A DNA stretch of 64,000 bases, taken from the NCBI GenBank assembly GCA_015060325.1, contig SUYQ01000001.1:62001-126000 (forward strand), in the 5' to 3' direction. Made by a program: the position numbers and the translations under genes. Under the pieces are notes generated by a model. It was not told where the DNA came from. It ran no database searches and saw only the letters and a program-made list of their open reading frames with translations. Of the stretch, positions 1 through 64,000 are shown in pieces (the stretch's first letter is position 1; each line of letters starts with the position of its first letter). The stretch comes from Bacteroidales bacterium (GTDB lineage: Bacteria; Bacteroidota; Bacteroidia; Bacteroidales; UBA932).

Positions 1-578
1 AGGAAGGAAAGGGCGGCAAGGTCGAGATCTCGGAGGGTGAGTACAATTCCCAGGGCTTTTCAGTTGACGGCCTGAACCCACTGGAAGTGCATTCTGCAGG
101 TCTTGCATGCTGGTACACCGGTACCAAGCCTCAGCAGCATGCATGGCCGAACAAGACGTTCTTCGGATCATATGTGGCATCCGGATATGGCACCGACGAC
201 AAGTTTGATGCACCATATGCAATCAGGAACAATACAAACCCAGTAGTGAACAATACAGCCGGCTCGATTGTCGGATATAAGTATTTCAACTTCACATCTA
301 CCCACGGCCGCAAGGACCTCCAGCTTGTCCTCAATCTCATTCCTGAGGGTGTGGACGGAAGGATCATCGTCATGGCTGACAGGCCTTGGACATCTCAGGG
401 AGGAACCGTTCTGGGAACACTCGAAATCAAGTCGGACATGCCTCAGGTGCCGACTGATCTTAGTGTCGAGCTGCCTGCAGCCGGGGAACTCACAGGCAAG
501 CATGCAATCTTCCTGAAGTTCGATTCTGAAGTGCAGGATAAGTCCATATGCGTGCTTAATACTCTGATCTTCAAATAG
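1..578 (+). CDS. C-terminal end of a secreted glycan-active enzyme (CBM6-like domain), partial
   Basis: The reading frame is open from base 3 to the stop at 576-578, so the start lies left of the window. About 190 residues are visible. They look like a beta-sandwich of the CBM6 kind found at the C-terminus of GH43-type xylosidases/arabinosidases: a GYKYFNF strand, a DGRIIVMAD strand, and a closing GKHAIFLKF...LNTLIFK segment. Only one base separates it from uxuA, so it probably belongs to the same operon and releases sugars from glucuronoxylan or a related glycan. The enzyme family cannot be fixed because the catalytic part is missing; the CBM assignment rests on pattern resemblance only. Confidence 0.6.
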   Translation, partial: EGKGGKVEISEGEYNSQGFSVDGLNPLEVHSAGLACWYTGTKPQQHAWPNKTFFGSYVASGYGTDDKFDAPYAIRNNTNPVVNNTAGSIVGYKYFNFTSTHGRKDLQLVLNLIPEGVDGRIIVMADRPWTSQGGTVLGTLEIKSDMPQVPTDLSVELPAAGELTGKHAIFLKFDSEVQDKSICVLNTLIFK

Positions 579-579
579 T

Positions 580-1809
580 ATGGAAAAGACCTGGAGATGG
601 TTTGGAAAGAATGACAAGATCACTCTTTCCATGCTTAGGCAGATAGGAGTTGAGGGCATAGTTACTGCCCTTCATGATGTGCCTAACGGAGAAGTCTGGA
701 CCCGTGAAAGGATCCGTGACCTGCGTGAATACATTGAAAGCTATGGAATGCGCTGGTCTGTCGTGGAGAGCCTTCCTGTATGCGAAAGCATCAAATACGG
801 CGGACCGGACAGGGACGCTCTGATAGAGAATTACAAGCAGAGCCTCCGCAACCTGTCAGCCGAAGGCATCCATACGATATGTTACAATTTCATGCCGGTG
901 CTGGACTGGGCGCGCACTGACCTGTCTCATCCCAATCCGAACGGTACGACCAACCTGTATTTCTCATACTGCGAGTTCGCATATTTTGATATATATATAG
1001 TAGGACGCGAGGGCGCCCGCGAGGAGTGGGCGTCGTTCAAGGTTCCTGGACTTGAGGGAGAACGTGATATCCTTGCTGAAGTCGACGCTCTTCGCTCAAA
1101 GATGACCCCGGAAGGGGAGCATAAGCTTGTCGAGAACATCATAGTCAGGACCCAGGGCTTCGTAAGCGGCAATATCCGCGAAGATGACGAACATCCGGTC
1201 GAACTCTTCCGCCAGCTCCTGTCTCTTTATGACGGAATCACGAAGGACCAGCTTAGGGAAAACATGCGATATTTCCTCTCGGCGATAATGCCGGTGTGCG
1301 AGGAGTGCGGAATGAACATGTGCGTCCATCCGGACGACCCTCCTTTCCCTGTCCTCGGACTTCCGCGTATCGTTACGTCCGACGAGGACATCGACTGGTT
1401 CCTTAGTGCAGTGGACAATCCTCATAACGGCCTGACCTTCTGTGCCGGATCGCTTTCTGCCGGGGCGCAGAATGATGTTGTGGCGATGGCCCGCAAATAT
1501 GCTTCAAGGACGCATTTCGTCCACCTGAGGTCATGCCATATATTTGATAATGGAGACTTTACGGAGGCGAGTCATCTCGGAGGACGCGCTGACATTGTGG
1601 AGCTGGTGCGCATATTCGAGCAGGCAAACCCTGATCTTCCTATGCGCGTAGATCATGGAATGACCATGCTTGACGATGATTCCAAAGGGTATAATGCCGG
1701 ATATTCCTTCCTCGGAAGAATGTTCGCGATGGGGCAGGTGCAGGGAATAATGGCTGCAGTTGACAAGGAATTGGGAATTAAATATAAAATCACAGGATTC
1801 TATGAATAA
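580..1809 (+). CDS. uxuA: Mannonate dehydratase
   Basis: Dehydrates D-mannonate to 2-keto-3-deoxy-D-gluconate in the glucuronate catabolic pathway, in the cytoplasm. The 409-residue protein opens with MEKTWRWFGKNDKITL and continues with GVEGIVTALHDVPNGEVW, both characteristic of UxuA. It also has the internal CVHPDDPPFP and FVHLRS metal-site regions of this TIM-barrel, divalent-metal enzyme. Length is normal for the family. It follows the partial glycan enzyme by one base and overlaps the next gene by eight bases, which indicates translational coupling in a glucuronoxylan operon. Confidence 0.95.
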   Translation: MEKTWRWFGKNDKITLSMLRQIGVEGIVTALHDVPNGEVWTRERIRDLREYIESYGMRWSVVESLPVCESIKYGGPDRDALIENYKQSLRNLSAEGIHTICYNFMPVLDWARTDLSHPNPNGTTNLYFSYCEFAYFDIYIVGREGAREEWASFKVPGLEGERDILAEVDALRSKMTPEGEHKLVENIIVRTQGFVSGNIREDDEHPVELFRQLLSLYDGITKDQLRENMRYFLSAIMPVCEECGMNMCVHPDDPPFPVLGLPRIVTSDEDIDWFLSAVDNPHNGLTFCAGSLSAGAQNDVVAMARKYASRTHFVHLRSCHIFDNGDFTEASHLGGRADIVELVRIFEQANPDLPMRVDHGMTMLDDDSKGYNAGYSFLGRMFAMGQVQGIMAAVDKELGIKYKITGFYE

Positions 1810-2614
1810 GCTTTTTGACATTACAGGAAACGTGACTGTAATCACCGGCGGTACAGGTGTGCTGGGCCGTACGATAGCAAAATATCTGGCCCTTGAGGGC
1901 GCCAAGGTCATCATTCTCGGCCGCAAGGAGGATGTCGGACGGAAGATCGCGGAGGAAATCTGCGCTGCAGGCGGCTGCTGCGAGTTCATGAAGACAGATG
2001 TGATGGATGCAGAGACAGTAAAGAAGAATTGCGAGGACATATTGGCGAAATACGGCCGCATCGACACTCTTCTCAATGCGGCCGGTGGCAATATGCCTGG
2101 CGCGACCATCGCGCCTGACAAGAACTTCTTCGACCTTCAGGTGGATCAGTTCCAGACTGTCCTGAATCTCAATCTGACAGGCACAGTGATACCAACGCAG
2201 GTATTCCTTGAGCCGATGGTGCGTCAGGGCAAGGGTTCGATCATCAATTTCTCTTCGATGGCGGCATTCCGTCCTATGACACGTGTGGCAGGTTATGCAG
2301 CAGCAAAGGCCGGCATCTCCAACTTCACGGCATTCATGGCGACAGAGTGCGCGATGAAGTTCGGTGAGGGCATCAGGGTCAACGCCATCGCTCCGGGTTT
2401 CTTCATCACTGAACAGAACCGTTCGCTTCTGACCAATCTGGACGGGACATATACACAGCGCGGTCAGGATGTCATCCGTCAGACTCCGTTCGGACGCATG
2501 GGCGATCCTGAAGAGCTCTGCGGCACGATCCATTATCTGATGTCTGACGCATCAAAGTTTGTGACAGGTACTGTCGCTGTCGTAGACGGCGGCTTCAACG
2601 CATTTGCAATGTAA
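1802..2614 (+). CDS. SDR-family D-mannonate oxidoreductase (fructuronate reductase)
   Basis: A short-chain dehydrogenase of 270 residues that probably interconverts D-fructuronate and D-mannonate with NAD(P)H, feeding UxuA. The Rossmann motif GGTGVLG is near residue 14, followed by the NAAGG motif, a catalytic serine in INFSSMAAF and the YAAAK Tyr-Lys pair. The start at 1802 is chosen because MNKLFDITGNVTVITGG aligns with SDR N-termini. A longer frame from 1760 would add 14 residues inside uxuA. The eight-base overlap with uxuA supports the job assignment; other sugar-acid SDR activities are possible. Confidence 0.85.
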   Translation: MNKLFDITGNVTVITGGTGVLGRTIAKYLALEGAKVIILGRKEDVGRKIAEEICAAGGCCEFMKTDVMDAETVKKNCEDILAKYGRIDTLLNAAGGNMPGATIAPDKNFFDLQVDQFQTVLNLNLTGTVIPTQVFLEPMVRQGKGSIINFSSMAAFRPMTRVAGYAAAKAGISNFTAFMATECAMKFGEGIRVNAIAPGFFITEQNRSLLTNLDGTYTQRGQDVIRQTPFGRMGDPEELCGTIHYLMSDASKFVTGTVAVVDGGFNAFAM

Positions 2615-2616
2615 GG

Positions 2617-3360
2617 ATGACAAACGTCCAGACAAACTCAGCGATTTCTGTCGACTGCGTGATCTTCGGTTTCGACGGGAAGAACCTCAAGGCCCTGCTT
2701 GTGAGGCGCAGGACTGTCGATCCTCTCTACGATGAAGGTGAGCAGAAACTGCCCGGCGCCATGATCCGGGAGAACGAGACTTTGCCTGAAGCTGCTTCCA
2801 GAGTGCTGGAAGGGGCTACGGGACTTATCGGACTGTATCTTAAGCAGACGTCGATCTTTTCCGATCCTGACAGGGTGGATGCAGATGAATTGAAATGGAT
2901 ATGCGAGTATCATGGCATCAATACCGACCGTGTCGTGACGGTCGGATATTATGCGCTCGTAAAACTTGACAAGGGCTTGGCTCTTTATACAAGTCGTAAA
3001 GGTGCGACTTGGGTCAATGTAGATGAAATACATGATCTTATAATGGACCATATGGATATCCTGTCCGATGCACTTTCCGCTCTGCAGAAGGATATCCTGT
3101 GGTCGCCGATCGCCTTCCAGATGCTTCCTAAGAAGTTCACCATCAGACAGCTGCAGAATCTTCTCGAAGCAGTTTTCGGAATTGAGATAGACAACAGGAA
3201 CTTCAGGAAGAAGATCTTTACGACGGGTATCCTGCAGGAAACCGACGAAATGGAGCGTAATGTCAACCACAAGCCGGCCCGGCTGTATGTTCTGAACAAG
3301 TCTGCATTCGGCCGCAAGGAGCTTGCACCAAAACTTAACTTTGTGGCCTCATGGCTGTAG
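2617..3360 (+). CDS. Nudix-domain transcriptional regulator (AraR/NrtR-like)
   Basis: Two-part protein of 247 residues: a Nudix-like domain (about 10-150) and a winged-helix DNA-binding tail (about 160-247, IRQLQNLLEAVFG...NFRKKI). The Nudix box is degenerate: after GAMIRENETLPEAAS the catalytic RE..EE..G stretch reads RVLEGATGL. Hydrolase activity is therefore unlikely. In Bacteroides the Nudix-type AraR binds L-arabinose instead. Position between uxu and xyl genes suggests control of xylose or glucuronate use, but the effector is not known from sequence. It begins two bases after the SDR stop codon, in the same operon. Confidence 0.85.
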   Translation: MTNVQTNSAISVDCVIFGFDGKNLKALLVRRRTVDPLYDEGEQKLPGAMIRENETLPEAASRVLEGATGLIGLYLKQTSIFSDPDRVDADELKWICEYHGINTDRVVTVGYYALVKLDKGLALYTSRKGATWVNVDEIHDLIMDHMDILSDALSALQKDILWSPIAFQMLPKKFTIRQLQNLLEAVFGIEIDNRNFRKKIFTTGILQETDEMERNVNHKPARLYVLNKSAFGRKELAPKLNFVASWL

Positions 3361-3428
3361 GTTATAGTAATTTTTCTTGCAGATTGTGTGTTTTTAAGTA
3401 ATTGTGTCTTAATGTTATAACATGATAC

Positions 3429-3512
3429 TTAGCGTATTTTTGGTACAAACTGGCGGGGTGAATGCAATCTTATGTTAAATTTGCATAGATAATAACGCTA
3501 AAACCAAAAATA
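3429..3512 (+). promoter_or_regulatory. xylB promoter with candidate operator repeats
   Basis: A Bacteroidota -7 box TAAATTTG is at 3476-3483, about 28 bases before the xylB start. A 10-base inverted repeat flanks it (TATTTTTGGT at 3435-3444 and ACCAAAAATA at 3503-3512), and TTAGCG/CGCTAA at 3429-3434 and 3496-3501 is also repeated in inverse. These are candidates for binding by the Nudix regulator encoded just upstream; the binding is inferred. Confidence 0.55.
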
Positions 3513-4978
3513 TGTATCTCTTAGGTTACGATATCGGAAGCTCGTCGGTCAAGGCGAGTCTCGTTGATGCCCAGAGCGGCAAATGTATCGCATCTGCATT
3601 CTATCCAAAGTCAGAGGCGGCAATCATCGCGGTAAAGCCTGGTTGGGCCGAACAGGAGCCATCTTCATGGTGGGAAAACCTCAAGCTTGCGACGGCTGAC
3701 ATATTGGCTTCTTCCGCAGTTTGTCCTAAGGACATAAAGGCTATCGGTATTTCTTATCAGATGCACGGACTCGTGTGCGTGGACAAGGATAAGAATCCTC
3801 TAAGGCCTTCGATCATATGGTGTGACTCACGCGCCGTGCCATACGGCCAGAAGGCGTTCGATGCCCTCGGCCATGAGCAGTGCCTGTCACATCTTCTCAA
3901 CTCTCCGGGAAACTTCACAGCCTCAAAGCTTGCATGGGTGAAGGAGAACGAGCCGGAGCTCTACTCGAAGATATATAAGATAATGCTCCCTGGTGACTTC
4001 ATCGCAATGAAGCTTACAGGCGAGATCTGCACAACTATATCAGGCCTCTCCGAGGGCATGATGTGGGATTTCTCAGAAGGAAGGACAGCGAAGATGCTCC
4101 TCGACTACTACGGCATCGACGAGTCTCTCATTCCTGAGATTCGCCCTACATTTGCTGAGCAGGGCAGAGTGAGCGCGGAGGCAGCTGCCGAGCTCGGTCT
4201 TGCGGAGGGCATCCCAGTGACATACCGTGCAGGTGACCAGCCAAACAACGCGTTGTCACTCAATGTGTTCAATCCGGGCGAAATTGCTTCTACAGCAGGT
4301 ACTTCCGGTGTGGTCTACGGTGTCCTCGGAGAAGTCAACTATGACCCTAAGTCACGTGTGAACACATTCGCACATGTAAACCATACTCCTGAGCAGACAC
4401 GTCTCGGCGTCCTTCTCTGCATCAACGGAACAGGTATCCTGAACTCGTGGATGAAGAGGAATGTCGCTCCTGAGGGCATCTCATATGCCGAGATGAATGA
4501 CCTTGCAGCGACTGCTCCTATAGGCAGTGCCGGCGTCAGCATCCTTCCGTTCGGAAACGGAGCGGAGCGTATGCTGGAGAACAGGGAAGTAGGCAGCTCC
4601 ATCCACGGAGTGAACTTCAATGTGCACAGCAAGGCGCATCTGCTTCGCGCAGCCCAGGAGGGCATCGTCTTCTCGTTCAAGTACGGCATCGAGGTGATGG
4701 AGCAGATGGGCATGAATGTCAATAAGATCCATGCCGGACATGCAAACATGTTCCTCAGCCCTATCTTCCGTGAAACCCTCGCAGGTGTGACCGGAGCGGT
4801 CATCGACCTCTATGATACCGACGGTTCTGTAGGAGCGGCAAAGGGCGCAGGCATCGGAGCAGGTATCTACAAGGACAACAACGAGGCGTTCGCAACCCTC
4901 GAAAAGCTTGCTGTCATCGAGCCTGCACGTCAGGACGAATACGCTCAGGCGTACGAACTCTGGAAATCACGTATGTAA
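3512..4978 (+). CDS. xylB: Xylulokinase
   Basis: FGGY-family sugar kinase of 488 residues that phosphorylates D-xylulose with ATP to xylulose 5-phosphate. The N-terminal phosphate-binding motif [13 protein letters not shown], the YQMHGLV and IWCDSRA segments, and the C-terminal [11 protein letters not shown] adenosine region are all present at normal spacing. The gene starts its own transcription unit (xylB-xylA-xylE) behind a TAnnTTTG promoter. A dispersed hairpin repeat sits between it and xylA. Confidence 0.95.
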
Positions 4979-4981
4979 TAC

Positions 4982-5017
4982 TGTCATTTCGAGCGAGCGA
5001 AGCGAGTCGAGAAATCT
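4982..5017 (+). repeat. Dispersed hairpin repeat (TCATTTCGAG type)
   Basis: A 36-base copy, TGTCATTTC...GAAATCT, in the xylB-xylA gap. ATTTC pairs with GAAAT, followed by a tandem G-A/A-G step. It probably lies in the xylB-xylA transcript. Confidence 0.9.
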
Positions 5018-5043
5018 ATCAATCAATTAATAAACATAAAACT

Positions 5044-6360
5044 ATGGCAACAAAAGAATTTTTCCCTGGAATCGGCAAGATCCGGTTTGAAGGCAAGGAG
5101 AGCAGAAACCCTATGGCTTTCCGTTACTATGATGCAAACAAGGTAGTCCTCGGCAAGACAATGGCTGAGTGGCTCAAGTTCTCTATGGCATGGTGGCACA
5201 CACTCTGCGCAGAGGGTGCTGACCAGTTCGGTGGCGGAACAAAGACCTTCCCTTGGAACGGCGCAGCTTGCCCTGTTCAGGCGGCAAAGGATAAGGTGGA
5301 TGCTGGTTTCGAGTTCATGCAGAAGATGGGCATCGAGTACTATTGCTTCCACGATGTAGACCTTGTTGACGAGGGCGCGAACGTTGAGGAATATGAGGCT
5401 CGTCTGAAGGAAGTTGTTGCATACCTCAAGGAGAAGCAGGTTGAGACAGGCATCAAGCTTCTTTGGGGAACAGCAAACGTATTCGGCCACAAGAGATATA
5501 TGAACGGTGCGGCTACAAACCCTGATTTCGACGTTGTGGCACGCGCAGCCGTACAGATCAAGAACGCTATCGACGCTACTATCGAGCTCGGCGGTACAAA
5601 CTACGTGTTCTGGGGTGGTCGTGAGGGTTACATGAGCCTTCTCAACACAGACCAGAAGCGTGAGAAAGAGCACCTTGCAATGATGCTTACCATCGCACGT
5701 GACTACGCACGTTCAAAGGGCTTTACAGGAACATTCCTCATCGAGCCTAAGCCAATGGAGCCTACAAAGCATCAGTATGATGTTGACACCGAGACTGTAA
5801 TCGGCTTCCTCAAGGCTCATGGCCTTGACAAGGATTTCAAGGTTAACATCGAGGTGAACCACGCAACTCTCGCAGGCCACACATTCGAGCACGAGCTCGC
5901 ATGCGCAGTCGACGCAGGCATGCTAGGTTCTATCGACGCAAACCGCGGTGACTACCAGAACGGATGGGATACTGACCAGTTCCCGATCGACTCATTCGAC
6001 CTCACTCAGGCTATGATGCAGATCATCCGCAACGGCGGTCTCGGAAACGGTGGTACAAACTTCGACGCAAAGACCCGTCGTAACTCTACCGACCTTGAGG
6101 ACATCTTCATCGCTCACATCGCAGCAATGGATGCAATGGCACGCGCTCTCGAGAACGCAGCTGCTCTCCTCGAGGAGTCTCCGCTCTGCCAGATGGTGAA
6201 GGAGCGTTATGCAAGCTTCGACGCAGGCCTCGGAAAGAAGTTCGAGGACGGCGAGCTTACTCTTGAGGACGTTTACGCTTATGGTAAGGAAGTAAACGAG
6301 CCTAAGCAGACCTCCGGCAAGCAGGAGCTTTACGAGGCAATCCTTAATATGTATTGTTAA
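5044..6360 (+). CDS. xylA: Xylose isomerase
   Basis: Converts D-xylose to D-xylulose; metal-dependent TIM-barrel enzyme of the 438-residue class II type usual in Bacteroidota. The family signatures are visible: FHDVDL near the catalytic histidine, [30 protein letters not shown] with metal-binding glutamate, and VNHATLAGH. Codon use is strongly biased (many CTC, CGT, GGC), which suggests high expression. It lies 65 bases after xylB. Confidence 0.97.
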
Positions 6361-6486
6361 AGATCCTTCGCTGCGCTCAGGATGACAGAGGGAAATCTCA
6401 GGATGATAGAGGAAAATCTCAGGATGACAGAGGAAACTTGTCTGAATGCAATGCATCAGTGTCATGTTGAGCGAAGCGAAACATCT
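6361..6486 (+). repeat. Cluster of dispersed hairpin repeats between xylA and xylE
   Basis: Right after the xylA stop there is one copy in reverse orientation (6361-6387, AGATCCTTCGCTGCGCTCAG...), two decayed half copies with CTCAGGATGA, and one forward copy of the ATGTTGAG type at 6460-6486. The last ends 10 bases before the xylE start. Confidence 0.88.
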
Positions 6487-6496
6487 GTACACGTAT

Positions 6497-7964
6497 ATGA
6501 CAAATACAAATAATAAAGGCAGCAAGGGCTATCTGTTTTCGATAGTCCTTGTCGCCGTTATCGGAGGTCTGCTGTTCGGATACGATACAGCAGTGATTTC
6601 GGGTGCAGAGAAAGGCCTTCAGGCGTTCTTCATGGGCGCTGAGGATTTCGAATACACCGACTTCATACATGGTATCACATCATCCAGCGCATTGATCGGA
6701 TGTGTGATCGGTGCAGCGATTTCAGGTATATGTGCCTCCAGGATGGGTAGGAAGAAATCCCTCATAATGGCGGGTGTGCTCTTCTTCCTGTCTGCCCTTG
6801 GCTCGTACTGTCCCGAATTCCTGTTCTTTCCTAAGGGAGAGCCATCCCTGTCGTTATTGATAGCATTCAATTTCTATAGAGTCCTTGGTGGCATTGGAGT
6901 AGGTCTTGCTTCCGCAATATGTCCTATGTACATCGCAGAGGTCGCTCCGAGCGATAAGAGAGGTACCCTTGTTTCATGGGAACCAGTTCGCGATCATCTT
7001 CGGTCAGCTTGTGGTGTATTTCGTAAACTTCATAATTCTTGGAGACCATATTGCTCCTGAAATCGAGGAAGTTGCATCCGGAGTCAATAAGATCACCAAC
7101 TCAGCCCTTCTTGTAGGTGACTCCAACTGGAGCATCACTACAGGCTGGCGCCTGATGTTCGTCAGCGAGGCTGTTCCTGCAGCTCTCTTTACGATTCTTC
7201 TTTTCTTTGTCCCTGAGACGCCTAGATATCTTGCAATGACAGGCAAGGATGAAAAGGCTCTTAATATCCTGACCAAGATCAACGGAAGAAGCAAGGCTCA
7301 GGAGATCATGAGCGAGATCAAGGCTACGGTTGTCGAGAAGAAAGAGAAACTGTTTACATATGGTGCGCTTGTAATCTTCATCGGCATAATGCTCAGCGTA
7401 TTCCAGCAGGCGGTAGGCATCAATGCTGTTCTCTACTATGCTCCTCGTATTTTCGAGTCTCTCGGAATGGGCAATCCGATGATGCAGACTGTGATCATGG
7501 GTATTGTGAACATTTCGTTCACGCTCCTTGCAATCTTCACTGTAGAGAAATGGGGCCGCAAGCCTCTCCTGATATGGGGATCTCTCGGTATGGCAATCGG
7601 AGCTGCAGGAGTCATGCTGACAAGCATGTCTTCAGCTATTCCTCCGGTTGTTGCAGTTGTCAGCATCATGATCTACAGCGCATCGTTCATGTTCAGCTGG
7701 GGCCCTATATGCTGGGTGCTCATCTCAGAGATATTCCCTAATACCATCAGAGGTGCAGCAGTGGCGATTGCAGTTGCATTCCAATGGATCTTCAACTTCA
7801 TCGTATCTTCTACCTTTGTCCCGATGTACAACATGAGTCCTGCGTTCACATATGGTCTTTACGGAGTCATATGCGTTCTGGCGGCAGTGTTCGTCTGGAA
7901 GCTTGTCCCTGAGACAAAGGGCAAGACCCTGGAAGATATGACGAAACTCTGGAAGAAGAAATAA
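6497..7964 (+). pseudogene. xylE: Xylose:H+ symporter (MFS sugar porter) interrupted by a one-base frameshift
   Basis: Two frames together encode a 12-TM sugar porter close in length (about 488 residues) to E. coli XylE. The first frame (from ATG 6497, MTNTNNKGSKGYLFS) runs through FGYDTAVISG and PMYIAEVAPSDKRGTLVSW. Homology then continues one frame over with NQFAIIFGQLVVYFVN and ends in VPETKGKTLEDMTKLW at 7964. The break is a GGG run at 6978-6980 where GG would restore the frame (TCA TGG AAC CAG). Everything else is intact, so this is either a sequencing or assembly error, a phase-variable tract, or a very young pseudogene. Third gene of the xylBAE unit. Confidence 0.9.
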
Positions 7965-7971
7965 ACCTGAC

Positions 7972-8007
7972 AAAAAAAGTTCCGAGAAAAACTCTCGGAA
8001 CTTTTTT
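7972..8007. terminator. Bidirectional intrinsic terminator between xylE and the GH31 gene
   Basis: A-rich arm, stem GTTCCGAGA paired with TCTCGGAAC, then a T run (TTTTTT). The T/A runs on both sides let it serve both converging genes. Confidence 0.92.
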
Positions 8008-8009
8008 AT

Positions 8010-10535
8010 TTATAGATCATATCCGCAGTGGCGGAGGAACCATTCGATGTCCTCGTCATCGATCCTTGGCTGTTTCTTGAGGATTTCACGAAGGTCGCTG
8101 TAGTTCTTCATGAAGGCTTCCGTAAGTTCATGTGCCTTTTCTGGATAGTAGAGCAGGGCTTCGTTGAGCGTGCCGAGCATTGCAAGATCGTCAATCGGAT
8201 CTGCTCCTGTGAGGAACTTGAGTGCCTCGATACTGCGTGCCATTCTTCTTGAAAGGCCCTTGATGCCGTCTGCAAGGGCGGGATCGGCATCGTATGTGAT
8301 TACAATTGTCTTCTCTGCGGCACAGTCAGTCACAGGAATATCAATGGTGAATGCGAAGTCATATCCGTCATATTCATATGAAATTTCCTGGCCGTTGACG
8401 CTAACCGATGCCGGTGCGGCGGATGCTACAACCTTCACCTTGAAGTTTCTCTGGGCTGGCATGCCTTCATATGAACCCTTGCGCGGAGCTATTGTGACTG
8501 TCTGGGTATTGTCGGTCCAGCTGTTTGAAAGCAGGGTGGTGGCATACTCGGTAGCGTAGTTCTTGTCGTTTCCGGCATCCTCATACATTGTGAAGCATCC
8601 GTTTCCGCCTGGGAATACTGTCACGTAGATGTCCTCGTCGTTTCCGTTGAGGTTCTCGACCTCGTCGCCATAGAACGGCAGCACTGCGCCGGCCTTTACA
8701 TAGATTCCGTACTCGTCAAGTGCGAAATGTCTGGTGACAGTCTTGCCGCCTGCAAGCATTGCCCCGGTGTGGAGCTCATACCAGTTTCCTTCAGGAAGCC
8801 ATACCTCCATTGTCACGAATCCGTTTTCTGCAGGCTTGGTCACAGGTGCAATGAGCATATCGTCTCCGAACATATACTGGCTCCGGAAGTCGTAAGCCTC
8901 CTGGCACTCAGGATAGTCATAGTAGAGTGGTCGGCAGAGCGCGATGCCTTCGTCATATCCCTTGCGGGCCATTGTGTATATGTATGGCGCCATCTCGTAG
9001 CGCTGACGCACTGTCTGGCGGATCACATTTGTATACTCCTCTGCGAATACCCATGGCTCCTTGTTCAAGGCGCCGCTCTTTGAACTGTGGGTGCGCATCA
9101 CAGGGCTGAAACCGCCGTACTGCAGCCATCTTGTATACATCTCTGGATCGATGCTGTTGCCAAGGTGACCTCCGATATCATGGCTCCAATATCCATAGAG
9201 GACATTGGAAGCTGTTGCTGTGAAATATGGCTGGAACTCGAGAGACTTCCATGTGATGGTCGCATCTCCTGAGAAGCCTACCTGGTAGCGGTGGTTTCCG
9301 AGTCCTCCCCAGCGATGGTAGAGCAGAGGGCGCTTGTCGCCGTGACGCTCCATGTCGCTGAAATAGCAGTAGTTGATCCACCATGTGTTGTGAAGCTTTG
9401 TGAGCTCCGTGTCATATACATGCTGCTGCCAGTCAAGCCACCAGAAATCCACTCCCTGTTTCTGCATCGGATGCATCACCTGCTCGAACATATTGGTCAT
9501 GAACTCCTTGTCTGAGTTGATCCAGTCGATGCGCTTTGTACCTTCCGGATCCTTGCCGAGACTCTTTGCAAGGGCAGGGTAGCACTCCTCCCAATGATCG
9601 AATCCATCAGCAGGGTGCAGGTTGAGTGTGACTTTGAGACCCTCGCTCTTGAGATGCTCCATGAATTTCTCCGGATTCGGGAAGAGGCTTTTGTTCCATG
9701 TCCATCCTGTCCATCCTCCTCGTCCTGCATCTGTATAGTGCCAGTCCATATCTACAACCAGCACGTCAAGCGGGATGTCGTATGCCTGGAACTTGTCTAC
9801 CAGGGTGCGCATTTCCTTGTCTGTGTATGCCCAGTAGCGTGACCACCAGTAACCGAATGTGAAGCGTGGAGGCAGAGGCATCTTGCCCGCAAATACGGTA
9901 AAGTCCTTGAGAGCAGCCTTATAGTCATGTCCGTAGGCCATGAAATACCAGTCCTGGCACTGCCTGCTCTCCCTTTCCTTCACCCAAGCCCACTCTGAGT
10001 CGTCAAAAAGATAGTTCTCCGACTCGTCGATGAGGGTCCAGCCGTCCTTTGCCAGAATGCCGTCCTCGAACTGGCGGGTCTCTCCTTTCTTCATGTCCGA
10101 CACCCATGTCTGGGTCTGAAGGTCTCCGTCCAGTCCGTCCAGGGTGCGGAATGTTCCCTTGAGGTTCTCCTTCTGCTTCATTCCCGGTTTCCATGTAAAG
10201 AATCCGTCTGTGGCCTTGATCTCAAGGTTGCTCTTTGTGAACTTTCCAGTCCCTTTCTTATAGGTAAGGACTATTTTTGAGGTCGTGATCTCGACTTTCT
10301 TTCCTGCATCCTTCACCTTGAAGTCAACTTCAGGATAATATCTCTCTGAAGCGACGAATGAAGGCAGGTCTGTGAATTTCCCATCCGGCTCCCACTCCAG
10401 ACGGATAACTCCGTCAGTGATAACCGTGAATCTTACCTGATTGTCCTGATAGGCAATGTTGTCCTGTGCCTCGGACCTGACTGATGTGAGAATGAATATT
10501 ACAGCAGTCAGAAGGCATGTCAGTCTAGTGTTCAT
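8010..10535 (-). CDS. Secreted GH31 family alpha-glycosidase
   Basis: An 841-residue protein with a signal peptide (residues 1-23, ending SEAQ). An N-terminal beta-sandwich is followed by the GH31 barrel (about 220-560: GYWWSRYWAY, DVLVVDMDWHYTD) and C-terminal beta domains plus a helical tail of about 60 residues. The likely nucleophile is Asp368 in DFWWLDW and the likely acid Asp424 in GDATITW. Family members release alpha-linked glucose or xylose from oligosaccharides; the substrate cannot be read from sequence, though xylose genes nearby make an alpha-xylosidase possible. It lies 21 bases downstream of the TraB-type gene and shares its direction. Confidence 0.88.
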   Translation of the reverse strand: MNTRLTCLLTAVIFILTSVRSEAQDNIAYQDNQVRFTVITDGVIRLEWEPDGKFTDLPSFVASERYYPEVDFKVKDAGKKVEITTSKIVLTYKKGTGKFTKSNLEIKATDGFFTWKPGMKQKENLKGTFRTLDGLDGDLQTQTWVSDMKKGETRQFEDGILAKDGWTLIDESENYLFDDSEWAWVKERESRQCQDWYFMAYGHDYKAALKDFTVFAGKMPLPPRFTFGYWWSRYWAYTDKEMRTLVDKFQAYDIPLDVLVVDMDWHYTDAGRGGWTGWTWNKSLFPNPEKFMEHLKSEGLKVTLNLHPADGFDHWEECYPALAKSLGKDPEGTKRIDWINSDKEFMTNMFEQVMHPMQKQGVDFWWLDWQQHVYDTELTKLHNTWWINYCYFSDMERHGDKRPLLYHRWGGLGNHRYQVGFSGDATITWKSLEFQPYFTATASNVLYGYWSHDIGGHLGNSIDPEMYTRWLQYGGFSPVMRTHSSKSGALNKEPWVFAEEYTNVIRQTVRQRYEMAPYIYTMARKGYDEGIALCRPLYYDYPECQEAYDFRSQYMFGDDMLIAPVTKPAENGFVTMEVWLPEGNWYELHTGAMLAGGKTVTRHFALDEYGIYVKAGAVLPFYGDEVENLNGNDEDIYVTVFPGGNGCFTMYEDAGNDKNYATEYATTLLSNSWTDNTQTVTIAPRKGSYEGMPAQRNFKVKVVASAAPASVSVNGQEISYEYDGYDFAFTIDIPVTDCAAEKTIVITYDADPALADGIKGLSRRMARSIEALKFLTGADPIDDLAMLGTLNEALLYYPEKAHELTEAFMKNYSDLREILKKQPRIDDEDIEWFLRHCGYDL

Positions 10536-10556
10536 GTGGATTTGAAAAAAGAGTTT

Positions 10557-11420
10557 CTACCATACAGGTTCTACCTTGAATCCTTCTTTCTTCAGAAGGT
10601 TCAGTACTCCGAGTTCGCCAGGGAGATGACCTGCGCCGACTACGAACATTGTAGGCTTTTCAGGCATGATCTGCTTCATCTGTCCGATCCAGTTTCTGTT
10701 GCGGTTGTATACAAGGTCGTCAAGTTCTCCTGGCTCGGAGTCTTCAAGCATGATCTGCCAGAGCCCTTCGATATTCTGCTCAAGATAATGTTCTGTGAGC
10801 TTGATGAGGGTCTCTTCTGTCTTGGATCCGTCTTCTGCCATTTCCAGCAGATCGGCAGCCTGTTCCTCCAGGGGAGCATTATATAACAGATCCATCTGGA
10901 ACTCGACGGTTTCGAGCCCGAGTGTGGCCTTGTTGTCCTTCTTTGCCATGTCCTGCATGTAGCTGTCTACGGCAGTTGCCGGATTGAACTCCGGAAAGAC
11001 CTTCATGGCCAGCAGCATCTGCAGAGTTGATATCAGGGTTACAGGTTTCAGGTTTTCGAAGGCCGTCAGGTCTGCTCCGACTATAGGGGTGATGAAGGCA
11101 TTGATCTTTGCAATTTCATCTGCGGTATATAGTGACGAAAGAGTCTTGCCCTTCGGCATCATGGCGTATTTCATAATTTCCATCTGAGTTGACGTTGCGT
11201 TCATCACGTCTGTCTCGACTTCTCCGTATATCTGGTCGATGGAACTGTATGCAGCATCAAAACCGGCAATCTTGTCGCAGACGTTTCCGGGGGCTGCGTG
11301 ATGGGTACCCAGTATATATGATGGTTTCTCAAGTCCGTTGCCTGAAATTTTCCATAGAATCTGTGCGTTTGTGGTAAATGCCCCTGCGATAAAGGCAAGT
11401 AAAGCTAATGTTCGTTTCAT
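10557..11420 (-). CDS. TraB/GumN family protein, exported
   Basis: A 287-residue protein with a signal peptide (MKRTLALLAFIAGAFTTNAQ). The TraB/GumN (Tiki-like) fold shows an N-terminal ILGTHHA histidine motif, a YGEVETD segment with the conserved glutamate, and the C-terminal FVVGAGHLPGELGVLNLL signature. Related proteins are putative metalloproteases; the bacterial role is unknown. It probably acts in the periplasm or is secreted. No promoter box was found directly in front; the SRP RNA gene lies upstream on the same strand. Confidence 0.82.
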   Translation of the reverse strand: MKRTLALLAFIAGAFTTNAQILWKISGNGLEKPSYILGTHHAAPGNVCDKIAGFDAAYSSIDQIYGEVETDVMNATSTQMEIMKYAMMPKGKTLSSLYTADEIAKINAFITPIVGADLTAFENLKPVTLISTLQMLLAMKVFPEFNPATAVDSYMQDMAKKDNKATLGLETVEFQMDLLYNAPLEEQAADLLEMAEDGSKTEETLIKLTEHYLEQNIEGLWQIMLEDSEPGELDDLVYNRNRNWIGQMKQIMPEKPTMFVVGAGHLPGELGVLNLLKKEGFKVEPVW

Positions 11421-11463
11421 GATTATGTGTGTTTGGGATTTGTCTGTGTAATAAACGAAAAAA

Positions 11464-11560
11464 GGGTAAGCTGATTACATCGCACCGCTACGACCTCCTA
11501 CCCTTGCTACGGTCAAGTCCTGGGGGAATTCAGAGGGAGCTGGTCGTGTAAGACTTACCC
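11464..11560 (-). ncRNA. ffs: Signal recognition particle RNA (small bacterial type)
   Basis: On the minus strand a ~97-base RNA is closed by GGGTAAG pairing with CTTACCC and followed by a T run. The middle holds CCCAGGACTTGACCGTAGCAAGGG, which matches the layout of the Ffh-binding loop (CAGG on one side, AGCA on the other) of 4.5S RNA, and GCGATGTAATC in the 3' half resembles the E. coli 3' half. A full promoter sits at the expected distance in front. The partner protein gene ffh lies at 35004-36335. Not confirmed by a covariance search. Confidence 0.85.
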
Positions 11561-11565
11561 GGATG

Positions 11566-11596
11566 CAAATGTAGACATTTTTTGCGAATCAGCAAA
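11566..11596 (-). promoter_or_regulatory. Promoter of the SRP RNA gene
   Basis: Reading the minus strand: TTTG (11596-11593), 19 bases, then TACATTTG (11573-11566), an exact match to the Bacteroidota consensus. Transcription would begin around 11560, the first base of the RNA stem. Confidence 0.85.
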
Positions 11597-11604
11597 AAAT
11601 ACTG

Positions 11605-12078
11605 TTAAATGCTGTCAAAAATCAATGGCAGAAGGTCATCGATCTTCTCGAATTTCCAGATCTTGTGCGCTCCTACAAGCAGGACCATCATCGGAAGTCC
11701 GCTCTTGAGCTGGTATTGTGCCATGACCTGACGGCATGCACCGCAAGGCGTTGCAGGAGTTTCGCAGAGCTGCCCGTCCTGACTCGCTGCAATTGCAATT
11801 GCTGTCATTGCCTTGTCCGGCCTGCTGGCGCTGGCATAAAAGAGGGCTGTCCTTTCTGCACAAAGACCTGACGGATATGCTGCGTTTTCCTGATTTGATC
11901 CTTTTATTATCACTCCGTCCTCGAAAAGGACTGCTGCTCCTACGTTGAATTTCGAATAAGGGGCATAAGCGAGTTCTGTCGCCTCGACAGCTGCCTGGGC
12001 CAGTTCCTTATCCTTTGCCTCGAGTTCATCAATGCTTTGATATTCGAGGTAGGCGATTTTTATCTCTTTGTTTGTCAT
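11605..12078 (-). CDS. cdd: Cytidine deaminase
   Basis: Deaminates cytidine and deoxycytidine to uridine forms in pyrimidine salvage. The 157-residue protein has the zinc-binding signature of the family: CAERTA with the catalytic glutamate, and PCGACRQ with two more zinc cysteines about 35 residues later. NVGAAV is the usual upstream strand. Homotetrameric cytosolic enzymes of this length are standard. It is divergent from mnmA and has its own TATATTTG box at 12119-12112. Confidence 0.93.
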   Translation of the reverse strand: MTNKEIKIAYLEYQSIDELEAKDKELAQAAVEATELAYAPYSKFNVGAAVLFEDGVIIKGSNQENAAYPSGLCAERTALFYASASRPDKAMTAIAIAASQDGQLCETPATPCGACRQVMAQYQLKSGLPMMVLLVGAHKIWKFEKIDDLLPLIFDSI

Positions 12079-12119
12079 AACTGCTTATTTAAGTTATCTT
12101 TGCAAACTTCACAAATATA
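12071..12119. promoter_or_regulatory. Divergent promoters of cdd and mnmA
   Basis: Plus strand: TTTG at 12071-12074, 20 bases, TATCTTTG at 12095-12102 (mnmA). Minus strand: TATATTTG at 12119-12112 (cdd). The two -7 boxes are only nine bases apart, so polymerase binding in one direction should hinder the other. Confidence 0.7.
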
Positions 12120-12147
12120 ATGCTTTTTATTTAAAAAGTCTTGTTTT

Positions 12148-13584
12148 ATGGCGGATAACGGTAAAATCAAGGTCTGTATCGGACTTTCCGGAGGTGTTGA
12201 CTCGAGTGTCGCTGCTCTTCTTCTCAAGCAGCAGGGATATGATGTCTTTGCACTTTTCATGCAGAACTGGCATGATGCCTCCACTACTCTCCATGGCGAC
12301 TGCGAGTGGGAGGAAGACCGTTTTGTCGCCGAGATGGTTGCCCGCAAGATTGGTATTCCGTTTTACTTTGTGGACCTGAGTGAGGAGTACAGGAAAAGGG
12401 TCGTGGACTATATGTTCGACGAATATGAGAAAGGACGCACTCCCAATCCAGATGTGTTATGCAACCGGGAGATAAAGTTTGATGCATTCTTGAAATGCGC
12501 CAAGAAGCTGGGTGCTGACTTTGTGGCTACGGGTCATTACTGCCGAAAGGAGACTGTGACAGACGCATCCGGTCAGCCTGTATACCGTATTCTTGCCGGA
12601 GCCGATCCCAATAAGGATCAGAGTTATTTCCTCTGCCAGCTCACCCAGGAGCAGCTCGCTCAAGCGATGTTCCCGATAGGGGAGATTGAAAAGCCGGAGG
12701 TCCGCAGGATCGCTCATGAGGCAGATCTTCCTTCGGCTGACAAGAAGGATTCTCAAGGAATATGCTTTGTCGGGAAAGTCGATCTGCCTACATTCCTTCA
12801 GCAGAAACTGAAACCGTGCGAGGGGGACATCGTGGAGGTCTATGATGCCTATTATGATGAAAATGAGCAGTATGCGTTTGTGAAGGATACGCTGGCTTCT
12901 GTTCTCAAGGAAGGTGAGTCCGGGGTCAGGATGATCACTGATTATGTTTCTGAGGACAAGGTGGTTCCTGTTGTTGAGAGTGGCTGTCCGTTTGATCTTT
13001 CCAAGCTGGAGGGACTGTCAGATGAGACTCTTTTCCGTCTGGCTCAGCCCGTAAGATATGACATCCGTTTCGAAACTGAAACTTACCGCAGCGGAAGGAA
13101 GCATATAAAGAAGACCAGATACAAGGAAAATCCGTTCGGAAAGATCCTTGGCAAGCATGACGGTGCGCAGTTCTACACGATAGGCCAGCGCAAGGGACTG
13201 AACATCGGCGGCCATAAGGATTCGGTCTTCGTCATAGAAACCGACATCGAGCGCAATCTGATATATGTCGGTGAGGGACATACCCATAAGGGCCTTTCGC
13301 GCAGCTGCCTGCGTGTGGCGCCGGAAGAGATACATTGGATCCGTGAGGATCTGCGTATGACTGTCGGGGAAATCCGCCGCTATCGTGTGCGTATACGTTA
13401 CCGCCAGCCTCTTCAGGATGCGACTCTCATAATGCGTGAGAACGGTCTGTACATCCTTTTCGACCAGCCTCAGCGTGGTATTACGCCAGGTCAGTTTGCA
13501 GCATGGTATGCTCCTGTGGAAACTTCTCTTGAGACCCGCGCCAAAGATACCTCTGTGGAGATGCTCGGTTCCGGGGTCATCTAG
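12148..13584 (+). CDS. mnmA: tRNA-specific 2-thiouridylase
   Basis: Thiolates U34 of tRNA-Glu, -Gln and -Lys. The PP-loop SGGVDSS (about 14-20) binds ATP. The catalytic pair is Cys105 in [13 protein letters not shown] and Cys206 in SQGICFVG; the C-terminal [11 protein letters not shown] region is also typical. At 478 residues it is about 100 longer than E. coli MnmA. The extra stretch is about residues 231-330, between GDIVE and GKILGKHDG. The 3' end overlaps the convergent flavoprotein gene by eight bases. Confidence 0.95.
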
Positions 13585-14974
13585 CGGAACTGATGCCGGC
13601 AAGATAGCCCGTCGAAAATGCGGTCTGGAGATTGTATCCTCCCGTGTCTGCATCAAGATCCAGCACTTCTCCTGCGAAATATAGTCCCGGAACCAGCTTG
13701 GACTCAAGAGTCTTTGGTGTGATGTCGTCAAGCGACACTCCTCCAGCCGTGATCACGCATCTTTCGTAACCTACATATCCTTCGATTTCGAACTTCCAGT
13801 TCTTCAGCGTCTTGGCCAGGGTCTTATGGTCGGCATTGGGATTGAGCTTGACGAATGCAGGGATCAGTGACATCGGGAGTACCTTGGTCAGAAGGATACG
13901 GAATCTGTCCTTATAGAGTTTCTGAGCGTTCCTCTTGTCTTTTGACACCTCGTTCCATAGTGTCTGGATCCTTACCTGAAGGTCTTCCAGGTCGACGGCC
14001 GGTTTCATGTCAAGCAGCACGCTGACTTTGGAGCCGTTGACAATGGCATTCACGCATTTCCTGCTCACCTTGAATCCGATCGGACCTTCGATGCCGCCGT
14101 CTGTGAAATCCATGTCACCGAACTCATCCTGTGCCTCGTTTCCGTCAATGAATACCCTCAGCCCGACATTTTTCAGCTGATTGCCGCACAGCATCTCTCC
14201 TATTTCGCTCAGCGGTTCGCTTCTATGAATATGCCCCCTCCCTGTCATCTCGAGCGAGGCCGTCTTCCCGCCCTGCTTCCCTATCATCTCGAGCGAGGCC
14301 GAAGGCCGAGTCGAGAGATCTTTATAGCCCCTCGGCACAATCGCCGTAAGCGAAGGGAAAAGCGGCCTGACCTTATGACCTGCCTCTCCCGCCCATCTGT
14401 AGCCGTCCCCGGTCGATCCGGTCTTAGGATAGGAGAGTCCACCAGTACATATTATCAGTTTCCGGCATGTAAATACGGAACCGTCAGTGCATGTGAGTGA
14501 GAAAGATCCTTCCTCACTGTCATTTCGAGCGAGCGCAGCAAGTCGAGAAATCTCCTCCACCTCCTTCCCGCACAAAATTTCAGCCCCGGCACTTTCCGCC
14601 GCCCTTACAAGTGCATCGACCACGTCCGAGGCCAGATGTGACGAAGGAAATGCCCTGTCTCCTCGCTCGACAATGCTTTCCATGCCGTGACCGGCAAGAA
14701 AGTCAATCATCTTTTCCGAACTGAGATTGTAGAATGCAGGCTTGAGGAAATTAGGCTTCGGGTGGATATGGCTGCTGAATTCGTTCCAGCTCTTCAGATT
14801 GGTGAAATTGCAGCGCCCCTTGCCAGTGATCATGATCTTTCTGCCAGGACGGGGCATCTTTTCCAGAACGATGACACGTCCGGCCCCGTTGAGTGTCTGA
14901 GCTGCCCCGGCTGCGGCCATGAGACCGGCAGCACCGCCTCCTATCACAACTATATCTGCTGAAACCACTTTCAT
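13577..14974 (-). CDS. HI0933-family FAD-dependent oxidoreductase carrying in-frame repeat insertions
   Basis: A 465-residue flavoprotein of the HI0933/YhiN (BaiN-like) family. It opens with an FAD-binding motif ([15 protein letters not shown]), has [21 protein letters not shown] as family signature, and ends with the second FAD contact ([19 protein letters not shown]). The substrate is unknown. ATG 14974 is chosen as start because a longer TTG start at 14995 would lie inside the -7 box TATCTTTG (15000-14993). Hairpin repeats at 14518-14553 and 14243-14321 are translated in frame as short extra loops (for example [12 protein letters not shown]) without disrupting the protein. Confidence 0.85.
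14243..14321 (+). repeat. In-frame dispersed repeats inside the flavoprotein gene (ATCTCGAG type)
   Basis: A partial copy at 14243-14262 (TGTCATCTCGAGCGAGGCCG) and a full copy at 14282-14321 with stem ATCTC/GAGAT and an inner GGCC/GGCC hairpin. They are antisense to the gene and leave its frame open. Confidence 0.85.
14518..14553 (+). repeat. In-frame dispersed repeat inside the flavoprotein gene (ATTTCGAG type)
   Basis: A 36-base copy (12 codons) read on the minus strand as [10 protein letters not shown] within the protein. Confidence 0.9.
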
Positions 14975-14992
14975 ATTTTCAATAATTTCCTG

Positions 14993-15000
14993 CAAAGATA
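14993..15000 (-). promoter_or_regulatory. -7 box of the HI0933-family gene
   Basis: TATCTTTG on the minus strand, about 19 bases before the ATG at 14974; it decides the start codon. Confidence 0.6.
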
Positions 15001-15013
15001 TTCATAAATTCCG

Positions 15014-15021
15014 TATATTTG
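15014..15021 (+). promoter_or_regulatory. -7 box of tRNA-Thr
   Basis: TATATTTG on the plus strand, 28 bases before the mature tRNA 5' end. Confidence 0.6.
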
Positions 15022-15049
15022 CAGTCCCTTCTTCAGAAGGAGATACGTT

Positions 15050-15125
15050 GCCAGTTTAGCTTAGTCGGTAGAGCATCGCATTCGTAACGCGAAGGTCGTG
15101 GGTTCGAATCCCATAGCTGGCTCCA
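15050..15125 (+). tRNA. tRNA-Thr (anticodon CGT)
   Basis: Cloverleaf of 76 bases: acceptor GCCAGTT pairs with AGCTGGC, the anticodon loop is TTCGTAA with anticodon CGT, the T arm contains GGTTCGAATCC, and CCA is encoded. Reads ACG threonine codons. Confidence 0.95.
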
Positions 15126-15130
15126 AAGAA

Positions 15131-15154
15131 AAAGCAGCCTCGAAGGGCTGCTTT
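15131..15154. terminator. Bidirectional terminator after tRNA-Thr
   Basis: AAAGCAGCC pairs with GGCTGCTTT around a TCGAAG loop. T-rich sequence follows on both strands, so it can also stop the convergent thioredoxin-like gene. Confidence 0.85.
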
Positions 15155-15162
15155 ACTTTTAC

Positions 15163-15615
15163 TTATTTCTTCAGAAGTATATTCTGGATTTCTTCTTTGA
15201 ACTGGTCCTTGCTTCGCGATCCGACTGTCATCTGAGGATCTCCGTCTGTCGGTATGTAAAGTATAGCCGGTATTGAGCTGATGCCGAATGCAGCGGCTAC
15301 ATCGCCGCATTTGTCTACGTCTACCGAATAGATCACGATCTGCCCTGCATATTCTGCAGCAAGTTCTTCAAGAATAGGAGCGATCTTTCTGCATGGACCG
15401 CACCATGTGGCGTTGAAATCAATGATTGCCGGTTTGTCTCCCAGGTAAGTGAGCGTCTCGGCATTGATGTCATATACTTTCTTGCTGAAGTCTTCAGAGG
15501 TAAGTTCTGTTACTTTTCCATCTTCTTTGGAACCGGTGTTGCTGCTGTTCTGGCATGATGCATATGTTCCCACTGCGAGAATCATAGCTGCTGTAAAAGT
15601 TAAAATATGTTTCAT
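15163..15615 (-). CDS. Exported thioredoxin-like protein (probable lipoprotein)
   Basis: A 150-residue protein with an N-terminal membrane or signal segment (MKHILTFTAAMILAVGTYASC). Cys21 may be lipidated, although the -3 residue is Tyr rather than Leu/Val/Ile. A thioredoxin fold follows, with active site FNATWCGPCRKIAP near residue 72 and the cis-proline region SSIPAIL. It probably works as a periplasmic thiol-disulfide reductase. The minus-strand box TATATTTG (15639-15632) lies 17 bases before the ATG. Confidence 0.88.
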   Translation of the reverse strand: MKHILTFTAAMILAVGTYASCQNSSNTGSKEDGKVTELTSEDFSKKVYDINAETLTYLGDKPAIIDFNATWCGPCRKIAPILEELAAEYAGQIVIYSVDVDKCGDVAAAFGISSIPAILYIPTDGDPQMTVGSRSKDQFKEEIQNILLKK

Positions 15616-15946
15616 GTCTTATGTGTTTTTGCAAATATAAGAAACTGTTTAAATTTTTCTCCTAAAAATTATTAATTGTTGAAACTGAATAAATCTATTT
15701 GTCTATTATGTGTCTTTTCGGTATATTTTCCCTCTTTTCCTCGTCAGATAGCACCGCTATCCTCCTCTGAAAACAGAAAAAATCTACTCGAAAATACTTC
15801 ATAATATTTCAAATGATAAAATTTTAAACAGTTTCTAACATTTTTTTGCACCATTTCAATAATTGTGCTTTTGCGTCATTATTGATTTAGTGTGAATGGA
15901 TAAAGGAAAGTTTTATTAACTTTGTAGGTTGTAAAATTGAATTTTT
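15616..15946. other. 331-base intergenic region with two divergent -7 boxes
   Basis: Contains the thioredoxin-like gene box TATATTTG (minus, 15639-15632) and the sensor-gene box TAACTTTG (plus, 15917-15924). A small hairpin GATAGC-ACC-GCTATC lies at 15747-15761. The rest is AT-rich and no coding frame is seen. Confidence 0.6.
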
Positions 15947-16774
15947 ATGGCCTTAAACTTGTTTCGACGTAAAAAGGAGAGAAAGCCTTCCATCAGAAAG
16001 AAGGCAGTTTTCTCATTGGGATCGTTAGCGCTGATATTTGTCCTGTCCGGTGCCATTACTTTTCTGGAGTACCGTAGGATGAGTGACTATGTGTCAGAGC
16101 GCATTTCTGCCAGCATCAACAGCATCACATTGTCTCAGCAGTTGTCAGATATAACCGAGGAGTATAACAACAAGATGCTGGCGGTGGTGCTTAGAAATGA
16201 TATCTCCATAATGCCGGATACGGATGAGCACAATGTCTTCATGGCCCAATCAGAAGTCTTGAAGAATTCCATCGGATCCGAGGAAGCATTGCCGATATTG
16301 AACAAGATTGAGGCTTCCTTTGACCGGTTCATATCCACATCGAAGGAATTTGACCAGGTTTTTCTTGCAGATACTGTCGATACGCATGAGTGGTTCTTCG
16401 GAACCCTGCAGCCTGCGTATAATCAGTTCTGCCATGACATGAGCGAACTCAATGCTGCGATTCATAGTGAGCTTCAGGCGAATTCCATAAATTTCGATGA
16501 GAGTTTCTACCGAAGCATCGTTCCTGGAATCGTATGCATCTGTGCCGGTCTGCTTCTAGTACTCCTTCTCATGTACTTCACCATAGCTAATTATGTCAAT
16601 CCGATCTACAGGATTGCGGCCGGTCTGAATGCATATAAGTCTTCAGGAAAGCGTTATGCCAACATAATGGAAGGCAACGACCATCTTGCTGATATCAATG
16701 CTGATGTTTCGGAAATCATAGAGGAAAACATCGAGCTAAAACACCGTGTCAAGAATCTGAAGGAAGATAAGTAA
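15947..16774 (+). CDS. Two-TM chemoreceptor-like sensor protein without an output domain
   Basis: A 275-residue membrane protein. A basic N-terminus (FRRKKERKPSIRKK) precedes TM1 (about 24-44). A helical periplasmic domain of about 145 residues resembles four-helix-bundle sensor modules, followed by TM2 (about 190-212) and a short HAMP-like helix region with a coiled C-terminus. No kinase, cyclase or methyl-accepting domain follows. Its stop codon overlaps the trkH start (TAATG), so the two proteins are almost certainly made together. It may be an accessory or regulatory subunit of the potassium transporter; that role is inference. Confidence 0.7.
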   Translation: MALNLFRRKKERKPSIRKKAVFSLGSLALIFVLSGAITFLEYRRMSDYVSERISASINSITLSQQLSDITEEYNNKMLAVVLRNDISIMPDTDEHNVFMAQSEVLKNSIGSEEALPILNKIEASFDRFISTSKEFDQVFLADTVDTHEWFFGTLQPAYNQFCHDMSELNAAIHSELQANSINFDESFYRSIVPGIVCICAGLLLVLLLMYFTIANYVNPIYRIAAGLNAYKSSGKRYANIMEGNDHLADINADVSEIIEENIELKHRVKNLKEDK

Positions 16775-18222
16775 TGAATCTAAGGGCGATAACTTTGAAT
16801 GTAGGCAAGGCATTGCTGGTCAGTGCTTTGTTTATGTCGTTGTCCCTTGTCGTGTCTATAATTGATGGGGTGGATTCCGGTTTTATGCCGCTGCTTATCA
16901 GTTTTGTCCTTACCGGACTTGTAGGCCTTTTCCCGTTTATCTTTGTCAAGACGGCGCCTGCAATGTCCATGAAGGATGGCTTTGTCACAATAGTCCTTGC
17001 ATGGCTCCTTTCATTCATATTCGGAATGCTCCCCTATATCATGTGGGGAGGTGAATTCACGATAATCAATGCATGGTTTGAAAGCGTGTCAGGCTATACC
17101 ACCACAGGATCCACTATCCTCAATAACATCGAAGCTCTGCCTAAAAGTCTGCTTTTCTGGCGGTCATCGACCCATTTCATCGGAGGTCTGGGAGTTGTCG
17201 TCTTCCTGCTTCTTGTACTGCCTCAGGCCAGTCCATATCGTATGAAACTTACGAATATGGAGATGTCTTCCTTATCAAAGGATGGCTACCGGTACAAGTC
17301 CAGCAAGGTCATCAGAATAATAGTCTCCATATATATAGGATTTGTTGTTGCCTCTTTCTTTGCCTTATGGGCGGCCGGCATGTCTGCATTTGATGCCCTG
17401 AATCATGCCTTCAGCATTGCTGCTACAGGGGGATTCAGCACGAAGAATCTGTCAATTGCTTATTACAACTCAGACCTTATCAATGGCATAGTTCTGTTCT
17501 TCATGGTCATATGTGCGATGCATTTCGGCTTGTTGTATTCGGTGATAGTCACGGGATCATTGAAACCTATGAATAATGCTGTTGTAAAGTATTATTTCGG
17601 TTCCATACTTGTGTGCTCTGTGATCATAATGATTTCATTGATGACCCAAGGTGGATATGATTCCTGGGGAAGGGCTGCCATGGATTCTACTTTTACGGTG
17701 GTCAGCTATATGTCCACTGCAGGATTTGCAATATGTGACAATGCAGTATGGCCATGGCTTGCTGGCGTAATCCTTATATTTGTATCTTTCCAATGCGGCT
17801 GCTCAGGTTCCACTACCGGAGGTATCAAGGTGGATCGAATTGTTATCGCATTCAAGGCGGTAGGCCATGAAATCAAACGCCGGCTCCATCCGTCATCCGT
17901 CAGTCAGGTGCGAATCAGCGGTCAGAATCTGAGTGACGGATCTGTCAGTGCAGTAATGCTCTTCATTGTCGCATATGTGTTCACGATGTTCGTTTCTGTA
18001 ATATTGGTGATGCTGTGTGGCACTGAGCCTGCTACCGCTGTTTCTGGTGTCGTGGCCTCGATCGGTTCAGTCGGCCCCGGACTCGGGGAGTTAGGATGTC
18101 TTGACAACTATTCTACCCAGCCAGTAATGGCCAAGTTCATATATTCGATAGATATGTTCATGGGACGTGTGGAGATATTCCCGCTTCTTGTGGTTCTGTC
18201 CATGATATTCAAACGCAGGTGA
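16774..18222 (+). CDS. trkH: Trk-type potassium uptake protein TrkH (copy 1)
   Basis: A 482-residue membrane subunit of the Trk K+ system with repeated M1-P-M2 units. Filter-like loops are visible as SGYTTTGSTI, SIAATGGFSTKNLS, YMSTAGFAICD and GSVGPGLGELG. FQCGCSGSTTGGIKVDR is a conserved cytosolic segment. It works with the TrkA regulatory ring, whose gene is at 55509-56867. It is coupled to the sensor-like gene in front and is followed one base later by a helicase gene. A second trkH lies at 42824-44275. Confidence 0.93.
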   Translation: MNLRAITLNVGKALLVSALFMSLSLVVSIIDGVDSGFMPLLISFVLTGLVGLFPFIFVKTAPAMSMKDGFVTIVLAWLLSFIFGMLPYIMWGGEFTIINAWFESVSGYTTTGSTILNNIEALPKSLLFWRSSTHFIGGLGVVVFLLLVLPQASPYRMKLTNMEMSSLSKDGYRYKSSKVIRIIVSIYIGFVVASFFALWAAGMSAFDALNHAFSIAATGGFSTKNLSIAYYNSDLINGIVLFFMVICAMHFGLLYSVIVTGSLKPMNNAVVKYYFGSILVCSVIIMISLMTQGGYDSWGRAAMDSTFTVVSYMSTAGFAICDNAVWPWLAGVILIFVSFQCGCSGSTTGGIKVDRIVIAFKAVGHEIKRRLHPSSVSQVRISGQNLSDGSVSAVMLFIVAYVFTMFVSVILVMLCGTEPATAVSGVVASIGSVGPGLGELGCLDNYSTQPVMAKFIYSIDMFMGRVEIFPLLVVLSMIFKRR

Positions 18223-18223
18223 T

Positions 18224-19669
18224 ATGGGCAGAAGAGATTTTCTATATTCATCCTTCCTGTCCCATTTCCGCCATCAGCCCACTGACTGTCAGGATGCTCT
18301 GCTCAATAAAGTCGCTGATTTCGTCACTGAAGATGATGATGACATACTCGTGGTCAACGGTTATGCAGGTACAGGTAAGACGACTGCGATTGCTTCGGTA
18401 ATATCTACCTTGAAGGAATATAAGGTCAAGTGCGTGCTTCTTGCTCCAACCGGCCGTGCTGCAAAAGTGCTGTCTTCATATGCAGGTCAGCCTGCATTCA
18501 CCATTCATAAGCATATTTATCGCCAGAAATCCGTCGGTGGTGACGGTTTCGGGCAGTTTTCGCTGGCTCCAAACAAAGACAAGGATACACTCTTTGTTGT
18601 CGATGAGGTCTCGTTGATCGGAATCGAGGCGGGACAGCAGCAGTCGACAAGTTCGTTCGGCTCGGGCAATCTTCTTGATGACCTTGTTTCCTTTGTACGT
18701 GCCGGAGCAGGGTGCAAGGTGATTCTGATAGGTGATTCGGCGCAGCTGCCTCCGGTAGGGCTGGATGCCAGCCCTGCGCTGCTGCGCGACTATATGATGA
18801 TGATGGGAGGAGTGACGTTTGCGGAGCTTACCTCCGTTGTGCGTCAGCAGCAGGAGTCGGGAATATTGTATAATGCTACTCTGATCAGGCAGCTCATCTC
18901 TGAACTGGATTATGGGCCTGGCGTCATGGATATATGTGATCTTGGACTTGAAGTGGAGCCTTTCGATGATGTGGAGAGGATAGGTGGGGGAGAACTGATA
19001 GAGAAGATCGGAGATGCATATGCGGAATATGGTGAGGATGAGACTATCATACTCTGCCGTTCCAACAAGAGGGCGATCAAGTACAACCTTGGGATCCGTT
19101 CGACCGTGCAGTTCAAGGAAGAGAGGCTTGTCAGGGACGACAAGCTCATGATAGTGAAGAACTGCTATCAGTTTGTGGAGGATGTGGAGGGAATGGACTA
19201 TATTGCCAACGGAGACATAGCCAAGCTTCAGAAGATCTCAAAGTTCGAGGAACGATACGGCCTTCATTTCGCCGAGGCGCGGATTTCCTTCCCGGACTAT
19301 GATGATCAGGAGATTGTCGCAAAGGTGATTCTTGATACGCTTGAGTCTGAGAGTGCGTCGCTTACATACGAGCAGTCCAATATGCTGTATCAGGGTGTGA
19401 ATGAGGACTATGCGCATATAACCGTCAAGAAGAAAAGGTATGAGGCTGTGCGTGAGGACAAGTATTACAATGCCCTTCAGCTCAAGTATGCCAATGCGAT
19501 CACATGTCATAAGTCGCAGGGCGGACAATGGAAATGCGTCTTCATAGACAATCCTTTCTGGCAGGAGGATCTCACGGTGGATGACCTTAAGTGGCTCTAC
19601 ACTGCCATCACCCGTGCCACCGAAAAGGTCTACCTCGTAAACTTTAAAGATGAATTGTTTAACATGTGA
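18224..19669 (+). CDS. RecD-like ATP-dependent DNA helicase (UvrD_C-type)
   Basis: Superfamily 1 helicase of 481 residues. Walker A is GYAGTGKTT (about 46-54), motif Ia LAPTGRAAKVLS, Walker B FVVDEVS and motif III GDSAQLPPVG. The C-terminal motifs are CHKSQGGQW and LYTAITRATEKVYLV. It resembles Bacteroidota RecD-like helicases that lack the long RecD2 N-terminus; a role in DNA repair or recombination is likely. It follows trkH by one base, so it is probably transcribed with it. Confidence 0.87.
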   Translation: MGRRDFLYSSFLSHFRHQPTDCQDALLNKVADFVTEDDDDILVVNGYAGTGKTTAIASVISTLKEYKVKCVLLAPTGRAAKVLSSYAGQPAFTIHKHIYRQKSVGGDGFGQFSLAPNKDKDTLFVVDEVSLIGIEAGQQQSTSSFGSGNLLDDLVSFVRAGAGCKVILIGDSAQLPPVGLDASPALLRDYMMMMGGVTFAELTSVVRQQQESGILYNATLIRQLISELDYGPGVMDICDLGLEVEPFDDVERIGGGELIEKIGDAYAEYGEDETIILCRSNKRAIKYNLGIRSTVQFKEERLVRDDKLMIVKNCYQFVEDVEGMDYIANGDIAKLQKISKFEERYGLHFAEARISFPDYDDQEIVAKVILDTLESESASLTYEQSNMLYQGVNEDYAHITVKKKRYEAVREDKYYNALQLKYANAITCHKSQGGQWKCVFIDNPFWQEDLTVDDLKWLYTAITRATEKVYLVNFKDELFNM

Positions 19670-19672
19670 AAC

Positions 19673-19792
19673 ACTGTCATATCGAGCGACCGACAGCTTA
19701 CTGTGCCGCCCCCACTGTCATATCGAGCGACCGACAGCTTACTGTGCCGCCCCCACTGTCATATCGAGCGACCGAAGGGAGTCGAGATATCT
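19673..19792 (+). repeat. Tandem 41-base repeat built on the dispersed hairpin element
   Basis: Two identical 41-base units start at 19673 and 19714 (ACTGTCATATCGAGCGACCG then a spacer). A third, complete hairpin copy follows at 19755-19792, in which ATATC pairs with GATAT. It fills the gap before the peptidase gene. Confidence 0.9.
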
Positions 19793-19822
19793 AAATAATA
19801 GAATGAAAAAATTAATATTGTT

Positions 19823-22081
19823 ATGAATAAGAAACTGGTTATAATGACGATTCTGGCGGCTGCATGCCTGAGTGCTGTTGCCCAGGAGTTCAATCCAGTC
19901 CCGCGTGCGTGGAAATGGATTGACAAGGACGAAGTCATCTTTACTTATGACGGGACATATGCGGATTCCACTGCGTTTGCAGTGAATGCCCGCACTGGAA
20001 AGCGTACAGAGGGGGGTACTTCTCCAGCAAAATATTCGGAGTTCCCGATTAAGCCTGAGGGTGCCGTCAATATGACTTATTCGCCGGACTCGACCAGGAT
20101 AGCATTCACTCGTGACAATGATCTTTACGTCGTCGATATTGCCAGCGGAGCAGAGACACGTCTGACCCATGACGGTTCTGATGTGATCCTGAACGGCTAT
20201 GCCTCATGGGTGTATTATGAGGAGATTTTCGGCCGTCCGTCGCGCTACAAGGCATTCTGGTGGTCTCCTGACAGCAGGAAGATCGGTTTTTACCGTTTCG
20301 ACAACAGCCAGGTCCCTATGTTCCCGATCTATTCGGCATTCGCCAATCCTGCCGCTGCTGCTTCGCAGTCGCAGAGCCCTCGCGTGACAGACCTGGCCCT
20401 CGGCGGCTCTCTGAGCGAGACCCGCTATCCGAAGGCCGGCCAGACCAATCCTCAGGTCCGCATCGGCATCGTGGATCTAGATGCTCTCGCTCCGGATGCC
20501 ACTGCTGCCCGTCCTGACGTCGGTACCATTACGGCTGCTGAGACGTCCGATTGTCATTTCGAGCGAGCGGAGCGAGTCGAGAAATCTATTACATGGGCCG
20601 ACTTCGACCCGACCCTCGACCAGTACTTCGGCATCCCGTTCTGGAGTCCCGACAGCAAGGAATTCTTCATTGCCCGCATGCCTCGTCTGCAGAACACCAT
20701 AGATCTTTATGCTGTGGATGTGGCGGATGGCTCGAAGCGTCATGTATATAACGAGACATATAAGACCTGGCTCAACTGGTTCGATGGCGTAGTATTCACT
20801 GACAGAGGTCTTTACATGGCACGCGAATTCGAGACAGGCTGGCAGCAGATCTACTTCCTTTCATATGATGGCAAGGAGTTCCGCCGCCTCACAGACGGTA
20901 CTAACTGGAATGTCGCAATCGTAAGGGTAGATGAGAAGAAAGGAGATGTATACTTCACGGCAAAGCGTGATGCAGTCGCAAAGCAGGCTCTTTACAAAGT
21001 GGATAGGGAAGGTGCCATCACAGCATTGACCGATCCTGCTTACAATGCCACAGGCGTGTCATTTTCTCCTGACGGAAAGTATTTTGTCGCTTCATATTCC
21101 AATTTTACAACGCCGACAAAGATTGCCTTGTTCCCGACTTCCGGCAAGAAGATCCGCCAGGGTGAAGTTGTGGCGGACATGCAGGGGCCTGAATATGATG
21201 CGTCAAAGTATGCATTGGGCGAACTCGTGTTCATGACCACGGAAGACGGATTCAGGCTTCCTGGAATGATTGTATATCCAAAGAATTTTGACTCTTCTAA
21301 AAAATATCCTGTACATGTTGACATTTACGGAGGTCCGAACACTCCTATGGTGCGTGACAGATGGGTTATGCCAAATGACAATAACCAGTGGTATTCGGAG
21401 AATGGCATCATCCAGATAACAGTCGACCCGCGTGCCGCAGGTCATAACGGCCGTGCCGGTCTGGATATGATCTACCGGCAGCTTACCGTGTGGGAAGTGA
21501 AGGACTTCTGCGCATGGGCTGACTGGCTCAAGGCCCTTCCATATGTGGACGGTGACAAGATCGGTGTGGAGGGCTTCTCATTCGGAGGCACGATGACATC
21601 GATGCTCCTGATGCAGGCACCTGACAAGTTCCACTACGGCATCGCAGGCGGCGGAGTCTATGACTGGGCTCTTTATGATTCCCACTATACCGAGCGCTAT
21701 ATGGACACCCCTCAGAACAACCCTGACGGATACGAAGTATCGAAGGTGCTGAACTACGTTTCCGGTTATCCGACAGAGTATTCTACCTCCGCTCCAGCCC
21801 CTTCCGCGATTATGAGCGAGGAGCCCGATTGTCATTTCGAGCGAGCGGAGCGAGTCGAGAAATCTGTAGACCCCGTCATGCTCAAGCTGACCCACGGCAC
21901 CGGTGACGACAACGTCCACCACCAGAACACACTTCAGCTCCTCGATGCCCTCCACCGGAAAGGCAAGAAGTTCGATTTCATGATCTACCCGGACGGTATG
22001 CACGGCTATTATGGATATCAAGGCACTCATTTCCTCGAGGCCAACAGGGAGTTCTGGCTCAAGTATCTTGTGGGTAGATAG
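19823..22081 (+). CDS. S9 family peptidase (dipeptidyl peptidase IV type) with two in-frame repeat insertions
   Basis: A 752-residue secreted serine peptidase: signal peptide ending AVAQ, N-terminal beta-propeller with the EEIFGR glutamate motif used for substrate N-termini, and a C-terminal alpha/beta hydrolase. The triad lies in GFSFGG (Ser586), GTGDDNVHHQ and DGMHGYYG. It probably removes N-terminal dipeptides in the periplasm. Residues 244-255 and 670-681 are both CHFERAERVEKS, the translation of an identical 36-base dispersed repeat. They fall in likely surface loops, just before TWADF and before LTHGTGDDNVH, each with about 20 more low-complexity residues. The frame and all motifs are intact. 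Confidence 0.92.
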   Translation: MNKKLVIMTILAAACLSAVAQEFNPVPRAWKWIDKDEVIFTYDGTYADSTAFAVNARTGKRTEGGTSPAKYSEFPIKPEGAVNMTYSPDSTRIAFTRDNDLYVVDIASGAETRLTHDGSDVILNGYASWVYYEEIFGRPSRYKAFWWSPDSRKIGFYRFDNSQVPMFPIYSAFANPAAAASQSQSPRVTDLALGGSLSETRYPKAGQTNPQVRIGIVDLDALAPDATAARPDVGTITAAETSDCHFERAERVEKSITWADFDPTLDQYFGIPFWSPDSKEFFIARMPRLQNTIDLYAVDVADGSKRHVYNETYKTWLNWFDGVVFTDRGLYMAREFETGWQQIYFLSYDGKEFRRLTDGTNWNVAIVRVDEKKGDVYFTAKRDAVAKQALYKVDREGAITALTDPAYNATGVSFSPDGKYFVASYSNFTTPTKIALFPTSGKKIRQGEVVADMQGPEYDASKYALGELVFMTTEDGFRLPGMIVYPKNFDSSKKYPVHVDIYGGPNTPMVRDRWVMPNDNNQWYSENGIIQITVDPRAAGHNGRAGLDMIYRQLTVWEVKDFCAWADWLKALPYVDGDKIGVEGFSFGGTMTSMLLMQAPDKFHYGIAGGGVYDWALYDSHYTERYMDTPQNNPDGYEVSKVLNYVSGYPTEYSTSAPAPSAIMSEEPDCHFERAERVEKSVDPVMLKLTHGTGDDNVHHQNTLQLLDALHRKGKKFDFMIYPDGMHGYYGYQGTHFLEANREFWLKYLVGR
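20552..20587 (+). repeat. In-frame dispersed repeat in the S9 peptidase gene, copy 1
   Basis: 36 bases, exactly 12 codons, translated as CHFERAERVEKS; flanked by a loop region in the propeller part. Confidence 0.95.
21830..21865 (+). repeat. In-frame dispersed repeat in the S9 peptidase gene, copy 2
   Basis: Identical in sequence and reading phase to the copy at 20552-20587; inserted just before the Asp of the catalytic triad. Confidence 0.95.
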
Positions 22082-22089
22082 TGAAAGTG

Positions 22090-22120
22090 TTGTAAATGAC
22101 GGATTTAATTCATACATTTG
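22090..22120 (+). promoter_or_regulatory. Promoter of the WG-repeat lipoprotein and helicase pair
   Basis: TTG at 22090-22092, 20 bases, then TACATTTG at 22113-22120; the ATG follows 39 bases later. Confidence 0.7.
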
Positions 22121-22159
22121 CTCTGTCGTCAATTCGTTAAACCAAATAATTGATATACA

Positions 22160-22822
22160 ATGAAAAAGTTTCTTCTCCTGATTGCTGTGTGCACGACGCT
22201 GACATCATGTGGTCTGATCAACTCTTTGATGAATCAGGGTGGTGTGGTTGCCACTCCTCATGGTACCGTTGTCAATCCTGTCGCTTCTACTCTGGCTGCA
22301 GTGGCTCCGAACCCTAATAACCTCCAGGCTGTAGAAGACCGTGGCACCGGACTGTATGGCTATCTGAATGAGTATGGCGCATGGGCAATTGCTCCTACAT
22401 TCGCTTATGCCGTGGATTTTGATGAAGATCTTGGAATCGCTATAGTGCAGCCATACAGAGGTGGCAGATGGGGCGCGATTGATGTGTATGGCAACACAGT
22501 GATACTGTTCAACTTTACCAACCGATATGATGTGGCGTCCGCTATGAGGAGCATGATCAACGGCAGATACAAGGGAATTGACCTTTGGGAAGAAGAGGAC
22601 AGCGGGTCGGGACTCTGGGGCTATCTGGACTATTACGGAAACTGGTACATCCAGCCACAGTACAAGTATGCATGCGGGATGTCAGATGACGGTTTTGCCA
22701 TAGTGCAGTTCATGGATGACATGTGGGGCGCGATCGACCGTACCAATCGTATTGTCGTTCAGCCGAACTTCAACTCGCGTTACGATGCTGAAAGTGCCCT
22801 CAGGACCCTCTTGAGAAGATAA
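22160..22822 (+). CDS. WG-repeat lipoprotein
   Basis: A 220-residue protein with a lipoprotein signal (TLTSCG; Cys17). Two pairs of WG-type beta repeats follow: GLYGYLNEYGAWAIAPTF, RWGAIDVYGN, GLWGYLDYYGNWYIQPQY and MWGAIDRTNR. WG repeats are common in Bacteroidota surface or periplasmic proteins; their partner is unknown. The stop codon overlaps the helicase start (TAATG), an odd pairing for a surface protein and a DNA helicase. Confidence 0.85.
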   Translation: MKKFLLLIAVCTTLTSCGLINSLMNQGGVVATPHGTVVNPVASTLAAVAPNPNNLQAVEDRGTGLYGYLNEYGAWAIAPTFAYAVDFDEDLGIAIVQPYRGGRWGAIDVYGNTVILFNFTNRYDVASAMRSMINGRYKGIDLWEEEDSGSGLWGYLDYYGNWYIQPQYKYACGMSDDGFAIVQFMDDMWGAIDRTNRIVVQPNFNSRYDAESALRTLLRR

Positions 22823-24918
22823 TGGAAATAGAGAAAGACAAAATATTTGAAATGGCCGAGCGCTATGTGAATCACACAGGCTGCTCGGTCTTTCTTACTG
22901 GAAAGGCCGGTACCGGAAAGACTACGTTTCTGCGGTACATAGCCCGGACTTCCAGGAAGCGTTTTGTCATTCTCGCACCTACAGGTGTTGCGGCAATCAA
23001 TGCGGGCGGCAGCACCATACATTCCTTTTTTCAATTGCCGCTGTGTCCTTATCTTCCTGATGTCAAGGAACTTATCACGGAATATCAGACTCCGGAGCGT
23101 TACAGAAGTCTCCGCAAGGAGCGACAGAAGATAATCCGTACCCTGGATCTTCTGATCATCGATGAGATATCCATGGTGCGTGCCGATCTGCTTGATGCGG
23201 TAGACATGACTCTAAGACGTTATCGTCATAATGACAGACCTTTCGGAGGTGTGCAGCTCCTGATGATAGGGGATGCCCAGCAGTTGTCTCCGGTCTTGAA
23301 GGAGAGTGAGCGGCAATATATGAATCAGGTATATCCTTCTCCGTATTTCTTCCATTCGAAGGCTCTACAGCAGCTGCGTTATGTGACTATCGAGCTGCAG
23401 AAGGTCTATCGTCAGAAGGATGCGGATTTTCTTGAGATCCTTAATGCCGTCAGGGACAACAGGGTGACCCAGTCTATGCTGGATGCCTTGAATTCTCGAC
23501 TTCATGCCTATCAGGATGATGGCCGGACCATCCGTCTGACTACGCACAATGCCCAGGCTGACGGTGTGAATGCCATGAAGCTGGACGAACTGCCGGATGA
23601 ACTCCATATGTTTGAGGCTGATGTGGACGGTGAATTCCCGGAGAATATCTATCCGGCCGATCATGTGCTTTCTCTCAAGGAGGGTGCACAGGTCATGTTC
23701 ATCAGGAATGATTCCGAGGGGCAGTACTATAATGGCAAGCTTGGCAAGGTGCGTTCCATCAATGTCAATGGAACCATAGAGGTGGAATGTGCTGACGGTG
23801 AGTCTGTATGGGTGAGCCCGGTAGAGTGGGAAAACGTGCAGTACGGACTTGGCGAGGACGGCGAGATCGAGCCCAATGTGGTGGGACGTTTCAAGCAGTA
23901 TCCTCTCAGGATCGCCTGGGCCATCACCATCCACAAGAGCCAGGGACTTACATTCGACAGGGTCATAATAGATGCTTCAGCTGCCTTTGCATTCGGTCAG
24001 GTATATGTTGCCTTGTCGCGTTGCAGGTCTCTCGAGGGAATTTCTCTTGAGTCTCCGGTACGTCTTTCCGGGATATGTTCGGATATGTATGTGTCGTCAT
24101 TCAACAGTTCCATTCCTTCTGCGGAGGCAGTGTCCGATAATCTTGGTCCGGAGATGGACAGGTATCTGTATGATACCCTATGTGAACTGTTCGGTCTGGG
24201 TGATGTCCTGAGCCAGCTTGACAGATATAGGAGGTCGTGGGCAGGAACTGTCGAGAAGGTGTACGGTTCCGAGTATGAAGGCCTGATGAGCCGGACACAG
24301 ACTCTGGAGGATGCCAGGGGAGTGGCAGTCAGGTTTGAGCGTCAGTTGAGATATATCCAGCAGTCTCGCAGCTCGGATGCGGACTATCTGAATGAAAGGC
24401 TGTTGAAGGCATCGGAATATTTCCTTCCGGTCATGGTGGATATATTTGAGTTTGTGCGCAGGTGCAGTTCGCTGCCTGTCGACAACAAGGAAGTCAAAGC
24501 AAAGGCCAAGGAACTTGCCGAGCAGCTTCTCATTAGTCTCGACATAAAGTGCCGTGCGATGGCATGTGTGAAGGAAGGGAAATTTACAGTGGATGAGTAT
24601 GCCCGCATCAGGACCGAATGCAATCTGGAAGACCGTTCGTCCCGTACCTCGTCACGTAAGGCGAAACTGACGGCTGTTCAGGGAGCTGTAAATGAAGAAC
24701 TCCGTGAACGCCTTATGGAATGGCGCTCCCAGCGTTTCAAGCAGGACAATGTTCCGGCCTACATGGTCATGCAGCTTGCCACCTTATCTGCCATCGCCTC
24801 CCACATCCCGCACACCAAAAAGGAACTCCTCTCCATCAAAGGCTTCGGCGAACTCAGCTTCAAGAAATATGGCGAAGAGATCCTCGCCATCACAGCGGAA
24901 TTCGCAAACCATCAGTAG
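22822..24918 (+). CDS. PIF1-like helicase with C-terminal HRDC-like region
   Basis: A 698-residue SF1 helicase. Walker A TGKAGTGKTT (about 26-35), LAPTGVAAINAGGSTIHSFF, Walker B IIDEISMV, GDAQQLSPV, and C-terminal IHKSQGLTFD and YVALSRCR are the PIF1/RRM3 motif set. After about residue 450 there is a helical region, then a putative HRDC domain near the end (YMVMQLATLSAIAS...LLSIKGFGELSFKKYG). This family unwinds DNA during replication or repair. Its end overlaps the convergent WG-repeat gene by seven bases. Confidence 0.9.
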   Translation: MEIEKDKIFEMAERYVNHTGCSVFLTGKAGTGKTTFLRYIARTSRKRFVILAPTGVAAINAGGSTIHSFFQLPLCPYLPDVKELITEYQTPERYRSLRKERQKIIRTLDLLIIDEISMVRADLLDAVDMTLRRYRHNDRPFGGVQLLMIGDAQQLSPVLKESERQYMNQVYPSPYFFHSKALQQLRYVTIELQKVYRQKDADFLEILNAVRDNRVTQSMLDALNSRLHAYQDDGRTIRLTTHNAQADGVNAMKLDELPDELHMFEADVDGEFPENIYPADHVLSLKEGAQVMFIRNDSEGQYYNGKLGKVRSINVNGTIEVECADGESVWVSPVEWENVQYGLGEDGEIEPNVVGRFKQYPLRIAWAITIHKSQGLTFDRVIIDASAAFAFGQVYVALSRCRSLEGISLESPVRLSGICSDMYVSSFNSSIPSAEAVSDNLGPEMDRYLYDTLCELFGLGDVLSQLDRYRRSWAGTVEKVYGSEYEGLMSRTQTLEDARGVAVRFERQLRYIQQSRSSDADYLNERLLKASEYFLPVMVDIFEFVRRCSSLPVDNKEVKAKAKELAEQLLISLDIKCRAMACVKEGKFTVDEYARIRTECNLEDRSSRTSSRKAKLTAVQGAVNEELRERLMEWRSQRFKQDNVPAYMVMQLATLSAIASHIPHTKKELLSIKGFGELSFKKYGEEILAITAEFANHQ

Positions 24919-25922
24919 TTTCTGACAATCTCGCCCTTTTTGTTGATGTATACCCATTTGTCCCACCAGAGGAACTTTTTAGATCTGGTGACAAGAGCCA
25001 GACCGTTCTGAAAGTCCCTGGCCTTCTTCCAGACAAACGGAATCACGACATCGCCTTGTTTGTTGATGTAGCCCAGCTTCTTGTTCTCAAAACTTTGTAC
25101 AGCTGCCAGACCTTCGCTGAACATGCTTGCTTCCTTCCATTGAAAACCGATGTCGATGTTTTTTGTCCATCGGTTCATGAACCCGCACTTGCCTTCGTCA
25201 TTCTTTACTGCAATCAGTGATTCGCTGCAGAATCCCATTGCCTTCCATTCGCATGGAATGACGAGCTTTCCCAACTCATTGATCATACCGTGTCTTCCAT
25301 TTGACTTGACCTTGGCCAGACCTTCGTTGAATTGCCATCCGTCTTCCCATATGCATGGTGAGATCATCTTGCCTCTTATGTCCATGTAGCCGACAAGACC
25401 GGTCGTGTCATCAACGACGGCGACTAGATATTCAGTCAGTATTCCGACATTACGCCATATGCATGGAATCACTTCGTTTCCACGTCTGTCAACGAATCCC
25501 CACTTTTTTGTCGCCTTGTCTTGAGCCATGGCCAGTCCATGTCTGAAGTGGCTGATGTGAGAGTACTTTTCATTAGTGATCACCATGTGACCATAATGGT
25601 CTACTATGCCCTGGAATACATGACCTCCCCCTTTGACAAGAGGGCTGAATTGCGGATGAAGTCCTTGGTAGTCAATTTCCTTCTGCTCTTTGTCGGCCTT
25701 GGCCCTTGCAGCCATCCTCTCCATATAATCTTCCCGATCCGGCCCGCAGTAGCCCGGTTCGTAATGGTCACGCCAATATAAAGGATCGGTCTTGTCTGTG
25801 ATCTCAGTCTGAACGTCCTGGTCTTCCATCAGAAAAGGATAGACCATGTTTCCATCTTCATCAATATATATTCCGGATACTCCCAGTCCTGTGAATGAGT
25901 AATCTTTCTTTTCTATTGACAT
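24912..25922 (-). CDS. WG-repeat protein (copy B)
   Basis: A 336-residue protein without a signal peptide. An N-terminal segment (GLGVSGIYIDEDGNMVYPF) and a helical linker precede about seven WG repeats of the form KWGFVDRRGNEVIPCIW. The closest relative in the window is at 26409-27440, with the same order of parts. Last gene of a compact three-gene unit. Function unknown; WG repeats are thought to form protein-binding beta structures. Confidence 0.82.
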   Translation of the reverse strand: MSIEKKDYSFTGLGVSGIYIDEDGNMVYPFLMEDQDVQTEITDKTDPLYWRDHYEPGYCGPDREDYMERMAARAKADKEQKEIDYQGLHPQFSPLVKGGGHVFQGIVDHYGHMVITNEKYSHISHFRHGLAMAQDKATKKWGFVDRRGNEVIPCIWRNVGILTEYLVAVVDDTTGLVGYMDIRGKMISPCIWEDGWQFNEGLAKVKSNGRHGMINELGKLVIPCEWKAMGFCSESLIAVKNDEGKCGFMNRWTKNIDIGFQWKEASMFSEGLAAVQSFENKKLGYINKQGDVVIPFVWKKARDFQNGLALVTRSKKFLWWDKWVYINKKGEIVRNY

Positions 25923-25936
25923 AGCGAGAGTCCTTT

Positions 25937-26395
25937 TTATATGATTCCGTTCTTGACTTTTGTTATTGCATCATCAATTGCTCGGGCAACATTGCATCCG
26001 GAATCGTAGAGGAGGCTGCCACGAGGGGCCGAATGCACGCAATTGATCTCGATTGTTCTGACCTGATGCTCTCGGAGGACTATCAATACGTCAACTTTAT
26101 ACTCCTCAGGCCCTCCAGGGTCGGAAGTGCCAGGAGTTTCCTTTTCGACAATCTTTACTTCTGCTATCTGATCACGTGTGAACTCTATCTGCTTTTTGGG
26201 AGTTATGTATGTGAGTTCCTGTGAGTTGATGTCAATTGCTATGAAGTTGTAAACATGGTTTACAAGGACTTTGTGGACATGCCTGTCTGAGTAGGCCTGG
26301 ACTTTTGTGATGAATTTGGATTGCTGGATCTTTGATATGCCCACACAAACAATCACAACAGCAACTATAAACGCTATAAAGCAGAGTATTGTCAT
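25937..26395 (-). CDS. Small membrane-anchored protein of unknown function
   Basis: A 152-residue protein: one N-terminal TM helix (about 2-20) and a soluble beta-rich domain with TPKKQIEFTRDQIAEVKIVE, similar in feel to PH-like membrane-associated domains. I do not recognise the family. It sits 14 bases after one WG-repeat gene and 13 bases before the other, so it is very likely made with them. Confidence 0.65.
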   Translation of the reverse strand: MTILCFIAFIVAVVIVCVGISKIQQSKFITKVQAYSDRHVHKVLVNHVYNFIAIDINSQELTYITPKKQIEFTRDQIAEVKIVEKETPGTSDPGGPEEYKVDVLIVLREHQVRTIEINCVHSAPRGSLLYDSGCNVARAIDDAITKVKNGII

Positions 26396-26408
26396 ATTTA
26401 CCTCCTTT

Positions 26409-27440
26409 TTATCCTTTGACTATTTCACCCTTTGTATTGATGCGAACCCATTTGTCCCATAAAAGGAACCGTTTGGAGTTTGACACAATCGCGATTCCGT
26501 TCTCGAAATTCATGGCCTTTTTCCAGATAGGAGGAATGATGACTTCTCCTTTTTTGTTGACGTATCCAAACAGATTGTTGAAGTCCTGGACTATTGCCAT
26601 GCCTTCATGGAATGGCCACACTTCTTTCCATTGGCAAGGAATCACGATCTCCCCTTTGGAATTGATGTATCCACACCTGTCTTCTTCATTTCGGGCTCCC
26701 ATCAGGTGTTCTCTGTACTCACCCAGCCCCTTCCAGACGCATGGAATCACCTGTCTGCCGCATGTGTCTATCATCCCCAGCCTTCCATCTGCCATGACTC
26801 TGGCCTGGCCATCCTTGAATTCCCAACCGTCTTCCCATATGCAAGGTATCACCAACTTGCCTTGTACATCGAAATATCCACAGAGACGCGTATGGTTGTC
26901 CTGGACGCAAGCAAGATACCCGCTGAAGTTTCCGGCACTGTTCCAGATGCAGGGTATTACCTCGTTTCCATGCCTGTCAATGAATCCCCACTTTCTGGTC
27001 ACCTTGTCCTGAGCTCTGGCCAGTCCGTTGCAGAACTGATCGACAAACAGGTATTTCTCATTTCTGATTATCATTCTTCCTGTACCATCTGCAACACCTC
27101 TGAATGCTTTAGATGCTCCAGGTTCAAAGGCTGGATGTATTCCCTGAAGGAGAATCTCCTTCTGTTCCTTATCCGCTCTGGCTCTTGCTGCCATCCATTC
27201 CATCCAGGCTTCACGATCGGGACCGCAGTAGCGCGGATCGTAGTCGAAAAACCAGTAATCGGGATTGGTCTTGTCATTGAGTGCTTTCTGAACACCGACA
27301 TTCTTCAATTTTTCAGAAGCCCATTTCCCAATGGCTGGATCTGCAGGCTTGTAGCCTTCCAGTTCAGAAGGACTGTACATGTTCCCCTCTTCATCTTCCC
27401 ATAATCCTGACTCTCCCAACATTCTAAACTTATCTGCCAT
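26409..27440 (-). CDS. WG-repeat protein (copy A)
   Basis: A 343-residue protein with the same plan as the gene at 24912: N-terminal GLWEDEEGNMYSPSE segment, the shared DYDPRYCGPDREAWMEWMAARA linker, then WG repeats (KWGFIDRHGNEVIPCIW, LFGYVNKKGEVIIPPIW). The shared linker shows the two genes arose by duplication. First gene of the three-gene unit; no clear TAnnTTTG promoter was found in front of it. Confidence 0.82.
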   Translation of the reverse strand: MADKFRMLGESGLWEDEEGNMYSPSELEGYKPADPAIGKWASEKLKNVGVQKALNDKTNPDYWFFDYDPRYCGPDREAWMEWMAARARADKEQKEILLQGIHPAFEPGASKAFRGVADGTGRMIIRNEKYLFVDQFCNGLARAQDKVTRKWGFIDRHGNEVIPCIWNSAGNFSGYLACVQDNHTRLCGYFDVQGKLVIPCIWEDGWEFKDGQARVMADGRLGMIDTCGRQVIPCVWKGLGEYREHLMGARNEEDRCGYINSKGEIVIPCQWKEVWPFHEGMAIVQDFNNLFGYVNKKGEVIIPPIWKKAMNFENGIAIVSNSKRFLLWDKWVRINTKGEIVKG

Positions 27441-27581
27441 AGCTCGTGTGATTAGATGTTACATTTAAATGTTTGAGGCTAAATTTAATAATTAATATCA
27501 AATTCTCTCCGAAATTATTCTCAAAATTGAGCCTATATATACTAAAAGAGCTGAAGTGACATAGAACGGCATTCCGCCTAC

Positions 27582-28066
27582 TGTCATTTCTTTCGCTTTG
27601 CTCAAGCGGCAAGCCGATTGCGACCGAGCCGCCCCATTGTCATGTTGAGCGAAGCGAAACATCTTTCACACCATTCCGCCCACTGTCATTTCGACCGAGC
27701 GCCCTACTGTAATTTCGACCGGGCGGTCCACTTGTGCGCCTCACTGTCATTTCGACCGAGCGGAGCGAGTGGAGAAATCTGCTCACCAGACCCGCCCCAT
27801 CATTCCGACCGGTCCTTTACTTGTGAGCCTCTCCTGTCATTTCGACCGAGCGCGCCCCATTGTCATGTTGAGCGAAGCGAAACATCTTTCACACTATTTC
27901 TCCAACTGTCATTTCGACCATTCTGCCTACTGTCATTTCGACCGAGCCGCCCATTGTCATTTCGACCGAGCGAAGCGAAACATCTTTCACACTATTTCTC
28001 CTACTGTCATTTCGACCGAGCGACTCCCACTGTCATTTCGACCGAGCGGAGCGAGTGGAGAAATCT
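27582..28066 (+). repeat. Dense cluster of dispersed hairpin repeats
   Basis: Complete copies at 27638-27664 and 27861-27887 (ATGTTGAG type) and at 27745-27780 and 28031-28066 (ATTTCGACC type), plus a chimeric copy near 27958 and at least six truncated TGTCATTTCGACCGAGCG heads in between. Confidence 0.9.
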
Positions 28067-28084
28067 GTTGTGCTAGTTATGCGC

Positions 28085-28180
28085 GGCACCATCGTCGGAA
28101 TATACGGTCTCCGACGACTACAGCCCAGGCGCTGCGGGGAGCTCGACCCTGAAGGGCTCTCCTCGCGCCTGGCTGTTGCC
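28085..28180 (+). repeat. 96-base structured box, copy 1
   Basis: Runs from GGCACC to GTTGCC. Contains hairpin CGTCGGA/TCCGACG and a longer hairpin CAGGCG...CGCCTG. Copy 2 at 34240-34335 differs at three positions. Confidence 0.85.
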
Positions 28181-28186
28181 CGAATA

Positions 28187-28263
28187 TCACCCCAAATGTT
28201 CAGGTGGAGCTTTTTCAGAGAAATCCGTCACCCCGAATGTTCAGGTGACCCCGAAAGTTACAG
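28187..28263 (+). repeat. Short direct repeats resembling an insertion-sequence end
   Basis: TCACCCC(A/G)AATGTTCAGGTG occurs at 28187-28206 and 28228-28247 (19 of 20 identical), followed by ACCCCGAAAGTTACAG. No transposase gene is present. Confidence 0.5.
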
Positions 28264-28304
28264 TTTTATGGACACGTAATGCCCTGTCTATGAATGGTTT
28301 GACT

Positions 28305-28341
28305 ATCAACACGGTGGGTATTTTTGACCCACCGTGTTGAT
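28305..28341 (+). repeat. Perfect 15-bp hairpin, module copy 1
   Basis: ATCAACACGGTGGGT pairs with ACCCACCGTGTTGAT around a 7-base loop. A diverged copy is at 34743-34779 with similar flanks. Confidence 0.85.
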
Positions 28342-28495
28342 GGTTATGTCGCTGAGAGTGAGGACGTTACGTGACCATCTTCGCAGGGCTGCGGGGTGCC
28401 TTTGTGGTCTTTTCTATCTGTTGCGAATTACTATTGTGTGGAGCAGTTGGCGTTTCGCCGACTGCGGTGCATGCAAGTCATTGTGTATCTCTTTT

Positions 28496-28639
28496 GCAAA
28501 ACCCTTGGCATGGGAGATCGTGCTCTGGTGCGTTCTATGGCATGTTGCGATTCCTACTGGTGCCTGGTTCTGCACCCTTGGGAGTTTGAATCTGCATTTT
28601 GTGCGCTGTGTGCCATCTCGGTCCTCCCAAGGGTTTTGC
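28496..28639 (+). repeat. Inverted repeats with mutually exclusive pairing
   Basis: GCAAAACCCTTGG (28496-28508) is perfectly complementary to CCAAGGGTTTTGC (28627-28639). CCCTTGGGAG (28575-28584) competes for the overlapping CTCCCAAGGG (28624-28633). Confidence 0.6.
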
Positions 28640-28698
28640 TGTCATTCCTTTCGCTGGCGCCCAAGCGACTTTACCTATTACGACCGAGCGACTTATTC

Positions 28699-28734
28699 TG
28701 TCATTTCGACCGAGCGGAGCGAGTGGAGAAATCT
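28699..28734 (+). repeat. Dispersed hairpin repeat (ATTTCGACC type)
   Basis: A full 36-base copy about 70 bases ahead of the kinase 1 promoter; the equivalent copy for kinase 2 is at 31362-31397. Confidence 0.9.
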
Positions 28735-28801
28735 ACCCACCCGACCTGTACCCGTCATTTCATACGGAAATCCCACCATTTCTTACAATAAGTGCTGCCG
28801 G

Positions 28802-28833
28802 TTTGCTTGTCAGTCAATAAAATGCTACCTTTG
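28802..28833 (+). promoter_or_regulatory. Promoter of kinase gene 1
   Basis: TTTG at 28802-28805, 20 bases, TACCTTTG at 28826-28833; conserved in front of the second kinase gene. Confidence 0.8.
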
Positions 28834-28865
28834 GGCTGCAATTCAATAGACAAACCGAAATCATC

Positions 28866-31118
28866 ATGCATCTGAAAAACGGTGCCGTCCTTAAGCGCGG
28901 CGAATACAGGATTGAGAAACTGCTCGGTCAGGGCGGCTTCGGCATCACATATCTGGCTGTCCAGTCAGGTCTAGACCGCAAGGTGGCGATCAAGGAGTTC
29001 TTCATGAAGGATCTCTGTGAGCGTGATGCCGACACATCTTCTGTCACCCTTGGCACCAGCGGCAGCCGCCAGACGGTCATCCGCTTCAAGGAGAAGTTCA
29101 TACGTGAGGCAAAGACCATCGCGTCGCTCAGACATCCCAACATCGTCAATATCCACGATGTCTTCGAGGAGAACGGTACTGCCTACTATGTGATGGAATA
29201 CCATGATGGCGGTTCTCTGTCGTCTCTTGATCTCCCTCTGTCTGTTGAACAAGCCTCCGGCTATATCCGCCAGATCGCATCAGCCCTCTCTTATCTCCAC
29301 AAGCGTAATACGATGCATCTGGACGTCAAGCCGTCAAATATCCTTCTGGATGAGAGCGGCAATGCTGTGCTGATCGATTTCGGCGTCTCGAAGCACTACG
29401 ACCAGGCCGGTCATCAGACGAGCTCTACTCCGGTGGGCATCAGCCACGGCTATGCGCCAGGTGAACAATACCAGCAGAATGTCCTTTCTTTCAGTCCTAC
29501 CACAGACATCTATGCTCTAGGTGCAACATTTTACAAACTTCTGACAGGCTTGACCCCTCCTCATCAGAACGAGGTTGCAGAAAACGGTCTTCCCGTCTTC
29601 CCGTCATCAGTTCCTGCAAGTGTCGCTTCCGTGATAGATAAAGCCATGCAGCCCCGCCGTAAGGACCGTCCACAGAGCATCGAGGAGTTCCTCGGTCTTC
29701 TTGATGCCGCTCTGGCCGTTCCCGTTCCGGCTGAAGATCCAGACGAATCGACTGAGATCGAGATTGTTGAAGCGGTTGCAGTCGACGATTCGGAACCGGT
29801 TCCTACCCCGTCTCATGAGTCTCGTCAGTCTACGAAGAAGCCATCCCGCAAATGGCTGTGGTGGTTGGTTGCTCTGCTTGTTGCCGTTGTCGGTGCAGCT
29901 GCAGTGTTGTTCATGGGTAAGGATGCTCAGCCTGCTGGATCTTCCGAGACTCCTTCATCCACAACAGAAACCGTTAGGTCATCAGAAAACCCTTCATCCC
30001 AGACAGAAGCCGATCAAGCAAGAAGTGACGCTCAGCAGTATGCAAGTTTGATGGAGATGGGAGCGGAGTATGAAGAGAACGATGCGACCTTGAATAAGGC
30101 CAAAGAGAAGTATACCTCAGCAAAAGAATTAGAAGAGAAATGGTCACAGTCCAAGGATTACGGATCTTTGTTCTCTAAGGATGCCGCCGGGGCATTGAGA
30201 AGAGTTGAAGATAAACTTAAAGAATTGGAGAAAGCAGAATCGAAGAAGAAAGCATTTGAAAATCAATTCAAATCTGACCTTGCGACATATAACGATTTGA
30301 TATCCTCCGCAGATAAACTATGTGATAAAGGAGACGAGTCTTCTCTTAAGACAGCAATCGAGAAATATAAATCCGCAGCGGAAATAGAGTCGAGATATAA
30401 GCGAACAGAGTATTCAGACCGATTCAATCGTGCGGCTTCCACTTCTGCCGGCCGTGCCGAGAAACGTTTGTCCGATGTTCAAGCAGCACTGAAGCAAGCA
30501 AAAGAACAAGCAGCGGCAAAGAAGAAAGCCGAAGAGGCAACCAAGAAGAAGGCAGCAGGGTCTGCTTCCCTGACCGGCACTCATAAGAGTCATGAATGGG
30601 TAGACCTGGGCTTGAGCGTTAAATGGGCAACATGCAATGTAGGTGCATCAAATCCAGGAGAATATGGAAACTATTATGCCTGGGGCGAGACTACAACCAT
30701 GAAGGAATATAATTATGGCGAATGTGCGTCATGGGGCAAGTCATGGGGAGACATCGGTGGAAACTCCAGCCGTGACGCAGCGACCGCCAACTGGGGCGGT
30801 GACTGGCGCCTGCCGACTAAGGAAGACTTTGAGGAACTGCGTGAACACTGTACCTGGGAGTGGACAACTCTGAACGGTCACAACGGTTACAAGGTGACGA
30901 GCAAGCAGAACGGCCAGAGCATCTTCCTCCCTGCTGCGGGTTATCGCGGCGGTGATGCTGGTGAGGGCAGCGTTGGTTCGTACGGCGACTACTGGAGCTC
31001 TACGCCTTACGAGGGCAATGCCTACGACGCGTTCGGCCTCTACTTCATCGAGGACTACCACAGCGTGAATTGGTACGACCGTGACCTCGGCCGCAGTGTC
31101 CGCCCAGTCCTAGAATAG
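28866..31118 (+). CDS. Transmembrane Ser/Thr kinase with coiled-coil stalk and putative DGR-variable lectin-like domain (copy 1)
   Basis: A 750-residue receptor-like kinase. The kinase domain spans about 13-280: glycine loop GQGGFG (21-26), Lys43 in VAIKEF, HLDVKPSN (151-158), DFG (171-173). A Pro/Glu-rich linker, one TM helix (about 330-350), a Ser/Thr-rich stretch and a Lys/Glu-rich coiled coil (about 385-555) follow. The C-terminal FISUMP-type domain (about 565-750: HEWVDLGLSVKWATCNVGAS ... YWSSTPY ... SVRPVLE) resembles C-type-lectin folds used as DGR targets. The predicted topology is kinase inside, lectin-like domain in the periplasm. Compared with copy 2 the tail differs almost only at codon positions 1 and 2. 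It has its own promoter and terminator; the ligand is unknown. Confidence 0.9.
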   Translation: MHLKNGAVLKRGEYRIEKLLGQGGFGITYLAVQSGLDRKVAIKEFFMKDLCERDADTSSVTLGTSGSRQTVIRFKEKFIREAKTIASLRHPNIVNIHDVFEENGTAYYVMEYHDGGSLSSLDLPLSVEQASGYIRQIASALSYLHKRNTMHLDVKPSNILLDESGNAVLIDFGVSKHYDQAGHQTSSTPVGISHGYAPGEQYQQNVLSFSPTTDIYALGATFYKLLTGLTPPHQNEVAENGLPVFPSSVPASVASVIDKAMQPRRKDRPQSIEEFLGLLDAALAVPVPAEDPDESTEIEIVEAVAVDDSEPVPTPSHESRQSTKKPSRKWLWWLVALLVAVVGAAAVLFMGKDAQPAGSSETPSSTTETVRSSENPSSQTEADQARSDAQQYASLMEMGAEYEENDATLNKAKEKYTSAKELEEKWSQSKDYGSLFSKDAAGALRRVEDKLKELEKAESKKKAFENQFKSDLATYNDLISSADKLCDKGDESSLKTAIEKYKSAAEIESRYKRTEYSDRFNRAASTSAGRAEKRLSDVQAALKQAKEQAAAKKKAEEATKKKAAGSASLTGTHKSHEWVDLGLSVKWATCNVGASNPGEYGNYYAWGETTTMKEYNYGECASWGKSWGDIGGNSSRDAATANWGGDWRLPTKEDFEELREHCTWEWTTLNGHNGYKVTSKQNGQSIFLPAAGYRGGDAGEGSVGSYGDYWSSTPYEGNAYDAFGLYFIEDYHSVNWYDRDLGRSVRPVLE
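30972..31112 (+). other. Putative DGR variable region of kinase 1 (residues 703-748)
   Basis: Aligned without gaps to the kinase 2 tail, 20 codons differ. Examples: TAC/AGC, GAC/CGC, GAC/TGC, GGC/TAC, ATC/GGC, AGC/TAC. 25 of 27 base changes are at codon positions 1 or 2, as expected if template AAC codons had their adenines randomised. Confidence 0.75.
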
Positions 31119-31122
31119 AAGA

Positions 31123-31140
31123 AACAGGCGGGAGCCTGTT
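31123..31140 (+). other. GGGA-loop hairpin directly after variable region 1
   Basis: AACAGGC pairs with GCCTGTT around GGGA, five bases after the stop codon. DGR target sites characteristically carry such a hairpin with a GRNA loop just downstream; it could also help transcription end. Confidence 0.7.
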
Positions 31141-31171
31141 CATTGATTTATTTGATTCATTTGATTTATTT

Positions 31172-31199
31172 ACGTGCTGCATTTAAGACAGCACGTTTT
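31172..31199 (+). terminator. Terminator of kinase gene 1
   Basis: ACGTGCTG pairs with CAGCACGT, followed by TTTTG. The same structure follows kinase gene 2. Confidence 0.75.
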
Positions 31200-31246
31200 G
31201 TTGAATACAATTGTGTCTGTGCAGCGGGTCGAAAATCTTTATGTAA

Positions 31247-31397
31247 AGATCCTTCGCTTCGCTCAGGATGACAGAGATGCGCTCAGGATGACATGTTGTA
31301 TGAGCTGCTCAAGTTGTCATGTTGAGCGGAGCGAAACATCTTTCACACTATTCTGCCCCACTGTCATTTCGACCGAGCGGAGCGAGTGGAGAAATCT
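31247..31397. repeat. Dispersed hairpin repeats between the kinase genes
   Basis: One reverse copy (31247-31273), a half copy, one ATGTTGAG copy (31315-31341) and one ATTTCGACC copy (31362-31397). This fills most of the 411-base gap; no gene is seen. Confidence 0.9.
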
Positions 31398-31465
31398 ACT
31401 CACCAGACCTGCTACTCGTCATTTCATTCGGAAATCCCACCATTTCGTACAATAAGTGCTGCAGG

Positions 31466-31497
31466 TTTGCTTGACATTCAATAAAATGCTACCTTTG
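31466..31497 (+). promoter_or_regulatory. Promoter of kinase gene 2
   Basis: TTTG at 31466-31469, 20 bases, TACCTTTG at 31490-31497. The sequence from here to the ATG is nearly identical to that of kinase gene 1. Confidence 0.8.
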
Positions 31498-31529
31498 GGC
31501 TGCAATTCAATAGACAACCCGAAATCATC

Positions 31530-33908
31530 ATGCATCTGAAAAACGGTGCCGTCCTTAAGCGCGGCGAATACGGGATAGAGAAACTGCTCGGTCAGGGCGG
31601 CTTCGGCATCACATATCTTGCTGTCCAGTCCGGCCTTGACCGCAAGGTGGCGATCAAGGAGTTCTTCATGAAGGATCTCTGTGAGCGTGATGCCGACACA
31701 TCTTCTGTCACCCTTGGCACCAGCGGCAGCCGCCAGACGGTCATCCGCTTCAAGGAAAAGTTCATCCGTGAGGCAAAGACCATAGCTTCGCTCAGACACC
31801 CCAACATCGTCAATATCCACGATGTCTTCGAGGAGAACGGTACTGCCTACTATGTGATGGAGTACCATGACGGCGGCTCATTGTCTTCACTTGACCTTCC
31901 TTTGTCTGTTGACGAAGCCTCCGGCTACATCCGTCAGATAGCATCAGCCCTCTCTTATCTCCATAAGCGTAATACGATGCATCTGGACGTCAAGCCGTCA
32001 AATATTCTTCTGGATGAGAGCGGCAATGCTGTGCTGATCGATTTCGGCGTCTCGAAGCACTACGACCAGACAGGTAATCAGACGAGCTCGACTCCGGTAG
32101 GCATCAGTCACGGCTATGCGCCCGGCGAGCAGTACCAGCAGAATGTCCTTTCTTTCAGTCCTACCACAGACATCTATGCGCTAGGTGCAACATTCTACAA
32201 GATTATCACCGGTCTGACACCTCCTCATCAGAATGAAGTAAACGAGAATGGATTACCTCCGTTCCCAACTTTTGTCCCATCTGGCATCATCTCGCTGATC
32301 GATAAGTCCATGCAATCAAAACGCAAGGACCGTCCTCAGAGCATCGAGGAGTTCCTCGGTCTTCTTGATGCCGCTCTAGCCGTTCCCGTTCCGGCTGAAG
32401 ATCCGGACGAATCGACTGAGATCGAGATTGTTGAAGCGGTTGCAGTCGACGATTCGGAACCGGTTCCTACCCCGTTTCATGAGTCTCGCCAGTCTCCGAA
32501 GAAGCCATCCCGCAAATGGCTGTGGTGGTTGGTTGCTCTGCTTGCGGCTATCACCTGTGCAGCTGCAGTGCTGTTCATGGGTAAAGATGCTCAGCCTGCT
32601 GGATCTTCCGAGACTCCTTCATCGCAAACAAAATCAGCTGGGTCATCCGAGGCTCCCAGAGAGGTGCCTGGCAACTCTGTTGATCAGCCAACTCGTCCTC
32701 AGCATGAGCTGGACAAAGAAAAATATGACAGTCTTCTGAATGCGGCATCCAAGGTGTCCCTTTCTGATCTTGCTTCTTATGATAAAGCGATTGGATTGTA
32801 TGGGCAGGCGAAGGGTTATGAGGAAAGCTATAATAAAACAGAACATGCGTCCTCGTTTTCCGGAAATTCGCAGTCGAAGATAGATGAACTAGAGACTGCC
32901 AAGGAAAAACTCAGGCAAACATTGTCAGAAGCCGATCAAGCAAGAAGTGACGCTCAGTCGTATTCCAGTTTGATGGAGATGGGAGCGGAGTATGAAGAGA
33001 ACGATGCGACCTTGCAGAAGGCCAAAGAGAAGTATAACTCAGCAAAAGAATTAGAAGAGAAATGGTCACACTCTAAGGATTACGGTTCGTTGTTCTCTAA
33101 GGATGCCTCTGGAGCATTGAAACGAGTGGAAAATAAACTTAAGGAATTGGAGGAAGCAGAATCGAAAGCGAAAGCAGCAGAAAAGAAATTCAATGACGAC
33201 TTTAAGAAATATAACCAACTGATATCTGACGCAGATAAACTATGTGATAAGGGAGACGAGTCTTCTCTTAAGACAGCAATCGAGAAATATAAATCCGCAG
33301 CGGAAATTGAGTCAAGATATGAGCATTCAGAGTATTCAGACCGATTCAATCGTGCTGCTTCCACTTCTGCCGGCCGTGCTGAGAAACGTTTGTCCGATGT
33401 TCAAGCAGCAGCGAAGTCTGTTTCCCTGACCGGCAAGCATAATGGTCACGCATGGGTAGACTTGGGTTTGAGCGTCAAATGGGCTACGTGCAACGTAGGT
33501 GCTTCCCGTCCAGGAGATTATGGAAACTATTATGCCTGGGGTGACACCGGTGGAAGCTCCAGCCGTGACGCTGCGACAGCCTACTGGGGCGGCGACTGGC
33601 GCATGCCGACTAAGACAGAATTCCAGGAACTGATTCGTGAATGTACCTGGGAATGGACAACCCAGAACGGTCACAACGGTCGCAAGGTGACGGGTCCAAA
33701 CGGCCAGAGCATCTTCCTCCCTGCTGCGGGCAGGCGCCTCGGTGCTGGTGAGGAACACGTTGGTTCGAGCGGCCGCTACTGGAGCTCTACGCCTAACGAG
33801 AGCTATACCTACTGCGCGTACTACCTCTACTTCGGCAAGGGCTACCACTACGTGAATTGGGACGGCCGTAGCCGCGGGCACAGTGTCCGCCCGGTCCTAG
33901 AAGATTAG
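31530..33908 (+). CDS. Transmembrane Ser/Thr kinase with coiled-coil stalk and putative DGR-variable lectin-like domain (copy 2)
   Basis: A 792-residue paralogue of the gene at 28866, with nearly identical kinase (GQGGFG, VAIKEF, HLDVKPSN, DFGVSKHYDQ) and TM region. The stalk is longer: an extra block of about 75 residues (around 385-460, SLLNAASKVSLSDLASYDKAIG) is inserted before the shared coiled coil. The C-terminal domain is shorter before the variable part, lacking the TTTMKEYNYGECASWG loop of copy 1. The last ~47 residues carry the variable region. The activation segment (TSSTPVGISHGYAPGEQ) resembles PknB-type kinases; HxD lacks the preceding Arg, so it is a non-RD kinase. Confidence 0.9.
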   Translation: MHLKNGAVLKRGEYGIEKLLGQGGFGITYLAVQSGLDRKVAIKEFFMKDLCERDADTSSVTLGTSGSRQTVIRFKEKFIREAKTIASLRHPNIVNIHDVFEENGTAYYVMEYHDGGSLSSLDLPLSVDEASGYIRQIASALSYLHKRNTMHLDVKPSNILLDESGNAVLIDFGVSKHYDQTGNQTSSTPVGISHGYAPGEQYQQNVLSFSPTTDIYALGATFYKIITGLTPPHQNEVNENGLPPFPTFVPSGIISLIDKSMQSKRKDRPQSIEEFLGLLDAALAVPVPAEDPDESTEIEIVEAVAVDDSEPVPTPFHESRQSPKKPSRKWLWWLVALLAAITCAAAVLFMGKDAQPAGSSETPSSQTKSAGSSEAPREVPGNSVDQPTRPQHELDKEKYDSLLNAASKVSLSDLASYDKAIGLYGQAKGYEESYNKTEHASSFSGNSQSKIDELETAKEKLRQTLSEADQARSDAQSYSSLMEMGAEYEENDATLQKAKEKYNSAKELEEKWSHSKDYGSLFSKDASGALKRVENKLKELEEAESKAKAAEKKFNDDFKKYNQLISDADKLCDKGDESSLKTAIEKYKSAAEIESRYEHSEYSDRFNRAASTSAGRAEKRLSDVQAAAKSVSLTGKHNGHAWVDLGLSVKWATCNVGASRPGDYGNYYAWGDTGGSSSRDAATAYWGGDWRMPTKTEFQELIRECTWEWTTQNGHNGRKVTGPNGQSIFLPAAGRRLGAGEEHVGSSGRYWSSTPNESYTYCAYYLYFGKGYHYVNWDGRSRGHSVRPVLED
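33759..33902 (+). other. Putative DGR variable region of kinase 2 (residues 744-790)
   Basis: Counterpart of 30972-31112. Conserved anchors GTTGGTTCG, CTACTGGAGCTCTACGCCT and AGTGTCCGCCC bracket the variable codons. Only one difference (GGC/GGG) cannot be read as a mutated template adenine at codon position 1 or 2 or as an A/G change. Confidence 0.75.
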
Positions 33909-33909
33909 A

Positions 33910-33927
33910 AACAGTCGGGAGCCTGTT
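33910..33927 (+). other. GGGA-loop hairpin directly after variable region 2
   Basis: AACAGTC-GGGA-GCCTGTT, the same element as after kinase 1 but with one T/C mismatch in the stem, so it may be weaker. Confidence 0.6.
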
Positions 33928-33940
33928 CATTGATTTATTT

Positions 33941-33968
33941 ACGTGCTGCATTTAAGGCAGCACGTTTT
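33941..33968 (+). terminator. Terminator of kinase gene 2
   Basis: ACGTGCTGC pairs with GCAGCACGT, followed by TTTTG. Confidence 0.75.
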
Positions 33969-34015
33969 GTTGAATACAATCGTGTCTGTGCAGCGGGTTG
34001 ACAATATTTATGTAA

Positions 34016-34226
34016 AGATCCTTCGTTGGCGCTCAGGATGACAGTGGGACGCTCAGGATGACAGATATGCGCTCAGGATGACAGTGTGTCATTCTGTATG
34101 ACCTTTGGATGCTCCGTATTACATGTTATTCGAGATGCTCAAGTTGTCATGTTGAGCGAAGCGAAACATCTTTCACACTATTTCTCTCACTGTCATTTCG
34201 ACCGAGCGGAGCGAGTGGAGAAATCT
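34016..34226. repeat. Dispersed hairpin repeat cluster after kinase 2
   Basis: A reverse copy at 34016-34046, two half copies with GCGCTCAGGATGACAG, then ATGTTGAG (34145-34171) and ATTTCGACC (34191-34226) copies in the same order as in front of kinase 2. Confidence 0.9.
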
Positions 34227-34239
34227 GTATGTTGTGCGT

Positions 34240-34335
34240 GGCACCGTCGTCGGAATATACGGTCTCCGACGACTACAGCGCAGGCGCTGCGGGGAGCTCG
34301 ATCCTGAAGGGCTCTCCTCGCGCCTGGCTGTTGCC
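34240..34335 (+). repeat. 96-base structured box, copy 2
   Basis: 93 of 96 bases match 28085-28180. One change extends the first hairpin to GTCGTCGGA/TCCGACGAC. Confidence 0.85.
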
Positions 34336-34427
34336 TTTTAGCACCCTATTATGTATAGGTACGTGCTCGAAGGACGGTTTTGGTTGCCCTTTAATGGGAA
34401 CCGGAGTGCTTGGCCATGAAATGCCTC

Positions 34428-34517
34428 AAACTCGTCCAAGCGGTGTGGATTTTATGCGGAAAAAGCTACTTTGTAGTACCGCTTGTGCCTGAATCGCTTG
34501 AAACTCGTCCAAGCGGT
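34428..34517 (+). repeat. 17-base direct repeats
   Basis: AAACTCGTCCAAGCGGT at 34428-34444 and 34501-34517. The second copy also forms hairpins through CGCTTG/CAAGCG. Confidence 0.6.
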
Positions 34518-34556
34518 TTCACTTTGCTTACTCGGAGTTCTGCGGGTTATCCGTAA

Positions 34557-34676
34557 AGATCCTTCGCTAGCGCTCAGGATGACAGAGGGGCGCTCAGGAT
34601 GACAGTGGGCGGTCAGTGTTCAAGATCCTCACGTCGCTTTGCTCCTCAGGATGACAGAGTGGCGTTCAGGATGACA
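34557..34676 (-). repeat. Reverse-oriented dispersed hairpin repeats
   Basis: Copies of the AGATCCTTCGC...CAGGATGACAG form and half copies GCGCTCAGGATGACAG, including the expanded AGATCCTCACGTCGCTTTGC form. Confidence 0.85.
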
Positions 34677-34742
34677 ATTATGTTGTCCGAGATCTAACTG
34701 TTCTTATGGATACGTACTGTGCTGTCTATTAATTGTTTAACT

Positions 34743-34779
34743 ATCAACACGGTGGGGCATTTTGACCCACCGTCTTGAT
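34743..34779 (+). repeat. 15-bp hairpin module, diverged copy 2
   Basis: ATCAACACGGTGGGG and ACCCACCGTCTTGAT; pairing is imperfect here but the flanks (CTGTCTAT..., GATGGTTAT, GCGTGACCAT) match copy 1. Confidence 0.7.
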
Positions 34780-34888
34780 GGTTATTTCGATGAACGTCAA
34801 TGTGTTGCGTGACCATGCGCGCATTGCGAATGGTCGTTTGTGGACCCTCTAGATGTGCAGTGTAAATTACAACGATATGTAAATTGAG

Positions 34889-34930
34889 AGTGTGCGTAAA
34901 GGGTTGGTGGATTTGCCCTTTACGCACACT
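34889..34930. terminator. Strong inverted repeat downstream of ffh
   Basis: AGTGTGCGTAAAGGG pairs perfectly over 15 bp with CCCTTTACGCACACT; the loop is 12 bases. It lies about 75 bases after the ffh stop and probably ends or protects that transcript, though no long T run follows. Confidence 0.6.
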
Positions 34931-35003
34931 TGGTTTCGATTGTTATGTCTTTTGTGCAGGATGTCCCGATGGGGAGGCCTTTCGTGCACGAAGAGTCGGC
35001 CGG

Positions 35004-36335
35004 TTAGCGGCGGCGGCCCATGCCGCGCATCATGTTGCCCATCGGGCCTGCTCCCATGACACCCTTCATCATCTTGCGTGTGCCTTCGAACTGCTTGAGG
35101 AGCTTGTTCACTTCCTGGAGGGAGGTGCCGGAACCGTCTGCGATTCTCTTGCGACGGCTGCCGTTGATGCATTCAGGATGTTCGCGTTCGTATGGAGTCA
35201 TAGAGAGGATTATTGCCTCGACTCCCTTGAATGCGTCGTTGTCCATCTCGACATCCTTGAGGGCCTTGCCCATGCCCGGTATCATTGATGCAAGATCCTT
35301 GATGTTACCCATCTTCTTGATCTGCTGGATCTGCTGGTAGAAGTCCCAGAGGGTGAACTGGTCCTTTGCGAGTTTCTTCTTGAGTTCGCGTGCCTGCTTC
35401 TCGTCAAACTGCTCCTGAGCCTTCTCCACGAGGGAAACTACGTCACCCATGCCGAGGATTCGGTCAGCGATACGGGTAGGGTGGAACACGTCGAGCGCTT
35501 CCATCTTCTCACCGGTGCTGACGAACTTGATAGGCTTTCCGACTACCGCTCTGATAGAGAGTGCGGCACCACCACGGGTGTCACCGTCCATCTTGGTGAG
35601 TACGACTCCGTCGAAGTCGAGTCTGTCGTTGAATGCCTTGGCAGTCTCGACGGCATCCTGACCGGTCATCGCGTCGACTACGAAGAGGGTTTCTGTCGGT
35701 CTTACAGCAGTGTGGAGCGCTGAGATCTCGTCCATGAGCTCCTGGTCAACTGCAAGACGTCCGGCTGTATCGACGATCACAACAGAGTAACCTTCTGACT
35801 TGGCTTTCTTGATGGCATTCTGAGCGATCTGGATCGGATCCATCACGCCCGGCTCAGAGTATACTTCTACTCCGATCTGCTCTCCGAGCACCTTCAACTG
35901 GTCGATAGCTGCAGGGCGGAAGTAGTCGCAGGCTGCGAGGAGGACCTTCATGCCTCTCTTGCTCTTGATGTTGAGGGCGAGCTTGCCGGAGAATGTGGTC
36001 TTACCGGAACCGTTGAGACCGGCTACGAGCACTACAGCAGGGGAGCCCTTGATGTTGATGTCGGAGTATTCGCTTCCCATCAGCGATGCAAGCTCGTCGT
36101 GGACGATCTTGACGATCATCTGCTGAGGCTTTACTGCTGTGAGGACGTTCTGTCCGATGGCTTTCTTCTTTACGTCATCGCAGAACTGCTTGGCGATCTT
36201 GTAGCTCACGTCGGCGTCCAGGAGGGCGCGGCGGATGTCCTTCATAGCTTCCGAGATGTTGATCTCGGTGATCTTTCCTTCGCCTTTGAGGATCTTGAAC
36301 GATCTCTCAAGTCTTTCGCTTAAATTTTCAAACAT
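35004..36335 (-). CDS. ffh: Signal recognition particle protein
   Basis: The 443-residue SRP54 GTPase binds signal sequences and, with SRP RNA, delivers ribosomes to FtsY. N domain MFENLSERLERSFK, P-loop GLNGSGKTT (106-114), DTAGRLAVD, TKMDGDTRGGAALS, then the methionine-rich M domain (MGNIKDLASMIPGMG, ending MMRGMGRRR). Length and motifs are standard. The SRP RNA gene lies 24 kb away in this window. Confidence 0.97.
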   Translation of the reverse strand: MFENLSERLERSFKILKGEGKITEINISEAMKDIRRALLDADVSYKIAKQFCDDVKKKAIGQNVLTAVKPQQMIVKIVHDELASLMGSEYSDINIKGSPAVVLVAGLNGSGKTTFSGKLALNIKSKRGMKVLLAACDYFRPAAIDQLKVLGEQIGVEVYSEPGVMDPIQIAQNAIKKAKSEGYSVVIVDTAGRLAVDQELMDEISALHTAVRPTETLFVVDAMTGQDAVETAKAFNDRLDFDGVVLTKMDGDTRGGAALSIRAVVGKPIKFVSTGEKMEALDVFHPTRIADRILGMGDVVSLVEKAQEQFDEKQARELKKKLAKDQFTLWDFYQQIQQIKKMGNIKDLASMIPGMGKALKDVEMDNDAFKGVEAIILSMTPYEREHPECINGSRRKRIADGSGTSLQEVNKLLKQFEGTRKMMKGVMGAGPMGNMMRGMGRRR

Positions 36336-36699
36336 ATATGTTTCTTTTTTACATTTTCATATTTCAGATCCTTCGCTGCGCTCCTCAAGATGACAGAGAA
36401 ACATCTCCGTGTAAAGATCCTTCGCTGCGCTCAGGATGACAGTGAGGCGCTTAGGATGACAGTGGCGCTCTGTGTTTAAGATCCTCACGTCGCTGCGCTC
36501 CTCAGGATGACAGAGAAACATCTCCGTGTAAAGATCCTTCGCTGCGCTCAGGATGACAGTGAGGCGCTCTGTGTTAAAGATCCTTCGCTGCGCTCAGGAT
36601 GACAGTGAGGCGCTTAGGATGACAGTGGCGCTCTGTGTTCAAGATCCTTCGCTGCGCTCAGGATGACAGGGGAGTCATCACGGGCCTACTGTCGGGCGG
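36336..36699 (-). repeat. Array of reverse-oriented dispersed hairpin repeats between ffh and lysA
   Basis: At least six complete copies of the AGATCCTTCGCTGCGCTCAG form from 36366 to 36669, with half copies between, including larger repeated blocks with GAGAAACATCTCCGTGTAA spacers. No gene in this 364-base stretch. Confidence 0.9.
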
Positions 36700-37905
36700 C
36701 TAGGCGAAGTAGTCGACTACTGCCGGGCCGTTGTCGAGTTCGTCGCTGAAGACTGACGGCGCCAGGTCCTTCATGTTGTAGCGGCTGGCCATCACCTGTC
36801 CGTATGCTCCTGTGCTGCGTATCGCCATCATGTCTCCTCGCACACTCAAAGGAAGAAGTCTGCCTGCTCCCCATACGTCGCTCGATTCGCAGACAGGGCC
36901 CACGATGTCGTATGCCTGGTGGGTAGGGTAGAACGTCCTCTGTGCAGCCGAAAGGTTCTCGATCTTGTGGTATGCTCCGTAAAGGGCAGGTCTGATCAGG
37001 TCGTTCATACCGGCATCCATGATCAGGAAGTTCTTCGTCTCTCCGCTCTTGACGAAAAGTACGCGTGAAATAAGCGTTGCGCACTGTGCTACAAGCGAAC
37101 GTCCCGGTTCCACATGGACTGTCTGGTCGTCTCTGCGGCTGATGTTACCGGCGATGGTCCTGAACCATGTCTCGAAGTCTGGTATCGCATTCTCGTCAGG
37201 ATCGTCATAGTCGACTCCAAGTCCTCCTCCGAGGTTTATGTTGTTTACTTTCAAGCCTTTGCGTTCGAAGTATGCCACTATATCGTTTACCCTTTGACAT
37301 TCCAGTCCGAACACTTCCTCCACGCGGGTAATCTGCGATCCGATGTGGAAATGCAGACCTATGAAGTTTATATGCTCGCTCTGCTTCAGGATATCTATCA
37401 GCTTGTCGAACTCATGCTGCGAGATGCCGAACTTGTTCTCATAAAGACCGGTGGTCACATACTTGTGGGTGTGTGCATCGATATCAGGATTGATTCGCAC
37501 GGATACATTGGCCTTCAGTCCATGTACACGCGCCATTTCGTTGATGACATATATTTCCTGGAGAGATTCGCAGTTGAAGGCCTCGATGCCAAGCTTCAAG
37601 GCATGATAGATCTCCTTGTCGCTCTTTCCGACTCCGGCATATACGATCTTGTCTGCCGGGAATCCGCAGTCATATGCGTGCAGCACTTCATTTCCGCTCA
37701 CACAATCTGCTCCGAATCCCTTGCTGCTGATATGTTCAAGAACCCTTCTTTCAACGTTGGCCTTGACAGCGTAATGGATCTTGATCCCATACTTCTCCGC
37801 CATTGATGCAGCATGTTCTACTGTCTTTTCCAGCAGTGACATGTCATAGTAGTAGAATGGAGTCGCGATCTTGTCAAGTTTGTCTATTGTTTTGATATCC
37901 AGCAT
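36700..37905 (-). CDS. lysA: Diaminopimelate decarboxylase
   Basis: PLP enzyme making L-lysine from meso-diaminopimelate. In the 401-residue protein the PLP lysine is in HYAVKANVE (about 46-50). HFHIGSQ, the glycine-rich NLGGGLGVDY, EPGRSLV and CESSDVWG with the substrate cysteine follow as in LysA. Shorter arms than E. coli LysA are normal for Bacteroidota. The minus-strand box TATTTTTG (37974-37967) serves as likely promoter. Confidence 0.93.
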   Translation of the reverse strand: MLDIKTIDKLDKIATPFYYYDMSLLEKTVEHAASMAEKYGIKIHYAVKANVERRVLEHISSKGFGADCVSGNEVLHAYDCGFPADKIVYAGVGKSDKEIYHALKLGIEAFNCESLQEIYVINEMARVHGLKANVSVRINPDIDAHTHKYVTTGLYENKFGISQHEFDKLIDILKQSEHINFIGLHFHIGSQITRVEEVFGLECQRVNDIVAYFERKGLKVNNINLGGGLGVDYDDPDENAIPDFETWFRTIAGNISRRDDQTVHVEPGRSLVAQCATLISRVLFVKSGETKNFLIMDAGMNDLIRPALYGAYHKIENLSAAQRTFYPTHQAYDIVGPVCESSDVWGAGRLLPLSVRGDMMAIRSTGAYGQVMASRYNMKDLAPSVFSDELDNGPAVVDYFA

Positions 37906-37966
37906 ATTATCTTTGATACTTCGATATTTGGTCTTCAGTTTTGGGAAAATACCCCGAAAACGATTG

Positions 37967-37974
37967 CAAAAATA
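37967..37974 (-). promoter_or_regulatory. -7 box of lysA
   Basis: TATTTTTG on the minus strand, about 62 bases before the lysA ATG. Confidence 0.5.
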
Positions 37975-38007
37975 GCGAAAAAATCCGTAATTTCGCAGAA
38001 TATATGG

Positions 38008-38081
38008 AGATTCCTCGACTGCGCTCGGAATGACAAAGTGAGGCTATGCTGTCATTCCGACCGAAGGGAGTGGAGAAATCT
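38008..38081. repeat. Two facing dispersed hairpin repeats (ATTCC type)
   Basis: A reverse copy (38008-38035) and a forward copy (38050-38081) in the lysA-DHS gap. Both have ATTCC/GGAAT stems, a pair not used elsewhere in the window. Confidence 0.85.
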
Positions 38082-38114
38082 AAGCAAATACTAACGTAAT
38101 AAAAATATAGCAAA

Positions 38115-39086
38115 ATGAAAGGACCTATTTCACAGTTCATTACACATCATTATCGTCATTTCAACTCTGCTGCTCTCGTAGATGCGGCAAAGGCATATGA
38201 CGAGCACATGAACAAGGGCGGCAAGATGATGCTTGCCATGGCAGGTGCAATGTCTACAGCTGAGCTCGGACTCTCACTCGCTGAGATGATCCGTCAGGAC
38301 AAGATCCAGATCGTGTCATGCTCTGCAAACAACCTCGAGGAGGATATCATGAACCTCGTGGCTCACAACCACTACTACAGAGTTCCAAACTATCGTGACC
38401 TCACTCCTGAGCAGGAGAAAGAGCTTCTCGAGAAGCACATGAACCGTGTTACCGATACATGTATTCCTGAGGAGGAAGCGTTCCGCCGCCTTGAGGACCA
38501 TCTCCTCGACGTATGGAACGAGATGAAGGCTACAGGCGAGAGACTCTTCCCATGGGAAGTGATCTACAAGCTCCTTCGCAGCGGCGTTCTCGAGCAGTAC
38601 TACGAGATCGACCCAAAGGATAGCTGGGTGCTTGCAGCATGCGAGAAGAACATTCCTATCGTAGTTCCTGCATGGGAAGACTGTACTACAGCAAACATCT
38701 ACACTGCACACTGTATCAGCGGCGAGTTCGAGCCTAACATGATCAAGAACGGTATCGAGACAATGATCTTCCTCACAGAGTGGTATCGTGAGAACTGCGG
38801 CGGACAGGGCGTAGGCTTCTTCCAGATCGGCGGTGGTACAGCAGGTGACTTCCCGATCTGCGTCGTTCCTATGATGGCTCAGGACCTTGCTTGGCCAGAC
38901 GTTCCGCTCTGGGCATACTTCTGCCAGATCTCAGACTGTACTACTTCATACGGTTCTTACTCAGGAGCAGTTCCAAACGAGAAGATCACATGGGGCAAGC
39001 TCGACATCGACACTCCACGTTTCATCGTCGAGTCCGATGCTACAATCGTAGCTCCGCTCATCTTCTCTTATGTACTCGGCTGGTAA
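38115..39086 (+). CDS. Deoxyhypusine synthase family protein
   Basis: A 323-residue NAD-dependent enzyme of the deoxyhypusine synthase family. The active-site lysine region appears as NEKITWGKLD near residue 290, with GGGTAGDFP for NAD binding and GAMSTAELG near the N-terminus. Bacteria lack eIF5A, so the substrate is probably a small polyamine rather than a protein; a homospermidine- or carboxyspermidine-type product is possible. It is divergent from lysA. Codon bias suggests strong expression. Confidence 0.85.
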   Translation: MKGPISQFITHHYRHFNSAALVDAAKAYDEHMNKGGKMMLAMAGAMSTAELGLSLAEMIRQDKIQIVSCSANNLEEDIMNLVAHNHYYRVPNYRDLTPEQEKELLEKHMNRVTDTCIPEEEAFRRLEDHLLDVWNEMKATGERLFPWEVIYKLLRSGVLEQYYEIDPKDSWVLAACEKNIPIVVPAWEDCTTANIYTAHCISGEFEPNMIKNGIETMIFLTEWYRENCGGQGVGFFQIGGGTAGDFPICVVPMMAQDLAWPDVPLWAYFCQISDCTTSYGSYSGAVPNEKITWGKLDIDTPRFIVESDATIVAPLIFSYVLGW

Positions 39087-39169
39087 GGACATATCAGCAA
39101 TTATATCCGGCACTCAGATCATGAGTGCCGGATTTTGAATAAGACTTAACCTGACTTTTACGCCTGGTC

Positions 39170-40330
39170 ATGACCGACGTTTCCAATCTTAAATTCACTC
39201 TCGAACTGTCACAGATCATTGTGATGGTCACTTCTTTTGTCCTCTCTTTTCTGCTTTGGTTCATCAAAGTGCCGTCTACAGAGTATTCCCGCAAGCTTGT
39301 CAAGACCAAGAATTCAATTGCAGTCTGCTTTTTTGTATGTTCAATCCTGTTGTTTATGTGCATCAGGAATTCCCATCTCGGAAATTATGAGACTTTCTCG
39401 ACTTTGATGATGCTTGTGGTGACTGCGATGTCGTCTGTCGTGCTGTCATTCTCTCTGATGAATCTGCTGGAGGAACGCGACAACGATAAGTTCTATCTGA
39501 ACCTTGCAGCAGTTATATTAATGAGTTGGGGGCTGATGAGAGTATATCTGTCCGGTGACCGGACCATGACCATAGTTGCCCTGCTTACATATATTGTTCT
39601 GTTCATCATACAATGTATTATCCATATAATACATTTCAATAGAGCCTATGTAAAAAGCGTGTCAAAAGTAGAACAGTATTATGATGAGGAGGAAGACCAC
39701 AAGATAAGATGGATCAGATTCTGTTATATCATAATGATGTTGACGCAGATGTTCATACTCGTATATCTGATTCTTCCGCATAGTCTGATCAAGATATATG
39801 CATTGTGGTATGTCCTTTTTCTCGTCTATTTTACAGCGAATTTCATATCGTTCCTTGGCAGCCATAAACTTCTGCTTGATGCTTTTGCCTACCGTGCCCT
39901 TACCTTTCAGGACATGAAGGATAGACGCGAACAAAAGAAACTTGAAAAAGCCAGACTGGAAAACATGCCGGAAAATATGCGTGGTGCTGAATTCAAGAGG
40001 CTGGAGAAGGCGCTCACCAGGTGGGTTGATGAAAAACGATATCGGGATTATGACAGGAGCCGTGATCAGATTGCAGCGGACCTGAATACATCAAAGGAAC
40101 TCCTTCATCTTTATTTTGTTTCGGTATTGAAGGTTGATTTCAAGACATGGAGGACGACCCATCGTATAGAGGATGCAAAGAACCTGCTTCTGGAAAAGAG
40201 AGAATTGTCTATACATCTCGTCGGGGAGATGGCCGGTTTCAGCGACAGATCCAATTTTCACCGTCAGTTTACCAGGATTGTCGGTTGCTCTCCAAGGCAG
40301 TGGCGAGAGTCATCCGGTAATCTAAAGTGA
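39170..40330 (+). CDS. Membrane-bound AraC-family regulator (seven TM helices plus HTH)
   Basis: A 386-residue protein. About seven hydrophobic helices occupy residues 12-235, then a charged linker (DMKDRREQKKLEKARLENM) and a C-terminal AraC DNA-binding domain with two HTH units (DQIAADLNTSKELLHLYF and LVGEMAGFSDRSNFHRQFTRIVGCSPRQWR). This would let a membrane signal control transcription directly; ligand and targets are unknown. Its 3' end overlaps the convergent lipoprotein gene by 62 bases. Confidence 0.82.
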   Translation: MTDVSNLKFTLELSQIIVMVTSFVLSFLLWFIKVPSTEYSRKLVKTKNSIAVCFFVCSILLFMCIRNSHLGNYETFSTLMMLVVTAMSSVVLSFSLMNLLEERDNDKFYLNLAAVILMSWGLMRVYLSGDRTMTIVALLTYIVLFIIQCIIHIIHFNRAYVKSVSKVEQYYDEEEDHKIRWIRFCYIIMMLTQMFILVYLILPHSLIKIYALWYVLFLVYFTANFISFLGSHKLLLDAFAYRALTFQDMKDRREQKKLEKARLENMPENMRGAEFKRLEKALTRWVDEKRYRDYDRSRDQIAADLNTSKELLHLYFVSVLKVDFKTWRTTHRIEDAKNLLLEKRELSIHLVGEMAGFSDRSNFHRQFTRIVGCSPRQWRESSGNLK

Positions 40331-40703
40331 TGACTTCAGACCATTCCTGACCGTTTTCCTCAAGAAGCATGACCTTGTCCCGGAGACTTTCAAAGAAACC
40401 TCCGTTGTCTTCTCCGTCAATGTCTTCCAGAGTTACATTCAGGGACTTGGGCTGTCCCTTTCCATCCCATTCCAGATCTGCGATGAATTCTCCTTTCGAA
40501 GACGAATATACGCTGAGCTGATTGTCGTCACCCTCCCATTGCAAGGTAATCTTGATATGGTTTATCGGATTGCCTTCTGTGTCTGTCACTACACCTTGAA
40601 TGTTTCCTGCTTCTGCCGGCTGGAATGCATCGAACATTGAAGCGCATGAGGTTATTACGGATAGCCAAGCCGCTGTCAATATGAATCGGAACGTCTTTTT
40701 CAT
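40269..40703 (-). CDS. Small lipoprotein with a carboxypeptidase-regulatory-like beta domain
   Basis: A 144-residue protein. Start 40703 is chosen because it gives a proper lipoprotein signal (MKKTFRFILTAAWLSVITSC, Cys20); an upstream in-frame ATG at 40739 would hide it. The body has GNIQGVVTDTEGNPINHIKITLQW, typical of beta-sandwich CarboxypepD_reg-like domains. Second gene of a pair with 40705-41151. Function unknown. Confidence 0.72.
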   Translation of the reverse strand: MKKTFRFILTAAWLSVITSCASMFDAFQPAEAGNIQGVVTDTEGNPINHIKITLQWEGDDNQLSVYSSSKGEFIADLEWDGKGQPKSLNVTLEDIDGEDNGGFFESLRDKVMLLEENGQEWSEVITLDYRMTLATALESNRQSW

Positions 40704-40704
40704 G

Positions 40705-41151
40705 TTACTTGGCCTTTTTAAGATTGAATGCGCAGTCATTGACCACGAACATGTTGTTATACCTGTCGAACGACGTTCCTTCCCATGTCACGATGACTTG
40801 TTTCGTCTGACTTTCGTATATGCCTTCCTTGTCTTGCGCTATGATTATGCACAGAAGTTTCTGATGGGAACCTTGAGCATGAATTGTAAAGATACCTTCA
40901 CTGTTGGTATAAACCTCCTCGGAAAACAATGGCTCTGCCGACTCATCGTCATAAGGATATGCCATGAATGAGATGCTGATGTTTTCAATGGCTTCGCCGC
41001 TCTGACTGTCTGTGGCGCTTCCTGTAATGACAATGCTCCTGTCGTTGGAAGGCGCACCATCAAGGGCTACCTCAAAGTCTCCCTTGCTGCACGACGATAC
41101 AGCTGTTGCTGCCAACAGCATAAGCAAGATATGTAGGATGGTTCTTTTCAT
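40705..41151 (-). CDS. Small lipoprotein with a beta-sandwich domain
   Basis: A 148-residue protein starting at MKRTILHILLMLLAATAVSSC (Cys21 lipobox). The body has SIVITGSATDSQSGEAIENISISF and a GIFTIHAQG strand, similar in plan to the next lipoprotein, so the two may be ancient duplicates. The upstream in-frame ATG at 41220 is rejected because it lies beyond the promoter. The two genes are one base apart. Divergent from an outer-membrane barrel gene with a shared symmetric promoter. Confidence 0.72.
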   Translation of the reverse strand: MKRTILHILLMLLAATAVSSCSKGDFEVALDGAPSNDRSIVITGSATDSQSGEAIENISISFMAYPYDDESAEPLFSEEVYTNSEGIFTIHAQGSHQKLLCIIIAQDKEGIYESQTKQVIVTWEGTSFDRYNNMFVVNDCAFNLKKAK

Positions 41152-41190
41152 ATTCCGGTGTCTGCAACTCCGGTTCAGGTTCAGTGCCGG

Positions 41191-41235
41191 CAAATTTAGC
41201 ATATTTTGGAAAAACTGCAAAATGTGCTAAATTTG
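41191..41235. promoter_or_regulatory. Symmetric face-to-face promoters (lipoprotein pair and OMP gene)
   Basis: CAAATTTAGCA (41191-41201) is an exact inverted repeat of TGCTAAATTTG (41225-41235); each holds a TAAATTTG -7 box pointing outward. TTTG for the plus direction (41205-41208) and CAAA for the minus direction (41218-41221) are each 19 bases from their -7 box. Confidence 0.85.
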
Positions 41236-41261
41236 TATGGTACTTTTAAAACTTTACTAGT

Positions 41262-41963
41262 ATGAAAAAGATCAGTTTTATTTTTGCTGTAATTGCAGCA
41301 ATGATATTTGCTGCTGAAGCAGATGCCCAGGTATCTGTCGGTGCCGGCTATTCACATGAAACCATGACCAGCAGGATAGGGGATGATTCGGAATCTGACG
41401 GCTTTGACGGTTTTTATCTTGAAGCGACTTATGACTGGAACTTCCTGACCCGCGGATGGGGAATGCTCGGACTTCAGCCAGGACTTCGTTTTGCCTATGT
41501 AGGAGAATCAGAGACAGAGGAAGAGATGGGATATCGTGCCAAAGTGTCATGGAATGAGACTTATGTAGATGTTCCTGTATATGTCAAGTATTCTTATCCG
41601 TTAGGTAAGGTAAAACTTTCTGCATTTGCTGGTCCTGTCTTCTCGCTTGGACTTTCGTCTGTCCTCAAGACACATGTTACCGGAGATAATATAGACTATC
41701 TCGCAAAAGTGCATATGTATTCAGGTAAGACTGTCATCAAAGGAGATTCGTCAGTAGGAAATCAACCTGAAGCATCTACCGATTACGGAAGATTCGATCT
41801 GAAGCTCGGAATCGGAGTCGGAGCTACCCTGATGGACAAATTCAACGTGAAGGTCGGATATGACTTCGGACTTCTTAACCGGTATACCGGAGAGCAGATG
41901 GAGAACTATAAATCGAAGATCCACACCGGAATGCTTTATGTCGGAGTCGGATACAGCTTTTAA
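41262..41963 (+). CDS. Outer-membrane beta-barrel protein
   Basis: A 233-residue protein with a signal peptide (ending AEADA-Q) and alternating strands typical of the PorT/OMP_b-brl family (VSVGAGYSHETM, YDWNFLTRGWGMLGLQPGLRF, YVDVPVYVKYSYPLGKVKL), ending in the aromatic LYVGVGYSF. Probably a small barrel in the outer membrane; function unknown. Shares a symmetric promoter region with the lipoprotein pair. Confidence 0.83.
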   Translation: MKKISFIFAVIAAMIFAAEADAQVSVGAGYSHETMTSRIGDDSESDGFDGFYLEATYDWNFLTRGWGMLGLQPGLRFAYVGESETEEEMGYRAKVSWNETYVDVPVYVKYSYPLGKVKLSAFAGPVFSLGLSSVLKTHVTGDNIDYLAKVHMYSGKTVIKGDSSVGNQPEASTDYGRFDLKLGIGVGATLMDKFNVKVGYDFGLLNRYTGEQMENYKSKIHTGMLYVGVGYSF

Positions 41964-41968
41964 CGTCT

Positions 41969-42814
41969 TTACTGCTTTGTGATATGACATCCGTGCCGCC
42001 AGGCGCGGATGTTTTCGTTCAGTCTCCCGCGTTCGCTCTCAGGCAGAGCCCATTCGAGAAAACGCTCTCCGATATAGTTGGCTGCCAGTTGTGAAGGGTG
42101 ACACATGTCGTCGGCATAAAACCGGTAGTCACGCAGTTCGTCCATCATGATTTCATACGCTGGGAAGTACTCTGCTCCGGTCTCATCGATCCCGAGCAGA
42201 AGCGAAGCCTTGCTGAGCTGGTTGCCGTGTGCGCCGTCCTTGAGATGACGTATCGGACTGACGGTGAATATGAATTCCTTGTCAGGGCATGAGTTCATGA
42301 TGCCCTTCAGCAAAGATGCGGTTTCTGAAGAAGGAAGGAACTCCCTCCTGAACTCCTTGGGGTTGCGTTTAAGACAATTGGACACAATCATATTCCTGTC
42401 TGAATGCCTGAAGCACCAGCTTGTGCCTAGGGTTATTATGACCTTGTTGCAATCCTTGAAGAAATTGCCGGCCTCTTCAAGTCTTGCGTTTGCATTCTCA
42501 AGAAACTCTCCGACCGAAGGCCTTGCAAATGATGTGTGATGGTGAAATGAGCATATCCTGCTGTCACCGGCCCCTATTTCAACGCAGTCATCCGCAGTAT
42601 ATTTATCCCGGGTTATTAGTCTTTGTATGCTTTGAGCTACAGATGCCGGATTGTAAAGAGTCCCGAACGGATTTACGCATACGTCAAATCCGTAATTCTT
42701 CAGCATGGTTCCGATGTTTTCCGAAAAGCAGCTTCCGATCATCAGAATTCTGTCATTGTATGATATGCCGGTCCTGCAGACGGCATCATTCACGGGGGTC
42801 TGTAGCTTAAGCAT
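41969..42814 (-). CDS. GSCFA-domain protein
   Basis: A 281-residue member of the GSCFA family, GDSL-like hydrolases of Bacteroidota named for the motif seen here as IGSCFSEN (about 26-33). VNPFGTLYNP, ITLGTSWCF, FTVSPIRHLKDG and the C-terminal DDMCHPS block are the family markers. Probably an esterase or acetyltransferase-like enzyme. It lies nine bases after the trkH stop on the same strand. Confidence 0.88.
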   Translation of the reverse strand: MLKLQTPVNDAVCRTGISYNDRILMIGSCFSENIGTMLKNYGFDVCVNPFGTLYNPASVAQSIQRLITRDKYTADDCVEIGAGDSRICSFHHHTSFARPSVGEFLENANARLEEAGNFFKDCNKVIITLGTSWCFRHSDRNMIVSNCLKRNPKEFRREFLPSSETASLLKGIMNSCPDKEFIFTVSPIRHLKDGAHGNQLSKASLLLGIDETGAEYFPAYEIMMDELRDYRFYADDMCHPSQLAANYIGERFLEWALPESERGRLNENIRAWRHGCHITKQ

Positions 42815-42823
42815 ATATATTCT

Positions 42824-44275
42824 TTATCTGTTTCTTTTGAACATGAGCGATAAAACTATCAGCACCGGGAATATCTCAAGACGTCCCATGAACATTGCTA
42901 TCGTGTATATGAATTTGGCCGGTTCTGGCTGACTGGCAAAATTTCCCATGGTGCCTAGCTCGCCTATTCCGGGACCGACATTTCCTATGGAGGAAACCGT
43001 GCCAGAAAAGGCCTCTCCTAACTCTACACCGCACATCATTACTGCAACAAATGTGGTGAAAATGAGAATGATGTAGAGGACAATGAACAGAAATACGCTT
43101 GAAATGTCCTCGTCTTCAATAACCGTGTTTCCCAATCTGACCTTGAAGACAGAATACGGAGAAAGTTTGCGCCGAAATTCGGCTGTAAGACCTTTTCCCG
43201 CAATGAGCATTCTGTCAGACTTGATTCCTCCTGTAGTTGATCCGGCGCAGCCGCAATGAATACTCGCAAAGATCAGGAGTGCGGTCGCCAATGCCGGCCA
43301 CATGGCAGTGTCACTCTGACCGAATCCTGTGGTCGAGATGAAACTGATGGTCTGGAATGATCCCTCCAGCAACGCTTCTCCAAATCCACCGTGACCCCCT
43401 GTATGCATCAGAGACGCTGTGACCATCAGCGACAGGACGAGGATGACTCCAAGGTAGTATTTTGTTACCGGGTTTGTGAGAGGCCTGAGGGACTTTTGGG
43501 CAAAAATTGCGAATATTATTCCGAAATGCATGGATGCCAGCACCATAAACACCATTATTATAATGTCTATGGCAACAGAGTCATAGTGCATGATGGAGAG
43601 ATTCCTGGTACTGAATCCTCCGGTTGCAACAGTGCTCATGGCATGATTTATCGCATCAAACGATGACATTCCTGCAATCCATAGACATAATGATTCGGCC
43701 ACCGTCAGCCCTAAGTATATGCTGATGATTACCTTGACAGTCTTGGAACTTTTATACCTGTATCCATCTTTCGCGATGGAGGATAACTCCAGGTTGGACA
43801 ATTTGAACTTGAATGAACTGGAGTCCGGGAGGATGAGGAGCAGGAAAACTATGACTCCCAGTCCTCCGATGAAATGGGTCGATGATCTCCAGAACAGCAG
43901 ACTGTGCGGAAGTGCCTCGATGTCAGTGAGTATCGTCGAACCTGTCGTTGTATATCCCGAAACACTTTCGAACCAAGCGTTCATTATTGTGAATTCTCCG
44001 CCCCATAGCACATATGGAAGCATGCCGAATATGAATGAGAGCAGCCATGCCAGGACTATTGTGATGTATCCGTCCTGGATCGAATCCTGAGACGAACCAC
44101 GCGAGAATATATGAGGGAAGCCACCTACAATGGTGGTAATAAGGAAACTTATCAAAAGCGGTGTAAATCCGCTGTCAAAACCATTGATTGCAGAGATGAT
44201 GACGGATATCAGCATGAATAAGGCATTGACGAGCAATGCCTTGCCTATGTTTGCGGATATGTTCTTGATATTCAT
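42824..44275 (-). CDS. trkH: Trk-type potassium uptake protein TrkH (copy 2)
   Basis: A 483-residue paralogue of the gene at 16774, aligned over its full length (SGYTTTGSTI, TVATGGFSTRNLS, FISTTGFGQSD, NVGPGIGELGTMG filter loops; HCGCAGSTTGGIKSDR). This copy is preceded by a LuxR-type gene instead of the sensor-like gene, four bases away. The two copies may differ in regulation or ion affinity. Confidence 0.92.
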   Translation of the reverse strand: MNIKNISANIGKALLVNALFMLISVIISAINGFDSGFTPLLISFLITTIVGGFPHIFSRGSSQDSIQDGYITIVLAWLLSFIFGMLPYVLWGGEFTIMNAWFESVSGYTTTGSTILTDIEALPHSLLFWRSSTHFIGGLGVIVFLLLILPDSSSFKFKLSNLELSSIAKDGYRYKSSKTVKVIISIYLGLTVAESLCLWIAGMSSFDAINHAMSTVATGGFSTRNLSIMHYDSVAIDIIIMVFMVLASMHFGIIFAIFAQKSLRPLTNPVTKYYLGVILVLSLMVTASLMHTGGHGGFGEALLEGSFQTISFISTTGFGQSDTAMWPALATALLIFASIHCGCAGSTTGGIKSDRMLIAGKGLTAEFRRKLSPYSVFKVRLGNTVIEDEDISSVFLFIVLYIILIFTTFVAVMMCGVELGEAFSGTVSSIGNVGPGIGELGTMGNFASQPEPAKFIYTIAMFMGRLEIFPVLIVLSLMFKRNR

Positions 44276-44279
44276 TCCG

Positions 44280-44867
44280 TTATATTTCGTTTAGCTCTAC
44301 GAGTCCGGAAAGGACTGCCATGACGGTCAGTTTCCCCACAGAACGTGTGTGAAGTTTATCGCATATGTTGTTTCTGTGAAATATCGCTGTTGCCAGGGAT
44401 ATTCCCAGCTCATCAGCAATTTCCTTATTGATATGGCCTTTGACGATGAGACGGAGCACATCTTTTTCCCGATTGGAGAGCCGCTGTATACTGTTTTCCG
44501 TGGCGATGCGGTCAATATGTTCCTTGGTATATCTTCCGGTGTCAGGAAGATGCTCCAGCTGTTTCAGGAGCTTGTCCTCGGGAACAGATACATCCATTAT
44601 CCTCCATCCAGCCATCCGGATGTTTGCCGCAGGTCCGGCGGAAAGAATTGTCGTCCGGTCTTTCAGCGTTTCAAACTCATCAGCATGGCTGAAGAATATC
44701 TCGGAGCTGACGAAGAAATGTACGAAATGCCTGTTGGAGTCACGGATGAATTCTTCTATGGAATTGTATGGAAAGACATCGATGTGCCTGAACATGTCCT
44801 GCAGGACATGTCTGAGTGCCATGTAGCTGAGTGTGTTGCGGTCTATTATTGCAAAACAGGGATCCAT
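44280..44867 (-). CDS. LuxR-type transcriptional regulator with degenerate receiver-like domain
   Basis: A 195-residue protein. The N-terminal 125 residues look like a receiver fold, but a clear phosphoacceptor Asp pocket is not visible. The C-terminal LuxR HTH is intact (LSNREKDVLRLIVKGHINKEIADELGISLATAIFHRNNICDKL). Four bases upstream of trkH copy 2, so it may tune potassium uptake. The minus-strand box TAACTTTG (44882-44875) lies just before the ATG. Confidence 0.85.
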   Translation of the reverse strand: MDPCFAIIDRNTLSYMALRHVLQDMFRHIDVFPYNSIEEFIRDSNRHFVHFFVSSEIFFSHADEFETLKDRTTILSAGPAANIRMAGWRIMDVSVPEDKLLKQLEHLPDTGRYTKEHIDRIATENSIQRLSNREKDVLRLIVKGHINKEIADELGISLATAIFHRNNICDKLHTRSVGKLTVMAVLSGLVELNEI

Positions 44868-44874
44868 ATCTGGA

Positions 44875-44901
44875 CAAAGTTAGTAAAATTTGCTAATTTT
44901 G
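44875..44901. promoter_or_regulatory. Overlapping divergent promoters (LuxR-trkH and fprA)
   Basis: TAACTTTG on the minus strand (44882-44875) and TAATTTTG on the plus strand (44894-44901), 11 bases apart and pointing outward. Confidence 0.7.
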
Positions 44902-44943
44902 TATAGTTTTCTCATATAGTAAAAAGTAACAAAAGCATGTTTT

Positions 44944-46125
44944 ATGAAACAGATAAGTGAAAGAATATTTTATGTGGGAGTGAATGATGATGATAAGGAA
45001 CTTTTTGAAGGCCTATGGCCTCTTCCATATGGTGTAAGTTATAATTCCTATCTCGTTGTTGATGAGAAGGTAGCCTTGATCGATACCGTTGAATCGGGAT
45101 TTGAAGAAGAATATGTTGCAGGAATAAGGGCTGCAGTAGGAGACAGGCCTGTAGATTACCTTGTCGTCAATCATATGGAGCCTGACCATTCTTCGTTGAT
45201 TTCCATGATCATCGGGCTCTATCCGGAAATAAAGATTGTCGTCAATCCCAAGACAGTGCCGATGATAAAGGGATATCATGGTGTTGAAGATGAAAGACTT
45301 ATAGTCATGACCGAGGGGGAGTCCATATGTCTTGGATCCTGCTCTCTCAGTTTCCATATGATACCGATGGTCCATTGGCCGGAGACGATGGTTACCTGGC
45401 TTCCGGAAGAAAATACCGTGTTTTCAGGCGATGCGTTCGGTACATTCGGCGCTGTAGCTGAGAATCCTGTTGATGACGAGGGTGCCTTCGGGCAATATCG
45501 TGACGAAATGATACGCTACTATTCAAATATTGTGGGCAAGTATGGCACACCTGTGCAGGCTGCCCTGAAGAAGCTCGCCGGATTGCCTGTGAAGAGGATA
45601 TGCAGCACACATGGTCCTATATGGGAGACCTGTATTTCCGATGTGGTGTCGCTATATGACAGAATGAGCCGTTATGATGCGGACAGGGGAGTGTGCATTG
45701 TGTATGGGTCGATGTATGGAAATACAGCAGCAGCTGCCGAAGACCTTGCGATGGAACTGGAAAGACGCGGAATACCATATGCACTGCATGATCTTGCATG
45801 CAATAATTCCGACAGCCTCGGATTGTCAGGTGCTTTGAGGGATGTCTTCAAATATGATACGATAGCCGTCGGGTCGCCGACCTACAACAACGGCATATTT
45901 CCGCCGGTGGAAGCGTTTATGTCTGCGCTTCAGGCCCGCTTGATCAAGGGTAAGCGTTTCTATGCATTCGGCTCTTATACATGGGCCGCAGCAAGCGTAC
46001 GTCTGCTTAATGAACGTGCGGAGGCAATGAATTTCGATGTCCTCGGGGACGGACTGCCTTTCCCGCAGGCTTACACGCACGAAAAATGTGATATGTCAGC
46101 TGTTGCATCCTTGTTGAGCGAATAG
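44944..46125 (+). CDS. fprA: FprA-type flavodiiron protein (A-type flavoprotein)
   Basis: A 393-residue protein that reduces O2 (or NO) to protect anaerobes. The N-terminal metallo-beta-lactamase-like domain holds the diiron ligands (NHMEPDHSS, VHWPETM, GDAFGTFGA, CSTHGPIW). The C-terminal flavodoxin domain (from about 250) starts IVYGSMYGNTAAAAEDLA and binds FMN. No rubredoxin domain is fused. Two-gene unit with the methyltransferase one base downstream. Confidence 0.93.
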   Translation: MKQISERIFYVGVNDDDKELFEGLWPLPYGVSYNSYLVVDEKVALIDTVESGFEEEYVAGIRAAVGDRPVDYLVVNHMEPDHSSLISMIIGLYPEIKIVVNPKTVPMIKGYHGVEDERLIVMTEGESICLGSCSLSFHMIPMVHWPETMVTWLPEENTVFSGDAFGTFGAVAENPVDDEGAFGQYRDEMIRYYSNIVGKYGTPVQAALKKLAGLPVKRICSTHGPIWETCISDVVSLYDRMSRYDADRGVCIVYGSMYGNTAAAAEDLAMELERRGIPYALHDLACNNSDSLGLSGALRDVFKYDTIAVGSPTYNNGIFPPVEAFMSALQARLIKGKRFYAFGSYTWAAASVRLLNERAEAMNFDVLGDGLPFPQAYTHEKCDMSAVASLLSE

Positions 46126-46126
46126 T

Positions 46127-46876
46127 ATGAATTCAGAACTGTTACCGCATGGCGGAGATCCGATGGGTGCCGCCATATATGATTTCCATAAGAACGGTGC
46201 GGCAGGCGGCAGGCTGGTGGTTCATTCTTCCATCTTTGATGATGATGAGATCCCTGTTGAGGATCTCTTCCGTACCTTTGACCGGATGCCTGCTCTGGAA
46301 CAGGCAGCATTGAGGATGGCGGAAGGGCGTGTCCTTGATGTGGGAGCCGGGAGCGGCTGCCACAGCCTCGCATTGCGGGCAATGGGGAAGAAGCCTGTGG
46401 CGATAGACATATCTCCGTTGTCTGTTGCGGTGATGAAGGAGATGGGTATTGATGCGCGTCTGGTCAACCTGTATGACGAGAACTTTGCAGGACAGTTCGA
46501 TACCATTCTGATGCTCATGAACGGTTCCGGTATTATCGGCCGTCTGGAGAATATGTCAGACTTCTTCGGCAGGATGAAACAGATTCTTGCTCCCGGCGGG
46601 TGTGTACTGATGGATTCAAGCGACCTCCGCTATCTCTATGAAGATGAGGATGGATCGTTTGAGATCGATCTTGCAGACGAGTACTACGGCCTGCTGGACT
46701 ATCAGATGGAATATGTTCCCTCAAATTCGCCTGTGACAGTGCTTGGTGAGCCGTTTGACTGGCTATACGTCGATTTCGATACCCTTGCTTTCTACGCTGA
46801 ACAGAACGGATTCTCCGCAGAACTTGTCGCAGAAGGGGAGCATTATGACTACCTGGCTAAACTGACGCTTGCCTAG
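46127..46876 (+). CDS. Class I SAM-dependent methyltransferase
   Basis: A 249-residue protein with motif I VLDVGAGSGCHSLAL (about 65-79), acidic loop VAIDISPLSV and motif IV region FDTILMLMNGSGIIGRLE. The substrate is unknown. Follows fprA closely. Its stop overlaps the convergent pectate lyase gene by four bases. Confidence 0.85.
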   Translation: MNSELLPHGGDPMGAAIYDFHKNGAAGGRLVVHSSIFDDDEIPVEDLFRTFDRMPALEQAALRMAEGRVLDVGAGSGCHSLALRAMGKKPVAIDISPLSVAVMKEMGIDARLVNLYDENFAGQFDTILMLMNGSGIIGRLENMSDFFGRMKQILAPGGCVLMDSSDLRYLYEDEDGSFEIDLADEYYGLLDYQMEYVPSNSPVTVLGEPFDWLYVDFDTLAFYAEQNGFSAELVAEGEHYDYLAKLTLA

Positions 46877-48864
46877 AAGGTGACTTCTGATCCATCAATC
46901 ATGAATGATGAGAACACTGCTGTGCCGGTAGTCTCGTTGTTGGCACTGTTTGCTGCAAGTCCTACATAGACCTTGTCCGGAAGTCCTGCTATCTCGTTCT
47001 TCTTTTCGTTGCCGAAGGTCGCTCCTCCGTCAAGTGAATATGAGACATAGCAAATCGAGCCTTCCCTGCGGAGTTTCAGGACAACGTTGCCGGTGCCGGT
47101 TGTCTCCGGCATTGCACCCTTTGATGCTTTTCCGCCGGCTGCAAGACGGAATGAATAATAGTATGCTTCCTGGCTTCTGCCGGACATGGCATGGATGAAG
47201 TCAGTTCCTGTCTTGCTGATGTCCGGAGTCATAAGTATGCCTGCGAGTCCCTGATTGCTTTCTTTCGCAGCTGTGAATGAGTCCACCTTGACGGTAGCGG
47301 TAAAATCTCCCGTTACTTCTCTATATACATACCCGAACGACTGAGCACCGCTCTCGAACTTGCCGTTTGCAGTGACGGTCAACTTTCCGTCAGAAACGGA
47401 TGCTGCGGCTGTCTTGTCACCGCATGCTGTCGCGCTCCATCCGTTGCCGAGATCCTCGGCAGGTGGGGTAGTCCCGCTGCTGGAGCCGTCGCCTGAGCCT
47501 CCGTCACCAGAGTCGTCTCCCGATCCCGAGCCACCTTCTGATGTGCCCAGGCCACCGTTGTCCACCTCTACCGGAGCTGATGCATATCCGGGCAGCTTGC
47601 CGACTCCGGAAGCGGAAGGAACTATGAGTGCAAGGTCTGCTGCCGGATCCACAATGTACTCATATGCCGGTCTGAAATCTTCGAATGTAAGCGCTGAAGC
47701 GAGCTTGCTGCCGTTGTATGAAGTGTATTCAAGGTTGGTGAAAGGATATGGGTCAGTAGCGTCTGCGGGGCGGTTGAGGAACTCGTTATCCCTTTCATAT
47801 ACATAGCCGGCTACGCTTCCTGTCAGGTTGGATACCCAGCTGCTGCCGCTCTTCTTTGCCGGATAGGTGCAGATGTCTATAGGCAGGCGGACACCGTCGA
47901 AAAGGTTATATTCTACAAGTACGCGTGCTCCGTAGGCGCTGCCAACGCCGTATGTCGAGCACTGGTTGAAGAAGTTGTTGTAGACGTGCGCGCGACCGAA
48001 ACGGACTCTCGGATGACGTGAATTTGACATGTCGAAATAGTTGTGATGGAAGGTGACTGTTATCTTCTCATCATCCGATGCACTGTTAGAGTGCCCTACA
48101 AGGCAGGATTTCTGCGTCTTGATGAAATGACACCATGAGACAGTCACGTCATATGTCTGATGGGTGACGTCACATGATCCGTCTTCATAGTCCTTTTCCT
48201 GGTTGACAGATTCGAATGTGCAGTGGTCCACCCAGACATTGTGGCTCTCCTGCATGGATATTCCGTCTGCGCCGTTGTCTGCCTTAGGCTGGACGATGTG
48301 GATGTTGCGTATGATGATGTTGGATGCCTCGTTGAGGAAGAATCCTACGTTCTGCATCTTGAAGCCGTCTGTGCCTAGTATGGTCAGATTGTGCGTACGC
48401 TTTATGTCGAACCACGGGCTGCCGGAATCTCTTCCGTCGTCCTTGGTGAACGTACCGCTGAGCCATACCACAGCAGGCTCGGTGCTCTTGTTCTTCTCGC
48501 GCAGCTTCAGCCACTCGCAGAATTTCTTGCCGTCATTGAAATGATGCACCTTGCCGCCTTCGCCTCCTGTCGTTCCCTCTGCATATCCATACAGTCTGTC
48601 CAGTTCCACGGTTCCAGTCACAGGAGGCTCAGGGGCATCCGGATTTTCCGGCTCCTCTGGATTTTCCGGATTCTCGGGGTCAGCAGGATTCTCAGGGTCA
48701 GCAGGTGTTTCCGGATTATCAGGATTCTCGGAGCCTTCCGGGTTTTCTGGCTTTGATGAATCGTCCGGTTTCTCCACCTGTTCAGGCGGAGTCAGAGGGT
48801 CGTCTTCGCATGACACAAATGAAAGCGGGACCAGTATGGTCAGAAGCAGGATTAGTTTTTTCAT
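46873..48864 (-). CDS. Surface pectate lyase (PL1-like) lipoprotein
   Basis: A 663-residue lipoprotein (FVSCEDD; Cys19). A Pro/Glu/Asn repeat linker (PENPADPENPENPEE, about 30-82) leads to a parallel beta-helix pectate lyase domain (about 88-420) with VWVDHCTF, the calcium-site HQTYDVTVSW region and the catalytic-arginine motif SRHPRVRFG. A Gly/Ser/Asp-rich linker then leads to a C-terminal beta-sandwich of about 180 residues. It cleaves polygalacturonate by beta-elimination, presumably at the cell surface. No SusC/SusD genes are beside it. Confidence 0.9.
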   Translation of the reverse strand: MKKLILLLTILVPLSFVSCEDDPLTPPEQVEKPDDSSKPENPEGSENPDNPETPADPENPADPENPENPEEPENPDAPEPPVTGTVELDRLYGYAEGTTGGEGGKVHHFNDGKKFCEWLKLREKNKSTEPAVVWLSGTFTKDDGRDSGSPWFDIKRTHNLTILGTDGFKMQNVGFFLNEASNIIIRNIHIVQPKADNGADGISMQESHNVWVDHCTFESVNQEKDYEDGSCDVTHQTYDVTVSWCHFIKTQKSCLVGHSNSASDDEKITVTFHHNYFDMSNSRHPRVRFGRAHVYNNFFNQCSTYGVGSAYGARVLVEYNLFDGVRLPIDICTYPAKKSGSSWVSNLTGSVAGYVYERDNEFLNRPADATDPYPFTNLEYTSYNGSKLASALTFEDFRPAYEYIVDPAADLALIVPSASGVGKLPGYASAPVEVDNGGLGTSEGGSGSGDDSGDGGSGDGSSSGTTPPAEDLGNGWSATACGDKTAAASVSDGKLTVTANGKFESGAQSFGYVYREVTGDFTATVKVDSFTAAKESNQGLAGILMTPDISKTGTDFIHAMSGRSQEAYYYSFRLAAGGKASKGAMPETTGTGNVVLKLRREGSICYVSYSLDGGATFGNEKKNEIAGLPDKVYVGLAANSANNETTGTAVFSSFMIDGSEVTF

Positions 48865-48999
48865 ATGCGGCCTTTAGTTTGAGTGCTCTGCAAAGTTATG
48901 AGACTTGGCGGATTTTCATATGGATTTTTTCTCTTTTTCCGTGAAGATTGTATCAATCCCGACCCCGGTTGTGGTCCCGGCGACCTCACCCTCATCGTC

Positions 49000-49021
49000 A
49001 TGCCCGGCTACGACCGGGCAT
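49000..49021. repeat. GC-rich hairpin with GTC-AT...AT-C edges
   Basis: ATGCCCGG pairs with CCGGGCAT around CTACGA, with CGTC in front and C behind. It resembles the dispersed repeats in its edges but lacks the G-A step. Confidence 0.6.
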
Positions 49022-49056
49022 CCCCAGTGCAAGTTGTGCAATTTGGCAAAAAAAAG

Positions 49057-49085
49057 AAGAACGCAAATCAATGATTTGCGTTCTT
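49057..49085 (-). terminator. Terminator downstream of tRNA-Arg
   Basis: AAGAACGCAAATCA pairs with TGATTTGCGTTCTT. On the minus strand a run of eight T follows (49055-49048). Confidence 0.85.
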
Positions 49086-49092
49086 GAAAAAG

Positions 49093-49166
49093 TGACTCCG
49101 ACAGGATTCAAACCTGTAACCTTCTGATCCGTAGTCAGATGCTCTATTCAGTTGAGCTACGGAGCC
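49093..49166 (-). tRNA. tRNA-Arg (anticodon ACG)
   Basis: Minus strand: acceptor GGCTCCG pairs with CGGAGTC (one G-T), anticodon loop CTACGGA with anticodon ACG, T arm AGGTTTGAATCCT. CCA is not encoded, unlike tRNA-Thr in this window. Reads CGU/CGC arginine codons after A34 deamination. Confidence 0.95.
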
Positions 49167-49191
49167 GTTATGCAGCTAAGCTGCTGTCTTG

Positions 49192-49569
49192 TTATTCGTT
49201 ATCCTTAGCGATACCGACTTTCTTCTCCTTGATACGAGCCTTCTTACCTGAGAGTTCACGGAGATAGAAGATACGTGCGCGACGAACTTTACCTACCTTG
49301 TTGAGCTCGATAGACTCGATGAATGGTGACTCCATTGGGAAGATTCTCTCAACACCTACACCGCTTGCAACCTTGCGGACTGTGAATGTTCTTGTGTTTG
49401 CTGAAGCTCCGCGAAGCTGGATTACAGTTCCTCTGAACTTCTGAAGTCTTTCCTTATCACCCTCCTTGATTCTGTATGTAACGGTGATTGTGTCACCGGC
49501 TTTGAATTTTGGGTAGCTGGCTACTTTCTCATTTGCGAATGCCTGCTCTACTACTTTAATAAGATCCAT
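49192..49569 (-). CDS. rplS: Large-subunit ribosomal protein L19
   Basis: A 125-residue ribosomal protein starting MDLIKVVEQAFANEK. FKAGDTITVTYRIKEGDKERLQKFRGTVI and ERIFPMESPFIESIE are the L19 signature segments. Start 49569 is chosen over an in-frame extension from 49650 because the promoter lies at 49678-49648. The leader between promoter and ATG is about 75 bases. Confidence 0.96.
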   Translation of the reverse strand: MDLIKVVEQAFANEKVASYPKFKAGDTITVTYRIKEGDKERLQKFRGTVIQLRGASANTRTFTVRKVASGVGVERIFPMESPFIESIELNKVGKVRRARIFYLRELSGKKARIKEKKVGIAKDNE

Positions 49570-49647
49570 TTCTGTTTCAATTAAGTTTTGTGGCAACATC
49601 ACGTTTCTTTTCACCCTGCGCGAGAGGTTGCTTTGATTTTGGGATTG

Positions 49648-49678
49648 CAAAGGTAGGAATAAATTTCAAACCTCCAAA
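49648..49678 (-). promoter_or_regulatory. Promoter of rplS
   Basis: Minus strand: TTTG (49678-49675), 19 bases, TACCTTTG (49655-49648). Confidence 0.75.
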
Positions 49679-49713
49679 CTTTTTTGCAAAAAAAAACTCA
49701 AAAATCAGTTCGT

Positions 49714-50871
49714 TTAGTCAAAAAGCCCTTTAAGACGGTCGAAAAATCCTTTTTCTTCCTTGCTCGGGTTAGGATCGAATGACTCTTTCCCTCTCAATGA
49801 CTCTATCAGAGCCTTCTCTTCCTTATTTAGTCTCTTTGGTATCCAGACTGCCAGTTTTACATATAGATCTCCTTTCCCGCCATAGCCGTTGACTGTCGGA
49901 AGACCCTTTCCTTTGAGTCTGACTATTGTTCCGGACTGAGTCCCGGCATCTACCTTTATCTTATATGTCCCGTCAAGGCAAGGCACTTCGATCTCACCTC
50001 CAAGTATGGCGTCAGGGAGTGATATTACATGTGTATGATAAAGATTGTTGCCTTCTCTCTGGAATTCCGGATGTTCCTGTTCTTCGATGACGACGAGCAG
50101 ATCGCCGTTTATGCCGTTGTTCTTTGCAGCATGGCCGCCTCCCTGTATGGTAAGCTGCATGCCGGCTTCGACGCCTGCCGGGATGTTGACTCTGACGGTC
50201 TCTCTCTTGCGCACAAGTCCGCTTCCTCCGCATGAACGGCATGGATTGCTGATGACCTTTCCTTCTCCGCCGCACTGCTGGCATGTAGAGTAAGTTACCG
50301 TCTGCCCGAGGAATGTGTTCACTACTCTCTGCACCTGGCCAGTGCCGTTACATGCAGGACATGTCTTGATGTCTGCGCTGTTCTTCGCACCACGTCCGCC
50401 GCAATCCGTGCATGGAACACTTTTTTCGATGCTTATCTCTTTTTCAACTCCTTTGGCTATCTCTTCCAAAGTCAGCTTTACGCGTACTCTGATGTCGCGG
50501 CCACGCTGAACTCTCTGCTGTCTCTGACCGCGTCCACCTCCGAATCCGCTGAATCCGCTGAATCCACCGAATCCCCCTCCGAAAAGGTCATTGAGGATGT
50601 CGTTGAGGTTACCAAATCCGCCGCTGAAGTCAGGGCCTGCACCCTCTACGCCGGCATGACCGAACTGGTCATACCTGGCCTTCTTGTCAGGATCGCTCAA
50701 CACGGAATATGCTTCAGCTGCCTCCTTGAACTTCTCCTCGGCAGCCTTATCGCCAGGATTCTTGTCGGGGTGGTACTTGACGGCCAGTTTTCTGTATGCC
50801 TTCTTTATTTCATCTGCTGAGGCATTCTTTCCGACGCCCAGCACTTCGTAGTAGTCTCTCTTGCTTGCCAT
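49714..50871 (-). CDS. dnaJ: Chaperone protein DnaJ
   Basis: The 385-residue type I J-protein co-chaperone of DnaK. J domain with YHPDKNPG (HPD, about 33-40), a Gly/Phe linker ([17 protein letters not shown]), then four zinc-finger repeats ([36 protein letters not shown]) and the C-terminal substrate domain. It follows grpE by 12 bases, so grpE-dnaJ form one heat-shock unit. Confidence 0.97.
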
Positions 50872-50883
50872 AATCTATCGTTA

Positions 50884-51456
50884 TCAGATGCCAACAACAA
50901 CCTTTGCAAAACGTATTACCTTGCCGTTGAGGGTATATCCTGTCTGCACGACATCGAAGACCTTGCCCTTTTTGTCTTCTTCCTGAACAGGGAACTGGGC
51001 AACAGCCTCGTGCAGGTCGGTATCGAACGCCTCACCCATGGCTTCTATTACAGCTAGTCCCTTGGACTTGAGATACCCCATGAGTTTATTGTAAATGAGT
51101 TCAGTACCTTCCTTTGCGGCCTCACTGTCGTCAGATTCCATGAGCACCTTGAGAGCTCTTTCACAGTCATCCAGAACCGGAAGCAGCCCCTTGATTGTGT
51201 CTGTAGATGCCATGCTGACCAGTTCCAGCTTTTCCTGAGATGTGCGTCTGCGGTAGTTGTCAAACTCAGCCATCAGCCTGATATAGTCATCCTTGTCCTT
51301 GGCTGTCTTGTTCTCAAGTTCCGCTACCTTGTTCTCAAGTTCTTCTATCTTTTCTTTCTTAGCGTCCCTCTTCAGGAAGCTCTTCTTCTTTGTTTCCTTC
51401 TTCTCCTTCACCTCTTCGGCAGGAACTTCAGGATTTTTCTGTATATCTTCTGACAT
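50884..51456 (-). CDS. grpE: Nucleotide exchange factor GrpE
   Basis: A 190-residue DnaK exchange factor: charged coiled-coil N-terminus (KEKIEELENKVAELENK), then LMAEFDNYRRRTSQEK, LLPVLDDCERAL and the C-terminal beta-wing ending VLQTGYTLNGKVIRFAKVVVG-like. The minus-strand box TATCTTTG (51525-51518) is the likely promoter. No CIRCE operator was seen. Confidence 0.95.
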   Translation of the reverse strand: MSEDIQKNPEVPAEEVKEKKETKKKSFLKRDAKKEKIEELENKVAELENKTAKDKDDYIRLMAEFDNYRRRTSQEKLELVSMASTDTIKGLLPVLDDCERALKVLMESDDSEAAKEGTELIYNKLMGYLKSKGLAVIEAMGEAFDTDLHEAVAQFPVQEEDKKGKVFDVVQTGYTLNGKVIRFAKVVVGI

Positions 51457-51517
51457 ATTGCTTTAATTTCTTTATAAGTTATCTTTTCGGATGATTACCT
51501 TTATGATCAAGCCGGCG

Positions 51518-51602
51518 CAAAGATAACAAATAATCTGCCATCTTAAAAATACTGACATTATGTCATAAAAAGATGACACTAGAGATATTTTATGTACATT
51601 TG
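51518..51602. promoter_or_regulatory. Divergent promoters of grpE-dnaJ and the phosphatase gene
   Basis: TATCTTTG on the minus strand (51525-51518) and TACATTTG on the plus strand (51595-51602). A near-palindrome TGACATTATGTCA (51553-51565) lies between them. Confidence 0.6.
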
Positions 51603-51622
51603 CGTTGATAAACCAAAAGATT

Positions 51623-53632
51623 ATGATCAGAAAGATATTTGCAATACTGCTTGTTTCGGGTATGTTCATCGGGGCAGTTCATGCCAGAAAGGTTACAGGA
51701 ACAGTGACTTGCGGGCTGGAACTGCTAGAGGGGGTGATCGTCACTGACGGTTCGAATTTCACTACCACCAATTTCAAGGGAAAATTTGCATTTGAAATCA
51801 ATGACGATGCTGAATATCTCTACATCGTGACTCCTGCAGGATATGTTGCAGACTGGAGTTCCGGAGTCCCTGCATTCTATCAGGCGGCGGCAGGAAAGAA
51901 GAAGTTCCATTTTGACCTGCAAAAGACAGCTGGTGGGAAAGACTATAACATAATTGCAGTAGCAGACCCTCAGACAAACAGTGAAGAGCATTTTGCCAAA
52001 TTTTCGGGAAAACCTTTGGAAGATATCATAAATACAGTCAAGGGCCTGAACGGAGTATCTGTCGGACTGGCTCTAGGAGACATCTGTTGGGATGAACTGG
52101 CACGTCTGGATGATTATAAAAAGGAGATCGTTCGTACCGGCATTCCGTTTTATCCGGTAGTCGGAAACCATGATAATTCCGCTTGGTGTCAGGGCGATAT
52201 CGAAGGCTCTTCTCTATATAGAACAATGATGGGACCGGAAAACTATGCATTCTTTATCGGCGAAGACATTGTAATCGTTCTGGACAATATAATATATGAT
52301 ACAAACTTCAAGCATAAGGTAGGATATGCAGACCATGTGCTTGAGTGGGTGAGAGGCCTGATGCATCATGTCCCTGCCGGTGCTGACATATATATAGCTC
52401 AGCATGCGCCTACATGCCATCATGCAAAGAAGATCTTTCAGGCAAACAGACTTCTGGAACTCGTACGTGGACACAAGGTCAATTTCATCTCCGGACATAC
52501 CCATGTGAATAACAACTTCACCATCGAGAGGAATGTCGTCGAGCATAATGTGGCTGCAATCTGTGGTGCATGGTGGGATACTGAACTCTGCACCGACGGC
52601 ACTCCAAAAGGATATAAGGTATTCAGTAAGTTCGGAGGCAGGTTGTCCTGGTATTACAAGCCTGTCGGCCAAAGTAAGAAACATATCGCCGAGGCTTTCG
52701 GTCTGGGACAGATGCCGATGCATCCTAATTCCGTGGTTGTGAATGTATGGGACTGGGATCCGGAGTGGAAGGTAAGGTGGTATGAAGATGGGACCGAAAT
52801 GGGAGATATGGACCAGGTCAGGGAAATTTCTCCATCGTATACATCTCAGATAGAGGAGGCTTACAAAGCCTACGGACAGGAAATACCAGGTTGGAAACGG
52901 GGACATCTGAGTTCGCATTACTTCGCTGCAACTCCGTCACGTTATGCAGAAAGAGTTACTGTAGTGGTGGAAAGCAGATTCGGCCAGAAATGGACGCAGA
53001 CAATAGATCTGACTGGATTTGTGGAGACTCATGCAGCATGCAAAGGTGAGGCTGCATCTCTTGAGAATATGATCAGACAGATTGATGCCGGAGCAAGCTT
53101 CCTGTCAATGGATCTTTCAGTCTCTTTGGATGGAGAGGTTACAATTGCCGGAGGAAACGGTCTGACTCTGACAGATGTGCTGGACAAGGTCGAGGAGCAT
53201 GTGGCCGGAGCAGGACGCTCGACAGTAGGATATAACCTTGAAATATATACGGCAGACAAGGCTCAGGAAGGCAAGACTATCCCATACTACCATGATCATG
53301 CGGACTATGTGATGGCTGGATTATGGCAGAGATATTTGGGAGATCGCCTGATGATTACCGGATCGGACTATCGTTCTCTCAACCATCTTCATGAAAAATA
53401 TCCCGAGGTGGACCTTGCATTCAGACTGTATCCGGAGGACACTGATGTCAAGGAGGTAATGAAAAGACTGAAGTTCACTCCTAAATGGGTTTCTGCTCAC
53501 GCATCTCTTGTAACAGAGGATTTGATCAGCGAGTGGCATGATAAGGGGGTATATGTGGCGGTATGGGGAATGGAATCACAAGAAGAGAAAGACCGCATCA
53601 AGAGTCTTGCCCCAGATGCGGTAATCTATTAG
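51623..53632 (+). CDS. Secreted calcineurin-like phosphoesterase fused to a degenerate GDPD-like domain
   Basis: A 669-residue protein with a signal peptide ending AVHA. A small N-terminal beta domain, then a metallophosphoesterase domain (about 105-310) with AVADPQ, LGDICWD, VVGNHDN and ISGHTHVNNN metal motifs, and a C-terminal beta domain to about 450. The last ~190 residues follow the glycerophosphodiester phosphodiesterase order (LENMIRQIDAGASFLSMDLSVSLDG, HADYVMAG..., VYVAVWGMESQEEKDRIKSLAPDAVIY). The histidine and glutamate pairs of active GDPD enzymes are missing, so this part is probably a non-catalytic module. The ATG at 51623 is preferred; an earlier TTG lies in the promoter. Confidence 0.8.
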   Translation: MIRKIFAILLVSGMFIGAVHARKVTGTVTCGLELLEGVIVTDGSNFTTTNFKGKFAFEINDDAEYLYIVTPAGYVADWSSGVPAFYQAAAGKKKFHFDLQKTAGGKDYNIIAVADPQTNSEEHFAKFSGKPLEDIINTVKGLNGVSVGLALGDICWDELARLDDYKKEIVRTGIPFYPVVGNHDNSAWCQGDIEGSSLYRTMMGPENYAFFIGEDIVIVLDNIIYDTNFKHKVGYADHVLEWVRGLMHHVPAGADIYIAQHAPTCHHAKKIFQANRLLELVRGHKVNFISGHTHVNNNFTIERNVVEHNVAAICGAWWDTELCTDGTPKGYKVFSKFGGRLSWYYKPVGQSKKHIAEAFGLGQMPMHPNSVVVNVWDWDPEWKVRWYEDGTEMGDMDQVREISPSYTSQIEEAYKAYGQEIPGWKRGHLSSHYFAATPSRYAERVTVVVESRFGQKWTQTIDLTGFVETHAACKGEAASLENMIRQIDAGASFLSMDLSVSLDGEVTIAGGNGLTLTDVLDKVEEHVAGAGRSTVGYNLEIYTADKAQEGKTIPYYHDHADYVMAGLWQRYLGDRLMITGSDYRSLNHLHEKYPEVDLAFRLYPEDTDVKEVMKRLKFTPKWVSAHASLVTEDLISEWHDKGVYVAVWGMESQEEKDRIKSLAPDAVIY

Positions 53633-53653
53633 AACATAAGGATTTATCAAAAA

Positions 53654-55462
53654 TCACTGCAATTCATAGAGCTCCAGAAGACGGAGCTCTTTTTCGTCTG
53701 TCTCCTCCAGTATGGCTCCGATGCGCTCTGAGGCCTGCTGAAGTCTGTCGTAGGGGAGGGTGCCGCTGTTGAGCGCGGTCTCAAGTTCGGCTTTCTCTGC
53801 TGCCAAGGACTCGAGGTCCATCTCCAGCTGCTCAAGTTCCTTCTGCTCCTTGTATGTCAGCTTGCGCTTCCTTGCCGGAGCCTCGGGAACTGTGGCGGCA
53901 ACTACCTTTGCTGCCTTCTCTTTTGCTGCTTTCTCCTCTGCACGTGCTTTAGAGCGCTGCTCAGCCTCATATTCCTTTATATATTCCCGATATTCGCTGT
54001 AGCTTCCCACAAAATCCTTCACGACTCCGTTGCCGCAGAAGATGAAAAGATGGTCGACAAGCTTGTCCAGAAAATGACGGTCGTGTGAAACGATGATCAG
54101 TGATCCGCTGAATTCCTTCAGGTAGTCCTCGAGAATATTCAATGTCACTATATCCAGGTCGTTGGTAGGTTCGTCAAGAATCAGCAGGTTAGGCTGTTGC
54201 ATCAGGATTGTCAGGAGATATAGCCTGCGTTTCTCTCCTCCGCTGAGCTTTTCTATCTTGTTGTTAAGCATCTCGTGAGGGAACAGGAACCTGTTAAGAA
54301 GCCATGTGTCATTGACGATGTCCAGCACCGTATCGTCAGGATCGAATGACATTCCGCTCTGGTGGTAGTAACCTATCTTCAGCGACTCTCCGCGCTCGAT
54401 CGATCCGGTGAGAACTCCAGGGTCATCTTCGAACATCCGTCCTGTCAGAATGTTGAGAAATGTCGATTTGCCGGCTCCGTTTCGTCCGACGATCCCGACT
54501 TTCTCGTACCTTTGGAAATTATATGTAAATCCGTCCAGATAGCATGCTTCACCATAATGGAAACTGAGGTCCTTGCAGTTGATGATCTTGGTTCCAAGCC
54601 TTGTTGATCCCTTCATCGCCTCCATGCTTACCTGCTTCTGGGTGTATACCTGTGAAGCCCTGTCCTTAAGGTCGTAGAACGCGTTGATCCTGTATCTGGC
54701 CTTTCCTGTGCGGGCACATGGTGTGCTTCTTATCCATTCAAGTTCACGTCGGAGGATGTTGCGGACCTTGTCGGTCTCAGCATTGTAGTTTGCTATCCTT
54801 TCCTCCCTCTTTTCCAGGAAATTCTGGTAATTACCTTTATATGTGTATATGGCCCCATGGTCCATCTCCATCACCGTGTTGCATACCCTGTCGAGGAAAT
54901 ACCGGTCGTGTGTAACCATCAGCAATGTACAGCGGGAACGGCTCAGATAGCCCTCAAGGAACTCTATGGCATCGATGTCCAGGTGGTTGGTAGGCTCGTC
55001 CATGATGAAGAACTCAGCCTCAGATGCCAGCATCTGTGTCAATGCAACTCGCTTTACCTCACCTCCCGAGAGTTCCTTCATCTTCTGGTCCGGATTGCTA
55101 AGACTGAAGCTTGTCAGGAACTTCACCACACGGTGCTCGTACTCCCAAAGGTGCTCCTGATCCAGTCCTGCTGTAAAGTCTGTACTGGAAGACATGATCT
55201 GGTCGAAGATGCTCTTTTCCGGGTCAAAAGTGTATTCCTGCTCCAGAAAGGCGATCTGGATGTCTTTAAGGAACATGATCTTTCCGCCGGAATCAGACTT
55301 GTCCTTGCCAGCAAGGATCCTCATCAGCGAGGTCTTGCCGGTGCCGTTAGGGGCAATGAGAGCGATCTTGTCGCCCTCATTGATGTTGAATCCGATCTTT
55401 TCGAACAGGACCTTTGGTCCGTAGCTCTTTGATATGTTTTCGATCTGAAGATAACTTGCCAT
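53654..55462 (-). CDS. ABC-F family ATP-binding protein
   Basis: A 602-residue soluble twin-ABC protein of the ABC-F class (Uup/YdiF group) that acts on ribosomes rather than in transport. First cassette: APNGTGKTS, LSGGEVKRVAL, FIMDEPTNHLD; second: GRNGAGKST, LSGGEKRRLYL, LILDEPTNDLD. The inter-domain linker and a C-terminal coiled coil (KLTYKEQKELEQLEMDLESL) are as in Uup. A dispersed hairpin repeat (55470-55504) lies directly upstream. Confidence 0.92.
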   Translation of the reverse strand: MASYLQIENISKSYGPKVLFEKIGFNINEGDKIALIAPNGTGKTSLMRILAGKDKSDSGGKIMFLKDIQIAFLEQEYTFDPEKSIFDQIMSSSTDFTAGLDQEHLWEYEHRVVKFLTSFSLSNPDQKMKELSGGEVKRVALTQMLASEAEFFIMDEPTNHLDIDAIEFLEGYLSRSRCTLLMVTHDRYFLDRVCNTVMEMDHGAIYTYKGNYQNFLEKREERIANYNAETDKVRNILRRELEWIRSTPCARTGKARYRINAFYDLKDRASQVYTQKQVSMEAMKGSTRLGTKIINCKDLSFHYGEACYLDGFTYNFQRYEKVGIVGRNGAGKSTFLNILTGRMFEDDPGVLTGSIERGESLKIGYYHQSGMSFDPDDTVLDIVNDTWLLNRFLFPHEMLNNKIEKLSGGEKRRLYLLTILMQQPNLLILDEPTNDLDIVTLNILEDYLKEFSGSLIIVSHDRHFLDKLVDHLFIFCGNGVVKDFVGSYSEYREYIKEYEAEQRSKARAEEKAAKEKAAKVVAATVPEAPARKRKLTYKEQKELEQLEMDLESLAAEKAELETALNSGTLPYDRLQQASERIGAILEETDEKELRLLELYELQ

Positions 55463-55469
55463 AATGTAT

Positions 55470-55504
55470 AGATCCTCACGTCGCTTTGCTCCTCAGGATG
55501 ACAG
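55470..55504 (-). repeat. Dispersed hairpin repeat upstream of the ABC-F gene
   Basis: Expanded reverse copy AGATCCTCACGTCGCTTTGC...CAGGATGACAG in the trkA-ABC-F gap. Confidence 0.85.
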
Positions 55505-55508
55505 TCGG

Positions 55509-56867
55509 TTATTTGAAGAACATGTCCACTTCCTTTACTGTCTCTGGAAGGGCGAATACCGCCACCCGGTCATATGCCTGAATCAGTGTGTCTCCCACGG
55601 CGATGAAGGACTCGTTTCCGCGTATGATACCTCCGATGATGGCATTTCTTGGGAAATTCATTTCCTTAAGGACCTTTCGGGTAATCGGTGTGTCTGGCCC
55701 AACGATGTATTCCAAAACTACAGCATTGGTTCCGCTCATGTATTTGATGAAGCGGACCTTGTTGCTGAGGGTGAACTTGAATATCCTGCCTGCAGTGATG
55801 AGCTTTTTGTTGACTACTGCATCCACACCCATCCTTTCTGCAAGCTTGATATATTCAAGATTCTCCACTTCAGCTATTGTTCTCTCCACTCCGAGGTTCT
55901 TGGCCGAGACGCATGCAAGTATATTTGTCTCGGAATTGTTTGTAACTGCAACAAATGCTTCGTAATCCCTTATGGACTCCTCGATGAGAAAGTCTGAGTT
56001 TCGTCCGTCACCGTTTACGACAATCACATTAGAAGGGAATTTCTCGGAAAGATCCATGCACTTTTCCTTGTTCATCTCGATGAGCTTTATCGAGTCCATC
56101 TCACTGCTCAGCTGCATGGCAAGCATTTCACCTATAGGGCTTCCACCAAGAATCATGAGATTGTTCACTTTGATTTCCTGTTTCCCGACATATCGCATCA
56201 GCATGTTCATACCCTCTCTTGTAGAAATGATGAATACCAGGTCGTGGTATTTGAATCTGGTGTCGAATGACGGGATTATGGTGGTGTCCTTGCGGGCGAT
56301 GGCGACAACGCGGAATGCCAGGCCTTCCGCTGCAGCAACTGCGCTGAATTCCGCCATGTTCATTCCAAGAAGCTGAGAGTCTTCTTCCAGTTTGAATACG
56401 ACTACCTGGAGCTTTCCACGTGCAAATTCAAGTGACTCCGTAGTAGCTGTACGTTTAAGAAGGTCAACTATTTCGTTTGCTGCAATCTTTTCCGGATAGA
56501 ACATCAGGTCGATGCCCATCTCAGTGAAGATGTATTTATTCTCGTATGTAAGATATTCTTCGTTGTTGATGCGGGCAGTTGCTTTCTTGCTTCCCATCTT
56601 CTTTGCCAGCATCGCGCTGACGATGTTGACGTCTTGTGACTCTGAAGGGTTTACCGCAATGAAAAGATCGGCATGGTCTGCTCCTGCTTTTTTCAGTACC
56701 TGCAGATCTGAAGGGTTCCCTTCGACTGTGATTACGTCGCTGATTGCTGACAATGCATCCAGTCTTTCCTGACGGAAGTCAATGACTGTTATCTCGTTGC
56801 TCTCGTTATTGAGCATCTTGGCAAGGTGCGAACCGACTTCACCTGCGCCCGCAATGACGATTTTCAT
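55509..56867 (-). CDS. trkA: Trk potassium uptake regulatory protein TrkA
   Basis: A 452-residue cytosolic ring protein that gates TrkH through NAD(H)/ATP binding. Two RCK halves, each a Rossmann fold (GAGEVGSHLA near 7-16; LGGSPIGEMLA near 234) followed by a TrkA-C domain (GRIFKFTLSNKV..., ending VAVFALPETVKEVDMFFK). It presumably serves both TrkH proteins encoded in this window, neither of which is adjacent. Confidence 0.94.
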   Translation of the reverse strand: MKIVIAGAGEVGSHLAKMLNNESNEITVIDFRQERLDALSAISDVITVEGNPSDLQVLKKAGADHADLFIAVNPSESQDVNIVSAMLAKKMGSKKATARINNEEYLTYENKYIFTEMGIDLMFYPEKIAANEIVDLLKRTATTESLEFARGKLQVVVFKLEEDSQLLGMNMAEFSAVAAAEGLAFRVVAIARKDTTIIPSFDTRFKYHDLVFIISTREGMNMLMRYVGKQEIKVNNLMILGGSPIGEMLAMQLSSEMDSIKLIEMNKEKCMDLSEKFPSNVIVVNGDGRNSDFLIEESIRDYEAFVAVTNNSETNILACVSAKNLGVERTIAEVENLEYIKLAERMGVDAVVNKKLITAGRIFKFTLSNKVRFIKYMSGTNAVVLEYIVGPDTPITRKVLKEMNFPRNAIIGGIIRGNESFIAVGDTLIQAYDRVAVFALPETVKEVDMFFK

Positions 56868-56871
56868 AATC

Positions 56872-57993
56872 TTATATTTTATAGAAATCTTCTAGTTTTA
56901 TCTTCTTGAAGATGTGCTTGCCTGCAAGCAGGGATCTGAAGATGATACTTTTGTTATATATTCCCTTTACAGAAACTTTGTTGCCGTACCTGATAAGATA
57001 TGCTGCAATTTCTTCGCTTCCTGAGATATGACGTAGCCTGCCGTATTCCTTATGAGCCTTCCTGACTGCCTTGAAACATGATACTTTGAATGTCACCAGA
57101 TAAGCGGCAGCCGACAGGATGTCCAGAAACTTTCTCTGCCTGATCCTGCGTCGGGCTTTCTTCATTCCCTTTTCCGTCGCTTTTTCCACATCGGCTCCAT
57201 GCTTGTATAACTGAAGGGCAAAAGTCTTTGCAAGATTATTCTCCAGCATCAGCAGGTTGTTCCTGTAGTTCAGCTGAAGCTTGAACGGGGACGTGGCTGG
57301 CAACGTGCCTCCTCCTACATGATATACGATTGACTGAGGGACGACAGTTACTTTCCACCCTGCAAGCTGCATCCTCCAGCAAAGGTCTATTTCTTCCATA
57401 TGTGCGAAGAATCTTTCGTCCAGGCCGCCCAATGCCCTGTAGACCGAGCTTCTTACCATCAGGCATGCTCCTGTCGCCCACATCACGTCGGCAGGGGAAT
57501 CGTACTGACCATTGTCTTCCTCCAGCCGTTTCATCACCCTTCCGCGACAGAAAGGGTAACCATATCTGTCGATATATCCTCCGGCAGCTCCGGCATACTC
57601 AAACTTGTCCCTTTCCTGGAAACTATGGAGTTTCGGAGCACACGCACCGCAGTCAGGATGGCTGTCCATCCATTGCTCGAGAGGGCCCAGCCAGTCCTCG
57701 GTGACTTCTATGTCAGAGTTGATGAGCACAAAGTATTCGGGGGCTCCCGCTTCCGCCAGAGCGTCGAATGCTTTGTTGTAGCCACCTGTGAATCCGTAGT
57801 TCCTGTCCAGTATTATTGTCCTGACGTCAGGGAACATTTCTGTCATTACTTTCATGGAACCGTCAGTGGAGGCATTGTCTGCTACAACGACTTCAGCTCC
57901 TTCAACCTTTGCAGCCGACTGCACAAGAGAAGGGAGGAATTCCTTTAGGAATCCCTCTGTGTTCCAGTTAAGTATGACAACGGCCGTCTTCAT
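56872..57993 (-). CDS. Family 2 glycosyltransferase
   Basis: A 373-residue inverting glycosyltransferase with a GT-A fold. N-terminal VVILNWNTEGFL, VVADNASTDGS, FTGGYNKAF and the metal-binding LINSDIEV (DxD-like). Then WATGACLMVRSSVYRALGGLDERFFAHMEEIDLCWR. This resembles the GT2 subgroup of rhamnosyltransferase-like enzymes for polysaccharide side chains. Start 57993 is chosen; an upstream frame would run antiparallel to nothing real and overlap slyD. One base separates it from the slyD stop. Confidence 0.87.
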   Translation of the reverse strand: MKTAVVILNWNTEGFLKEFLPSLVQSAAKVEGAEVVVADNASTDGSMKVMTEMFPDVRTIILDRNYGFTGGYNKAFDALAEAGAPEYFVLINSDIEVTEDWLGPLEQWMDSHPDCGACAPKLHSFQERDKFEYAGAAGGYIDRYGYPFCRGRVMKRLEEDNGQYDSPADVMWATGACLMVRSSVYRALGGLDERFFAHMEEIDLCWRMQLAGWKVTVVPQSIVYHVGGGTLPATSPFKLQLNYRNNLLMLENNLAKTFALQLYKHGADVEKATEKGMKKARRRIRQRKFLDILSAAAYLVTFKVSCFKAVRKAHKEYGRLRHISGSEEIAAYLIRYGNKVSVKGIYNKSIIFRSLLAGKHIFKKIKLEDFYKI

Positions 57994-57994
57994 C

Positions 57995-58582
57995 CTAGTG
58001 ACATCCGCAGCCGCAGTCGCCGTCGTCAGAGCAGTGTCCGCCTTCGCATCCGCCGCAGTCGCCGTCATGTCCGTGGCATCCGCCGCATCCGCATGAATGC
58101 ACATATTCGCCGTGAAGGCCTTCTGTAAGTTCTTTTTCTGTTGCTTCCCTTACCGATACGACCTCACCTTTGAAATGAAGGGTCTTTCCTGCCATCTGGT
58201 GGTTGAGGTCCATCTTTACGCTGTCCTCAGTGACCTCGACAACTACTCCCGGAATGACTCCGCCCATGTTGTTCATCATAGGGATCGTGTTGCCAGGGAC
58301 GAGGAGGTCTTCGCGGATTTCTCCGTTCACCTCGAAGGCTGTCTTTGGAAGGTCGATGATCCTTGACGGGTCTACTTCTCCGTAACCGTCAGCAGGAGAG
58401 AGGGTTACATCGAATGTGCCGCCTGGCTCCATCCCTTCGATTGCTGCTTCGAGTTTTGGCAGAAGGCTGCCTGTTCCGTGGATATAGTCCAGAGGACGCT
58501 CCTTTGGACACTGGTCGACTACCTGTCCGTCAACCTCGAGTTCGTAGCTGAATTCCACTACTGTGTTTGGTGCGATTTTCAT
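57995..58582 (-). CDS. slyD: SlyD-type FKBP peptidyl-prolyl isomerase
   Basis: A 195-residue FKBP prolyl isomerase and chaperone. FKBP halves (VVEFSYELEVDGQVVDQ...PLDYIHGTGSLLPKLEAAIEGM) enclose an insert-in-flap domain (LSPADGYGEVDPSRI). After about residue 155 a Cys/His-rich tail (CGCGGCHGHDGDCGGCEGGHC, ending CGCGCH) is the metal-binding tail of SlyD, used for nickel handling in E. coli. Confidence 0.92.
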   Translation of the reverse strand: MKIAPNTVVEFSYELEVDGQVVDQCPKERPLDYIHGTGSLLPKLEAAIEGMEPGGTFDVTLSPADGYGEVDPSRIIDLPKTAFEVNGEIREDLLVPGNTIPMMNNMGGVIPGVVVEVTEDSVKMDLNHQMAGKTLHFKGEVVSVREATEKELTEGLHGEYVHSCGCGGCHGHDGDCGGCEGGHCSDDGDCGCGCH

Positions 58583-58593
58583 ATTTTCTATCG

Positions 58594-58904
58594 TTAATTT
58601 TTCTATTCTATCTCTTTTTCTCTTGTTGTGCTAGCTGAGGTTGTGCAGTAAATATGAAAATATATCTACGTTACCCCTATCCTAAATCCTTTCCCTCGGG
58701 GAAAGGACTTACCATCGCTTCGCTCAAATGTTTATTATTCTATTCTGTTTCTTTTACTCTTGTTGTGCTAGCTGAGGTTGTGCAGTAAATATGAAAATAT
58801 ATCTACGTTACCCCTATCCTAAATCCTTTCCCTCGGGGAAAGGACTTACCATCGCTTCGCTCAAATGTTAATTTTTCTATTCTGTTTCTTTTTCTCTTGT
58901 TTTG
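58594..58904. repeat. 137-base tandem repeat, 2.3 copies
   Basis: Units 58594-58730 and 58731-58867 plus a partial at 58868-58904. Each contains the hairpin CCTTTCCC-TC-GGGGAAAGG and the string TTGTTGTGCTAGCTGAGG. The core of the two units is identical. Confidence 0.92.
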
Positions 58905-58928
58905 CTTGCCGTCTTCCTTTTGTTTTAA

Positions 58929-58995
58929 AGATCCTTCGCTGCGCTCAGGATGACAGTGAGATGCTCAGGATGACAGTGGGATCTCAGGATGACAG
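58929..58995 (-). repeat. Reverse dispersed hairpin repeats before the tldE stop
   Basis: One full copy (AGATCCTTCGCTGCGCTCAG...) and two half copies (CTCAGGATGACAG). Confidence 0.88.
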
Positions 58996-59001
58996 CGGGA
59001 G

Positions 59002-60363
59002 TCAGGCGGAGAAGGATACATTGTCGAAGGCAAGGGAACCAATCTGCCAGCGGACGCTCGCCCGGGCGTCTGCCGCCACTGCCGTGAGGCTGCTCCACAA
59101 CTGGATCATGTTCCCGGTTATAAGCATCTCACGTACCGGATGCGTGACCTTGCCATCCTTGAATGCAAAACCTTCTATGCCGAACGAAAAATCTCCTGTC
59201 ACCGGGTTGCAGTTGCCACCGTTGAACCCTGTTACAAGGATGCCGCTTCCGTTCATCTCAAGTAAATCCTTCAAAGATAATTCTTTTTCCTTGTATGACA
59301 ATGTCTTGTCCTTGACAAATGGCATCAGGCACGGACGGGAGATATCCTCTATGGTAGGAGCCAGACCGGTCTTTGCCGCCATGTATGTGTTTACAAAATA
59401 TTGTTTTACGACTCCGTCCTCAATGATCGGTGCATCTGTCGTGGCAGTTCCTTCAGTGTCGAAAAGCCTAGATCCGTTCTTCTGGGGTGTACGGGCCAGA
59501 TCCATCAGCGTCATCCCTGTTGGGAACACCTGTTCCCCAAGCGAATCCTCAAGAAATGACATCTTCTGCTGGATCGATGATGCATTCAGAGCTGTGAGCA
59601 GTGGAGATACAAGTCTTGTGGCTACATTGGTGTCCACTACCATCCTGTACTTTCCTCCCGGATGTTTCTGTGGGCCGATCTGCCCTACAGCCCGGTCCAG
59701 AGCCTTTGCTGAACATCCTTTGATGTCTATTCCGTCCTTGCAGAATGAACTTTCCCACCAGAATCCGCTGAATTTTCCCCCTTCAGGATCTTCAACCGTC
59801 ACTTCGGAGAATACACTGAAGCATGTTTCCGTGTGTCTTCCCTCGAAGCCCTGTGAATCCGCAACGAAATTGTCCTCGCATGATTCGCTGTACTCGCATT
59901 CTTCCGATATCAGGGAGTATCCTTCAGCAGGCACTCCCGGATACATGGCCATGGCCATTGCACGTGCAAGCCTGGTGTCGCTGTCTGAAGTTTCATATCC
60001 GGCATCGTAAAGACCCAGTTCGCGACCTGTCTTTGCGTCTTTTGCAGTCCTTTCCGGTGATGGTAGAGTGCGGCATTCATCCTTTTCAAGCATACGGACC
60101 ATTGCTATGGCCTGTTCGATGAATCTGTCCAGTTCTTCCGTCTCCATCCTGTTTGTGGAGAACGCACCATATCTGCTGTCAGCAAATATATATAAGTATA
60201 CCGATCTGTCAGCAGCATGTGTGACCTTGTCCAATACGCCGTTCAGTACCGAGCAGCTGTCCATCGTGCTGTCGTTGATTGAAACGCGCACTGCATCCGC
60301 TCCACAAGCCATTGCATGGGATATGCAGTGGCGCGCTATGTCTATTTCGTGTCCGGTTATCAT
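59002..60363 (-). CDS. tldE: TldE/PmbA family metalloprotease subunit
   Basis: A 453-residue partner of TldD in the TldD/TldE heterodimer, which degrades or matures small peptides (CcdA, microcin B17 in E. coli). It has GFEGRHTETCFSVFSEVTVED and the C-terminal TGFNGGNCNPVTGDFSFGIEGF signature, and lacks the HExxxH motif of TldD. Start overlaps the tldD stop (TAATG). Confidence 0.87.
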   Translation of the reverse strand: MITGHEIDIARHCISHAMACGADAVRVSINDSTMDSCSVLNGVLDKVTHAADRSVYLYIFADSRYGAFSTNRMETEELDRFIEQAIAMVRMLEKDECRTLPSPERTAKDAKTGRELGLYDAGYETSDSDTRLARAMAMAMYPGVPAEGYSLISEECEYSESCEDNFVADSQGFEGRHTETCFSVFSEVTVEDPEGGKFSGFWWESSFCKDGIDIKGCSAKALDRAVGQIGPQKHPGGKYRMVVDTNVATRLVSPLLTALNASSIQQKMSFLEDSLGEQVFPTGMTLMDLARTPQKNGSRLFDTEGTATTDAPIIEDGVVKQYFVNTYMAAKTGLAPTIEDISRPCLMPFVKDKTLSYKEKELSLKDLLEMNGSGILVTGFNGGNCNPVTGDFSFGIEGFAFKDGKVTHPVREMLITGNMIQLWSSLTAVAADARASVRWQIGSLAFDNVSFSA

Positions 60364-61778
60364 TATTCTCCTCCAACTGTAAGGTTACCGATGAGCACTG
60401 TAGGCATGCCGCATGATACTGCCACGCTCTGCTCCTTGCCGCAGGTCCATGTGCCGTTGTCTATCTTGAGATCGTTTCCGACTGCGAGAATGTCCGCCAG
60501 CGCCTGAGGACCGTTTCCGATGATGTTGATGTCCTTTACCGGTGCGGTGAGACGTCCGTTTTCGATGAGGTGGCCGCTCTTTACGAAGAATGTGAAGTCG
60601 CCTTCGCCGATCTTCACCTGTCCGTTGGAAAATTCATCGACATAGATTCCTTCCTTTACGGATGCTATGATGTCGGATGGATTGCTGTCTCCGCTTTCCA
60701 TATATGTCGCCCTCATTCTCGGAATCGGGTTGTATCGGAAATTCTCTCTGCGCCCGTTTCCTGTAGGTGCGACTCCGTACCATGCCGCGCTTATCCTGTC
60801 GTGCAGGAATGATGTCAGAACACCGTCTGTGACCATGTAGGTCTTCTGTCCGGGTATGCCCTCGTCGTCGTAGCTGCATGCCCCGCGGCTACTGTATATT
60901 GTGCCGTCATCGACAACATTCACGCCTTTGGGGCATACCTGCTTGCCCATCATGTCTGCAAAAATGGATTGGCCTTTCCTGTTGAAGTCGGCCTCAAATG
61001 CATGTCCCATGGCTTCGTGAAGCAGTATGCCGGATGCCCCTGCACCCATTACCACGCTCATCTGCCCTCCTTTTGGGCGGATGGCTTCAAACCTTTCGTC
61101 AATGCCTGTGGTGACTTCCTCTGCAAGCTCTTCTGCCAATGCCGGTGAGATAAGTTCGGCTCCTGTGCGGAAACTTCTGGACGAACTCTTGTTCTCTGTC
61201 TTTCCCTGCTCCTGGAATACAGCAGTGACACTTACGCTTCCCATCGGTCTGGTGTCATATGTAAGCTCTCCTAATGAGTTGAACATCATTATGTCTGATA
61301 CGGAATTGGAGAGCCTTGCGATCACCTTGACCACTCGGTTGTCTCTGGAGATGATGGCTTGTTCAAGCTGCTGCAGGAACGGAAGAAATCCGTCGGCGCC
61401 GGCTTCCCTCCAGTTCTTTTCCATACTATAGTACTCCTGCTTTGTGGGAGTGGCAGGGGAGTATGTCCGGGGCAGGCCGTCGCTTTGTGCTATGACAGAT
61501 GCGGCTTGAGCCGCCTTGATCATCTGGTCCATTGCCAGATTCTCCGAATATGCATATCCGGTACGTTCTCCTTTGAGGACCCTGATGCCCACTCCGCAGT
61601 CTGTGTGGAACCCTCCGGATGAAACGATGCCGTCCTTCAGGTTGAGATTGAAGAATGTGGTATGTTCAAAATAGAGGTCCGCGTAGTCACCGCCCTTTGC
61701 AAGGGCAGTGTCTATGAGCTTTTGGAGCCCGGTGCTGCTTGTTCTGAACAGGTTATGGTAGTATTCTGCTGTATTCAT
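60363..61778 (-). CDS. tldD: Metalloprotease TldD
   Basis: The 471-residue catalytic subunit. The zinc motif is in GILLHEAMGHAFEAD (HEAMGH). GVGIRVLKGERTGYAYSENL is the N-terminal family signature, and FTFFVKSGHLIENGRLTAPVKD the C-terminal one. Translationally coupled at both ends: a four-base overlap with the zeta-like gene upstream and a one-base overlap with tldE downstream. Confidence 0.92.
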   Translation of the reverse strand: MNTAEYYHNLFRTSSTGLQKLIDTALAKGGDYADLYFEHTTFFNLNLKDGIVSSGGFHTDCGVGIRVLKGERTGYAYSENLAMDQMIKAAQAASVIAQSDGLPRTYSPATPTKQEYYSMEKNWREAGADGFLPFLQQLEQAIISRDNRVVKVIARLSNSVSDIMMFNSLGELTYDTRPMGSVSVTAVFQEQGKTENKSSSRSFRTGAELISPALAEELAEEVTTGIDERFEAIRPKGGQMSVVMGAGASGILLHEAMGHAFEADFNRKGQSIFADMMGKQVCPKGVNVVDDGTIYSSRGACSYDDEGIPGQKTYMVTDGVLTSFLHDRISAAWYGVAPTGNGRRENFRYNPIPRMRATYMESGDSNPSDIIASVKEGIYVDEFSNGQVKIGEGDFTFFVKSGHLIENGRLTAPVKDINIIGNGPQALADILAVGNDLKIDNGTWTCGKEQSVAVSCGMPTVLIGNLTVGGE

Positions 61779-62365
61779 TCTATGGGTTCTTCAATTTCTC
61801 CAAGTTCCTTTATCCTTGCATAGGTCTCTTTATCCCTTATGTTTATGACCTCATCCCTTGATCCTTCTGCGATGACCCTGAAAGGGATCTGCGAATTGTC
61901 TGCCAGGATCCATCTTTCGCATTTAGGCGCGTAGTAGTTGAAGAAATAGTTGATTCCTACTCTGTATCTTCTTCTGATTGTGTCCTCAGGGATGTCGTGA
62001 CCGCCGGCCTCCACTCGTGCCTTGACCCTTTCCACTGCCATTTCAGGACTCTTCAGCCAGAAATAAAGCAATGTGACCGTATATCCGACTGCCTGTGCCA
62101 TTTCTACAGTTCTCATCAGGGTCCTGGTGGCAAGGGTTGTCTCTACAGCAAAGTCCTGCTGCCTCTTGAGCAGATAACGTATCTTGAGCAGCATATAGCG
62201 GCTGGCCTGGATGGATGCCTTGGACGGATCGAAGGGTGAAAGTCCTTTAGCGAATTCATCCGAGTTTACAAATTCGCTGCATTCCAGCATCTCCGGCAGC
62301 AGCGAATATGAAGCGGTGGTCTTTCCCGCTCCGTTGCAACCTGATATTATATAGAGTCTTGGCAT
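61775..62365 (-). CDS. Zeta-toxin-like P-loop kinase
   Basis: A 196-residue P-loop protein of the COG4185/zeta-toxin type. Walker A SGCNGAGKTTASYSLLPE (about 8-25), NSDEFAKGLSPFDPSKAS, ETTLATRTL and RRRYRVGINYFFNYY are family segments. No antitoxin-like gene is next to it. Its tight coupling to tldD suggests a housekeeping nucleoside or sugar kinase-like role rather than a toxin; that is inference. Confidence 0.78.
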   Translation of the reverse strand: MPRLYIISGCNGAGKTTASYSLLPEMLECSEFVNSDEFAKGLSPFDPSKASIQASRYMLLKIRYLLKRQQDFAVETTLATRTLMRTVEMAQAVGYTVTLLYFWLKSPEMAVERVKARVEAGGHDIPEDTIRRRYRVGINYFFNYYAPKCERWILADNSQIPFRVIAEGSRDEVINIRDKETYARIKELGEIEEPIE

Positions 62366-62366
62366 A

Positions 62367-63068
62367 TCACTTATTGTTTACTCCGTATCCGAATAATGCA
62401 AAGTCTCCCATGCATGGGTCGTCCGGCCATATTTCCTTGAAAACGTCCGTTATTTCTCTGGCGGTGACAATGTCCTTCTGCCTGCGGGAAGTGAGTCCTA
62501 ATTCAGTTGCCTGAGCATAGACATGCACGTCCAGCGGGATTATAAGTGACTTCTTGTCGGAACTCTTCCATATCCCAAGATCAACCTTCCCGTCATCCCG
62601 GACAAGCCATCTGCGCATCATGCTGATCTTTTTGTTGGGTGCTTTCCTGTCTTCCTTCTGCCCGAAGACCATGCATCTCAATTCCATGTCAGTCATGCCT
62701 TCCAGAGTGTCCCTGGTCATGTATGTTTCCTTGAGTCTGCGGCATATCCCTGCAAACTCGCTCCATTTGATCGTCCTGTGAAGACTGACCTCCTCATCTC
62801 TGTACTCTCCGTTCATCACATATGCGTACGGCTTCCAGTCCATCTCGTCCAGCATTCTGCCACAATCTCTTACGATCATCGCGCGTCTGCCCCATGCCAG
62901 GTGTGATGCCAGAAGTGCCGCCACTTCCACATCCTGGACAGATGCTTCATTCATCGCATACTTTCCAGCGAAATGCCTGGGGAAGATGATGGGATCCTCC
63001 TCAAAATACTTCGGGTCATTGTATTCTTGAGCCCACCCGACGAGGGTCTCTTTGAGAGCATTGTCCAT
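62367..63068 (-). CDS. TIGR02757/DUF2400 family protein
   Basis: A 233-residue member of a family widespread in Bacteroidota, distantly related to helix-hairpin-helix DNA glycosylases. Segments ALLASHLAWGRRAMI, MMRRWLVRDDGKVDLGIW and IPLDVHVYAQATELGL are typical. First gene of the unit ending in tldE. The minus-strand box TATATTTG (63085-63078) is only about ten bases before the ATG, so the mRNA leader must be very short. Confidence 0.85.
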   Translation of the reverse strand: MDNALKETLVGWAQEYNDPKYFEEDPIIFPRHFAGKYAMNEASVQDVEVAALLASHLAWGRRAMIVRDCGRMLDEMDWKPYAYVMNGEYRDEEVSLHRTIKWSEFAGICRRLKETYMTRDTLEGMTDMELRCMVFGQKEDRKAPNKKISMMRRWLVRDDGKVDLGIWKSSDKKSLIIPLDVHVYAQATELGLTSRRQKDIVTAREITDVFKEIWPDDPCMGDFALFGYGVNNK

Positions 63069-63077
63069 AATAACTTA

Positions 63078-63085
63078 CAAATATA
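63078..63085 (-). promoter_or_regulatory. -7 box of the DUF2400-zeta-tldD-tldE unit
   Basis: TATATTTG on the minus strand, ending ten bases before the start codon. Confidence 0.6.
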
Positions 63086-63091
63086 CAAAAA

Positions 63092-63122
63092 ATGACCGGT
63101 ACACAATGCTGTGACCGGTCAT
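63092..63122 (-). terminator. Terminator of the POT transporter gene
   Basis: ATGACCGGT pairs with ACCGGTCAT and inner CACA with TGTG; T-rich sequence follows on the minus strand. Confidence 0.8.
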
Positions 63123-63143
63123 AAATATCAATAAGTGATTGAT

Positions 63144-64000
63144 TTACTTGGTAGCATCCTCGAGCTTCTTCATCATGACAAACATGAAGAGTGCCGAGAG
63201 GAGACAGAGTCCGACGAACACTGCCCATACAGACCAGAGCGGGAGACCTCCCCAGAGGAATCCTCCTACTGCAACGAGGAAGTTTCCGATTGCGGTAGCA
63301 ACGAACCAGCCACCCATCATCATACCCTTATACTTAGGAGGGGCAACCTTCGATACGAATGAGATACCCATTGGAGAGAGAAGAAGCTCTGCAAAAGTAA
63401 GGATGAGGTATGTGAAGATGAGCCAATAAGATGATGTGCGTGTCTCCTTGTGCTTTTCAGTGAGACTCTTGATAGTGGTTTCTGCCTCTGCCACTTCAGG
63501 AATTGCAGTATTTACGTCGCCGGCTGCATCTGTGTTTGCAAGGATTTCCATCTTTGCATCAAAAGCCTGGGTGTAAAGAGACGTTTTCTTGGTATTCTTT
63601 TCTTTCTTCAGTTTCTCAAGATACTCCTGCTGAGTCTTGATTGTCTTTTGAATATTCTTGGTGTAGAGAATGTTGGCTGCAACCTTTACTGAGTCATTCT
63701 CCTGCCAATCTTTCTTGACAATGTTTCCTGTTGTAGTTACTTTGACAGAGTCTCCTACTGTGAGGTCGTCAAGCTTGATGTTGCTTATGTCAAGAGTGTG
63801 TCCCTTGATGATGCTGTTCTGCTGTTCAGCAAACTTGATACCGTTTGTAACAGCGATTGCCTTACTCTGCTGATCAGGCGTGTTGAGGTCTTTTGAGCCG
63901 ACAGCCATGATTGCGAATCCGATAGCTGCAACGAGCATACCGTATGCGATCTTGCGAGGTGCTGAAGGCTCCTTGCCTTTCTTAGCAAGAGCTCCGAAGA
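63144..64000 (-). CDS. POT-family peptide transporter, partial (C-terminal part)
   Basis: The frame is open to the window edge, so the N-terminus is missing. About 285 residues are seen: a cytosolic Lys-rich loop, one TM (GMLVAAIGFAIMAVG), a long soluble insertion of about 130 residues with coiled-coil character (QKTIKTQQEYLEKLKKEKNTKK), then TMs containing the POT-like AELLLSPMGISFVSKVAPPKYKGMMMGGWF. It imports di- and tripeptides with protons. The large insertion between TMs is a feature of Bacteroidota POT proteins. Confidence 0.85.
   Translation of the reverse strand, partial: FGALAKKGKEPSAPRKIAYGMLVAAIGFAIMAVGSKDLNTPDQQSKAIAVTNGIKFAEQQNSIIKGHTLDISNIKLDDLTVGDSVKVTTTGNIVKKDWQENDSVKVAANILYTKNIQKTIKTQQEYLEKLKKEKNTKKTSLYTQAFDAKMEILANTDAAGDVNTAIPEVAEAETTIKSLTEKHKETRTSSYWLIFTYLILTFAELLLSPMGISFVSKVAPPKYKGMMMGGWFVATAIGNFLVAVGGFLWGGLPLWSVWAVFVGLCLLSALFMFVMMKKLEDATK

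What the first reader, a model, noticed from the sequence alone, without database searches (positions are those of the whole stretch)
28866..33908. Tandem transmembrane Ser/Thr kinases whose lectin-like tails look like diversity-generating retroelement targets
In the last ~45 codons the paralogues differ in 20 codons, 27 base changes by my count, 25 of them at codon positions 1 or 2, mostly in codons keeping a third-position C (TAC/AGC, GAC/CGC, GAC/TGC, GGC/TAC, ATC/GGC). In 29 codons near the start of the same domain, 9 of 12 changes are third-position. Ordinary drift gives the second pattern; adenine mutagenesis of a template rich in AAC gives the first. The domain (FISUMP/C-type-lectin-like, ending SVRPVLE) is of the kind DGRs diversify. 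A hypervariable periplasmic domain joined through a coiled coil and TM helix to a cytosolic kinase would be a receptor with a programmable sensor.
Basis: partly seen in the sequence, partly recalled or inferred. Interest (0 to 1): 0.93.

Follow-up and report, generated by a model that had tools for sequence, protein, structure and literature searches.

The report
Retroelement-rewritten sensor tails on receptor kinases
Two neighbouring genes of what is likely a gut bacterium encode kinases predicted to span the cell membrane, and the ends of their sensor-like tails differ in the pattern left by a retroelement that likely rewrites chosen codons, so the cell would be able to try out new sensors on a fixed signalling protein; the template that would do this was not found in this genome assembly.

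Summary
The two tails belong to nine near-identical variable regions scattered over this genome, on five kinases and four secreted-type proteins. They vary at codon positions 1 and 2 while third positions are nearly fixed, the reverse of the rest of the domain. The template repeat (TR) of another genome, G143, predicts which bases vary: 42/50 adenine columns, 7/72 others; four real TRs rank 1-4 of 37 predictors. All nine stops are followed by a GGGA-loop stem, a published target mark of diversity-generating retroelements (DGRs). G143 holds a complete system: a kinase of the same build whose tail differs from its TR at 20 bases, all adenines, beside Avd and reverse transcriptase; that TR matches five more dispersed regions, one in a second kinase. 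A template inferred from this genome's tails retrieved 90 database proteins, 87 with a reverse-transcriptase domain. Not met: no TR for the kinases in this 93%-complete assembly; its one DGR (contig C20) serves another protein. So: DGR targets, present activity unproven. DGR-diversified kinases are known in cyanobacteria; this is a membrane-receptor, multi-target variant.

The parts
28866..31118 (+). Kinase 1: Ser/Thr kinase - membrane helix - coiled-coil-like linker - FISUMP/Lcl_C tail, 750 aa
   Evidence: linker type by eye
28905..29675 (+). Kinase domain of kinase 1 with glycine loop, VAIK, HLD and DFG motifs
   Evidence: Pfam stretches 14-239 and 17-270; motif positions; end set at residue 270
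29856..29912 (+). Predicted membrane helix of kinase 1 (residues 331-349)
   Evidence: hydropathy
30591..31115 (+). FISUMP/Lcl_C C-type-lectin-like domain of kinase 1
   Evidence: (under the Pfam cut-off)
30939..31094 (+). Variable region of kinase 1; third positions are homogenised from about 30918 to the gene end
31123..31140 (+). Hairpin after the stop, 7-bp stem, GGGA loop (GRNA consensus of DGR target sites)
   Evidence: consensus from PMC3240598
31143..31171 (+). (TTGATTYAT)n repeat, found in this genome only after tails (5 of the nine)
31172..31196 (+). Second hairpin; stem sequence differs between genomes
31530..33908 (+). Kinase 2, same build with a longer linker, 792 aa
32520..32576 (+). 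Predicted membrane helix of kinase 2
   Evidence: hydropathy
33447..33905 (+). FISUMP/Lcl_C domain of kinase 2
   Evidence: Pfam over the cut-off
33729..33881 (+). Variable region of kinase 2
33910..33927 (+). Hairpin after the stop, GGGA loop, one stem mismatch
33941..33965 (+). Second hairpin

Best explanation
The tail ends of both kinases carry the signature of variable regions of a diversity-generating retroelement, and were likely rewritten by an error-prone reverse transcriptase that copied an adenine-rich template repeat not found in this assembly. Shown by sequence: nine tails in this genome share fixed anchors and third-position bases while first and second positions of AAC-type codons are scrambled; each stop is followed by a stem with a GGGA loop; another genome (G143) carries kinase, Avd, TR and RT together with adenine-only TR/VR differences, and its TR also matches dispersed regions, in a second kinase (by its N-terminus) and in secreted-type proteins. 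Inferred: adenines of a TR transcript are misread into cDNA, and the cDNA replaces the tail of any gene with matching anchors and the hairpin, in trans, so one template supplies several receptors. Inferred: the tail lies outside the cytoplasmic membrane, binds a ligand through the lectin-like face, and passes the signal through linker and helix to the cytosolic kinase. Not known: the ligand, the phosphorylated targets, and whether the template still exists in living cells of this species.
For: Codon-position reversal. TR of G143 as predictor: at codon positions 1+2, 42 of 50 adenine columns vary against 7 of 72 others, p 2e-17; four real TRs (G143, G013, G108 and this genome's own C20) rank 1-4 of 37 predictors, phi 0.55-0.75, against at most 0.43 for 33 other tails. 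At G143 AAC/AAT codons differences by position are 463/379/87 of 676 comparisons. GGGA loop stem after 9 of 9 tails of the class, 0 of 2 divergent tails. G143 kinase VR/TR: 20 mismatches, all at TR adenine, 0 other, with Avd and RT beside it; the same TR matches five more regions, one with 17 adenine and 0 other mismatches on a protein with a signal-like sequence, one on a second kinase with 20 and 4. The TR inferred from these tails retrieves template-RT proteins: 87 of 90 hits carry RT PF00078, best identity 84% over 95% of the query; short-ORF templates too. The genome has DGR machinery: RT with best PDB match 8ub7, an Avd-like protein, and a TR/VR pair with 24 adenine and 1 other mismatch.
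Against: No TR for the kinases in the assembly by VR or inferred-TR search and no second RT. The C20 TR has other anchors. Kinase 1 stands in the protein database as one sequence on 9 contigs, so no turnover is seen; kinase 2 as 3 sequences on 13 contigs that could not be read. No hit near-identical to the inferred TR (best 79% and 84%). Only 3 of 101 genus genomes (own included) match the inferred TR; only 5 of the 33 tail-bearing genomes searched have a close RT. In five other genomes the tail pattern is weaker: third-position changes 36-146 beside 68-222 and 82-172 at positions 1 and 2. Non-adenine columns are not perfectly fixed: 2-7 of 124-129 deviate in eight tails, 19 of 129 in C7a. The G143 targets have no GGGA stem, and four of the nine stems here have mismatches. 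The second hairpin could be a transcription terminator.
Confidence: 0.87

Rival explanations
1. Relict (a sub-case: the tails are DGR variable regions, but frozen): they were rewritten in the past, template and matching RT have been lost from this lineage, and the tails now drift.
For: No TR or second RT in the assembly; kinase 1 on 9 contigs as one sequence; 28 of 33 tail-bearing genomes searched lack a close RT.
Against: Third-position deviations in the tail are 0-4 of 57-60 for eight of nine tails (11 of 60 for C7a) against 5-15 of 33 in the domain front, so rewriting was recent; loop stems are kept on all nine; the assembly is only 93.45% complete in 43 contigs.
Confidence: 0.35
2. Ordinary positive selection on surface residues plus gene conversion between paralogues, with no reverse transcriptase.
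For: Dispersed paralogues could exchange tails; surface residues of a binding domain are expected to vary, and ordinary homologous tails also predict the variable columns to a lesser degree (phi up to 0.43).
Against: It gives no reason why real templates predict the variable columns better than all 33 other tails, for nearly fixed third bases within scrambled codons, for the GGGA stem, or for the adenine-only TR/VR pair on the same kind of kinase.
Confidence: 0.04
3. The DGR on contig C20 rewrites the kinase tails with the template found there.
For: Same genome; open RT and Avd-like genes; its TR resembles the inferred kinase template over 89 bases at 79%.
Against: Ungapped comparison of the kinase tails with the C20 TR gives only short pieces, the best with 2 and 4 non-adenine mismatches in 36 and 47 bases, whereas its own VR has 1 in 198. 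The C20 RT acting on a second, unseen TR is not excluded.
Confidence: 0.02

Closest known systems
Cyanobacterial DGR variable proteins with Ser/Thr kinase and CLec domains (PMC7517822; passages and section 7 read)
   Same: Ser/Thr kinase joined to a C-terminal C-type-lectin-like domain holding the VR; remote targets and paralogues; the authors propose ligand-tuned kinases
   Different: That paper calls most of its variable proteins predicted cytosolic, while noting evidence for membrane and secreted ones; here the kinases have one predicted membrane helix and share their VR class with signal-like proteins; FISUMP/Lcl_C type; likely Bacteroidales
Thiohalocapsa PB-PSB1 DGRs (PMC10907252; passages read)
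   Same: Several targets, a Pkinase domain among the annotated target domains, sensor reading, TR acting in trans on remote VRs
   Different: STAND/NACHT and ternary conflict systems of a multicellular sulfur bacterium, with natural variation measured; none measured here
BPP-1 DGR target site with downstream hairpin (PMC3240598; passages read)
   Same: 7-bp stem and 4-nt GRNA loop shortly after the VR
   Different: Phage target; here a repeat and a second hairpin follow
Complete DGR of G143 (JAJPYQ010000041.1, Prevotellaceae bacterium AH.B5_2)
   Same: Kinase-helix-FISUMP target, dispersed VRs, (TTGATTYAT)n plus hairpin
   Different: Has its own TR and RT; different anchors and no GGGA stem
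DGR on contig C20 of the window's genome
   Same: FISUMP-type VR, RT, Avd-like protein, adenine-specific
   Different: Target is a DUF4988 protein; the template does not match the kinases

Membership tests
Diversity-generating retroelement target (variable region) | VR differs from a TR of the same genome at TR adenines only | tested here: inconclusive
   No TR for these tails in the 93.45%-complete assembly; met for the same kind of kinase in G143, 20 adenine and 0 other
Diversity-generating retroelement target (variable region) | Variation concentrated at template-adenine positions | tested here: met
   By proxy templates only: 42/50 against 7/72; real TRs rank 1-4 of 37; exceptions at non-adenine columns
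Diversity-generating retroelement target (variable region) | Hairpin downstream of VR, 7-10 bp stem, 4-nt GRNA loop | tested here: met
   Kinase 1: 7 perfect pairs, GGGA; kinase 2: one mismatch; 9 of 9 tails have the loop, 5 of 9 stems are perfect (C15b, C7b, C7c, C18 are not)
Diversity-generating retroelement target (variable region) | VR at the C-terminus of a C-type-lectin fold | tested here: met
Diversity-generating retroelement (machinery in the genome) | DGR-type reverse transcriptase | tested here: met
   C20:153-1295, the one RT in the assembly; best PDB match 8ub7, E 1e-38; that 8ub7 is the Bordetella DGR RT is recalled; link to the kinases not shown
Diversity-generating retroelement (machinery in the genome) | Avd accessory protein | tested here: met
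   C20:1640-2404, C-terminal half, PHROG 'Avd protein of DGR' E 4e-8; no Pfam match
Diversity-generating retroelement (activity) | VR turnover between cells or strains | tested here: inconclusive
   Kinase 1 one sequence on 9 contigs, kinase 2 three on 13; members could not be read
Transmembrane Ser/Thr receptor kinase | Catalytic kinase motifs and a single membrane helix | tested here: met
   prediction only
Transmembrane Ser/Thr receptor kinase | Ligand-controlled phosphorylation | not testable with these tools
   needs biochemistry

The most novel reading that the evidence does not exclude
Gut Bacteroidales run a trans-acting receptor repertoire: one adenine-rich template rewrites, all over the genome, the outer sensors of several transmembrane Ser/Thr kinases and of secreted lectins that share them, a bacterial analogue of a somatically diversified receptor family; the window's genome carries five such kinases (one interrupted) and four secreted partners under a template lost between contigs.
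Probability: 0.55. Interest if true: 0.88.

Novelty: new variant of a known kind. Interest (0 to 1): 0.74.

Why it matters
Receptor kinases normally gain new specificities by slow mutation. If one template can rewrite the sensors of many membrane kinases and of secreted proteins at once, gut bacteria have a directed way to search for new signals, phages or glycans while keeping the signalling output fixed. G143 gives a compact cassette (kinase, Avd, TR, RT) on which this can be tested, and this case suggests how to recognise targets when the template is missing from a draft genome: prediction of variable columns by template adenines, plus the loop stem.

Tried and rejected
C20 template as donor for the kinases: rejected on anchors. 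Template in the assembly: VR1 and inferred-TR DNA searches at E up to 10 gave the nine tails, the C20 TR and VR pieces, pieces of divergent tails and short pieces. Second RT: none. Phage-borne template: an exact 24-mer of the inferred TR has 0 matches in viral contigs; 21 tail relatives in viral contigs are at most 49% identical and were not examined further. The (TTGATTYAT)n 20-mer as a general marker of such systems: 1 of 392 other order genomes has it exactly, 27 viral contigs have it and were not examined, and 4 of 80 tail loci have the shorter form, so it marks a small group. Solved homologue of the tail by sequence: none at E 0.1. Foldseek: no match under E 0.001. PADLOC and NCBIfam hits of the kinases (mad6, PD-T4-6, PknB) mostly cover the kinase domain; the NCBIfam kinase scores are far under the cut-offs; a defence role is not claimed. 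In G143 presence of the second hairpin does not track cleanly with non-adenine mismatches (C53 and C60 read by eye). Rows dropped: of 13 tail domains in the genome the nine with DNA matches of 119 bits or more were counted; C42a, C26a, C10 and C7d were left out as divergent, and the C20 target as another class. The control set is 32 of the 80 tail loci plus the G143 VR.

Full report
What was found. The window is G000:C15:62001-126000 of a 2.47 Mb, 43-contig, 93.45%-complete genome. The two genes at 28866-31118 and 31530-33908 encode proteins of 750 and 792 aa: kinase domain, one hydrophobic helix at residues 331-349 with basic residues before it, a linker that looks like coiled coil (by eye), and a FISUMP/Lcl_C domain.

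A family of tails. A DNA search of the genome with the tail finds nine strong copies (119 bits or more) on contigs C15, C7, C26, C18, C42 and C3; the protein search finds four more divergent domains. Of the nine, five sit on kinases (C15 twice, C18, C42b and C3, the last interrupted by a stop) and four on stand-alone proteins of about 205 aa with signal-like N-termini (C7 three times, C26b). Over the nine, pairwise differences by codon position are 120/97/490 in the front and 611/568/166 in the tail. In sliding windows of 12 columns third-position divergence is 0.35-0.69 over columns 0-77, 0.13-0.34 over columns 72-119 and 0.06-0.15 from column 114 on, while positions 1 and 2 reach 0.42 per site in the tail. 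Tails were thus replaced recently as units, yet differ in the coding positions.

Adenine test. If a template drives this, its adenines should mark the variable columns. I aligned four real TRs (G143, G013, G108 and this genome's own C20 TR, which serves another gene) to the nine tails. With the TR of G143, at codon positions 1 and 2, 42 of 50 adenine columns vary and 7 of 72 others. Exposed residues might vary anyway, so 33 other tails (32 of the 80 loci, and the G143 VR) were used as control predictors: the four TRs rank 1 to 4 of 37 (phi 0.75, 0.62, 0.61, 0.55; best control 0.43, the G143 VR). Most controls also show a weaker association, as expected of homologues. Inside AAC/AAT codons of the G143 TR the differences are 463/379/87 of 676 comparisons. 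Non-adenine columns deviate from the majority at 2-7 of 124-129 sites in eight tails and 19 of 129 in C7a.

Target-site mark. All nine tails are followed, 7 bases (6 in C7b) after the last domain codon, by a stem with a GGGA loop; five of nine stems have seven perfect pairs, four have mismatches; the two divergent tails examined lack it. In the window the pattern occurs twice, at 31123 and 33910, with 0.01 expected at up to two mismatches. The Bordetella work describes 7-10 bp stems with GRNA loops 4 to 34 bp after the VR, and a stem needed for efficient homing (PMC3240598, passages). The G143 targets do not have this stem. Behind it lies a (TTGATTYAT)n repeat that occurs in this genome only after tails: nine matches at five places with up to two mismatches, none for the reversed control. 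A second hairpin follows, whose stem differs between genomes; folded as DNA the kinase 1 and kinase 2 stretches have z -6.0 and -4.3, the G143 VR stretch -2.9, and the stretch after the G143 TR +1.1. The same repeat and second hairpin follow the kinase of the complete DGR in G143.

A complete system in another genome. L100 (JAJPYQ010000041.1, Prevotellaceae bacterium AH.B5_2, genome G143) encodes a 647-aa kinase with a hydrophobic stretch (by eye) and FISUMP tail, then two small proteins, the second matching Avd (PHROG E 5e-22; Pfam bAvd E 2e-8, under its cut-off), then a TR in frame with an RT. VR and TR differ at 20 of 185 bases, every one a TR adenine. The TR has six VR-like matches in that genome: the kinase, 20 adenine/0 other; a protein with a signal-like sequence, 17/0; a second kinase (by its N-terminus; no family search run), 20/4 with three gap bases; a short frame, 25/5; a copy with a one-base gap, 21/6; and a secreted-type protein, 17/15, of which the database search aligned only the last 143 bases. 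This is sequence evidence for one template serving remote targets, kinases among them; the layout resembles that of the window's genome.

Template retrieved from the database. The template inferred from the nine tails, as a 58-aa query, finds short Asn-rich frames of the type PAAGWRNG..NNVG.NGNYWSSTPNESN.NNAYNLNFN (69 hits, 15 read). Joined to the C20 RT so that longer proteins qualify, and scored on the 58 residues alone, it finds 90 proteins; 87 carry RT PF00078, and in the 12 of those that I read the template sits at the N-terminus of the RT frame. The placement of Asn was mine, which favours Asn-rich hits, and I had seen the C20 template; the shared anchors come from the tails.

What is missing. 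Neither the tails nor the inferred template find a TR for the kinases in the assembly, and there is one RT only. It lies at the end of contig C20, 152 bases from the edge, with its own DGR: DUF4988-FISUMP target, Avd-like protein, and TR/VR with 24 adenine and 1 other mismatch. This RT is sporadic: 9 of 61 searched genomes, own included, match it at E 1e-20, and 5 of 33 tail-bearing genomes at E 1e-30. Of eight RT loci fetched from other genomes seven gave a TR/VR pair with 0-2 non-adenine mismatches; the G140 locus, whose RT is broken, gave none. Whether the kinases' template sits in the missing part of the genome or was lost lately cannot be told. Kinase 1 appears as one protein sequence on nine database contigs; the three sequences of kinase 2 could not be read, so turnover between samples is not shown.

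Known or new. [quoted passage not shown] most of these proteins are predicted cytosolic, some membrane-bound or secreted (PMC7517822, section 7). Thiohalocapsa DGR targets include a Pkinase domain and trans templates (PMC10907252, passages). The global survey does not use the word kinase in its main text (PMC8144416). My literature searches (listings only, part of each list, apart from the papers named) showed no report of DGR-diversified kinases in Bacteroidales; subscription papers and preprints are not in that library. I therefore call it a new variant of a known kind.

Noticed in passing
L156 (G000:C42) 936-3128 +: A kinase - FISUMP protein that continues into a TonB C-terminal domain (PF03544 E 2e-19): a kinase fused to a TonB-type end.
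   Followed up: partly
L002 (G000:C20) 153-5142 -: A complete DGR with a DUF4988-FISUMP target, Avd-like protein, TR and RT; the contig ends 152 bases after the RT.
   Followed up: yes
L096, L105, L131: Frames beginning like TIR domains (MKYDVFISYSS type, by eye) that end in the same FISUMP tail.
   Followed up: no
G143: L164, L249, L250, L251, L252, L253: One template with six dispersed variable regions: two on kinases, two on secreted-type proteins, two short or frame-shifted.
   Followed up: yes
L163 (G149) 4406-6718: A 770-aa DGR target with repeated FISUMP domains; two different places match one template (13 adenine/1 other and 10/0), so one protein may hold two variable regions.
   Followed up: partly
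L160 (G000:C3) 3777-5524: A kinase of the family interrupted by a TAA, with its tail still in the homogenised class and the loop stem present.
   Followed up: partly
window 27618-28849 and 34109-34492: Repeat-rich intergenic DNA around the kinases whose translations repeat (HFDRAERVEKS, CHVERSETSF, by eye); the same kind flanks tails on other contigs.
   Followed up: no
window 24912-27440 -: Two neighbouring proteins of 336 and 343 aa with KWGF-type repeats (by eye) just upstream.
   Followed up: no
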